In this document: piece by piece, positions 1 through 40,978 of the stretch | Layout of the letters: every line of letters begins with the position of its first letter | Position numbering within the stretch: the first letter of the stretch is position 1 | Assembly (NCBI GenBank): GCA_018883805.1 | Contig: JAHLFK010000005.1 | Coordinates: 1-40,978, forward strand | From: Candidatus Limosilactobacillus merdavium | GTDB taxonomy: Bacteria; Bacillota; Bacilli; Lactobacillales; Lactobacillaceae | DNA length: 40,978 nt | Direction: 5' to 3' | The notes under the pieces: model-generated | Database searches by the model: none | What the model was told of the DNA's origin: nothing | Seen by the model: only the letters and a program-made list of their open reading frames with translations | Position numbers and translations under genes: made by a program

Positions 1-170
1 GTAATCCATGGATTGGTCTTTTCATCACCAATTGCCGATGGATATGGCTCCTGGCTAATGTTACCATTCTCATCCACCCGTTGCATTTCGATTTCAAGGC
101 CCATTGTAAAATCCTGAGTCTTTGCAACAGCTTCATTATCAAAGATTAATTGACCAATTTGACTGAACAT
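1..170 (-). CDS. Glutamate-cysteine ligase-like protein (5' end only)
   Basis: This is the first 56 codons of a minus-strand gene that runs off the left edge. The ATG at 170-168 follows a strong ribosome binding site (ctaaggaggg on the minus strand, 177-186) and a good promoter further upstream. The peptide contains MGLEIEMQRVD near residues 23-33 and a later PYPSAIGDEKTNPWI stretch. This resembles the start of the stand-alone glutamate-cysteine ligase (GshA-like) proteins of lactobacilli, where a G-L-E-x-E motif begins the ATP-grasp-like catalytic core that makes gamma-glutamylcysteine. Only the N-terminus is visible, so catalytic residues further in and fusion to a GshB half cannot be judged. 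The family assignment comes from memory of similar N-termini. Confidence 0.6.
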   Translation of the reverse strand, partial: MFSQIGQLIFDNEAVAKTQDFTMGLEIEMQRVDENGNISQEPYPSAIGDEKTNPWI

Positions 171-208
171 TGCTGTCCCTCCTTAGAATTTTCTCATTAT
201 TTTCTAAT

Positions 209-237
209 AATATACATGATATGGTTCTCTAAGGCAA
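209..237 (-). promoter_or_regulatory. Promoter of the glutamate-cysteine ligase-like gene
   Basis: Read on the minus strand, a -35 hexamer TTGCCT (232-237) is followed after exactly 17 bp by a -10 hexamer TATATT (209-214), about 38 bp ahead of the start codon. A perfect dyad, AGTTCA-N4-TGAACT (266-281), lies about 30 bp upstream and could be an operator. Between that dyad and the terminator at 354-397 I see nothing else. Confidence 0.55.
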
Positions 238-353
238 TATTCAGTCATAAATACTAAAAATATTAAGTTCACTACTGAACTAGGCTGCTGTTTAGGTAAT
301 AGTACAAATAAAATTTAAGTAGTTATCCAATTAATTTATCTAATCAAAGTATC

Positions 354-397
354 AAAAAAGGAAACACAACGAAGAATTTCAACGTTGCATTTCCTTT
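354..397 (-). terminator. Rho-independent terminator of the malT-mapA-pgmB operon
   Basis: Arms at 357-371 and 383-397 pair over about 15 bp with a two-base internal mismatch and an 11-nt loop. On the minus strand the hairpin is followed by a run of six T (354-359). It lies about 120 bp after the pgmB stop. The stretch from 398 to 517 holds no gene that I can see. Confidence 0.75.
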
Positions 398-517
398 AAT
401 TATGCAGTGATATTCACTTTTAGCAAGAATGGATTTAACTGTTAATACCATCCATCCTCCTCCCAATTATCCAACTGAACTAATATTCTTAATTATTCAT
501 TTGATAGAGAGTTAACA

Positions 518-1180
518 TTAGTTCAATTGCTTCTTAATTGCTGCCAGTGAAACATCACCAGTTTCAGCAAACTTAACATCGGCATCCTTCAATTCTGAAC
601 CGAAGCCGATAGAAAGTTCACCAGCACGATTAATTGATTCAATTCCTGCTTGAGCATCTTCTAAGCCCGCTACCTGATCAGCAGGAAGGTTCATTAACTT
701 AGCTGCTTCACTATAAATCTCTGGGTCCGGTTTACCATGAGTTAACTTAGCAGGATCCACAATTCCTTCAAAGTAATCAGTAATTTGTAAGTACTTTAAT
801 ACTTTAGGTGCGTTCTTAGAAGCTGAGGCCAAAACAATATGGTAATTGTTTTCCTTTAATTCGTCCAGGAAGTCCTTCATCCCCGGAAGAATGTCTGCAG
901 GAGTCAATGTTTCAACTAACTTAATGTAGTTGTCATTCTTTTCGGTAGCCAATGCTTCCTTTTCTTCTTGGGTATAGTCATTCTCATGACCACCAGCCTT
1001 CAAGATTAATTCTAGGGAATCCATCCGGCTAACACCCTTCAAACTGTCCGCAAGTTCAGGAGTCCATTCTGTGCCAACCTTATCAGCAAGTTGGTGCCAT
1101 GCTTGGCCGTGGAAACGGGCAGTATCAGCGATTACACCATCAAGGTCAAAAGCAAAACCTTTCAAATCTTCAAACTTCAT
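518..1180 (-). CDS. pgmB: Beta-phosphoglucomutase (HAD superfamily)
   Basis: A 220-residue HAD-family enzyme that converts beta-glucose-1-phosphate, released by maltose phosphorylase, into glucose-6-phosphate in the cytoplasm. The N-terminal motif FDLDGVIADT provides the nucleophile Asp12 and the acid/base Asp14. The cap domain follows (about residues 18-90). Then come the motif II serine in LASASKNAP, the motif III lysine in KPDPEIY, and the metal-binding LEDAQAGI near the C-terminus. Length and motif order match the characterised Lactococcus enzyme. The ATG at 1180 is preceded by ggagg at normal spacing and lies 20 bp after the mapA stop, so it is the third gene of the maltose operon. The transcript ends at the hairpin at 354-397. 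Beta- rather than alpha-specificity is inferred from the HAD fold and the mapA neighbour. Confidence 0.93.
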   Translation of the reverse strand: MKFEDLKGFAFDLDGVIADTARFHGQAWHQLADKVGTEWTPELADSLKGVSRMDSLELILKAGGHENDYTQEEKEALATEKNDNYIKLVETLTPADILPGMKDFLDELKENNYHIVLASASKNAPKVLKYLQITDYFEGIVDPAKLTHGKPDPEIYSEAAKLMNLPADQVAGLEDAQAGIESINRAGELSIGFGSELKDADVKFAETGDVSLAAIKKQLN

Positions 1181-1200
1181 TATTGAAATTCCTCCAGTAA

Positions 1201-3453
1201 TTACTTCAATTCAAGCTTCTTACCGTCAAGATCAATGGTAATTGGGTCACCTGATACCAAGTCAATCTTAGTACCGTGCTTGTCAACCTTAACCTTCAAA
1301 ATCCGACCACGGAACATTTGACGGAATTGGTATGAGTTCCACTTCTTAGGAAGGAATGGTGCGTAATGCAATTGACCATCACGAACACGCATACCAGCGA
1401 AACCTTGAACGATATCAAGCCATGAACCAGTCATAGAAGTGATGTGCAAACCATCGGAAGTATCGTTGTTGTAGTTGTCAAGGTCAAGACGAGCTGAACG
1501 TTCGTACAATTCAACAGCCTTGTCTTCGTAACCAATATCAGCAGCGATAATTGAGTAAACTGATGCAGAAAGACTTGATTCGTGAACAGTAAATTGTTCA
1601 TAGAAGTCGAAGTTGTTCTTCTTTTGTTCCTTTGTAAAGTCGTCGATAAAGTCCCAAAGACCTTGGATAACGTCACCTTGCTTTACGTATGGTGAACGTA
1701 AAATCTTATCCCATGACCAGTGTTGGTTAAGTGGCAATTGGTCACTTGGAATTTCAGAAACTGGAGTCAAGTCCTTGTCCATAAAGCCATCGTTTTCTGG
1801 GAAGATGTCTCTTTGCTTGTCGTAAGGAAGGTACATGTTATCAACGATACCCTTCCACTTACGCTTTTCGTCTTCAGAAACGTTAAGCTTCTTAGCAACC
1901 TTTTCATCAACTTCGTCTAAGATTTCAAGAGTGTACTTAAGAGTCCAACGGCAAAGAAGGTTGGTGTACCAGTCGTTGTTAACGTTGTTGTCATATTCAT
2001 CTGGACCAGTTACAGCGTGAAGCATGTACTTGTTCTTGTTTTGTGAATAGTGAACACGATCTGCCCAGAAGCGTGAAATTTCAGTAAGAACTTCTGCACC
2101 TTCGTTAAAAACATATGACTTGTCGCCAGTATACTTAGTGTAAAGGTAGATAGCGTAAGCAATATCCCCGTTACGGTGAATTTCTTCAAAGGTGATTTCC
2201 CATTCGTTGTGACATTCAATACCATTGAAGGTAACCATTGGGAACAATGCACCATCAAGGCCTTGTTGCTTAGCGTTAACAAAGGCACCGTCAAGTTGCT
2301 TGTAACGGTACATTAAGAGGTTACGAGCAACTTCTGGGTTAGCAACACCGAGGTAAACTGGAATACAGTAAGCTTCAGTATCCCAGTAAGTAGCACCACC
2401 GTACTTTTCACCAGTGAAGCCCTTTGGTGAAATGTTCAACCGGTAATCTTCACCATAGTAAGTGGAGAAGAGTTGGAAGAGGTTGAAACGAATACCTTGT
2501 TGAGCCCCTTCGTCACCGTCAATTTCAACATCTGACTTAGTCCAACGGTTTGCCCATTCTTGAACGTGAGGATCAAGTAAGTCATCGAAGCTTTGTGCAT
2601 CAAACTTGTCAGTTAATTCATCAAGGTGCTTTTCAATTGCTTCTTCAGAGTCAAAGTCACGTGAAGTTACAACAACAGTCCGCTTTTCGAAGTTAACTTC
2701 CTTACCAGCAGCAACTGTACCTGCAAAGGTGTTGTAAGCATCCTTTTCATCAGTACCATCGCCTGCGTGGTCAAGGTTAGTCTTTGTAGTAGTCTTCATA
2801 CCAACAGTGAATTGTGGAGTACCGAAGTCGTTCTTCTTTGTTTCAGAAGTTAATTCGGCATGTTCACCATTAGCACTCTTGTTTAAGACCATCCAGAATT
2901 GTTCATCATAGTTAGCATCTTCGTTGTAAACATCAGCATCAATCATGCTGGTAATTTCAACATTAGCATCTTCATTGCCACGGTTCTTAACGTGGATCCG
3001 TTGACCAACTAATTCCTTTTGAACAGCTGATACGAAACGTTCAAAGTTGAAGTACATTTCAGTACCACCAATTTCAACAGTGAATTCACGGGTAAGAACA
3101 CCACGTTTCATATCAAGGTCAAGCTTAAAGTCTTTTGGTGTTTGCTTGGCAAGGTCAAGTTGTTCGCCATTAACTTTGATGATTACCTTCATGAAGTTAA
3201 CTGCGTTGATCATCTTACCGAAGTACTTAGGATAACCGTTCTTCCACCAACCAACACGAGTCTTGTCAGGGAACCAAACACCACCAAGGTATACACCTTG
3301 CATATGATCAGCAGAGTAACCTTCTTCAAAGAAGCCCCGCATACCAAGATTTTCGTTAGCTAAACTAGTCATTGATTCTTGAAGACGCTTATCTTCAGGA
3401 TCCCATTTATGAGTTGCAACGTGCCATGGAGCAATTTCAAATGTTTGTTTCAT
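1201..3453 (-). CDS. mapA: Maltose phosphorylase (GH65)
   Basis: A 750-residue cytoplasmic glycoside hydrolase family 65 phosphorylase that converts maltose plus phosphate to beta-glucose-1-phosphate and glucose. The order is an N-terminal beta-sandwich domain (about 1-270), a helical linker, an (alpha/alpha)6 barrel and a small C-terminal sheet. Barrel motifs include GFTGEKYGGATYWDTE (345-360), the NEWEITFEE region and GPDEYDNNVNN (483-493). The Glu in GPDEY (residue 486) matches the general acid of Lactobacillus maltose phosphorylase. I chose the ATG at 3453 over an in-frame start 39 bp upstream because aaaggaagga sits about 9 nt before it. pgmB downstream and a sugar permease upstream favour maltose over trehalose or kojibiose, but GH65 specificity is not fully readable from sequence. 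Confidence 0.92.
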   Translation of the reverse strand: MKQTFEIAPWHVATHKWDPEDKRLQESMTSLANENLGMRGFFEEGYSADHMQGVYLGGVWFPDKTRVGWWKNGYPKYFGKMINAVNFMKVIIKVNGEQLDLAKQTPKDFKLDLDMKRGVLTREFTVEIGGTEMYFNFERFVSAVQKELVGQRIHVKNRGNEDANVEITSMIDADVYNEDANYDEQFWMVLNKSANGEHAELTSETKKNDFGTPQFTVGMKTTTKTNLDHAGDGTDEKDAYNTFAGTVAAGKEVNFEKRTVVVTSRDFDSEEAIEKHLDELTDKFDAQSFDDLLDPHVQEWANRWTKSDVEIDGDEGAQQGIRFNLFQLFSTYYGEDYRLNISPKGFTGEKYGGATYWDTEAYCIPVYLGVANPEVARNLLMYRYKQLDGAFVNAKQQGLDGALFPMVTFNGIECHNEWEITFEEIHRNGDIAYAIYLYTKYTGDKSYVFNEGAEVLTEISRFWADRVHYSQNKNKYMLHAVTGPDEYDNNVNNDWYTNLLCRWTLKYTLEILDEVDEKVAKKLNVSEDEKRKWKGIVDNMYLPYDKQRDIFPENDGFMDKDLTPVSEIPSDQLPLNQHWSWDKILRSPYVKQGDVIQGLWDFIDDFTKEQKKNNFDFYEQFTVHESSLSASVYSIIAADIGYEDKAVELYERSARLDLDNYNNDTSDGLHITSMTGSWLDIVQGFAGMRVRDGQLHYAPFLPKKWNSYQFRQMFRGRILKVKVDKHGTKIDLVSGDPITIDLDGKKLELK

Positions 3454-3530
3454 GATTATAAATCCTTCCTTTATACAATAGGGTTGTGGCAACTATCCGT
3501 CACAGTCCTATTTTAAAATAATTTGCTTAA

Positions 3531-4877
3531 TTATTCAGCGTAAGTTTCTTTAATTGTACCAACTGATAAAGCACCAAGAGCTAACACGATACCAGCAACG
3601 ATGAACATGTTAACTTGTGAGTTACCAAAGAGTGGGAACAATGCGAAACTAAGCAATGATGCAACGATTTGTGGTAAACAAATTGATCCGTTGAAGAGAC
3701 CAAGGTAGGTACCCATGTGCTTACCAGACAATGCGTTGGTAACAATAGTCAATGGATAAGTGTTCATACCAGCCCATGCAATACCAACAAGAATGTATGA
3801 AACAATCAATGCCCATTGGTTATGGATAAAGAATACGGAGATAAATCCGATAGCACCAAGAAGTAAACTACCACCGTAGCCTAACTTGTGGTACTTGTTA
3901 GGAACCTTAGCTAAAACGTATGACCAAACAACAGCGGCAATTGATTGAACAGCGGCTAAAACACCGTACCAGTTACCAGCAGCTTGGTATCCAGCAGAAG
4001 TAGCGTTTGTAGTGTTCCAAACGTTCTTAGCAATAGCTCCGGCAGAATATGTCCAGAGGTATTGGAATGCGAACCAGCAGAAGAATTGTACAAGGGTAAC
4101 AGTCCAGAATGCCTTTGGAGCGTGCTTGAGCAATTCGAACCAGTTTCCACCTTCCTTGTTATCTTCTTCAGAAATACCGTGGTACTTAGCGTATGTAGCT
4201 GGGTCATATTCGTGAACACGGAAAACAGTGAACAAACTAGTAATAACCAGCAATACAGCACCAACATAGAAGGCAACCTTAACTGAATCAGGAACAACAC
4301 CCTTAGGAGCGGTGTTCTTAACCCCAAACCAAGTGAAGAGGAATGGGAAGATAGCAGCTAAAACGGCACCGGTGTTTGATAAGAAACTTTGAATCCCGTA
4401 TGCGTAACTCTTTTGGTCATCATTAACCATGTCACCAACCATCATCTTGAATGGTTGCATAGCAACGTTAGATGACAAATCGAGGAAGGCAACGGTAATA
4501 GCACCGAACCATAAAGCGGCTAGTGAACCATAACCGAAGCCAAAACTACCAGAGTTTGGCAAAAGCAACATAACAATAACGGCAACAATCATCCCTAAGA
4601 GAAGATATGGAAGCCGCCGACCACCGAGTTTAGGAGCCCATGTACGGTCAGAGTAGTAACCAACAATTGGTTGTACAACTAGTCCCATTAGTGGTGGCAA
4701 AATAAAGAACCATCCCAGGTTGTTAGGGTCGGCACCAATAGTTTGGAAGATCCGACTCATTTGAGAACTTTGTAAGGTAAAGGCTGTCTGAACACCCAAG
4801 AAACCGAAGTTGATCATCCAGATCGTACTTCTAGAGAGTGTTGGCAATCCTGCGCCTTCTGGCTTTTCTTGACTCAT
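3531..4877 (-). CDS. malT: MFS maltose permease (MalT-like)
   Basis: A 448-residue, very hydrophobic major facilitator protein with about 12 predicted membrane segments. The loop between helices 2 and 3 carries the family signature in the form GYYSDRTW...LGGRRLPYL (about residues 73-92), typical of the sugar/proton symporter branch that includes bacterial maltose and sucrose carriers. It is the first gene of the malT-mapA-pgmB operon, so maltose uptake is the likely role. The start codon lies behind a weak AG-rich site (caagaggtg). The promoter just upstream overlaps a LacI-type operator and is followed by a cre-like dyad, which predicts MalR repression and catabolite control. Only substrate specificity is inferred. 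Confidence 0.85.
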   Translation of the reverse strand: MSQEKPEGAGLPTLSRSTIWMINFGFLGVQTAFTLQSSQMSRIFQTIGADPNNLGWFFILPPLMGLVVQPIVGYYSDRTWAPKLGGRRLPYLLLGMIVAVIVMLLLPNSGSFGFGYGSLAALWFGAITVAFLDLSSNVAMQPFKMMVGDMVNDDQKSYAYGIQSFLSNTGAVLAAIFPFLFTWFGVKNTAPKGVVPDSVKVAFYVGAVLLVITSLFTVFRVHEYDPATYAKYHGISEEDNKEGGNWFELLKHAPKAFWTVTLVQFFCWFAFQYLWTYSAGAIAKNVWNTTNATSAGYQAAGNWYGVLAAVQSIAAVVWSYVLAKVPNKYHKLGYGGSLLLGAIGFISVFFIHNQWALIVSYILVGIAWAGMNTYPLTIVTNALSGKHMGTYLGLFNGSICLPQIVASLLSFALFPLFGNSQVNMFIVAGIVLALGALSVGTIKETYAE

Positions 4878-4919
4878 TAATTACACCTCTTGAATTAAAG
4901 ATCTTATAAATGCTCACCC

Positions 4920-4934
4920 ATGAAAGCGCTTCAT
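4920..4934. promoter_or_regulatory. cre-like site (CcpA) in the malT leader
   Basis: The dyad tgaaagcgcttca lies within atgaaagcgcttcat, about 45 bp before the malT start codon and downstream of its predicted -10. The left half equals the ideal cre half-site TGAAAGCG. The right half is one base short of the ideal 14-mer, so it does not fully match the consensus. A site downstream of the promoter would act as a CcpA roadblock. It is a candidate only. Confidence 0.45.
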
Positions 4935-4951
4935 GGATTTTAACAATTATT

Positions 4952-4991
4952 AATATAACAAATTCTGAAGAGTTGCGCAACCGTTTGCACA
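4952..4991 (-). promoter_or_regulatory. malT promoter with overlapping LacI-type (MalR) operator
   Basis: Read on the minus strand, TTGCGC is followed by a 17-bp spacer and TATATT, about 75-80 bp before malT. The dyad gcaac-cg-tttgc (around 4976-4988), inside ttgcgcaaccgtttgcacaa, has the central CG and flanking symmetry of LacI-family operators. It covers the -35 element, which predicts simple repression by the regulator encoded next door at 5061-5996. Confidence 0.6.
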
Positions 4992-5022
4992 AATTTTTGT
5001 AAGGGTTTTCCTCAAAAAGATC

Positions 5023-5054
5023 AAAAAAAGCCGAAATATCAACGTTTTCGGCTT
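5023..5054 (-). terminator. Terminator of addB-addA-malR
   Basis: A 9-bp perfect stem (aagccgaaa at 5028-5036 with tttcggctt at 5046-5054) is followed on the minus strand by seven T (5023-5029). It begins just after the regulator stop codon and separates it from the malT promoter. Confidence 0.8.
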
Positions 5055-5060
5055 CATAAT

Positions 5061-5996
5061 TTATTTGACACGAAAGTCAACATAACTATGATGTTTATCT
5101 AAATTGAAAAGTAAATCAACGGCTTCCTTGCCTAGTTCACGGGGTTGTAAGTCAATTCGTTTCTCACTATTCGTTAACATCCCCATCAACCGACTATTGT
5201 TAAAGCAGATTACTGGCAATGAACGTTTTTGAAGCTCGTGCGAAAAGCGAACAAACAGTAAATCATCCGAGAAAATCAAACCATCGACTTGCGGATGAAC
5301 ATCAAGAAAATCATCCATAGAATTTGCATTTGTTTCTAGTTGCCAAACGATTCTGGGTAAATGATTTTCTTTCATGCATTTCTCATAGCCCTTTGACCGT
5401 TCTCGTTCGAACATCCATGGATCAATCGATTCAAAAAAGGCTGGATGTTTAACGTGATTATCATGAATCAAATATTCAGTCGCTGCCTGTCCTGCAGCAA
5501 CGTTATCATTATCAACAAAACGATCGGGATGATCATCAGCCGGGTGCCCAATAACCACAAAATTTAGATTGTTTTCACGTAAATAAGCAGTTACCGGATC
5601 ATCTTTCATTGCATAAAAGACAAGAAAGTTATGAACTTTTGCTTGAGTAACCATCGAGCGCACTTCACTCAAAAGGTCTGCTTGAGTTGGCGCAATCGCC
5701 ACTACCATTTCATAATGCTGTGGTTGCAAAGCAGCACTGACTCCCCGCATTAAGTCAATGTGAAATGGGTTAGCAGGTGCTGTATCTTCTGTTACCGGAA
5801 AGATAATCCCCACCATATTCGATTCACCACGAGTGAGGTTTTGGGCGGTATAGTTTGGCCGATATCCTAAGTCATCAGCAATTTTTTTAATCCGCTCTCG
5901 GGTGGCACTACTGATCCGTGGGTTATCGTTCAACGCCCGTGATGTTGTCGAGACGGATACCCCCGCCTTTTTTGCGATGTCTTTAATTGTTACCAT
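5061..5996 (-). CDS. malR: LacI-family maltose regulator (MalR-like)
   Basis: A 311-residue LacI/GalR repressor. Residues 1-50 form the helix-turn-helix (TIKDIAKKAGVSVSTTSRALN) and hinge, followed by a periplasmic-binding-protein-like sugar domain to the C-terminus. It is slightly shorter than the usual 330-340 residues. It lies directly upstream of the maltose operon, whose promoter carries a LacI-type dyad, so it probably represses malT-mapA-pgmB until a sugar ligand binds. Its ATG overlaps the addA stop codon as TAATG (5994-5998), with gaggg upstream, so it is translationally coupled to addA and apparently lacks its own adjacent promoter. The effector is not visible in the sequence. Confidence 0.85.
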   Translation of the reverse strand: MVTIKDIAKKAGVSVSTTSRALNDNPRISSATRERIKKIADDLGYRPNYTAQNLTRGESNMVGIIFPVTEDTAPANPFHIDLMRGVSAALQPQHYEMVVAIAPTQADLLSEVRSMVTQAKVHNFLVFYAMKDDPVTAYLRENNLNFVVIGHPADDHPDRFVDNDNVAAGQAATEYLIHDNHVKHPAFFESIDPWMFERERSKGYEKCMKENHLPRIVWQLETNANSMDDFLDVHPQVDGLIFSDDLLFVRFSHELQKRSLPVICFNNSRLMGMLTNSEKRIDLQPRELGKEAVDLLFNLDKHHSYVDFRVK

Positions 5997-8900
5997 TACG
6001 GTCGTCCCTCGATTTTAAATGAAATAAACTCATTTAATTCTACCAGGTACAGACCCATCTGAACAACCGGTACCGGTTTCATCATGTTAAGTGCTTGACG
6101 ATAAAGCTCGAGCTGACCGCGATAGCGACCCTTAATTTTTTCTATGGCGAAGTCTCGCGATTGTGGATCAACGTGATCTGTTTTGTAGTCAACCAAAGTA
6201 ATCCCATCAGGAGTTTCTAAGTAACCATCAATGATCCCGTGAATCAGAATACGTTCATCGTCTTTTGCCTGGACTTCCTTAAACAATTCATGACCATTCA
6301 TTATCATCGCAAAGGGTTCTTCCCGATGATAATGTTGACCATCAGTAAGGATTCTCTTTCCCGGCTCAGTCTTAAAGAAGTTAGAAACCCCTTCTAAGTT
6401 GATTTGCTTAGCAACAGTTGGATTAATAAGGTGATCCTTAACAAGTGCTTGAACTTCATTTTTAACTCGTCCAACCGTTATTGGCTGACCATCTAACGGT
6501 AACTTTTGGAATACTAAGTGAGTTGCTGTCCCCACCTCAGTAGCAGCCGGTGACTGATCACCCTGCTGAATAAACCGAGGCGTCGCAAAATCATTCTTCA
6601 AATATAGGCCCTGATTCTTAACTTTTCGCTGTTGATCATAATCCCACTGGGCCATTTCTCGATTATCAGGATCCTCAAAGACACGTTTAACGTCAGTAAC
6701 AGATTGGTAGGCAGTCGTCTTAGTCGCCACTGTATGAGGATAATTAAATGCCAAAATTTGGTTAACATTTTCTGGGACAGCTACCGATTCCTCACCGACA
6801 ATTGGTGCATCAAGACGCTTAGCAATTTCTTGTAACTGGGCGTCAACATCGGAAGCGGCATAAGTATGCGCTGTAAAGTTTGGTTGAGAACTCATCCCAT
6901 TAAAGCCTTTACCGGTGTCTAACGGACTATCTTCCAAAACCACTCCAGCATCTTCTGGCTTTTGACCAGTAATGCTTAACTTAGCAGCATTAAATTGCTT
7001 ACTATAGCGTGAGAGCGCTAAGCCGATCCAATCCATAAATGACTTAGCATTGGTCCGCAATTGTGCACCGATAATTTGTTGATTGCCCTGAAAAGCTTTT
7101 TGCCAACCATTCCAGGCCTCAGTTAATTTCTGACCACAACGACTTTCATTAAAGGATGCCGTAATAATAAGACGTTGCTCGGCCCGGGTTAAGGCAACAT
7201 AAAGGACCCGTAAGTCTTCCGCCCGTTCACCGCTTTGAATATCATTCAAAATAATTTGCCGTTGTGGAGTATCGTAAACCATTCGATCACTATCCATCGT
7301 CTTAATCCCAATTCCTGAATTAGGATCAACAACAGCATTTTCACGAGTTGCTGCGTTATTGAAATGATGGTTAGTATCGATCAAGAATACAACCGGGAAT
7401 TGGAGCCCTTTACTTCCATGGATCGTCATCACATTAACAGTATTTGTGTCTAGTTGGGTTGGCGCAACTCCTAAATCTTGATCATGTTCTTGCATTTTTT
7501 CAATGAAGCGGGTGAACTGATAAAGGCCCTTAAAGCTACTTTGTTCATAGGTATGGGCCCGTTCATAAAGTGCATGTAAATTTGCCTGACGTTGCTGACC
7601 ACCTGGCATTGCGCCTACGTAATCGAGGTACCCAGTGTCTTGATATATCCGCCAAATCAAATCAACTAAGGTCTGTTGTTGGGCAACTTGGCGAAACTCA
7701 TCTAATTGATCAATAAATTTAGATAACTTTTGCTCAAGATGAGCAAGCTGGTCTTCTGTCAACGTTGACCGGTGTTGTAGCTGATGATGTTCAAAATTAG
7801 TTCGGCATGTCATTAATGCAGTATAGAAATCTGCCCGACGATTTTGAAGCCGGATAAAAGCTAATTCTTTATTATCTAGGCCGACGATTGGTGAACGGAG
7901 AACCGCGACCAATGGAATATCCTGATTGGGATTGTCAATAATCTTAAGTAATGACATCATGACACGAACTTCTGTTGCTTGGAAATAACTTTCAACATCA
8001 TGAACCGTTAATGGTACTTCAAGTTCATTAAATTGCTCCATTAGTGTGTTATTAACACTCTTAGTCCGTTCCAAAAGAACAATGTCACCATATTTAATCG
8101 GCCGCATCCGTTGCTCTTGCTTGTCAAAAATCAACTCTTGGTTAGCCACCATCTGCTTGATCCGCATGGCAACCATCCGCAATTCTCCAGTTAATTTGTC
8201 ATCTTCCGCTGGCAACTGCGGATCAACATTTGCGTCATAGAGGAGCACTTCGGTTGGCTTAGCCTTATTATCTGGAACCTCATCATAATAAGTGGCGGCG
8301 TATTTTAGGTGAGCATCCTCATCGTAGTCAATCTCTCCAACTTGTTGATCCATTAACTGTTCAAATAACAAGTTGGTAAATCCCGTAACGTTTTGCATTG
8401 ACCGGAAATTTTCTGCCAACACAATCGATTCACCGTCTTTCCCCTGACGATAACGACTATATTTCGTCAAAAAGAGGCTCGGATCAGCTTCACGGAAACG
8501 ATAGATTGATTGTTTTACATCCCCTACCATAAAGAGGTTTTTCCGCTGCGGACTTGTTAACTGCATCAGAATTTTTTCCTGAAGCGGGTTCGTATCCTGA
8601 TACTCATCAATCATTATTTCTTGATAATGGTCCCGCAATTCGTTGACTAGGATTTGCCAATCTGGCTGATCATCAGGTGGCGTTAAAATTTGGTAAGCAT
8701 AGTGTTCAAGGTCACTAAATTCAAGAACATGACGGTTTAGCTTAGCTTGCTGGTAAGCGCGCGAAAACTTAATCACAACTGCAGATAGTTCATTTAACAA
8801 CTTAACTGATTGAGCAGATACTTGCCGGAGTTTTTGCTCATCGTAACTTAGGTAATCAGCTGTGATACTCTTTAACCGATCTTTTAAGCCGTTCCGTACT

Positions 8901-9847
8901 TTGATAAGCGTTTGGTATGTTTCATACTCTGGATCCTTCTTCTTGGCGCCACCGCTCATTCGCGCATACTTAACTCCATTGAAAGCAGCCCGAATAACAT
9001 CCCACTTATCCTGATCTAAAGTGGCAATAAGTCCCTGGATTTTCTCTTGATCAGATTTAATAATTTCAGCTGGCTTATCGTACCCCAAATCCGCCATCCG
9101 AATGCTTAGTTCATCGTAATCATTGATTAATTGGTCAAGGTTTTCTTTTAATACCGGTTTTAATTGCCCTTGATAAAAAGTAGACTCAGTAATTTCACTA
9201 TTTCCCAGGAAATAATTAGCAGATAGTTTGCTTAACCATTCTTCTGGTTCTGGCTGAGCAGTTGCTATTTCATATAACCGCAAGACCAAGTCATCAAGTC
9301 CTTGATCATCACGATCACCAGAAAAGTTGGCGACTAATTCACCAAAACTTGCTTTGTCAGAACTAGATGTCTCGGATGCATTCTCGTAAAATTTTTCGCT
9401 AACTTGCTGCCAAATCTCTTCTTGGAGAAGAAGCCGTTCAGTATCATCTGTTAATAGTCGGAACTGCGGATCCAAATGAATCAGATAGTAGTAACGTTTA
9501 ATTAACTTCAAACAAAATGCGTGAATCGTACTGATATCAGCCGCAGCTAAGCGATTAATTTCATTGGCCAGCTGTTTTTGTTGTTGACGCTCTTTCACAT
9601 TATGGGCTGGTTCACGGATGGCTTCTTGTAAAGCATCACGAATCTTATCCCGCATACTTTTAGCTGCAGCGTCCGTGAAGGTTACCATTAGCATCCTGTC
9701 AACATGGATCCCCTCTTTAATCAACTTAATTGCCCGTTGAACTAGAACCGCTGTTTTCCCAGACCCAGCAGAGGCAGAAACCAAGATATTTTGTCCCCGA
9801 TCATCAATTGCTTGCTGCTGGCTTGGTGTTGGGTTAAATGCTGCCAT
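5996..9847 (-). CDS. addA: ATP-dependent helicase/nuclease subunit A (AddA/RexA)
   Basis: A 1283-residue UvrD-like superfamily 1 helicase fused to a C-terminal RecB-type nuclease. It is the helicase-nuclease subunit of the AddAB (RexAB) complex, which processes double-strand ends to a Chi-like site for RecA recombination. Visible motifs are Walker [13 protein letters not shown] (about 24-35), [10 protein letters not shown] (motif II), [15 protein letters not shown] (motif III), the TRAEQRL region late in the helicase, and the nuclease active-site motif [10 protein letters not shown] near the C-terminus. Length is normal for lactobacillar AddA. The start ATG at 9847 overlaps the addB stop as TAATG, and its own stop overlaps the malR start in the same way, giving a tightly coupled addB-addA-malR unit. 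Confidence 0.95.
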
Positions 9848-12800
9848 TATTCTTCGGTGCCTCCTTCATTTTTTGCGTTATCAAAGTCGCCCTTAGCTTT
9901 ATCTGGATCCAGTACTCGGTAGCGTTGTTGATCCAGCATATTATCAAATTGATAAATATCCTTAAAGTCACTGTAATCCAGTCCTGTTAGCCGTTTGCTA
10001 CCTTCATTTAACCGATATGGATTTAATTTGACTTGTCCTTCAAGAATCTTATTTCCGGCACTAATGATTAAGTGCTTGTTCCAATTCTGCAGCCATTGTA
10101 ATTGATCTGGTGTTACTAACAGAGCATCTTTCTTTGCTGAAATACCACCCTTTTTGGTTACTTTTAGCGGGTATAAAACTGACTGGCTATCTTGGAGTTT
10201 TTGATCGAGCGAGTCTAATACAGCAGGTTCATTTAATAAGATTCCTTTATACTCATGCGCCCCTAACTGTAGTTCATCAAGATCCTTGTTTTGATTTCGT
10301 TTCCAGTCAAATTTAGGGTTACTCAAATGCAAATACAATGCACCAGCTAATCGCGCAGTCGGTTCATCAAGTTCCGTCAAATTGGATTCTAACCCATTTA
10401 AGTAGGTTAGTAACTGAAGGGAGATTCCGTAGTAAGCAGTTGTCAGATCAAAAGTATGGTTACTCGACTTGTAATCCACCACTGTCAAGAAGTCGCTTGG
10501 CTTTGCTAAATCAGGCAACTGTTCCTTAGACAAACGATCGATTCGATCAATCCGTCCCCGTAAATAAATCCTGTTTCCTGAATCTAACGGATAGTCCAGT
10601 GCCTTCAAGTTAACCTGATTAGGGGTATTAATCCGACCAAACTGGGCTTCCGTCTTAAATGGTTGCGCATTAGTATATTGAGCTTGACGACATATTGTTT
10701 CAAGCATCGTCGTAACTATTGTTCTTAATTGACGATATTGATATTCCGCCTGAGCTGACGATTCAATTAAGCGGGTTAAATCAGGCTGATTGTCTTCTGC
10801 TGTTTGTAAAGCAGCTGTGATGTATTTCTCTCGTTCCTCTGGGTTATCTATTAAATCCTTTAGATTGATCCGTTGCTCACGGGTTTGACTAATAAAGGTT
10901 TCCAACGCCTTATGGAAGAACGTTCCGATTCTATCCGGTGACATTTCCAACCGATCCCGTTTTTGTAACTGCAAGCCATACTTAAGGAAGTACTCATATT
11001 GGTTAATGTAAAAGTTTTGCAGTTGGGAAATTGAAGCATACAAGACCCACTGTTCCTTTTGATTAGGCGCAGAGTGAAGGTATAGAGCTTGAGCAAGATC
11101 AGCTCCAATATCATCAACTACATTACGGTAATTAAATCCTTGGGCAACTAACCGCAATCGTTGCTGAAGCCTCTCCCCCTGCTCTTGTTCAGTAGGATTT
11201 GAACTTTCTTGCCAGTTACGTGCCAAGAGAACTAAATCACGTTCAACATTTTTCCAAGTTGCTGGTAACTGCGCTGGCTTTTTAGTGTTTCTTTGGTTAT
11301 CCCGAACTTGGCGCCCAACTCGTACCAGTTGACTTAAACTAGCCTCAGGACTTGAAATAAATTGTCCAGCGTCTTTTTGTCCTGCTTCACTTGTTACTAA
11401 TGGTGAATTAACAATATTTTGCTGTAAGTAAGCAGCAAGATCTCGCATGTATGGTGAGATAGTTAGTTCCTTATCATCATTAGTCGCCTGTGGAGCTGTA
11501 AAAATTAGGCGTTGTTTCCCAGAAAGCATCCCCAAATAGTGTACAAATGGTTCATTATTTAGTTCTGTCATTGCATCTGCTGGTAAAAACTGATAATCAT
11601 CATCTAAGTATGGCACCATAATCTGCTTATCCTGATCCGTTAATAAGCCTTCATTTTCCCGAATTTCAGGCATCACATCATCAGTAGAACCAATCATAAA
11701 AACAACTTTTTTATTCAAGCTCTGGACGATTCCCGTTTCAGAAACAACAACTTGATCCAAGGTTGCTGGAATTTGTGAATATTGGGCAGCAGAAAAGCCG
11801 GCCTGAAGGATTTCACTAAACTCTTCAAGGTATGAATCCACATTATCTTCATCTAGCTGATCATCGCCTAATATTTCCACGTATTCTTGAAGAATCTGGC
11901 AGAATTTCTCCCAAACTTGTTGTGGTTGGCGGGCTAAATCAAGATCACGGGTACTTTGATACTGTTGCCATTGATAAAGCCGTTCTGTAACCCCATTTTC
12001 CTGGAGAAAATTAAAAAGCAGGGTCGCTATCTCTCTTCCTGATCGAGCTTCTTTTAATTGATCCAAGAATGGTGCAAGGTTATTAGCAACATAGTCCCGA
12101 ACGATTGACAGACGGTGATTCAGCTTATTAACCCGCGATTGCGGATCACGTGCAGTTACCGGATTGCTATCCTTTGCAGTCCATAACTCCTTTACTTTTT
12201 TCTCATCTGTCCAGGCGCGTTTCCCTTTAATTGCTTGCTTGAGGCACCAATTTTCAGTAGTAAATACCGCTTGTTGGAATTGACGAATAGGCATTAAATC
12301 ACCGGTTGCTGTTCTTGGCACCAATAACCATGTCTTCAGCAATTGCATCAGATCAGCCAGTTGATATCCGCGTTGATCAATATTAAATAACGTACTTAAT
12401 AGAATTACTAATGGATGTTGATCCATCTTTCGTTCGTGATCATCAAACACGGGTACTTGGTTCTCCGCAAAAATTGGGCTAATCATATTTTGATAACCGT
12501 CAAGATGACGCGTCAATATTAGGAAATCGCGGTAACGATAGCCTTCCCGAACTACCATTTGGCGAATCTTAGTGGCAACTTTTTCCAATTCTTCACGCCG
12601 ATTAGCCATTTGATAAAATTGGACAGATTGTGGTTCATCTAATTGCTCAGTATCAACAGCTGCAATTGGACCTTCTGCATATCGTTTAAAGTAGCGATCG
12701 ACCTTTTGCAGATCATTATTTACCCGCGGTTCATTTGCAAACCAAACATTTTGTTGCAGCTTAATTTGAGTTGGGTTAGCTTGAGCCAATTTCCAAAGGC

Positions 12801-13635
12801 GCCGATATACCATCGCAGAAGAATAAAACAAGTCGTTTTCAGCTGGAATTTCACTCGAGTTAGGATGATTTTGATCAGGATAACCACGATCCAAAACCAG
12901 GGAAACCATCGTTGCAGCACCATTTTCAACTAAGGCATCAACAATCCGTTGTTCACTAGCTGTAAACTGAGCAAACCGGTCGATAAAGAAGTGCATATGC
13001 TTAACATCATGACTAGTTTGTAAATAATTGACCAGTTGCAAATAGAGTTCATTATTTCCCAGGAAATTTTTCCGTAATTGATCCTCGTAAGCACGATAGA
13101 TCACTTCAACATCGTGCATTTTGGTCAACCAGACCCGGTTAGCTCCTGATGCCTGATCCTGTTCAATTCGATCTAAAATATCAGCAAAATCATCAGCAGT
13201 AATATTGGCGTTCTTTAATTCTTCAAGCTGTTCCGTTAACTTTTGAATAAATCCTGGTCGATTTATCTCACTGGCATACAGGTGAAGTTCCTCTGCGTGT
13301 TCTTGGGCAACTCGAGAAGTTAACATTGTCATCCCAATCTTAGAGATTCGTGGAGTTTGAAAAATTGGTGTATCCCGCAATAAGAACCATGCAAGACGAC
13401 TAAAGGACAGCACTTGTAATTTTTCTGAAGCGAAGCGCTGATCATCCCCAAGCCCTGCACGCTCACGCAGGCCAGCCAAAACATTGATTTCCGTTTCAAA
13501 TTTGATGTGGTTAGGAACTAAGTAAAAGAATCGATCCTCTGGTGCCGAATTTTTCATCTGACTAGCCAGCTGATCAACCATAACTCGCTCGTGATCCATT
13601 GCATCGGTGCCTAAAACAAAGCCTAAAGTTCCCAC
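9847..13635 (-). CDS. addB: ATP-dependent nuclease subunit B (AddB/RexB type)
   Basis: A 1262-residue partner of AddA. The C-terminal nuclease motif reads VVDYKSSNH, following [10 protein letters not shown]. The N-terminus ([12 protein letters not shown]) lacks a recognisable Walker A loop, and no four-cysteine iron-sulphur cluster is visible near the C-terminus. Both traits fit the RexB subtype of streptococci and lactobacilli rather than Bacillus AddB. The start is GTG at 13635, preceded by aaaggatgg. No in-frame ATG nearby gives a better fit. It is the first gene of the addB-addA-malR unit. A symmetric SOS-box-like sequence lies upstream at 13688-13708. Confidence 0.93.
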
Positions 13636-13687
13636 GGTGATCCATCCTTTTCATAAAATAAATACAAGTTTAATTTTACCATATCCA

Positions 13688-13708
13688 TCGAACTGATGTT
13701 TAGTTCGA
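13688..13708. promoter_or_regulatory. Inverted repeat with SOS-box-like core upstream of addB
   Basis: A perfect 7-bp inverted repeat, TCGAACT-N7-AGTTCGA, starts about 53 bp before the addB start codon. Its left part reads CGAAC-TGAT-GTTTA, near the Gram-positive LexA box (CGAAC-N4-GTTCG) but with two mismatches in the right half. On the minus strand an extended -10 (TGG-TAAAAT) lies between it and the gene. LexA control of addBA is therefore possible but unproven. Confidence 0.4.
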
Positions 13709-13727
13709 CAAGTATTGAATCTAATAT

Positions 13728-13768
13728 AAAAAGCCTCGAACTTTCAATAATATTGAAGATTCGAAGCT
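13728..13768 (-). terminator. Terminator of the cls-TSUP transcript
   Basis: A long imperfect hairpin with outer arms 13732-13740 and 13760-13768 and an inner stem around 13741-13758. On the minus strand an A-run at 13728-13732 becomes a T-run. It follows the permease stop at 13781. Confidence 0.7.
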
Positions 13769-13780
13769 GCTAAATTTGAT

Positions 13781-14548
13781 TTAAAAATATGCTTGCTTAA
13801 AGTAAATCAGAGATTGAATCAGGGCAAGTAATGCAATTGTCCACCGCATTACCCTAGCAGGAATATAACGTAAAACAATTGGTCCAAGGTACCCGCCAAT
13901 AAACATTCCAACCGCCATTGGAATTGCATCCCACCAGTAAATCTTAGAGGTAAACGAGTAGATAATCAGCGCTGTTAGGTTAGTAAAACCACAAACTGCA
14001 TTTTTGATCGCATTTGAGACCAAAAAGTTTTCATCGGTTAAGTACGTTAAAAGTACCAAAATGACGATCCCACTGGCTGCACCAAAATACCCGGCATACC
14101 CGCCGACGATTATTAACAGGAAAACATAAAGAACTTTTTGCCACACAGGTTTCTGTTTCGTCAGATCCGGTTGATGCTTACCTGAAATTAGAATCATTCC
14201 TCCAGCAATCAAAATAAAGAAAGGTACTACCCGTTCGAAGACCTTTCCTGGGAAAGCCAGAAGAAGGAAGCAACCAATAATCGATCCAATTACCGTAAAA
14301 ATACTATAAATCCATACTTGACGCCAATGACCATGAAGCTCTCGTCCAGAAGAAAATACTGCTCCCAAACTATTCCAAATTAAAGCGGCATCATTAGTCA
14401 CATTAGCGTAAACCGGTGCTACGCCAACACTTAACAATAACGGGTACGAAGCTAGTGAGGCAAACGAAGCTGCGGATGCTAATATTCCCGCAACTATACC
14501 ACCAAGTAATAAATAAATTAACATCCCAATAGATGGAATTCCTGTCAT
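13781..14548 (-). CDS. TSUP (TauE/SafE) family membrane permease
   Basis: A 255-residue integral membrane protein with 7-8 predicted helices and a Gly-rich start (GGIVAGILASAASFASLASYPLLL). Internal GxxxGxFGAASG-like stretches (GGYAGYFGAASGIVIL) are characteristic of the TauE/SafE/TSUP family of small organic-anion or sulphur-compound permeases. Members move sulphite, sulphoacetate, sulphur or other anions; the substrate here is unknown. The ATG at 14548 follows tagggg-type AG-rich sequence and lies 31 bp after the cardiolipin synthase stop, so the two are probably one transcript. No functional link between them is established. Confidence 0.8.
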   Translation of the reverse strand: MTGIPSIGMLIYLLLGGIVAGILASAASFASLASYPLLLSVGVAPVYANVTNDAALIWNSLGAVFSSGRELHGHWRQVWIYSIFTVIGSIIGCFLLLAFPGKVFERVVPFFILIAGGMILISGKHQPDLTKQKPVWQKVLYVFLLIIVGGYAGYFGAASGIVILVLLTYLTDENFLVSNAIKNAVCGFTNLTALIIYSFTSKIYWWDAIPMAVGMFIGGYLGPIVLRYIPARVMRWTIALLALIQSLIYFKQAYF

Positions 14549-14579
14549 CTTTCTCTCCCCTAGTTATTTCACTCTACCT

Positions 14580-16058
14580 CTACAAAATTGGTGATAGTAG
14601 CCGTGAAAAAGTCTGTTTGAATCGTAACCACCGTGATTGGGCTGCGAACATTTCAGGAGTAACCACTCGTGAGTCACGAACATCATTCATGAAGATTTGT
14701 TCTAATTGATCAGTCAAAGTCCGATCGTAAATGAAAGAGTTAATTTCGAAGTTTAGCTTAAAACTCCGAAAGTCAAGATTAGCTGAACCAACACTTGCCA
14801 TTCGTCCATCAACCATAATCGTCTTTGCGTGAAGGAAGCCCTTTTCGTAAAAGTAAATGGTAATCCCCTGACTAGCTAACATTCGCGCATAATACTGAGT
14901 TGCGCGGTAAACAAAGGGGTGGTCAGGTTTACATGGGATCATAATCCGCACATCAACCCCTGAGTTAGCTGCTACTTGTAACGCATCAATAACACTATCA
15001 TCAGGAATCAAATATGGTGTTTGAATCCAAATCCGGTCTGTTGCAGCATTAATCAACCGCAAATAGCCCAATTTAATGTTCTCTTGCGTCGATTCAGGTC
15101 CACTAGAAACGATTTGCAATGAAGTTTCATTCTCAACATTGTTCTTATCTAACTTGATTTCTGGGAAGAAGCGGTGGAAATGATCAATCCGGTTCTTCTT
15201 ATTTTTAACTGAAGCATTCCAATCACGAATAAACCGTTGTTGCAGACTATATACACCACCACCGATGATTCGTAGGTGGGTATCCCGCCATGGACCAAAT
15301 TTTTTAACCCGTCCTAAGTATTGATCACCAACGTTAAAGCCACCAACGTAACCAATTTCACCATCAATTACGACAATCTTACGGTGATCACGGTAGTTAA
15401 GCCGGAAGTCGATAAAGTTACTATGGGTCATCAAGAATGGTGTTGCGTAACCGCCACGTTTCCGTAATCCGTTATAGAAATTTGAGCGAACCCCCATCGA
15501 GCCCCATGAATCATAAAGAACCCGAATCTCAACTCCTTCTTCTGCTTTCTGTTCTAGCAGAGTCCGTAATTCATTCCCAATTTGGTCATTATAAATTGTA
15601 TAAAACTCAATATTAATACTCTTTTGTGCCGCTTCAATATCATCAAAGAGCTGCCGGAATAGTCTATTTCCTTCAGTAAAAACTTTCACGTTATTGTGGC
15701 GAGTCAAAAAGGCGTTATCCAAACTCTGAAAAAGCATTATCGTCCGTCGGTACATTTGGACGGTCGAATGTTTAGGCTTCGGCATATTTTTGAATTGTAA
15801 TTTCTGCCGATCTACTGCTTGTTTTAGTTTTAATTGGGTTTCAGACTTAATTCGTTCCAACCGCCGTTGTGGCAATTTACGTCCAAGAAAGGCGTAAAAA
15901 ATAAAGCCGATTACTGGTAATAACAGTAAGACCAGCAACCATGCCCACGTCGCCGCAATATCGCGTTTCTCTCTAAAGACTGTGAAGAGGGCCGCAATTT
16001 CGTTAATAACCACAATTGTTAGTAATACCCATTTAATAATGTTCCACGTTAGTATCAT
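14580..16058 (-). CDS. cls: Cardiolipin synthase, intact copy
   Basis: A 492-residue phospholipase-D superfamily enzyme of the inner membrane that condenses two phosphatidylglycerol molecules to cardiolipin and glycerol. Two N-terminal membrane helices (about 5-28 and 37-58) precede two complete HKD motifs: H225-K227-D232 in HRKIVVIDGEIGYVGG and H410-K412-D417 in HAKTIMVDGRMASVGSAN. The N-terminal PLDc_N stretch RDIAATWAWLL is also typical. The ATG at 16058 follows a consensus aggagg. It starts a two-gene unit with the TSUP permease. A paralogue lies at 21595-23085 on the opposite strand and differs in its second HKD motif. Confidence 0.93.
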   Translation of the reverse strand: MILTWNIIKWVLLTIVVINEIAALFTVFREKRDIAATWAWLLVLLLLPVIGFIFYAFLGRKLPQRRLERIKSETQLKLKQAVDRQKLQFKNMPKPKHSTVQMYRRTIMLFQSLDNAFLTRHNNVKVFTEGNRLFRQLFDDIEAAQKSINIEFYTIYNDQIGNELRTLLEQKAEEGVEIRVLYDSWGSMGVRSNFYNGLRKRGGYATPFLMTHSNFIDFRLNYRDHRKIVVIDGEIGYVGGFNVGDQYLGRVKKFGPWRDTHLRIIGGGVYSLQQRFIRDWNASVKNKKNRIDHFHRFFPEIKLDKNNVENETSLQIVSSGPESTQENIKLGYLRLINAATDRIWIQTPYLIPDDSVIDALQVAANSGVDVRIMIPCKPDHPFVYRATQYYARMLASQGITIYFYEKGFLHAKTIMVDGRMASVGSANLDFRSFKLNFEINSFIYDRTLTDQLEQIFMNDVRDSRVVTPEMFAAQSRWLRFKQTFSRLLSPIL

Positions 16059-16196
16059 TACGGCACCTCCTTTTATTTTTCAATTTTAACTCAATAATTT
16101 TAGATCACCAACGGACAAGTGATAATTCGCTTAAATTTCCTTAGACTATTTTTTTGATTATAATTATTAATAATTACTACAAAAAGAGGTCTCATT

Positions 16197-16775
16197 ATGT
16201 CAGCAATTTACCTACGACGTGCCAAAACCAACGATTTAGATGCCATTATGAAAATTGTAGAAGAAGCACGGGAACTATTAAAGAAGGATGGCAGTCCCCA
16301 ATGGCAGGATGGTCATCCTAACCGTGAGACATTTGAGCAAGATATTTCCCGGGGAATAAACTGGGTCCTTGTTGTTGGTGATCACGTTGCAGGAACGGCA
16401 ACCTTAATGCTCGATCCTGATCCAGCTTATAAGGTTATTTACAATGGCCAGTGGAGTCAACCGAATGCCCCATATGCAACGATTCATCGGGTAGCAATTT
16501 CCAGCCACTATCGAGGTCAAGGACTCTCTAAGATTCTCTTTAGCAATTTAATTACCGTTGCACAGCTCCAAGATCGGAATAATATTCGTCTGGATACACA
16601 CGAGCAAAATAAGCGAATGCAAAAACTAGTTCAAGACTTCGGCTTTATTCGTTGTGGGAACATCAATGTTGAAGACCGCATCGATCCCAAACGAATTGCC
16701 TTTGAGCTAAATCTCCGTCAGGGGTATAAAGTTACTAAAATTACTAACGACTTTATGAAAGGACTGCTAAAATAG
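16197..16775 (+). CDS. GNAT family N-acetyltransferase
   Basis: A 192-residue GCN5-related acetyltransferase. The core motif A, RVAISSHYRGQGLSKILF, contains the R-G-Q-G-L-S pyrophosphate-binding loop for acetyl-CoA. Motif B follows, with LDTHEQNKRMQKLVQDFGFIRCG, the usual D-T-x-x-x-N-x-x-x-x-x-x-x-x-x-x-G-F pattern. The N-terminus (YLRRAKTNDLDAI) is the standard first strand and helix. The substrate is not readable; most such stand-alone GNATs act on small amines or protein N-termini. The ATG follows aaaaagaggtctc and a TATAAT at 16159-16164 with a poor -35. It is divergent from cls and runs toward the small disrupted gene at 16810. Confidence 0.85.
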   Translation: MSAIYLRRAKTNDLDAIMKIVEEARELLKKDGSPQWQDGHPNRETFEQDISRGINWVLVVGDHVAGTATLMLDPDPAYKVIYNGQWSQPNAPYATIHRVAISSHYRGQGLSKILFSNLITVAQLQDRNNIRLDTHEQNKRMQKLVQDFGFIRCGNINVEDRIDPKRIAFELNLRQGYKVTKITNDFMKGLLK

Positions 16776-16809
16776 ATAGTGTGAAATACTTTTATTTAGG
16801 AGGGGTTTT

Positions 16810-17090
16810 ATGCAGTACGCAAAAATGATCTGGGCCATTTAGTCCGGCAACATAAGCAATTAGTTAGTGAAATTCAAAAGATCAATCCACAGATCGAGCA
16901 ATTAAGTCACCGCATTGGACTAAAGACAGACGATGATTTCTGGAAGATATACTTGAACCAGCAATGGTTACCTACAAGTACATCTATTCAAAGCCGCTTC
17001 TTCAGACTCCAAAGAAAGTTCTTTGATCTCGGTGAACAAGCAGGAGTAATCGAAATTAAGATTAAGCAATTGAAAGAACAGGCAGCTTAA
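16810..17090 (+). pseudogene. Small alpha-helical protein gene, frameshifted just after the start codon
   Basis: A strong ribosome binding site (aggaggggt, about 16799-16806) precedes ATG 16810-16812, but that frame stops after 10 codons. The -1 frame from 16812 is open for 92 codons to TAA 17088-17090. It encodes a charged, helix-prone peptide containing LVRQHKQLVSEIQKINPQIE and WKIYLNQQWLPTSTSIQSR and ending KIKQLKEQAA. That frame has no ATG, GTG or TTG near the ribosome binding site. Possible explanations are a one-base deletion, a sequencing error, or slippage on the five A at 16821-16825. I do not recognise the family. It ends just before the terminator at 17123. Confidence 0.55.
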
Positions 17091-17116
17091 TAGCTACCAA
17101 CACATATAAGACAATA

Positions 17117-17161
17117 AAAAACGAGGTTGGAATTCTTTATTGATTTCCAACCTCATTTTTT
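17117..17161. terminator. Bidirectional terminator between the 16.2-17.1 kb genes and mazF
   Basis: A perfect 10-bp stem (gaggttggaa 17123-17132 with ttccaacctc 17145-17154) has six T on the right and a run of A on the left. It can therefore stop plus-strand transcripts from the GNAT and small gene as well as minus-strand mazF transcripts. Confidence 0.85.
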
Positions 17162-17170
17162 ACTGAATGG

Positions 17171-17521
17171 TTAAAGTCCCAAGCTTATTCGTAAGCCACG
17201 ATCAACTTCCTTCATCAACTGATCATCTAAATGATCGATTCGATCCATTAGGCGTTGCTTATCCACTGTTCGAATTTGTTCAAGAAGAACGACCGAATTT
17301 CGTGGAATCCCTGTTACCTTACTAGTTAACTTAACATGTGTCGGTAACGGTCGTTTCTGCGATTGGGTCGTAATCGGTGCCACAATCACTGTTGTACTAA
17401 AGTGATTCCCGGTATTATTCTGAACAATTAATACAGGACGCTGGCCGCCTTGTTCAGAACCAACAACCGGAGAAAGGTCAGCATAAAAAATATCGCCTCG
17501 TTTTATTTCCTTGTTCTTCAT
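17171..17521 (-). CDS. mazF: MazF/PemK-family endoribonuclease toxin, no visible antitoxin
   Basis: A 116-residue protein closely resembling the firmicute MazF/EndoA toxins, which cleave mRNA at short specific motifs. The N-terminal RGDIFYADLSPVVGSEQGGQRPVL is the family signature. Arg28 and Thr51 (in APIT) align with the catalytic Arg25 and Thr48 of Bacillus EndoA, and the ending DRGLRISLGL is also typical. The ATG follows gaggaggtgg. The usual upstream mazE antitoxin gene (or alr) is absent: immediately upstream is the clpL terminator, with only about 45 bp between. It therefore looks like a single-gene locus. The cognate antitoxin could be elsewhere, or the protein may be held in check some other way. 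Confidence 0.88.
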   Translation of the reverse strand: MKNKEIKRGDIFYADLSPVVGSEQGGQRPVLIVQNNTGNHFSTTVIVAPITTQSQKRPLPTHVKLTSKVTGIPRNSVVLLEQIRTVDKQRLMDRIDHLDDQLMKEVDRGLRISLGL

Positions 17522-17561
17522 TAAGCGACCACCTCCTCGAAAATTTAATTAATATAAGAAT

Positions 17562-17604
17562 AAAAAAGAAGTGGCTAGAAAATCAAATTTTCTGGTCACT
17601 TCTT
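17562..17604 (-). terminator. clpL terminator
   Basis: A 17-bp near-perfect stem (arms 17566-17582 and 17588-17604, two mismatches) with a 5-nt loop. On the minus strand it is followed by six T (17562-17567). It begins 13 bp after the clpL stop. Confidence 0.85.
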
Positions 17605-17616
17605 AATTTTTACTAA

Positions 17617-19821
17617 TTACTTATCTTCTTTTTCATCGTTGCTGTCGTCAGTCTTTTGATCGTTTGCTGACTTGTATTGGTCACTGTCATCCTTTTCAGC
17701 GTCCTTAGCATCAACGATTACTAATTCGCCATCCTTCATTTCAGCAACCAAGTGCTTTACATCAAGGTGGTCAAGGTAGTAATCAGTTACCTTGTCACGA
17801 ATTTCACGTTCGATAACCCGACGGAGTGGACGAGCACCCATTGCCTTGTCGTAACCTTCATCAATCAGGTATTGCTTAGCTGTTGGGGTTACCTTTACGT
17901 CCATGCCCTTCTTGGCCAAAGTCTTGTTAACTTCATTAAGCATCAAGTCAACAATCTTCTTCAAGTCGTCCTTAGTCAAACTGTTGAATTCAACAATTGC
18001 GTTGAACCGGTTCAAGAATTCAGGACGGAAGTAGTTAGTTAACTTCTTGATTAAGTCTTCTTCGTCATTGTCATCGCCCAACTTAACTGGAGCATCGTTT
18101 GAGTATCCAGCGTTAGAAGTTGCAATGATGATTGTGTTCTTGAAGTCAACTGTGTTACCTTGACCATCAGTCAAACGACCATCGTCAAGAACTTGAAGTA
18201 AGAGGGTAATAACTTGTGGGTTAGCCTTTTCAATTTCATCTAGCAAGATGATTGAGTAAGGGTGACGACGTACCTTTTCAGTTAAGGTATTACCGTTGTC
18301 TTCGTAACCAACATAACCTGCAGTAGCACCGATTAACTTAGAAACAGCTGTCCGGTCTGAGTATTCTGACATATCCAAACGAATAATGTCATTCTTGCTA
18401 CCAAACATGTCAAGAGCTAATTGCTTTGCAAGTTCAGTCTTACCAACACCAGTAGGACCAACCAAGAGGAAACTGCCAATTGGTGAATCGCCTTCGTCAA
18501 ATCCAGCACGGTTACGACGAATAGCACGAGCTACAGCTTCAACAGCCTTGTCTTGACCGATAACCTTACCTTCAAGACGCTTATCCATATCCTTCAACCG
18601 TTCAACGTCACTAGCACCAATCTTAGATACTGGAATACCAGTCATTTGTTCTACAGCGTTAGCAACATCTTCTGGGGTTGCAGTAACCTTGTCGTCTTCG
18701 GAACCCTTCTTTAATTGCTTTTCAAGGTCAGCAATCTTGTCCTTAGCAGCTTGGGCAGCCTTGTAGTCTTCCTTCTTTGCTGCTTCTTGTTGCTTCTTCT
18801 TTTCGTTCTCGATGTCCTTTTCAATTTGCTTTGCATCGTGAGCTGGGTGCTTAGCTGCCAAGTGAGCGGCAGTCATATCTACCAAGTCAATTGCCTTGTC
18901 AGGTAATGCCCGTTGTGGCATGTATTGAACTGAGTAGTCAACAGCTGCTTGGAGAACGTCGTCAGGTAACTTAACATTGTGGTGACGTTCGTACAAGTCA
19001 CGGATACCCTTCAAGATAGCAATAGTGTCAGCCTTGCTTGGGGCGTTAACTGTTACTGGGTTGAACCGCCGTGCTAATGCAGCATCCTTCATAATAGTGT
19101 TCCGGTATTCGTCTTGGGTAGTAGCACCAATTACAGTGATTTCTCCCCGTGACAATGCTGGCTTCATGATGTCTGACATTCCCTTAGAACCATCAGCATC
19201 ACCGGCAGAACCGGCACCAATAATTTGGTGAATTTCATCGAAGAAGAGGATGATGTTGCCAGCCTTCTTAACTTCTTGGATCAACTTTTGCATGTTTTCT
19301 TCGAAGCTACCACGGTATTGAGTACCAGCTTCAAGGCTAGAAACATCAATACTAATGATTTCCTTGTCTTTAATTGCTGCTGGAACATCGCCAGAAACAA
19401 TTGCTTGAGCAAGTCCTTCAACAACAGCGGTCTTACCAACACCAGCGTCACCAACCAATACAGGGTTGTTCTTTGTCCGCCGACTTAAGATTTCGGCAGT
19501 TTCTTGAATTTCCTTGTTCCGGCCGATAACTGGGTCGAGTTCGTGTTGCCGAGCTTCTTCAGTTAAATTCCGTCCTAACTTGTGTAAGATACTTTCCTTA
19601 CCTTCGCTAGGTTGTGGTCCTGGTTGACCACCTTGTTGAGGAGCCGCACCACCAGGCAATTGTCCAGTTTGTCGGTATTGTGCAAACTCTTCTGGTGTAA
19701 CTTCCCGACCATTAATAAGGTAACGACGGTTGTCAGAGTTAAAACCGTTCATGCCACCCATTAATTGGTTAAAAATGTCATTCATGTCTCCGTCAAATGG
19801 GTTCATTGGATTTTGTGCCAT
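17617..19821 (-). CDS. clpL: ClpL-type AAA+ chaperone/disaggregase
   Basis: A 734-residue Clp/Hsp100 ATPase. The short, Gly/Asn-rich N-terminus ([22 protein letters not shown]) replaces the double ClpN domain of ClpC and is typical of lactobacillar ClpL. Two AAA+ modules follow: Walker A GDAGVGKT and Walker [11 protein letters not shown] in the first, GPTGVGKT and [10 protein letters not shown] in the second. A short coiled coil rich in Lys/Glu/Ala (about residues 325-375) lies between them. The C-terminal tail is acidic and Lys-rich. I see no ClpP-binding IGF/IGL tripeptide loop, so it probably acts as a stand-alone disaggregase in heat and acid stress. No CtsR or CIRCE operator is evident upstream. 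A small HTH gene lies 97 bp upstream in the same direction. Confidence 0.93.
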
Positions 19822-19918
19822 AAGTACATTCCTCCCTGTAAATAATTTAATTTCCCTTTATTTTTTGTAGTCATAATTGTTAGAGGTGTTAATCGCATCC
19901 CTAGGCTACTACTTTGCT

Positions 19919-20140
19919 TTATTCAAGATAGTGTTCTTCCAAATCTTTGAGGACCTCCCACATCTTCTTGTGCTCAGCTTGAGCCAAAGCATCTAAATCC
20001 CGTAAGTTCAGCGGCGTTGCGCTCGACTGAGGCTTATTAAAGGATTTATGTAAAGTGGTGTAGCCGTATCCGGAACGTTTTGACACCTGGTAAATCGTCA
20101 AGTTATGGACTTCCAGGTAGTGTTTAATATCAATCCTCAT
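19919..20140 (-). CDS. Small HTH (Cro/CI-like) regulator
   Basis: A 73-residue protein that is little more than a DNA-binding domain: residues 4-35 (IKHYLEVHNLTIYQVSKRSGYGYTTLH in part) read as a Cro/CI-type helix-turn-helix, and the C-terminus is a charged helix. The ATG is preceded by aaaggaagtg. The promoter carries two CACA-NN-TGTG palindromes, one over the -35 and one in the spacer, which predicts autoregulation. clpL begins 97 bp downstream on the same strand with no strong terminator between, so the two may be co-transcribed. The isolated HTH could alternatively be the antitoxin-like member of an unknown pair, but no toxin partner is adjacent. Confidence 0.7.
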   Translation of the reverse strand: MRIDIKHYLEVHNLTIYQVSKRSGYGYTTLHKSFNKPQSSATPLNLRDLDALAQAEHKKMWEVLKDLEEHYLE

Positions 20141-20164
20141 AACTTCACTTCCTTTACATTAATT

Positions 20165-20197
20165 ATTATACCACATCTGTGATATAACACAAGTGTG
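20165..20197 (-). promoter_or_regulatory. Promoter and tandem operators of the small HTH gene
   Basis: On the minus strand TTGTGT (20187-20192), a 16-bp spacer and TATAAT (20165-20170, extended as TGG-TATAAT) form a good promoter. Two palindromes of the form CACA-NN-TGTG (20172-20181 and 20188-20197) occupy the spacer and the -35. Their 16-bp centre-to-centre spacing fits two dimers on nearly opposite faces of the helix. Confidence 0.6.
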
Positions 20198-20232
20198 AAA
20201 TAAAACTTTTTTCGAAAAATTTCAAAAAATTG

Positions 20233-20260
20233 TTGACTTTAATTAGAAAAGGATTAAAAT
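20233..20260 (+). promoter_or_regulatory. Promoter of the candidate small RNA
   Basis: TTGACT (20233-20238) and TAAAAT (20255-20260) are separated by 16 bp on the plus strand. Transcription would start near 20267. There is no gene in this direction before the terminator at 20398-20436. Confidence 0.6.
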
Positions 20261-20266
20261 TACTAA

Positions 20267-20436
20267 TAATCTCTTAATCAATTGAGGAATGAATAATTTA
20301 GTATCCTTGTAATCCCTTTTCTTTTGTGTGCTAACATTCCATTCCCAGATGTCCCCCAAGCGTTTGGGAATTACTATTTTACTCATTCCAATTCAGTAAA
20401 AGGACTATGGCATTTGTCACAGTCCTTTTATTTTTA
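20267..20436 (+). ncRNA. Candidate structured small RNA of about 170 nt
   Basis: The unit runs from a good promoter to a strong terminator with no convincing ORF; the only ATG (20290) has a poorly placed ribosome binding site and opens just 7 codons. GGAATGA (20286-20292) can pair with TCATTCC (20383-20389) to close the whole domain. Inside, ATTCCCA (20341-20347) pairs with TGGGAAT (20365-20371), and this competes with CCCAA/TTGGG (20355-20359/20364-20368), so two exclusive folds exist. I do not recognise it as 6S, SRP RNA, RNase P or a known riboswitch. It could instead be a leader whose terminator attenuates osmC, although a separate promoter seems to lie before that gene. Confidence 0.45.
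20398..20436 (+). terminator. Terminator upstream of osmC
   Basis: A 9-bp outer stem (aaaaggact 20398-20406 with agtcctttt 20421-20429), a mismatch, 4 more pairs and a 4-nt loop, followed by T-rich sequence. A possible osmC promoter follows: TTGCTT, 17 bp, then CATACT, about 20475-20510. Confidence 0.8.
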
Positions 20437-20542
20437 TTATGAGAACTTTATAAGAATGGTTTTAAGCATTTAAGTTGCTTCCCCGTACCTATTCAGTCAT
20501 ACTGAGGTTAATAAAATAACTTAGGTAGAGGAGAACAAACAT

Positions 20543-20971
20543 ATGAGTACATACAAAGTTAAAGCAACCAAGACAACGACTGGAATGCAGGTCTCTGCTG
20601 GTACCCGAGGTTTTGAAATTACTTTTGATGAACCAAACAGCACTAACACTGGAATGAACCCTGTTGAGATTCTCTTAACATCATTTGGTGCATGCCAAGC
20701 AATCACCGCAACAGAACTTGCACGGAAACGCAATTTTGATCTTCAAGCATTTTGGGTCGATATTTCCGGCGATCTTGGCCGAGAAGATGTTGCTGATAAC
20801 GACAACCGTTATAAATTCACTGAAATCCGCTACACACCACACTTGCGCAGTGATGAATCAGAAGAAGACATTAAGAAATTCCTTGCTGATGTTGCGCGGA
20901 AGTGTCCGGTTGAAAACACTCTCGCTTACGGAACAAAATTTGTTGAAGATGGTTTTGTCGTTGAAGATTAG
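20543..20971 (+). CDS. OsmC family peroxiredoxin-like protein
   Basis: A 142-residue OsmC/Ohr-superfamily protein that would reduce organic or fatty-acid hydroperoxides in the cytoplasm. The two conserved cysteines are present: Cys51 in LTSFGACQAI and Cys121 in ARKCPVENTL. A Glu/Arg-rich active-site region lies between them. The motif around the first Cys and the PVEN after the second fit the OsmC (YhfA-like) branch rather than Ohr. The ATG follows gtagaggag. It starts the plus-strand run and lies 11 bp before the Nudix gene, so the two are probably co-transcribed. No operator for an OhrR-type repressor was seen. Confidence 0.88.
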   Translation: MSTYKVKATKTTTGMQVSAGTRGFEITFDEPNSTNTGMNPVEILLTSFGACQAITATELARKRNFDLQAFWVDISGDLGREDVADNDNRYKFTEIRYTPHLRSDESEEDIKKFLADVARKCPVENTLAYGTKFVEDGFVVED

Positions 20972-20982
20972 AGGTTATTTTA

Positions 20983-21441
20983 ATGCCATATATTAAAAGG
21001 GTCCGTAAAATGGTGGGTCATGAGCCTTTAATCATGACCAGTGCTTCCGGTGCGCTATTAAATGAACACCACCAAGTCCTCCTCCAAGCCCGTGCCGATA
21101 CCGGCGATTGGGGATTTCCTGGAGGCTATATGGAATACGGAGAAGCATTTGCTGATACTGTTAAACGAGAATTTAAGGAAGATGCAGGTTTTGAAATTCA
21201 ACCAGTAAAGCTTCTTAAAATGCAGGATCAGAATTTCTATACCTATCCAAATGGTGATAAGGTCCAGCCCGTCAATGCTTTCTTCCTCGTCAAGTTAGCT
21301 GATCAGCACCATTTTGCTACTAAGCCTGATGAAACGGTTAAGGTTCAATATTTCGATATAGAAAAAGAACCACCAAGATTCTTTAATGATCAACATCAAG
21401 AAATGTGGCAAATTCTCAAGGACTACATTAGTCACCGTTAA
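20983..21441 (+). CDS. Nudix hydrolase
   Basis: A 152-residue Nudix-fold pyrophosphohydrolase. The Nudix box lies at about residues 46-68, GGYMEYGEAFADTVKREF then KEDAGF. It fits G-x5-E-x7-R-E-U-x-E-E-x-G-U except that the second Glu of the metal-binding EE pair is Asp, which can still ligate magnesium. The N-terminus (VGHEPLIMTSASGALL) resembles the subgroup often annotated as ADP-ribose or NUDIX/MutT pyrophosphatases. The substrate cannot be read. The ATG at 20983 follows tagaggtt. It is downstream of osmC and followed by a strong terminator. Confidence 0.85.
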   Translation: MPYIKRVRKMVGHEPLIMTSASGALLNEHHQVLLQARADTGDWGFPGGYMEYGEAFADTVKREFKEDAGFEIQPVKLLKMQDQNFYTYPNGDKVQPVNAFFLVKLADQHHFATKPDETVKVQYFDIEKEPPRFFNDQHQEMWQILKDYISHR

Positions 21442-21464
21442 GAATTCGTACCTCATGATTACAG

Positions 21465-21508
21465 AAAGGTCAGAAATATTCGGAAAATCGGATATTTCTG
21501 ACCTTTTT
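21465..21508 (+). terminator. Terminator of osmC-Nudix transcript
   Basis: A perfect 15-bp stem (21465-21479 with 21492-21506) followed by five T. It begins 23 bp after the Nudix stop. Confidence 0.9.
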
Positions 21509-21594
21509 ATATACCGCGATGTTAAGCACATCAGCTCTTTAATTATGCTAGAATGAATTCGTTAATTATTTAGTTGGATTGAAGGAGAAAAATT

Positions 21595-23085
21595 ATGGTT
21601 TGGACTTGGGATATCATCCGTCGCATTATTGAAGTGCTTTGGTTGATTAACATTGGTTTCGCAATTTGGACAGTTTTCCGTAGTAGGCGAGATATTGCTG
21701 CTACATGGGCTTGGTTGCTAGTTCTTTCTGTCTTTCCCGTTGTTGGTTTTATCCTTTATATGTTTGTTGGTCGTCAACTATCCCATGATGATATCTTTAC
21801 GATTCAAAAAGAACAGGCTAAGTACCGCGACAGCTTTCTCAAAAGACAACATAAACTACTAGAAAAGCATGAGCTCCTTCCAGAAAGCAAGCGGAAACCG
21901 CGAACAAGGATGCTTGCCAACCTAAATCTTAATAACGATGAAGCACTGCTAACCTTTAACAACCATGTTGAAGTCTTTACTGACGGTCATGCTAAGTTTG
22001 AACAACTGATCGATGACATTGATCATGCTCAAAAAGCCGTTAATGTTGAATACTATACTTTTTACGCTGATCATTTGGGTAACCGGATTTTAGATGCCTT
22101 AATTCGTGCAGCCAAACGAGGAGTTAAGGTTCGTGTACTCTATGATGCAAGTGGGTCGCGTGGTACAAAGCCATCCTTCTTTGCCCCACTTGAAGAACTT
22201 GGTGGTGAAGCCCAAGCGTTCATTTCAAGCTCATCTAAGTGGTATACCTCGCCACGATTGAATTATCACCTTCACCGGAAGCTTGTAATTATTGATCATA
22301 ATATTGGTTACATCGGTGGCTTCAATATTGGTGATCAATACCTCGGTGATAGTCCTAAGTTTGGTTATTGGCGTGACACTCACCTAAGAGTTACCGGTCA
22401 AGCATCCGTTATGATGGAAGTTCGGTTTGCAATGGATTGGAATACTACCTGCCGTCGAACCCATAAATCTGAGATGACAATGGATCAAGAAATTCAAAAC
22501 TTTTCAATCCAAGAGCCTGATTCAAACGATGCAAGTGAAGTTCCTATGCAGATTGTTTCATCTGGACCAGACAATCAAGATTTTGCCATTCGTCGAGGAT
22601 ATGAAGGTATTATCGCAACTGCCCGTAAATATGTTTACATCCAATCTCCTTACCTCATCCCCGAAGACTCCATCCTCGAAGCATTAATCATTGCAGCTAA
22701 GAGTGGTGTTGACGTCCGAATTATGGTTCCTTGCATGCCTGATCATCCCTTCGTTTACCGGATGACTGAATACTATGCTAAATACCTTGTTCAAAATGGC
22801 GTTAAAGTCTACCGTTACGACAATGGTTTTATCCATGCCAAGACAATGGTCAGTGGTTCAAACATTGCCTCTGTTGGTTCAGCAAACCAGGACTACCGGA
22901 GCTATAAATTAAACTTTGAAGTTAATGCATTTACCTATAGTTCCGAACTCTCTGGCAAGCTTAAAAAGATTTTTGAGGATGATCTATTAAACTGCACCCC
23001 AATGACTGAAGAATATTTTGCACAACAATCATGGTGGCTGAAGTTTAAGCAACAGTTCTCTCACTTATTAGCACCATTATTCTAA
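21595..23085 (+). CDS. cls: Cardiolipin synthase paralogue with an altered second HKD motif
   Basis: A 496-residue phospholipase-D family membrane enzyme, similar throughout to the copy at 14580-16058. Two N-terminal helices flank RDIAATWAWLL. The first motif is intact: H227-K229-D234 in HRKLVIIDHNIGYIGG. The second reads HAKTMVSGSNIASVGSAN: His414 and Lys416 are kept but the aspartate position (421) is Gly. The ATG follows gaaggag. It heads a plus-strand unit with a small membrane protein and a DUF4097-like protein, separated by 19 bp and then overlapping, so it may belong to an envelope-stress set. Activity is likely reduced or altered if the Asp is essential. Confidence 0.85.
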   Translation: MVWTWDIIRRIIEVLWLINIGFAIWTVFRSRRDIAATWAWLLVLSVFPVVGFILYMFVGRQLSHDDIFTIQKEQAKYRDSFLKRQHKLLEKHELLPESKRKPRTRMLANLNLNNDEALLTFNNHVEVFTDGHAKFEQLIDDIDHAQKAVNVEYYTFYADHLGNRILDALIRAAKRGVKVRVLYDASGSRGTKPSFFAPLEELGGEAQAFISSSSKWYTSPRLNYHLHRKLVIIDHNIGYIGGFNIGDQYLGDSPKFGYWRDTHLRVTGQASVMMEVRFAMDWNTTCRRTHKSEMTMDQEIQNFSIQEPDSNDASEVPMQIVSSGPDNQDFAIRRGYEGIIATARKYVYIQSPYLIPEDSILEALIIAAKSGVDVRIMVPCMPDHPFVYRMTEYYAKYLVQNGVKVYRYDNGFIHAKTMVSGSNIASVGSANQDYRSYKLNFEVNAFTYSSELSGKLKKIFEDDLLNCTPMTEEYFAQQSWWLKFKQQFSHLLAPLF

Positions 23086-23104
23086 ATCCATAGGAGGAAT
23101 CAAA

Positions 23105-23458
23105 ATGAATAAGGAAAATGCCAAGCGCATTAAAGATATTTTGATTGCAATCCTTGTGATTATCGCCGTCTTAGCAATTCTCCCAGCAATTTTAACGATT
23201 ATCGTAACCGTCTTTTCAGGTCTCGTTTTAGGATTCTCATTCGGCTATGTTGCTTTGATTGAAATGATTAATCACTGGTCAAGCAATTTGTGGACTAGTT
23301 TCTTTTACCTAGGAACAATCATCGCTGAAATTGGTCTATTAATTATCATAATTCCGTTAATCATTTGGGCAATTAAATGGCTAATCAAAGCTGTTAATTG
23401 GATAATTAAGGTTCTCAAAGAACGTCTGGGAGGTGCCAAAAATGAAACGAACAATTAA
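23105..23458 (+). CDS. Small membrane protein, unknown function
   Basis: A 117-residue hydrophobic protein. Residues 1-11 are charged (MNKENAKRIKD). They are followed by membrane segments at about 11-48 (probably one long or two short), about 63-90 and an amphipathic region to about 105, then a basic tail. The middle loop (EMINHWSSNLWTSF) is short. No enzymatic motif is visible and I do not recognise the family. The position between a cardiolipin synthase and a DUF4097-type protein recalls firmicute envelope-stress operons in which small membrane proteins (DUF1700 or phage-shock-like) precede DUF4097. The ATG follows taggagg; the end overlaps the next gene by 17 bp. Confidence 0.75.
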   Translation: MNKENAKRIKDILIAILVIIAVLAILPAILTIIVTVFSGLVLGFSFGYVALIEMINHWSSNLWTSFFYLGTIIAEIGLLIIIIPLIIWAIKWLIKAVNWIIKVLKERLGGAKNETNN

Positions 23459-24308
23459 ATGGGGAAGTCTCATTTTCATCTGCGGATTAATCATTTCTGG
23501 GATCTCCTATCTCGGTCACAAGCAACCATTTGATCCGATGACCCCTCTTGAAGAATCCCAAGCTAACCACGATGTTCTTACTCGAAAATCATTTAAGAAA
23601 ATTGATCTTACAGCTAGCTCTGCTGATGTCGTAATCAAGCAGGGACAACACTATACCGTTTCTTACTATGGGAAGAAGAGTCATGCAGTCCATGCTAAGG
23701 TGAAAAATGGAACTCTTAAGGTTACTCAAACACCTGTAACCCGCTCAAAAATTTTTAACTTTCATGTTAAAAATAACGTTGACGATGATCGATGCGTAAT
23801 TACCATTCCTAAAAACACTACTATTAGCAGTCTTAAAAGCCATGTTAATAATGATTTAGTAATTAATCATGTAACAGCTAAAAAGGTCGCTCTTGATAGT
23901 AATAGTGGCGACATCAGTGTCCTCAACAGTGAGTTCGATGGTGGAAATGTTTCAACAACTAGCGGTGATATTGCAATTCGCCGGTCATCGCTTCTCCATA
24001 CTAAATTGTCAGCAACTAGTGGCGACATTGCCCTATCTCGAACTTCATTAACCAAGGGAACGGCATCTCTTTCATCAGGTGACTTTACTGCTAATCGACT
24101 ATCAATCACCGGTCATTACACTATAACTAATCAAAGTGGTGATAATACCATTACTAAGTCTGCAATTGATGGTGCTAAGCTCACTAATCAGAGCGGAAAG
24201 AATAAGTTAAAACATCAAACTAGTAATGGCGGAACACTCAAGCAAAATCTTGATGAACCAAATGTTGTTTACCTGCGAAACGCTAGTGGTGACAACACTA
24301 TAAAATAG
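23442..24308 (+). CDS. DUF4097-type beta-helical surface-exposed protein
   Basis: A 288-residue protein with one N-terminal membrane anchor (about 6-26) and an extracytoplasmic domain from about 50. The C-terminal half is a regular ladder of short repeats such as SNSGDISV, TTSGDIAI, ATSGDIAL, LSSGDFTA and NQSGDNTI, spaced about 18-22 residues apart. This is the pattern of the DUF4097 parallel beta-helix (LiaG/YvlB-like). I chose the ATG at 23442, 9 bp inside the longest frame, because gggaggtgcc precedes it at correct spacing. It overlaps the previous gene and ends the unit. A sensing or scaffold role at the membrane is inferred from related stress operons, not shown. Confidence 0.78.
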   Translation: MKRTIKWGSLIFICGLIISGISYLGHKQPFDPMTPLEESQANHDVLTRKSFKKIDLTASSADVVIKQGQHYTVSYYGKKSHAVHAKVKNGTLKVTQTPVTRSKIFNFHVKNNVDDDRCVITIPKNTTISSLKSHVNNDLVINHVTAKKVALDSNSGDISVLNSEFDGGNVSTTSGDIAIRRSSLLHTKLSATSGDIALSRTSLTKGTASLSSGDFTANRLSITGHYTITNQSGDNTITKSAIDGAKLTNQSGKNKLKHQTSNGGTLKQNLDEPNVVYLRNASGDNTIK

Positions 24309-24330
24309 AATTTAATTTAGACTTAACAGG

Positions 24331-24363
24331 AAAAGGACTCGCGAAAATCGCGAGTCCTTTTTT
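24331..24363. terminator. Terminator between converging DUF4097 and dehydrogenase genes
   Basis: A 13-bp perfect stem (24331-24343 with 24349-24361) with a 5-nt loop and a T-run on the plus side. It ends the 21.6-24.3 kb unit and could also act on the opposing dehydrogenase transcript (stop at 24401), although the A-run on the left is short. Confidence 0.9.
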
Positions 24364-24400
24364 AGGAGTTGTTTAAGTTTTCAGTTGTGTTACCTAATTA

Positions 24401-25573
24401 TTAGTAGATTCCATCGTAAGCCTTTTGGTAAAGGTCAATGATATCTTGCTTAGTACCCTTCCGTGGGTTAGAGAATGCGTTACCATCCTTCAAAGCATTT
24501 TCAGCCATCAATGGGAAGTCTTCTGGCTTAGCACCAATTTCCTTGATTGATGAAGGAATGCCAACAGCCTTGCACATTTCCTTCATTCCTTCAATAGACT
24601 TTTGAGCAGCTTGCATAGTAGTCAAGCCAGTTGTGTCATAACCCATAATTTGAGCTAATTCAGCAAACCGATCTGGGCAAGCAATGATGTTGTACTCTTC
24701 AACAGTTGAGAGTAACAATGCACAACATACACCGTGTGGAGCATCATATTGACCACCAAGTTGGTGAGCCATTGCGTGAACGTAACCTAAGTTGGCGTTG
24801 TTGAATGCCATTCCGGCAAGCATTTCTGCTTCAACCATCTTTGTCCGGGCTTCAACATTGTGACCATTAGCAACAGCTTCTGGCAATGCAGTTTGAATCA
24901 ATTGAATAGCTTCTTTACATTGACTATCCGTGATTGGATTGTGGTCAACTGAAACATATGGTTCAATTGCTTGAACGAAGGCATCACAACCAGTTGCAGC
25001 AGTAACTGACTTTGGAACATCAAGCATTAACATTGGGTCGTTAAATGATACCAATGGAATGTTCCGCCATGAAACAACAACAAACTTCAAGTGATCCTCT
25101 TCGTTAGTAATAACTGCGTGACGGGTTAATTCTGAACCTGTACCTGCAGTAGTGTTAACTGCCATTAGTGGTGGAAGTGGATTTTCAAGAGTTTCAATTC
25201 CGGCTAACTTAGTAATATCGTCACCGTTAGTCAGGATAATTCCGATTCCTTTACCACAGTCGTGAGCGGATCCCCCACCGACAGTGATAATTGAGTCACA
25301 GCCTTCATCTTCGTACATCTTCTTACCAGCTTTGATGTTACGAATCTTAGGGTTAGGTTCTACACCAGTGAAGACTGCGTAGCTAACTCCAGCCTTGTCC
25401 AATGAAGCAAGTGTTTGCTTAACAGGACCATTATCAATGGCAGCTAAGTTATCTTGGGTTACAACCAAAACCTTGTGCATTCCGAGCATTTTGGCACGGT
25501 CACCGATTTTTTCGATTACTCCAGGACCAAAAAAGTTAACACTAGGCATCAGAAAGTCAAATTGTCTATTCAT
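24401..25573 (-). CDS. Iron-containing alcohol dehydrogenase, 1,3-propanediol dehydrogenase type
   Basis: A 390-residue group III alcohol dehydrogenase. The opening (MNRQFDFLMPSVNFFGPG) and length match the DhaT branch, which reduces 3-hydroxypropionaldehyde to 1,3-propanediol and regenerates NAD+ during glycerol co-fermentation. The nucleotide motif GGGSAHD is at 99-105. Metal ligands by family comparison would be Asp197, position 201, His266 and His280; position 201 is Gln (GCDAFVQAIE) where characterised members have His. The ATG at 25573 follows aaggagg, with a good promoter upstream. It is a single-gene unit. Propanediol is the likely product but other aldehydes are possible. Confidence 0.85.
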   Translation of the reverse strand: MNRQFDFLMPSVNFFGPGVIEKIGDRAKMLGMHKVLVVTQDNLAAIDNGPVKQTLASLDKAGVSYAVFTGVEPNPKIRNIKAGKKMYEDEGCDSIITVGGGSAHDCGKGIGIILTNGDDITKLAGIETLENPLPPLMAVNTTAGTGSELTRHAVITNEEDHLKFVVVSWRNIPLVSFNDPMLMLDVPKSVTAATGCDAFVQAIEPYVSVDHNPITDSQCKEAIQLIQTALPEAVANGHNVEARTKMVEAEMLAGMAFNNANLGYVHAMAHQLGGQYDAPHGVCCALLLSTVEEYNIIACPDRFAELAQIMGYDTTGLTTMQAAQKSIEGMKEMCKAVGIPSSIKEIGAKPEDFPLMAENALKDGNAFSNPRKGTKQDIIDLYQKAYDGIY

Positions 25574-25610
25574 TTACAATAACCTCCTTAGATTACTTGA
25601 ATATGTTTTC

Positions 25611-25639
25611 ATTATGAAGCATTGTGAATGACATTTCAA
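25611..25639 (-). promoter_or_regulatory. Promoter of the dehydrogenase with Rex-like dyad
   Basis: On the minus strand TTGAAA (25634-25639), 17 bp and CATAAT (25611-25616) form a good promoter. TTGTGA-N6-TTTCAA (25622-25639) covers the spacer and -35; one half equals the Rex consensus half TTGTGA and the other has mismatches. A TTCATTATGAA palindrome (25609-25619) spans the -10, and a near-copy lies at 25691-25701. Confidence 0.45.
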
Positions 25640-25718
25640 GGAAGATTTGCTTAATTATTATTTAACAAATATACAAAATAGGTCATTTGTTTCATTATGA
25701 GATTTTTAAATTTTCTTA

Positions 25719-26264
25719 TTAGTGTAACTTTGTTAATTTTTCTTCAAATTCAATTCTCAAGAGTTGTGCAACAGAGTCATAAGTATGAAGAATCCTATCT
25801 ACTTCAGCAATTGAATCGGCAGGACTAAATTCTAATTGTAAGTTAGTTGCCAATTGTTTCATGTGAAACCCATTAATTATTAAGCGCATTGCAATTTGTG
25901 CTTGTGTTCCTCCATGGGCGCCAAATGTTACTAAGCTTACTGGCTTATTTTTCCATTCTTTTGATAAGTAATCCAACGCATTCTTCAAAACAGCTGGATA
26001 TCCCCAATTGTATTGTGGAAAGAGAAAGATAAAGCCGTCATAATTAGATATTAATTTACTCCATTCACGAGTATGACTATGTTCATATTGGCCGAGTGCT
26101 GGAAGGCTGCTCTCATCTAAGAATGGTAGCTTTACTGTTCTTAGATCAATTTCATCAAATTCAACTTTATCATTCTCAGCTAACTGTTTTTGCAGCCAAT
26201 CCGCTACCTGTTTACTTCGCCGTCCTGGTCGTGTACTTCCAATAATAATGCCAACCTTTTTCAT
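25719..26264 (-). CDS. NADPH-dependent FMN reductase family protein
   Basis: A 181-residue flavodoxin-fold oxidoreductase. The N-terminal phosphate loop reads GSTRPGRRSKQVADW, and the flavin-contacting PQYNWGYPAVLKNALDYL lies at about residues 80-97, as in the YwrO/ArsH-like and azoreductase relatives that reduce quinones, FMN or azo dyes. I chose the ATG at 26264 over an in-frame one 15 bp upstream because ggaagtgat precedes it. A promoter, TTGTTT-17 bp-TATGAT (26297-26325, minus strand), lies just before it and overlaps the adhesin terminator. It is a single gene with a probable role in redox or xenobiotic stress. Confidence 0.85.
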   Translation of the reverse strand: MKKVGIIIGSTRPGRRSKQVADWLQKQLAENDKVEFDEIDLRTVKLPFLDESSLPALGQYEHSHTREWSKLISNYDGFIFLFPQYNWGYPAVLKNALDYLSKEWKNKPVSLVTFGAHGGTQAQIAMRLIINGFHMKQLATNLQLEFSPADSIAEVDRILHTYDSVAQLLRIEFEEKLTKLH

Positions 26265-26296
26265 AGATATCACTTCCATATATTATTTTCTCTTTC

Positions 26297-26325
26297 ATCA
26301 TAATCTTGAATGCACATAAAAACAA
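26297..26325 (-). promoter_or_regulatory. Promoter of the FMN reductase gene
   Basis: On the minus strand TTGTTT (26320-26325) and TATGAT (26297-26302) are separated by 17 bp, about 33 bp before the start codon. The -35 abuts the T-run of the adhesin terminator, so this gene seems insulated from adhesin transcription. Confidence 0.5.
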
Positions 26326-26362
26326 AAATGAGACTAGCAAAAATTCAGATTTTCCTAGTCTC
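26324..26362 (-). terminator. Terminator of the adhesin gene
   Basis: An 8-bp stem (gagactag 26330-26337 with ctagtctc 26355-26362), extended by a possible inner A-T pairing, is followed on the minus strand by a T-run (26324-26328). It lies 8 bp after the adhesin stop. Confidence 0.75.
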
Positions 26363-26369
26363 TCTCTAA

Positions 26370-29300
26370 CTATTCAGTTTTCTTTTTCTTCTTTACTAAT
26401 CCAAATGTTAGTAGTTGAAGAAGGAGCGTTACTAATACCAGCATTGTGCCTGTTACAAGACCTGGTTCTTGCTTATCACCAGTCTGTGGTAACTGCTGGT
26501 TATTATTCTGAGCAGCCTTTGATTCATCTCCTGCTGTAACATTAACTACATCGCTATTTGCAGTAGCTTTTGTTGCAGCAGTACTAGTTATAACAGCTGG
26601 AGCAGCTACCTGAGATTGACTTGGCTTGGCTGATGCAACTGGTGCTTCAGCTTGAGTATTGTCTGAATCTGCAGGGCGAGTTGCTGCGGCATGACTTCCG
26701 CTAGTAGTTGCTGAAGCTGATCCTGGATTTTCTGGATCTGCTGGCTTATCTGGAGTTACCGGTTTATCCGGGTCTACTGGTTTATCCGGGTCTACTGGTT
26801 TATCTGGATCTACTGGTTTATCTGGGTTCACCGGTTTGTCTGGATCTACTGGCTTATCTGGGTTCACCGGTTTGTACCCAATTTCTACCAATTCATCTTC
26901 AGAATTAACACCAGGAGTTACCGCCTCAACCTTTTCGATTGTTGGTACATAGCCATCAATCTTTTCTGGGATGTATTCTGCCCAACTTGAATCACCATCA
27001 ACTACCCATTCAGTTTCGCTAATTACCTCACCTGTGATTGGGTGCTTGGTAACTTGCTTCTTAAACGTTACCGTCTGGGTAATTGTCTTCTTACTACCAT
27101 CTGGCAATGTTACTGTAATTACCCGATTAACTGTCTTAGTTTCATCACCAACCTGGTGAGCTAAGTAGTTAACATGGTGTTCTTGATCCGCAGTGTTTTC
27201 ATCTACTACTGAAGAATTAATCTTGTCTATATCCGCAACGTGACCGTCTACCGATGGAACAGCAAATTCTTCAAATTGACCAGTTGTCCAGTTTCCATAT
27301 GTTACCTCCCCAGTTTGTAGGTTTGTTGTCTTGTCCCGATGAAGAGTTACTGTATGAGTAATTGTTTCAGTCCGCCCATCAGGATGGTGAAGATGGATTA
27401 CTCGGTTAACATCTTTCGACTCTGTTTCTGTCTTGTAGTTAGCCTCATAGCGCACTTCAACTTCAAAGTCTTTAGAATCTGGAGTAACTGTTTGTGATGG
27501 AACAACTGACATACTTGGCTTCTTACCATCGATTTCGGAAACTTGGTATTCCTCGAAAGTTAAGCTATTTTCACGCCAATTTTCTGAGATTGTTTCCCCG
27601 GTCCATGGGTTAATAATCTTTTCGTACGTGAATGTAACTGTTTGTGGAACTTCCTTAACAGTACCATCTGGTAAGATTAGCTTGATTGTCCGCGTTACTG
27701 TCTTCTCACTAGTTTCAATTCTATTTTCACGATAACTAATGTAGACATGTTGATCTTCTGTGTTCGCATTTGGAGTGAATGCTTCAAGCTTTTCCTTGTC
27801 TGGAGTATAACCATCGAGCTTTTCGATAGTGTATTCTTCCCAAGTTGCATTACCATCAACTACCCATTCAGTTTCACTAATAATCTCACCATTAATTGGA
27901 TGACGGGTAACCTGCTTCTTAAACGTTACGGTTTGAGTAACTACGGTTAAATGACCATCTGGCAATGCCACTTTAATTATCCGATTAACCGTCTTAGTTT
28001 CATCACCAACCTGGTGAGCTAAGTAGTTAACGTGATGCTCTTGATCTGCAGTACTTTCATTTACTTCTAAAGAATTAATCTTGTCCACATCAGAAACATG
28101 ACCATCTATTTGTGGGATAACAAACTCTTCAAAGAAATGACCTGTTGACCAATTTCCGTATGTTACTTCACCAGTTTGTAAGTTAGTTATCTTGTCCCGG
28201 TGAAGGGTTACTGTGTGGGTAATTGAGTCAGTCCGCCCATCAGGATGGTGGAAGTGGATTACTCGGTTAACATTCTTCGATTCTGTTTCTGTCGTGTAAG
28301 CCGCTTCATAACGCACTTCGACTTCAAAGTCTTTAGAATCTGGAGTAACTGTTTGTGATGGAACAATTGATATACTTGGCTTCTTGCCATCGATTTCAGG
28401 AACTTGATATTCTTCGAAAGCTAAGCTATTTTCACGCCAATTTTCTGAGATCACTTCCCCAGTCCATGGGTTAATAATCTTTTCGTACGTGAATGTAACT
28501 GTTTGCGGAACTTCCTTAACAGTACCATCTGGCAAGATTAACTTAATTGTTCGCGTTACTGTCGTTTGACTGGTTTCAACCTTGTTTTCTTGGTAACTAA
28601 TGTTGATCTGCTGATTTTCAGCATTCACGTCCGGAGTAAATGCTTCAACCTTGTCGATATTTGGTGTGTAGCCATCAATCTTGTCTGGAGTGTATCCTGC
28701 CCAATTTGTATTGCCATCAACCATCCACTCGGTTTCACTAATTACTTCTCCAGTAGTTGGGTGACGAGTAATTTGCTTCTTGAAAGTTACGGTTTGCGTA
28801 ATTGTCTTCTTACTACCATTTGGTAATGTAACCGTGATTATTCGATTAACTGTCTTAGTTTTATTATCAACTTGGTGAGCTAAGTAGTTAACATGGTGTT
28901 CTTGATTTGTAGTATTTTCATCTACTACCAAAGAATCAATCTTGTCTACGTCTGAAACGTGACCTTCCACTGGTGGAACAACATATTCTTCAAATTGACC
29001 TGTTGACCAGTCGCTGTATGTCACTTCACCGGTTTGTAAGTTAGTCACCTTGTCCCGGTGAAGAGTTACTGTTTGCGTAGTTGTTGTAACATCCCCATTA
29101 GGATGGTGAAGATAAATTACCCGATTAACTTCCTTTGATTCTGTTTCTGTCGTATAAGCCGCTTCATAACGCACTTCGACTTCAAAATCTTTAGTATCCG
29201 GCGTAACTGTTTGTGATGGAACAATTAACATGCTTGGCTTCTTGCCATCGATTTCAGGAACTTGATATTCTTCGAAAGCTAAGCTATCTTCACGCCAATT

Positions 29301-31610
29301 TTCTGAGATTGTTTCCCCAGTCCACGGGTTAATGATCTTTTCGTACGTGAATGTAACTGGCTGTCGAACTAACTGAATAGTACCATCTGGTAAGATCAAC
29401 TTAATTGTCCGCGTTACTGTCGTTTGACTGGTTTCAACCTTGTTTTCTTGGTAACTAATGTTGATCTGCTGATCTTTAGTATTTACATCCGGAGTAAATG
29501 CTTCAACCTTGTCGATATTTGGTGTGTAGCCATCAATCTTGTCTGGAGTAAATGCTGCCCAACCTGCATCACCATCTACGGCCCATTCAGTTTCGCTAAT
29601 TACCTCACCAGTAACTGGGTGCTTAGTAACTTGCTTCTTAAAAGTCACCGTTTGCGTAGTTGTCTTCTTACTACCATCTGGCATAGTTACGGTAATTACT
29701 CGGTTAACTGTCTCCGTTTTATTAGTAACTTGGTGAGCTAAGTAGTGAATGTTTACTACTTGATCCACTGTGTTTTCATCAACTGCTGTGGCGTCAAGTT
29801 TTTCAATATCTGCAACGTACCCACCTACCGTTGGAGTGACATATTCTTCAAATTGGCCAGTTGTCCAGTCACCGTATGTCACTTCACCGGTTTGTAAGTT
29901 AATCACCTTGTCCCGGTAAAGAGTTACTGTTTGCGTAGTTGTTGTAACATCCCCATTAGGATGGTGAAGATAAATTACCCGGTTAACTTCCTTTGGTTCT
30001 GTTTCTGTCTTGTAAGCCGCTTCATAGCGAACCACTACTTCAGAATTTTCAGAATCTGGATTAACTACAAGTCGATGAATATATGTTATATCAGGCTTTT
30101 TCCCGTCAATTTCAGCTGGCCGGTAATCATTAAGCATAATGCCGTCCTCATTCCAAGCACCATAACTAATAATTTCACCGTTAGCATTTTTAATTATTTG
30201 ACGAGTAAAGACTGCTGTTTGTCTTACATAATCGATCGTGCCGTTCGGTAAGATCAACTTAATTGTCCGGGTTACTGTTCGTTTATCAATCTCAGTTTTA
30301 TTTTGTGGATAACGAATTTCTACAACTGAACTTTCAGTGTCAGGCGTTACTGTCATTTCAGCAACAGATGTCTTATCAGGCATAACGCCATCTACTTCTC
30401 CAAATTCGCGACCTTCAAACTTATTGTTTCCTGTTGTCCATTCATCGTTAATCACTTTATTAGTCCATGGATTAATTGTAACGGTATGAGTAAATGTAAC
30501 AGTTTGTTTGATTTCCTTAGTGGTGCCATCAGGTAAGTACACTATGATTGTCCGTGTGATCTCTTTATCTTCAGTTGTTACTTTGTTTTGCTGCATCCGG
30601 ACATTAATAGTTACCGGACCTGAATCATTATTTACTGTTGAACCTTGTACAACTGTCTGCTCAGGTGAATAGCCATCCTTTGGAACAACCGTATAGTCGT
30701 TGAAAGTTAAGCTTGGTTGCCAGTCTTCAATAATCTCAATTACCGTACCTGTATAAAGATCATATTTTACTTTTCTTGTAAATGTAACTTCTTGGCGATT
30801 TAATACTTCGGTAGTAGTCCCGTAGTTTCCGTAGATGATCTGCTCTACTTTTTCTATTTCGTCTCTCACTTCAGTAGCATGGCGGACGAAAATTGAGATA
30901 CTTTGGTTCAGGTTGCCATCAATTATGAACTCACTATCCTGACCATCACAGATAATCAAGTTCGCAGGTAAGTATTTCTTAATTTCATCCATTGTCACCT
31001 TTGTGCCTGGAGCTCCGGGGATGTAGATTGGATCATTCAATACTAAATTGAAATTATCCACATCTTGGAATTTAATTTCCACCTGATTTTCTTGAGAAGA
31101 ATCGGAAGTAGGATCACTAGTTGGCGCACTGGAAGGCACTACAACTTCATCACTTGCAGATGGAACGTTAGATGATACATCTGAACTTTCACTTACTGCT
31201 GGAATTTGTGATGAAGCATCTGTACTGTTCCCCGGAGTAGCACTGGTTACTGGATGTGCATCAGATACCGGAGTTTGTACCGCCGCGGCTGAGTCTGCCA
31301 CCACTTGCGAAGTAGCTTCGCTCGAAACTGGTGTCGTTTCTGCTGAACTATTACTGACTACTTCATCATTATTAACTTGTTCTGTATTTTCATTCGTTGT
31401 TATTTCTGCTGATTGGACTGCTGGCAATTCTGTTGGAATTACTTCTTGTCCTTGATTAGCAACTTCATCGGCTGAAGCACTACTCGCGCCCATAAATGTT
31501 AATCCTAAAAGCACGGATGCAACACCGATTGTTAATTTACGTAGGCCAAATCGTTGTTTTATAGGTTGGCCTTTTTGGTTCATCATTTGAACGTTTTTCT
31601 TTGATAACAT
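26370..31610 (-). CDS. YSIRK/LPXTG wall-anchored adhesin with Mub-B2-like repeats
   Basis: A 1746-residue surface protein. Its signal peptide (about 1-48) carries a YSIRK variant, FGLRKLTIGVASVLLG, followed by a Ser/Thr/Val-rich stretch (about 49-176) and a MucBP-like domain (about 177-248). Fourteen repeats of 90-97 residues resemble the Mub B2 domain, with a V-x-R-x-I start, P-D/N-G turn, T-G-E...W and a GY/GKxP middle. From residue 445 they alternate in three types (starts TVTRTIKLIL, EVNRVIYLHH, TVNRVITVTL), giving four supra-repeats. Eight PDKP-type hexapeptides (1582-1629), a Ser/Ala-rich linker, LPQTG (1707-1711), a hydrophobic span and a KKKKK tail complete a sortase substrate. Mucus binding is inferred. 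The ATG follows caggaggat. A WalR-like box lies upstream. Confidence 0.93.
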   Translation of the reverse strand: MLSKKNVQMMNQKGQPIKQRFGLRKLTIGVASVLLGLTFMGASSASADEVANQGQEVIPTELPAVQSAEITTNENTEQVNNDEVVSNSSAETTPVSSEATSQVVADSAAAVQTPVSDAHPVTSATPGNSTDASSQIPAVSESSDVSSNVPSASDEVVVPSSAPTSDPTSDSSQENQVEIKFQDVDNFNLVLNDPIYIPGAPGTKVTMDEIKKYLPANLIICDGQDSEFIIDGNLNQSISIFVRHATEVRDEIEKVEQIIYGNYGTTTEVLNRQEVTFTRKVKYDLYTGTVIEIIEDWQPSLTFNDYTVVPKDGYSPEQTVVQGSTVNNDSGPVTINVRMQQNKVTTEDKEITRTIIVYLPDGTTKEIKQTVTFTHTVTINPWTNKVINDEWTTGNNKFEGREFGEVDGVMPDKTSVAEMTVTPDTESSVVEIRYPQNKTEIDKRTVTRTIKLILPNGTIDYVRQTAVFTRQIIKNANGEIISYGAWNEDGIMLNDYRPAEIDGKKPDITYIHRLVVNPDSENSEVVVRYEAAYKTETEPKEVNRVIYLHHPNGDVTTTTQTVTLYRDKVINLQTGEVTYGDWTTGQFEEYVTPTVGGYVADIEKLDATAVDENTVDQVVNIHYLAHQVTNKTETVNRVITVTMPDGSKKTTTQTVTFKKQVTKHPVTGEVISETEWAVDGDAGWAAFTPDKIDGYTPNIDKVEAFTPDVNTKDQQINISYQENKVETSQTTVTRTIKLILPDGTIQLVRQPVTFTYEKIINPWTGETISENWREDSLAFEEYQVPEIDGKKPSMLIVPSQTVTPDTKDFEVEVRYEAAYTTETESKEVNRVIYLHHPNGDVTTTTQTVTLHRDKVTNLQTGEVTYSDWSTGQFEEYVVPPVEGHVSDVDKIDSLVVDENTTNQEHHVNYLAHQVDNKTKTVNRIITVTLPNGSKKTITQTVTFKKQITRHPTTGEVISETEWMVDGNTNWAGYTPDKIDGYTPNIDKVEAFTPDVNAENQQINISYQENKVETSQTTVTRTIKLILPDGTVKEVPQTVTFTYEKIINPWTGEVISENWRENSLAFEEYQVPEIDGKKPSISIVPSQTVTPDSKDFEVEVRYEAAYTTETESKNVNRVIHFHHPDGRTDSITHTVTLHRDKITNLQTGEVTYGNWSTGHFFEEFVIPQIDGHVSDVDKINSLEVNESTADQEHHVNYLAHQVGDETKTVNRIIKVALPDGHLTVVTQTVTFKKQVTRHPINGEIISETEWVVDGNATWEEYTIEKLDGYTPDKEKLEAFTPNANTEDQHVYISYRENRIETSEKTVTRTIKLILPDGTVKEVPQTVTFTYEKIINPWTGETISENWRENSLTFEEYQVSEIDGKKPSMSVVPSQTVTPDSKDFEVEVRYEANYKTETESKDVNRVIHLHHPDGRTETITHTVTLHRDKTTNLQTGEVTYGNWTTGQFEEFAVPSVDGHVADIDKINSSVVDENTADQEHHVNYLAHQVGDETKTVNRVITVTLPDGSKKTITQTVTFKKQVTKHPITGEVISETEWVVDGDSSWAEYIPEKIDGYVPTIEKVEAVTPGVNSEDELVEIGYKPVNPDKPVDPDKPVNPDKPVDPDKPVDPDKPVDPDKPVTPDKPADPENPGSASATTSGSHAAATRPADSDNTQAEAPVASAKPSQSQVAAPAVITSTAATKATANSDVVNVTAGDESKAAQNNNQQLPQTGDKQEPGLVTGTMLVLVTLLLQLLTFGLVKKKKKTE
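26724..26867 (-). repeat. PDKP hexapeptide-encoding tract
   Basis: Eight tandem 18-bp units encode VNPDKP, VDPDKP, VTPDKP and finally ADPENP. The Asp-to-Asn differences and silent changes show the units are not freshly copied. Such proline-rich, charged tracts span the peptidoglycan in anchored proteins and commonly change unit number. Confidence 0.9.
26868..30278 (-). repeat. Four tandem supra-repeats of about 858 bp within the adhesin
   Basis: Units at 29421-30278, 28563-29420, 27702-28562 and 26868-27701 each encode three Mub-B2-like domains in the same order (types A, B, C; 96, 93-94 and 97 residues, the last one shorter). The middle two units are the most alike. The first is more diverged, especially its type A domain. 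Two older single repeats (30564-30866 and 30279-30563) precede them. Confidence 0.85.
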
Positions 31611-31725
31611 GTATTATCCTCCTGTGAGTTTCTAGTAAAAAGTAGCAATATCATAAAGTTACTTCTTATCTATCCGCACTATTCATAGGGGGAAAACCTA
31701 TTACTTAAGCTTTTAGATATCTTTC

Positions 31726-31753
31726 TGTAAAGTTTTTGTAACCTTTCCGTAAC
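31726..31753 (+). promoter_or_regulatory. WalR-box-like hexamer array
   Basis: Three hexamers, TGTAAA (31726-31731), TGTAAC (31737-31742) and CGTAAC (31748-31753), follow each other with exactly 5 bp between. The first two match the WalR (YycF) consensus TGTWAH-N5-TGTWAH with no mismatch; the third has one. The array lies about 115-145 bp upstream of the adhesin start and beyond the rlmH terminator. Its strand is opposite to the adhesin, which WalR sites tolerate. Confidence 0.6.
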
Positions 31754-31824
31754 ATAATATACTATATCGCTTTCACGGAGGAAATATTATTTAAGGCGAC
31801 TATAAGCTTTCTTATAGATTTAAA

Positions 31825-31866
31825 CAAAAAAGTTCACAAATGAACATACTCCATTTGTGAACTTTT
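31825..31866 (-). terminator. Terminator after rlmH
   Basis: A perfect 15-bp stem (31828-31842 with 31852-31866) and 9-nt loop, followed on the minus strand by a T-run (31825-31831). It begins 5 bp after the rlmH stop codon. Confidence 0.9.
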
Positions 31867-31870
31867 AATT

Positions 31871-32350
31871 CTATTTATGATAAGGCAAGCCATTAATTAT
31901 TGTAAAGGCTCGGTATATCTGTTCTGTTAGCACTAGCCGCATTAATTGGTGAGGTAATGTAAAGCGACCAAAAGAGATTTGTGTATCAGCGCGTTTGAGG
32001 ACTTCAGGACTTAACCCTAGTGAACCACCAATTACAAAGGTGATATCACTATGACCATAGGTAGTCAGCTGGTTGATTTCCTTTGCAAAGTCTTCAGATG
32101 TTCGTTCCTTTCCTTTAATTGCTAAGGCATAAACATATTCTTTATCCTTAATCTTTTCTAGTATTCGCTGCCCTTCTTTGGCCATTACCTCATCCATTTC
32201 AGCCTGGCTTAATGATTCCGGAGCTTTCTCATCCGGAACTTCAACAATCTGAAATTTACAAAAACGACCAAGCCGCTTTGAATATTCAGCGATTCCTGCC
32301 TTAAAATATTTTTCTTTGAGTTTTCCAACGCCAATGATTTTAATATTCAA
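31871..32350 (-). CDS. rlmH: 23S rRNA pseudouridine-1915 N3-methyltransferase
   Basis: A 159-residue SPOUT-fold methyltransferase that methylates pseudouridine 1915 in helix 69 of 23S rRNA in assembled 70S ribosomes. The N-terminus [14 protein letters not shown], the knot loop [10 protein letters not shown] and the C-terminal [18 protein letters not shown]...LPYHK are characteristic. The best start is TTG at 32350: it gives the family's usual length and first residues and has ggtgg about 5 bp upstream. Longer in-frame GTG starts (to 32392) would add a peptide encoded by DnaA-box repeats and are unlikely. The gene is apparently on its own transcript. Its last codons contain TATCATAA, as in the staphylococcal SCC attachment site. 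Confidence 0.93.
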
Positions 32351-32351
32351 T

Positions 32352-32696
32352 TTATCCACCACTTTCAACAATTTATCCACAGAGTTATCCACAAGTAATT
32401 ATATTTTGTTCGCGATTTACCGAATGTTCGGCAGTAAACAGTTAATGAAAACGTTTTCTGTTTTAGAAGTTTTCCACAGTTATCAACAGAAACAACCGTT
32501 CGCTGCGGATTCTCAAATTCCTTGATACATAAGGCCTTAGCTAAAGGATACTTTAATTTAATCCACTTATTCACACATTGTTCAGCTACCTGTGGATAAG
32601 TTTTGCACACTGATAATTGCTGTTATTTCAACACCTTTACAATAGTAAAATATTTTGGCGCTTTTTTCCACCGACTTTTCCACAAGATAATTCACA
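32352..32696. promoter_or_regulatory. DnaA-box cluster
   Basis: Exact TTATNCACA boxes occur at 32373-32381, 32385-32393, 32567-32575 and, inverted, 32591-32599. One-mismatch boxes occur at 32352, 32470, 32480, 32601, 32676 and 32688. Several neighbours are 12 bp apart (32373/32385; 32664/32676/32688). The cluster fills the gap between rlmH and the pgpA-like gene, which otherwise holds no convincing ORF. No dnaA, dnaN or rpmH lies in the window, and the genes on both sides run in the same direction, so this is more likely an auxiliary DnaA-binding region than the replication origin. Confidence 0.75.
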
Positions 32697-32703
32697 GCCA
32701 AAT

Positions 32704-32750
32704 TTTACCTAAAAATAACACGGATTGTGGTAGTGAGATCACAATCCGTG
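32704..32750 (-). terminator. Terminator of the pgpA-like gene
   Basis: A perfect 11-bp stem (cacggattgtg 32719-32729 with cacaatccgtg 32740-32750), followed on the minus strand by a T-rich tract (about 32708-32716). It lies 55 bp after the stop. Confidence 0.75.
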
Positions 32751-32805
32751 GTTAACTGAATAATTACTTTTCTTTCCTAACTGAACATTCGCTTTTTACT
32801 AGAAA

Positions 32806-33303
32806 TCAAGCATACTTATGGGCAATCTTTCCACAAACAGCGGCAACAATTGCGGAAAGAAGATCATCAATAAAAGTATTAACATGCTCATCTGACGTAT
32901 CAAACTTCTTCATAATCCCTGATTTGACCCGATCAAAGTATCCAAAATTTGTTGTCCCAATTGTTCCATAGATTGTCGCAATCTGAAGTGCGATCGTCTC
33001 ATCTACACCAAAGACTCCAGCATCATTCTTTATGATTGAAGAAAGAGGCTCCTTTACCTGTCCCTCTTCTGTTAATCGGTCAAGTTCCAACATTACCATC
33101 GCGTTATTCATTAATTCTCGTTTATGCATAACATCAACAATCGCTTCTTCACACTCTTCTAGGGTAACTTGTGGTTCATATTGACGCTGAGTTTCGTATG
33201 CAATTTTTGCTAAATCAATTTGCTTTACCCCTCGTTCAGCCAGCCGATCAACAACAAATTGATAGGCCTTGGTATCTGGATATTTGAATTTTGGATTATT
33301 CAC
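32806..33303 (-). CDS. Phosphatidylglycerophosphatase A family protein (YutG-like)
   Basis: A 165-residue soluble-looking protein of the firmicute PgpA/YutG family, which dephosphorylates phosphatidylglycerol phosphate to phosphatidylglycerol, the substrate for cardiolipin synthases. Visible features are QIDLAKIAYETQRQYEPQVTLEEC, DETIALQIATIYGTIGTTNFGYFD and FIDDLLSAIVAAVCG, the acidic helices of this family. I chose the GTG at 33303 because ggggtg sits about 8 bp upstream and the resulting length matches YutG; earlier in-frame codons lack support. It lies between htrA and the DnaA-box region and has its own terminator. Confidence 0.78.
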   Translation of the reverse strand: MNNPKFKYPDTKAYQFVVDRLAERGVKQIDLAKIAYETQRQYEPQVTLEECEEAIVDVMHKRELMNNAMVMLELDRLTEEGQVKEPLSSIIKNDAGVFGVDETIALQIATIYGTIGTTNFGYFDRVKSGIMKKFDTSDEHVNTFIDDLLSAIVAAVCGKIAHKYA

Positions 33304-33344
33304 TTTAACACACCCCACATTTGATAATATCCTTATTGTAATAC

Positions 33345-33378
33345 AAATCCGCATCGTCCCATGAGATGATGCGGATTT
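33345..33378 (-). terminator. Hairpin after htrA
   Basis: A perfect 11-bp stem (aaatccgcatc 33345-33355 with gatgcggattt 33368-33378) begins 9 bp after the htrA stop. The T-run on the minus side is poor, so it may be a weak terminator or a transcript-stabilising hairpin. Confidence 0.55.
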
Positions 33379-33386
33379 TCCTTAAT

Positions 33387-34640
33387 TTAGTTAGCCTTAG
33401 TTAATTTTAACGTTGCAGTATGTTGTTGGCCATCACGGTAGTAAGTTACCTTCGCTGTATCACCAACTTTGTACTTATACAGGGCTGATTTTAACGAACT
33501 AGTATTAGTAACCTTAGTATCGCCAAATTTTGTAATTACATCGTATTGTTGTAAGCCAGCAGTTTGTGCTGTTGAGCCGCTTTGAACATCCATAATAACG
33601 ACACCCTTAGTGACACTTGATGGGAGTTTCAAAACTGACTTTTGTTGATCAGTTGTAACCCGACTCAAGTCAATCATGCTAATTCCAAGTGATGGTCGCG
33701 AAATCTTACCATTCTTGATTAGCTGATTAATAATCTTGACAACTTCATTACTTGGAATAGCAAAGCCCATCCCTTCAACAGAAGAACCATCATTACTACC
33801 AGCCAGTTTCATTGAGTTAATCCCAATTACTTGACCAGCCATGTTGATTAGCGGACCACCTGAATTACCGGAGTTGATTGCTGCATCAGTTTGAATAACT
33901 GATGTTAACGTACCATCTGTGCCACTCTTTAGTGTCCGACTCTTTGCTGAAATGATTCCCTTAGTGACAGTATTAGCATATTCACTTCCCATTGGTGAAC
34001 CGATTGCTAAAACATCTTGTCCAGCTTCAATGGAATTAGAATTACCAAATTCTGCAACTGACTTAACGTCTGCAGAATTAATCTTCAGAACGGCCAAATC
34101 GGTTGCTGAGTCAGATCCAATCAAATCAGCGTTAACCTTTCGTCCGTTGCTTAGGATTACTTGTAATGCATTAGATCCTTTAACAACGTGATTATTTGTT
34201 ACAACGTAGGCTGAATTGCCACTCTTTTTATAAATTACCCCAGAACCTTCACTTGCAGTTTGAAGTTTCCCGGAATTTTGAGAGCTGCTTGAATCATCAG
34301 AACCACCACTTATCTGGCCACCAAACATTCCCATGATTCCTTGATCAGACGATTGAACTTCTTGTTTATTGATAACACTAACAACCGCGTCCTTAGTTGA
34401 ATTATAGGCTTTGGTCGATTCATTATTTAAACTAGCTTTATTTTTATTAACCTTAGTTCCCCCAGCCTTATTTGATCCTGCAGGAACATTGGTACTCGAA
34501 TTTTGGATATGGTTCTCAACCATATTTCCGATTCCTAAAGAAAGGCCACCACCAATTAATCCGGCAATTAACCCTACTCCAGCAACTTTTAACCAAAAAT
34601 TTCTTTTGCTATTTTGTGAATCTCGACTCTGATCACTCAT
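33387..34640 (-). CDS. htrA: Surface serine protease HtrA (DegP family)
   Basis: A 417-residue trypsin-like protease anchored by one N-terminal helix (about 17-38), acting outside the membrane on misfolded or secreted proteins. A low-complexity Ser/Gly/Asn linker (about 95-125) precedes the protease domain. The triad is His151 (TNNHVV), Asp181 (SATDLAVLK) and Ser260 (GNSGGPL). A C-terminal PDZ domain (about 320-415) includes GVVIMDVQSGSTAQTAGL. The start lies behind ggggga. It follows yycJ by 98 bp, as in other lactobacilli; an 11-bp-spaced direct repeat in that gap suggests control by a response regulator. Confidence 0.95.
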   Translation of the reverse strand: MSDQSRDSQNSKRNFWLKVAGVGLIAGLIGGGLSLGIGNMVENHIQNSSTNVPAGSNKAGGTKVNKNKASLNNESTKAYNSTKDAVVSVINKQEVQSSDQGIMGMFGGQISGGSDDSSSSQNSGKLQTASEGSGVIYKKSGNSAYVVTNNHVVKGSNALQVILSNGRKVNADLIGSDSATDLAVLKINSADVKSVAEFGNSNSIEAGQDVLAIGSPMGSEYANTVTKGIISAKSRTLKSGTDGTLTSVIQTDAAINSGNSGGPLINMAGQVIGINSMKLAGSNDGSSVEGMGFAIPSNEVVKIINQLIKNGKISRPSLGISMIDLSRVTTDQQKSVLKLPSSVTKGVVIMDVQSGSTAQTAGLQQYDVITKFGDTKVTNTSSLKSALYKYKVGDTAKVTYYRDGQQHTATLKLTKAN

Positions 34641-34697
34641 TAGCCGACTCCCCCAATCTAATATCTCTTAATCATCGTCTTCAATATAGCGTTAATT

Positions 34698-34714
34698 TGT
34701 GAAAATTTAGTGAA
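34698..34714 (+). promoter_or_regulatory. 11-bp-spaced direct repeat upstream of htrA
   Basis: TGTGAA (34698-34703) and AGTGAA (34709-34714) are spaced as in sites for OmpR-family regulators. They differ from the WalR consensus at one and two positions. A TATATT lies about 9 bp to the left on the minus strand, but no clear -35 was found. Confidence 0.35.
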
Positions 34715-34738
34715 GTTTTATTTGTCTTTTAATGATCC

Positions 34739-35545
34739 TTACAGCGTTAAAAGTTGACTTGGCTTATCTGGTTCAGCATCAGTCAGCTTGAAATCATGAT
34801 TAACTCCAAAATCATGTTTTTCCATCATACTAGCAACTGTAAGGTGAGCTAATGAGCGCATATTATTATGCTGACTACGGTGACCAAGGAAAATTTGCTT
34901 CGTCCGTGAGCCGACAACATCCATTAAAGCATCAGCACCTTCTTCATTTGAGAGGTGTCCTGTATCGCTAAGGATTCGTTGCTTTAAAGGCCATGAATAA
35001 GGACCCATCCGCAACATCTCGGTATCATGATTGCATTCCATCAGATAGGCATCAGCGTTGCGAATTGTTCCCTCAACTCGATCAGAAACGTATCCTGTAT
35101 CAGTAATTATACAAAAGGTCTTGTTATTATGATGAACTTGATAAAACTGAGGCTCTGCAGCATCATGTGAAACTGCAAAACTTTCAACATCAATATCGCC
35201 AAGATCCTTAACACTATTAGGAGCAATTATGTGCTTTTGATCTAGTGCAATCTTACCAACCTTACTGGCCATTGCATCCCAAGTTCCCTTATTTGCATAA
35301 ACATCCATCCCATAACGGCGGGCTAAAACACCGACACCATGACAGTGATCAGTATGTTCATGAGTCACAAAAATAGCATCAACGTCTGCCAATGAACGAT
35401 CAATCTTAGCCATTAGATTCTCTATTTTCTTACCGCTAAGACCAGCATCAATTAAGATGCGGTGTTCATTAGTTTCTAAGTAGGTCACGTTTCCCGTGCT
35501 CCCGCTTGCCAAAATGCTATAGCGTAATGGATCTTGTTCTGTCAC
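34739..35545 (-). CDS. yycJ: Metallo-beta-lactamase fold exonuclease YycJ/WalJ
   Basis: A 268-residue cytoplasmic metallo-beta-lactamase-fold protein, conserved at the end of the walRK operon. The zinc motif THEHTDH is at 61-67, with further metal residues in VSHDAAEP, TDTGYVSD and LGHRSQHN. Homologues are double-strand-specific 5' exonucleases, and the Streptococcus homologue affects cell division and WalRK output. It starts 14 bp after the yycI stop, so it is in the same operon. Which substrate it uses here is not visible. Confidence 0.93.
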   Translation of the reverse strand: MTEQDPLRYSILASGSTGNVTYLETNEHRILIDAGLSGKKIENLMAKIDRSLADVDAIFVTHEHTDHCHGVGVLARRYGMDVYANKGTWDAMASKVGKIALDQKHIIAPNSVKDLGDIDVESFAVSHDAAEPQFYQVHHNNKTFCIITDTGYVSDRVEGTIRNADAYLMECNHDTEMLRMGPYSWPLKQRILSDTGHLSNEEGADALMDVVGSRTKQIFLGHRSQHNNMRSLAHLTVASMMEKHDFGVNHDFKLTDAEPDKPSQLLTL

Positions 35546-35559
35546 TACAGATTACTCCT

Positions 35560-36402
35560 TTACTTTCGATTTAGTGCCTCCGTGTTAACACTAGTAGTTG
35601 TGTTCTTCATTATTGTGCTGTTAAACGCGTTAATCGAAATCCGTTCAACTGCTCCTGAGTTCTTCGTCTTAATCTCTGTTACCCAGGTTGGAATATACAC
35701 GTTCCGATTGTCAGTATTAGTACTTAGTAGCCGCGAATAACCTAATTGAGCCCAGCGGATTCGCGAATTATTAGGAATTTGGTTATGTTTATATAACCAA
35801 ATTACAGCCCGTTTTTGACTAATTGTCGCTGTTTCTGGCCGCAATATCTTTACTCCCTCAAGGAAGGTTTGCGTATAACCTGTGACTTCATGGTTGGCAT
35901 TTAAACGAAACCGAAGCTGTCCGTCGCCATTCATTACTGGACGACCTTCTACCATTTGCGTATAGACAACAACTCGTCCTGTAGAGAGATAGGGATTATA
36001 ACGGTAATAACGCCCCAGTGCAATTTGATGATTATTATGAACTAATTCGTTTAACCGTACATTAGGCGTCTCAATGTTCACATTAAGGGGCTCGTTAAAT
36101 TCACTTGTTAAGGTATTGTTTGAAAAGTGAGTTTCCTGATTACGGAGTCGCGAAGAAGCATTATCTAATTGACCATCTTCAGTTGAACGATAACCAGAAA
36201 GATAATATCCCTTCCGTTGCTTACTACTCAACTTACCGAAATTAATTGAATCATCTTTCATTTCCTTCAGGACTAATGATGAACGGCTTCCCTGATTATT
36301 AGTAACGATGAAGCGGTTCTCAACTAATAATGAACTAGCAATAATTACGTCAAACAAGAGGAAAGCAAAGAAAAAGATCCACTGAATTCGTTTAAAGTTC
36401 AT
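35560..36402 (-). CDS. yycI: WalRK regulatory membrane protein YycI
   Basis: A 280-residue protein with one N-terminal membrane helix (about 8-27) and an extracytoplasmic domain of the YycI/YycH type. Together with YycH it contacts WalK and modulates its activity. The sequence GRPVMNGDGQLRFRLNANHEVTGYTQTF is typical of the C-terminal lobe. Its start lies 14 bp after the yycH stop, behind gaggaggc. Sequence divergence in this family is high, so identity relies strongly on synteny, membrane topology and length. Confidence 0.9.
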   Translation of the reverse strand: MNFKRIQWIFFFAFLLFDVIIASSLLVENRFIVTNNQGSRSSLVLKEMKDDSINFGKLSSKQRKGYYLSGYRSTEDGQLDNASSRLRNQETHFSNNTLTSEFNEPLNVNIETPNVRLNELVHNNHQIALGRYYRYNPYLSTGRVVVYTQMVEGRPVMNGDGQLRFRLNANHEVTGYTQTFLEGVKILRPETATISQKRAVIWLYKHNQIPNNSRIRWAQLGYSRLLSTNTDNRNVYIPTWVTEIKTKNSGAVERISINAFNSTIMKNTTTSVNTEALNRK

Positions 36403-36416
36403 TTTTCAATGCCTCC

Positions 36417-37709
36417 TCACTTTTGTAATGTCGTGTAGTCAACCCAGTGTCCGTGGTACTCAACAAAGTAGGTTGGGGTTAGCTTAACTGCACTGTTATC
36501 ATTAGTATTTTGCTTCCACAAATAACCAACTCGGATTCCTTTAACATCCTTCAACCGATTACTTGTCCGTAATTGATTGAAGACAGTCGTCGTTGATGGC
36601 AGACGAACTGGTTTTTGGTTAATCGGCAATGGAACTTGGATACTGTATAAACTTAACCAAGTTGTATTCATCCCGTTAACTTTTGAAGACATTCGAATAT
36701 CTCCATAACCACGATCGTTAAAAATAGGGAATCCTTCTACATAGCTTCGATAGTTAATCGTCCGTTGGTGGTTACTGATGCCATCATAGCGTAAGTTATC
36801 CATTGGAATTCCAGTTTTGGCAATTCGACTAAAGAAGTAACTATAAAGCTGACTCGAACTAGGCACATCATCATGATTAACATAGTTTTCATAACGAATT
36901 GTGCCATTTTGCCGATTATAAATTAACCGTTTATTTTCACCATCACGATAAATGGTCGTATTTCCTTCTTCTTCGGCTGAGATTGAAGATTGCTTATTGG
37001 TACTAATCAAATTTTGACTTAAAGTATCAATATTTTGTGCAGTAACTTGATATCCAAAAACTGGCAAAGTAAAGCTCTTTGGGTATAAAAGCATTGTTTG
37101 ACCATGGATAATCTTATGATCGACCGGAACCTTACTTGTCCCCTTAATGATTGATTTCAAGTCCTCGTCGCTCTTCGATTGGTTAATCCGTGTCCGGTAA
37201 ACCTTATAGCCATGATCCGCTAATAGATAAATATTCCGCGGATTGTTCAATGGAATTAAAATATGATCAATTTGCTTCACGCGACTAGTATCAATCGATT
37301 GTGAAAACGTCTCATTAAAGATCGTTCCCGTCACACTATCTGGGTAACTTACCATCAAGGAATTCGGTTGATGCAGGTAGCTAAGGTAAACGTCACTGTT
37401 TTCACTCTTAACCAAACTAGCGCGTCCTAATTGGCATGTTCGCAACTGATGACGTACCGTTGCAATTAAGTTTTTCCGGGAACTATACAACAGGTATTGC
37501 TGTTGAGATGGATCAACATGAACTATTTGTGTTGGTAAGTAAAGATCACCAATTGATTGAGTTGTATTAAGGTTTCGGGAAGTAGAACTATCTCGAGTTC
37601 GTTCGTATTGAATCGGATTATACCAAATCGACGCGGTTAATAATAAACTAATTATTACCACAACGGCTAATGCGATCGCTAACCAATTAGTCTTGATCTT
37701 TTTGATCAT
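36417..37709 (-). CDS. yycH: WalRK regulatory membrane protein YycH
   Basis: A 430-residue protein with a short cytoplasmic start (MIKKIKTNW), one membrane helix (about 10-28) and a large extracytoplasmic domain, as in Bacillus YycH, which forms a complex with YycI and WalK. I chose the ATG at 37709, after aagggg at 9 bp; upstream in-frame ATGs at about 37718 and 37730 are possible. It overlaps the walK end by 23 bp, indicating translational coupling. Longer versions would read into the walK coding sequence and have no ribosome binding site. Confidence 0.9.
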   Translation of the reverse strand: MIKKIKTNWLAIALAVVVIISLLLTASIWYNPIQYERTRDSSTSRNLNTTQSIGDLYLPTQIVHVDPSQQQYLLYSSRKNLIATVRHQLRTCQLGRASLVKSENSDVYLSYLHQPNSLMVSYPDSVTGTIFNETFSQSIDTSRVKQIDHILIPLNNPRNIYLLADHGYKVYRTRINQSKSDEDLKSIIKGTSKVPVDHKIIHGQTMLLYPKSFTLPVFGYQVTAQNIDTLSQNLISTNKQSSISAEEEGNTTIYRDGENKRLIYNRQNGTIRYENYVNHDDVPSSSQLYSYFFSRIAKTGIPMDNLRYDGISNHQRTINYRSYVEGFPIFNDRGYGDIRMSSKVNGMNTTWLSLYSIQVPLPINQKPVRLPSTTTVFNQLRTSNRLKDVKGIRVGYLWKQNTNDNSAVKLTPTYFVEYHGHWVDYTTLQK

Positions 37710-39555
37710 CCCATTCATCCCCTTCTTCATATGGTACATATGGTAAGGAAATATAGAAGGTTGAACCCTTACCTTCAACACTATCAACCCAAATTTGGCC
37801 GCCAAGCATATTAACGACTTCCTTAGAAATGGCAAGACCTAGACCTGTACCACCTTGCTTACGGCTCCGTGCCTTATCAACCCGGAAGAACCGATCAAAG
37901 ATGTGTCCCAAATCTTTCCGTGGAATTCCCAGTCCCTGATCAGAAATACTCATGATCACATGGTTGTGGGTTTCCAAAAGCCGGGCAGTAATCACCCCAC
38001 CGTCTGGGGAATACTTGATCGCGTTATTCATAATATTATCAATAACTTGCGTAAACTTATCAGTATCAATCTCTACCCAGAGGTCTTTCTTAGTGAAGAA
38101 CCGCTCGATTGTATACTTCTTACTCTTCGGATCCTCTTCCTTTTTAATAATCATGTCAAAGCGATCCAAAATGTAATTGAAGAGTTCGTTAATATTGACG
38201 TATTCAAGGTTTAATTTAGTCGTTCCGGCATCCATCCGCGATAGGCTCAGCAAATCGTTAATCATCCGGATCATCCGTTCAGTTTCATCCTGAACAACCT
38301 TAAGGAATTGAGGTGCAATCTCTTTGTCTTGCCAAGCACCATCGCTTAGTGCTTCAACATAACTCTTAACACTAGTTAATGGAGTCCGCAGTTCATGTGA
38401 AACATTAGAAACAAACTCCTTACGTTCCTGTTCCTCTTTTTGTTGACTGGTAACGTCATGAAGGACACAGACCAGACCACTAACAAAACCTGATTCACGT
38501 TGAATTGGTGAGAAGTAAGCATTTAGGATCAAGTTACTTCCTGAGTTCGACATGTCGAGAATCATTTCTTTTTGCTCACTGTTAACGAGTTGTCGAACTG
38601 TATAGTCATGACGAATATCAAGAACATCAATGATTGACTTACCAATCAATTCATCTTCATGATCAACTCCTAATAACTGGAGAGTCATATTATTTACAAT
38701 CGTTACGTTTCCTCGTCGATCAGTAGCTAAAACCCCATCAGACATGTGGGAGAGAACGCTATCCAACCGCCGTCGTTCAGAATCACTAGACTCTTGGGCC
38801 TCTTCAACACGAACTGACAAGTTGTTGACCGCCCCAGCTAATTGACCTAATTCATCATTTCCCATTACCCGTACTTGACCAGAGAAATCACCACGGGCAA
38901 TCCGTAATGTTTGTTTCCGCATTTCCTCAATTGGCCGAGTTATTTCCTGGGAAATAATAATAGCTAGTAGCAGGCCAATCACAATTGTAATCAAGGCAGC
39001 TGACAAGTAAATCAACGTAATACTATTAATATTAGAATAGACACTTTCTAGACTTGCTCGTAGATAGACAACCCCGACAACGTTATTGTTGTTATTATCA
39101 ACCAGCGGAATAATATTAACGTAGTACCGCGTATGGTTGCTATTATCATAAACATTTTCGGTATGTGATCGGTTATTAACCAATGTTGTCTTGATTGCTT
39201 GATCGGTCGTCTTCTGTCCAATCATATTTCGGTTATCAAAGTTGCTCGTTCCCCGGACGACGCCTTGACTATCGATTACCCGAATTTCCGAAATGTTATT
39301 ATTATTCACTTCAGATAAAATTTTCCGAATCTTACGGTTGGCCTTACTATGGTTGGAGCTTATTAATTGCTCACTCAATGAGTTATCAACGTAAGATGGA
39401 AGTTCAATTGTTTGTTTAAATGTATTTAGGTTTTGATGCTCCAATTGACGCACAAAAACCGCCCCAACGCATTCCATCGTTAACATCAACATTAACGCGA
39501 AAACGAGGGCGATTTTGAACCGGATCGATTGATAGAATTTTAATTTGCTGTTCAC
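37687..39555 (-). CDS. walK: Essential sensor histidine kinase WalK
   Basis: A 622-residue membrane kinase of the cell-wall homeostasis system. The order is TM1 (about 14-34), an extracellular Cache/PAS-like sensor (about 35-178), TM2 (about 180-202), HAMP (about 203-256), PAS (about 262-372), HisKA with His387 in FVSNVSHELRTPLTS, and HATPase with the N box DNIMNNAIKYSPDGG and G boxes DQGLGIP and GGTGLGL. The two membrane spans and extracellular sensor place it with bacilli and lactobacilli rather than streptococcal WalK. It starts 13 bp after walR and overlaps yycH. Confidence 0.97.
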   Translation of the reverse strand: MNSKLKFYQSIRFKIALVFALMLMLTMECVGAVFVRQLEHQNLNTFKQTIELPSYVDNSLSEQLISSNHSKANRKIRKILSEVNNNNISEIRVIDSQGVVRGTSNFDNRNMIGQKTTDQAIKTTLVNNRSHTENVYDNSNHTRYYVNIIPLVDNNNNNVVGVVYLRASLESVYSNINSITLIYLSAALITIVIGLLLAIIISQEITRPIEEMRKQTLRIARGDFSGQVRVMGNDELGQLAGAVNNLSVRVEEAQESSDSERRRLDSVLSHMSDGVLATDRRGNVTIVNNMTLQLLGVDHEDELIGKSIIDVLDIRHDYTVRQLVNSEQKEMILDMSNSGSNLILNAYFSPIQRESGFVSGLVCVLHDVTSQQKEEQERKEFVSNVSHELRTPLTSVKSYVEALSDGAWQDKEIAPQFLKVVQDETERMIRMINDLLSLSRMDAGTTKLNLEYVNINELFNYILDRFDMIIKKEEDPKSKKYTIERFFTKKDLWVEIDTDKFTQVIDNIMNNAIKYSPDGGVITARLLETHNHVIMSISDQGLGIPRKDLGHIFDRFFRVDKARSRKQGGTGLGLAISKEVVNMLGGQIWVDSVEGKGSTFYISLPYVPYEEGDEWDDQKDQD

Positions 39556-39568
39556 AACTGGCTAGCCT

Positions 39569-40276
39569 CTAATTTTGATCAGGATTTGCTAAGTAGTAAC
39601 CAACACCGCGACGAGTAATTAACCATTGCGGATGACTTGGATTATCCTCAATCTTTTCCCGCAACCGCCGAACAGTAACATCAACTGTTCGAACATCACC
39701 AAAGTAATCATAGCCCCAAACTGTTTGGAGAAGGTGTTCACGATTAATTACTTGACCAATATGTTCCGCAAGATAGTGCAGTAATTCAAATTCACGGTGA
39801 GTTAAGTTAATATTTTCACCGCGCTTAGAAACAGTATATGCTTCTGGGTGAATTACCAAATCGCCTACTTGGATGTCAGTATTATTATCTTCCTCTGCTG
39901 GTGCTTTGACAGCTGCTTGACGTCGCAAGTTAGCTTTTACCCGTGCCACTAATTCACGGTTAGAGAATGGCTTAGTGACATAATCATCGGCACCTAGTTC
40001 AAGCCCAAGGACCTTATCCAATTCAGAATCCTTAGCAGTAACCATAATAATTGGTGTTGTATGCTTAGCCCGAACCCGCTTGGCAACTTCAAGGCCATCA
40101 ATCTTTGGTAGCATTAAGTCTAAAATAATTAAATCTGGCTTTTCACTTTCTACCTTTTCAAGTGCTTCTTCACCATCAAAAGCAACGACAACTTCGTAAC
40201 CTTCTTTTTCAAGATTAAACTTGATGATATCAGAAATTGGCTTTTCATCATCAACAACTAAAATTTTCTTTGCCAT
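39569..40276 (-). CDS. walR: Response regulator WalR (OmpR family)
   Basis: A 235-residue response regulator. Its receiver domain (about 4-117) has the acidic pair Asp9-Asp10, phosphoacceptor Asp53 ([13 protein letters not shown]), Thr in MVTAKD and Lys in YVTKPF. The winged-helix DNA-binding domain (about 135-232) contains [16 protein letters not shown] and TRRGVGYYL. It binds TGTWAH-N5-TGTWAH sites before wall hydrolase and surface genes. I chose the ATG at 40276, with ggagg 11 bp before it; an in-frame GTG 18 bp upstream starts within that site. It heads the walRK-yycHIJ operon. Confidence 0.97.
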
Positions 40277-40445
40277 ATCAATGCTTACCTCCACATAGGT
40301 ATTATTGATTATTGATTATTAATCATTCATTCGTTTTCAATATTAAAGGACCGAAACCACGAAGATTACAGTCCTAATTCGTAATTTCTCTCTGTACGAC
40401 ATAAAAGGCGAAAACTGACTATTAACGGCCTTTTACTTTGTAAAT

Positions 40446-40454
40446 ATTATACCA
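40446..40454 (-). promoter_or_regulatory. Extended -10 promoter of the walRK operon
   Basis: On the minus strand TGG-TATAAT forms an extended -10 element (hexamer 40446-40451) with no good -35. Start near 40439 would give a leader of about 160 nt before walR. That leader contains a possible 6-bp stem near 40408-40437 and ATTATTGATT-type direct repeats near 40300-40325. No riboswitch or T-box was recognised. Confidence 0.5.
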
Positions 40455-40490
40455 CATCGGTAATAGATCTATTTAATTTGCAACTTATTG

Positions 40491-40519
40491 TTGACATCGC
40501 GAAAGAATAATGATAGATT
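40491..40519 (+). promoter_or_regulatory. tRNA-Lys promoter
   Basis: A perfect -35 TTGACA (40491-40496), a 17-bp spacer and -10 TAGATT (40514-40519) lie 29 bp before the tRNA. It is divergent from the walR promoter. Confidence 0.75.
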
Positions 40520-40548
40520 TATATATGTTCTGATTGAACAAGTTATAT

Positions 40549-40621
40549 GGGCAGTTAGCTCAGCTGGCAGAGCAACGGACTCTTAATCCGTGGGTCCAGG
40601 GTTCGATCCCCTGACTGCCCA
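40549..40621 (+). tRNA. tRNA-Lys (anticodon CUU)
   Basis: A complete cloverleaf of 73 nt: acceptor GGGCAGT/ACTGCCC with discriminator A, D arm GCTC/GAGC, anticodon stem ACGGA/TCCGT around loop CTCTTAA giving CUU, and T arm CAGGG/CCCTG around TTCGATC. The 3' CCA is not encoded. It has its own promoter and terminator. Confidence 0.96.
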
Positions 40622-40635
40622 TCAGAGGTTTACAA

Positions 40636-40662
40636 GATCACCAATTTGGTGGTCTTTTTTTT
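40636..40662 (+). terminator. tRNA-Lys terminator
   Basis: A 7-bp stem (gatcacc 40636-40642 with ggtggtc 40648-40654, one G-T pair) followed by eight T. Confidence 0.85.
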
Positions 40663-40666
40663 GTGC

Positions 40667-40698
40667 AAAAAACTGGCATTGATTTTCATCAATACCAG
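40667..40698 (-). terminator. Terminator of the ketopantoate-reductase-like gene
   Basis: A stem with one mismatch (ctggcattgat 40673-40683 with atcaataccag 40688-40698), followed on the minus strand by six T (40667-40672). It is 38 bp after the stop. Confidence 0.75.
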
Positions 40699-40735
40699 AA
40701 TACTTATCCGTTGATTTAAAATGTCTGTCGTTTTC

Positions 40736-40978
40736 TTAACTGTACTGAATCGTATTCTCTTGTTGGTGATGGTATTTCCGCATCATCTCTGCCATATGAA
40801 CTTCATGGATCAGGAATTCATGTGTACGACAGATATAGTCATTTTCTCGACCAATCTTGGCGATATAACCATTAATATAATCAACCTCTGTTGGTCGTCC
40901 CTTAGAAAAGTCCTGGTACATTGATGGGTAATGGTATTTATAGGCCTTACTGATAGTGGTAACTGAATCAATTTCTTC
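40736..40978 (-). CDS. 2-dehydropantoate 2-reductase family protein (C-terminal part)
   Basis: The last 80 codons of a minus-strand gene entering from the right edge. The sequence YPSMYQDFSKGRPTEVDYINGY, here read in two parts as YPSMYQDFSKGRP and TEVDYINGYIAKIGREN, matches the C-terminal helical domain of ApbA/PanE enzymes, where S-M-x-x-D-x-x-x-G-R-x-T-E-I-D lines the active site. These enzymes reduce ketopantoate or related 2-keto acids with NADPH. The tail after it (HEFLIHEVHMAEMMRKYHHQ) diverges from canonical PanE, so a related 2-keto-acid reductase is possible. The NADPH-binding half lies outside the window. Confidence 0.78.
   Translation of the reverse strand, partial: EEIDSVTTISKAYKYHYPSMYQDFSKGRPTEVDYINGYIAKIGRENDYICRTHEFLIHEVHMAEMMRKYHHQQENTIQYS

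Follow-up and report, generated by a model that had tools for sequence, protein, structure and literature searches.

A conserved DnaA-box cluster upstream of rlmH in Limosilactobacillus as a candidate DnaA-bound control region

What purpose could a dense group of DnaA boxes serve on a stretch of chromosome that carries no dnaA? The question is raised by a window of 40,978 nucleotides, the whole stretch of DNA that was analysed, from Candidatus Limosilactobacillus merdavium (assembly GCA_018883805.1, contig JAHLFK010000005.1), which forms contig C47 of a 70-contig draft genome (1.36 Mb, 82% complete). Within it, 345 bp at 32352-32696 hold ten DnaA boxes with at most one mismatch, four of them exact and six with one mismatch, arranged as follows.

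32352..32696, no strand assigned: DnaA-box cluster of 10 boxes (box scan; positions kept in relatives)
Starts 32373, 32385 and 32567 on the plus strand and 32591 on the minus strand: exact TTATNCACA boxes (box scan)
Starts 32352, 32470, 32480, 32601, 32676 and 32688: one-mismatch DnaA boxes (box scan)
32352..32360, plus strand: one-mismatch box TTATCCACC, abutting the rlmH start (box scan)
32373..32393, plus strand: two exact TTATCCACA boxes in tandem, 12 bp apart, forming the proximal pair, 23-43 bp 5' of the rlmH start
32470..32488, plus strand: two one-mismatch boxes TTTTCCACA and TTATCAACA, 10 bp apart (box scan)
32567..32575, plus strand: exact box TTATTCACA (box scan; position conserved in the alignment)
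32591..32599, minus strand: exact box TTATCCACA in the opposite orientation (box scan; position conserved in the alignment)
32601..32609, plus strand: one-mismatch box TTTTGCACA (box scan)
32676..32696, plus strand: two distal one-mismatch boxes TTTTCCACA and TAATTCACA, 12 bp apart (box scan)

This count confirms the four exact and at least six one-mismatch boxes of the original prediction, while its "several exactly 12 bp apart" comes down to two same-strand pairs at that start-to-start distance (32373/32385 and 32676/32688); spacings of 10 bp are seen in 32470/32480 and, on opposite strands, in 32591/32601. Chance enrichment of boxes in AT-rich DNA is so improbable that we regard it as already refuted: in its favour, there is no excess over the window as a whole (55 boxes with at most one mismatch, 55.8 expected), but none of 300 dinucleotide shuffles of the window reached the cluster's count, the fullest 345 bp never exceeding 2 exact boxes or 6 with no more than one mismatch (4 and 10 in the cluster), and the boxes are constrained in relatives, both in alignment and in their presence across loci.

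The cluster fills the gap between a PgpA-family gene and rlmH, both of which lie on the minus strand, so that the flanking genes are co-directional as predicted.

31871..32350, minus strand: rlmH, SPOUT methyltransferase (PF02590; domain match)
32398..32403, minus strand: possible -10 element TATAAT of rlmH, just before the proximal pair (by eye)
32720..32749, minus strand: 10-bp inverted repeat followed by T-rich sequence, the likely terminator of the pgpA-like gene (read from the sequence)
32806..33354, minus strand: PgpA-family gene, 5' of the cluster (domain match)

Open reading frames were listed for positions 24000-40978, and the minus-strand order runs from a response regulator and a WalK-type kinase through yycH, yycI, a YycJ-type hydrolase gene, htrA and the PgpA-family gene to the cluster and rlmH, htrA and YycJ being named from their domains. 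An adjoining htrA and rlmH are described for several Gram-positive bacteria in PMC12826053. The four best named matches to RlmH are all from Limosilactobacillus (92-96% identical), with L. mucosae at 89% and L. gastricus at 82%, which places the draft genome in that genus. A consensus promoter scan found no promoter for rlmH; the possible TATAAT element is absent from its output and is not well conserved in the genus. The inverted repeat at 32720..32749 was read directly, the automated scan having returned without it. Between 31500 and 33500 no known RNA in Rfam was matched, and small inverted repeats between the boxes, which appeared by eye to covary, gave no consistent signal in a stem search against shuffles. 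Beyond rlmH, the minus strand encodes at 26370-31610 a repetitive surface-type protein of 1746 residues with an LPQTG motif near its end, and two isolated exact DnaA boxes (30304 and 31054) lie inside this gene.

We then asked whether the cluster could be a relocated or second replication origin, or the remnant of one. No dnaA, dnaN or rpmH had been seen in view, and all three are indeed on another contig, C5, which carries a standard origin with an rpmH sequence, dnaA, dnaN, a gene for a YaaA-type S4 protein, recF, gyrB and gyrA (dnaA alone was found by search, and the others were named by sequence recognition). Exact boxes lie on C5 at 18159, 18202 and 18213 between dnaA and dnaN, with four more at 19745-19931 upstream of dnaA, and in the dnaA-dnaN gap a box is followed by CTACTACTT, which is DnaA-trio-like, and by an AT-rich run. 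The cluster resembles this oriC in having the same boxes at a similar density, its four exact boxes being comparable to the 3 and 4 of the two oriC halves. Nevertheless, an origin at the cluster is very improbable, given that a normal oriC with box, trio-like run and AT-rich stretch exists on C5, whereas at the cluster no unwinding unit was found and neither dnaA nor dnaN adjoins. A strict scan for a box followed by three trios within 40 bases, which misses three of nine true oriC loci, recovered 6/9 of these and 0/32 rlmH upstream regions, and the highest AT count per 40 bp is 31 at the cluster against 37 at oriC. The suggestion of a relocated origin remnant is therefore not supported, whereas the statement that this is not a standard bidirectional origin holds; the cluster resembles a regulatory site more than a second place of initiation.

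The original prediction was to fall if box positions were not conserved among close relatives, and they are conserved. We set the threshold for a cluster, after the data had been seen, at two or more exact and at least four total boxes in the 450 bp upstream of rlmH, and 31 of the 32 genus loci sampled (from 48 rlmH loci found) pass it; elsewhere in 80 named loci 5 of 917 tiles do so, some of which may be shifted clusters. In 13 genus sequences, picked for their shared layout from 25 aligned, box columns are 95% identical compared with 54% elsewhere, a figure that somewhat favours the box columns since these are defined by the presence of a box. Seven box positions hold a box with at most one mismatch in 13/13 of these sequences, among them 32470, 32480 and the first distal position (32676). 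Layouts differ in genus members L003-L005 and L022, and a proximal pair, spaced 12-13 bp and no more than 110 bp from rlmH, is present at 21/32 genus and 39/80 named loci. Judged by its sequence, the cluster is very likely to bind DnaA.

Outside the genus, 34/43 loci of the family, 38/49 of the order and 20/52 of the class reach the threshold, and none of 27 loci from other classes of the phylum does. These loci come from the best-scoring RlmH matches and from selected genomes, in most of which a single contig carries both dnaA and rlmH; they are not a random sample and form part of the 121 family, 118 order, 200 class and 199 other-class genomes searched. Among the named loci, a set that overlaps with the others in that some species are the same, 65/80 pass, including L. 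mucosae, Lactiplantibacillus plantarum EGD-AQ4, Levilactobacillus, Lentilactobacillus, Ligilactobacillus, Pediococcus acidilactici and Weissella, as well as Enterococcus thailandicus, Tetragenococcus halophilus, Listeria farberi, Exiguobacterium, Lysinibacillus and Priestia aryabhattai. The 15 below threshold comprise four Lacticaseibacillus (all four named loci of that genus are without the cluster), one Lapidilactobacillus, one Paenibacillus, two Trichococcus and the Trichococcus-like L299; Enterococcus gallinarum, E. timonensis and Enterococcus sp. MMGLQ5-1; the Lactobacillus MAG L276 and Mesobacillus L318, both of which have 1 exact box and 5 or 6 with one mismatch; and L314, whose upstream DNA, just 50 bp, is too short for a verdict. 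The layout is also shared across the named loci: of the exact boxes no more than 110 bp from the rlmH start, 72 point one way and 8 the other, and same-strand spacings of up to 30 bp are most often 12 bp (55 pairs), followed by 21 bp (33 pairs).

The surroundings of the cluster vary. In Enterococcus and Tetragenococcus htrA is divergent and the cluster still lies by rlmH, as it does in Weissella and Pediococcus, where htrA was not detected in the fetched upstream DNA. That the cluster stays by rlmH though its surroundings differ favours a role tied to this gene. In three Weissella loci (L270, L271 and L272) exact boxes reach to about 880 bp upstream of rlmH, which makes the cluster longer there than at most other loci examined. 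Conversely, in the Trichococcus-type loci L301, L302 and L299 the cluster lies 2.5-2.9 kb upstream of rlmH, at about positions 80-480 of the loci, with TrkA- and TrkH-like (ktrA/ktrB-like) genes on the other strand in between in L301, to which L302 and L299 align there; a cluster can thus persist without being the promoter of rlmH. L299 comes from contig MUZD01000006.1, whose record bears the name Sedimentibacter sp. SX930; over 3.4 kb it shares 89% identity with Trichococcus L301, and its label or assembly looks wrong.

Two further elements lie between the boxes and raise the possibility that the region chiefly serves other regulators, LexA-like or PurR-like proteins that bind CGAAC elements, with the DnaA boxes secondary.

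32420..32431, minus strand: CCGAACATTCGG, a non-box footprint as conserved as the boxes (genus alignment)
32490..32502, minus strand: CGAACGGTTGTTT, resembling the genus LexA box, one base from a DnaA box

We consider this explanation improbable, although CGAACATTCG matches the boxes in its conservation (98% in the 13 aligned sequences). Of 283 upstream regions 25 contain it, and all but one of these belong to the genus (24 loci, in which some species are represented twice; the stray is L070), with the element at about 80 bp from rlmH, whereas the DnaA boxes extend across the Bacilli. The core resembles the lactococcal PurBox, but as a PurR site CCGAACATTCGG was rejected: that PurBox is AWWWCCGAACWWT, the bases preceding the core disagree with it, and the 12-mer, present as a single copy in three of the four genomes searched and absent from the fourth, is always at the cluster and not at a purine operon. 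Similarly, a LexA-like box of the GAACNNNNGTTY type is kept at 25/32 genus loci, where 0.9 would be expected were the loci independent, which they are not, but it is rare outside the genus (8/43 family loci, with 1.6 expected, 3/49 order, 0/52 class and 2/27 other loci). Since lexA promoters in the genus carry CGAACGTACGTTTG or close variants (8/9 genomes), LexA control of the cluster region may occur, and SOS control, to go by these motifs, is possible.

The draft contains 23 copies of the strict box TTATCCACA, 7 of them at oriC and 3 at the cluster; the single-contig 2.0-Mb genome G033 contains 25 (4 at oriC, 6 at rlmH and 15 scattered), and G028 contains 21, with 4 at oriC and 4 at rlmH. 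In all three genomes searched, two or more TTATCCACA per 500 bp occur only at oriC and at the rlmH cluster, a result that could miss groups of other box variants, since only TTATCCACA was counted genome-wide. Direct TTATNCACA pairs with a gap of at most 30 bp are confined in the draft to oriC and the cluster, the proximal tandem pair being one of two tight direct pairs in that genome and the other lying at oriC. Such a pair is present in 13 of 20 genomes searched and in none of the remaining 7, which include genus members G003, G013 and G034; the same pattern read backwards matched in 2/20.

The cluster had been described as lying away from dnaA, which holds for the contig of the window only: in 8 of the 9 genus mates examined (both genes on one contig, distances between domain matches), rlmH is 23-37 kb from dnaA and on the same strand. 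In family f107, however, the cluster lies by rlmH at 142-344 kb from dnaA in all five genomes. A rule by which the cluster is lost when rlmH is far from dnaA was considered and rejected as only a trend, presence being 27/39 below 60 kb, 9/15 at 60-120 kb and 10/23 beyond (77 of the 80 genomes searched for dnaA; three, whose rlmH row was not listed, are left out). The genus member G034 has rlmH 454 kb from dnaA; similarity to the cluster region is limited there to the last 30 bp before rlmH, and no second copy of that region was found in its genome. Homology in G034 (L028 and L217) is cut inside the proximal box, and its lexA is 22 kb from dnaA compared with about 743 kb in G033; this genome carries a chromosome rearrangement.

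Taken together, the explanation we prefer is that the cluster combines the 5' control region of rlmH with a chromosomal DnaA-binding site, and would be the positional counterpart of the yydA cluster of Bacillus subtilis, a gene that we take to be rlmH. We rate a DnaA-bound control region of the yydA/rlmH type, which also titrates DnaA, at about an even chance of being right. Starting from the observed boxes, their conservation and their place, we infer binding, repression and titration as follows: DnaA molecules would bind the boxes cooperatively; since the tandem pair, 23-43 bp from the rlmH start, coincides with where transcription probably begins, DnaA would repress rlmH when plentiful; and the cluster, as the sole strict-box group besides oriC in the three genomes searched and near oriC in most genus mates, would soak up DnaA soon after initiation. 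The density far above shuffles, the conservation of the box columns (95% against 54%), the presence at 31/32 genus and 65/80 named loci (5 of 917 background tiles), the shared orientation and 12-bp spacing of boxes, the place by rlmH in differing surroundings and the B. subtilis findings on yydA argue for it; the Trichococcus-type loci with a cluster apart from rlmH, the proximal pair at just 21/32 and 39/80 loci, the absence from the Lacticaseibacillus loci, the 30-bp remainder in G034, and the promoter missing from the scan count against it.

The strongest alternative is a DnaA titration or timing site, in which bulk binding delays re-initiation at oriC while rlmH is a mere neighbour whose control is incidental; we regard this as quite plausible, if short of an even chance. 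As the only strict-box group besides oriC in the three genomes searched, and near oriC in most genus mates (8/9 at 23-37 kb), the cluster would be expected to titrate DnaA, and the three Trichococcus-type loci hold it apart from rlmH. According to a review (PMC5295017), B. subtilis has six DnaA-box clusters outside the origin, initiates early when lacking all six, and is partly relieved when one is restored. Titration fits less well with the several families in which the cluster is hundreds of kb from dnaA and still adjoins rlmH, and with the single orientation kept by boxes near rlmH (72 against 8), which titration alone does not need. Given rlmH adjacency in varied settings on one side and the Trichococcus separation on the other, neither promoter control nor titration alone fits every case.

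More broadly, the cluster may reflect an old circuit of the Bacilli in which DnaA directly controls rlmH and couples ribosome maturation to replication, reduced to a single cluster outside oriC in Limosilactobacillus, a proposal that we make only tentatively. Such a circuit would have persisted in groups as far apart as lactobacilli, enterococci, Listeria, Exiguobacterium and Lysinibacillus. As Limosilactobacillus seems to have one cluster besides oriC, deleting it could tell titration and promoter control apart and so put the titration model to the test. Conservation beside rlmH suggests a link between DnaA and ribosome modification, of which we found no discussion in our searches of the open-licence literature. 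These likewise yielded no publication on the conservation of the rlmH DnaA-box cluster, on rlmH with DnaA boxes or orfX/Staphylococcus with DnaA boxes, or on DnaA boxes together with DnaA binding in Lactobacillus chromosomal replication; the kind of cluster is known from B. subtilis, and it is the breadth of its conservation that we did not find in print there.

Among known systems, E. coli datA may be an analogue: it too is a non-coding DnaA-box cluster, and like it the present cluster could lower the available DnaA, though we know of no gene context that the two share. datA is reported to work in DnaA-ATP hydrolysis with IHF. DARS1 and DARS2 of E. coli may be analogous as non-coding DnaA-binding sites outside oriC; they are reported to turn ADP-DnaA back into ATP-DnaA.

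The original prediction had also drawn a parallel with Bacillus DnaA-binding clusters, which is right and closer than claimed: the yydA cluster of B. subtilis consists of several DnaA boxes outside oriC, directly upstream of what is presumably rlmH, on the origin side of the chromosome. In PMC4447404 eight regions are reported to bind DnaA with high affinity in vitro, and that upstream of yydA is among them (7 sites, apparent Kd 0.16 uM); DnaA also appears to repress the yyzF-yydD operon directly. A review (PMC8203912) names yyzF-yydABCD among the gene sets under direct DnaA regulation. The two differ in that yydA is on the other arm, rlmH being downstream of dnaA in 22 of 30 Lactobacillaceae-family genomes tabulated, and in that B. 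subtilis has six clusters outside the origin compared with one strict-box group in each of the three genomes searched here. Finally, DnaA is reported to bind the B. subtilis region in vitro, whereas the cluster described here is known from its sequence.
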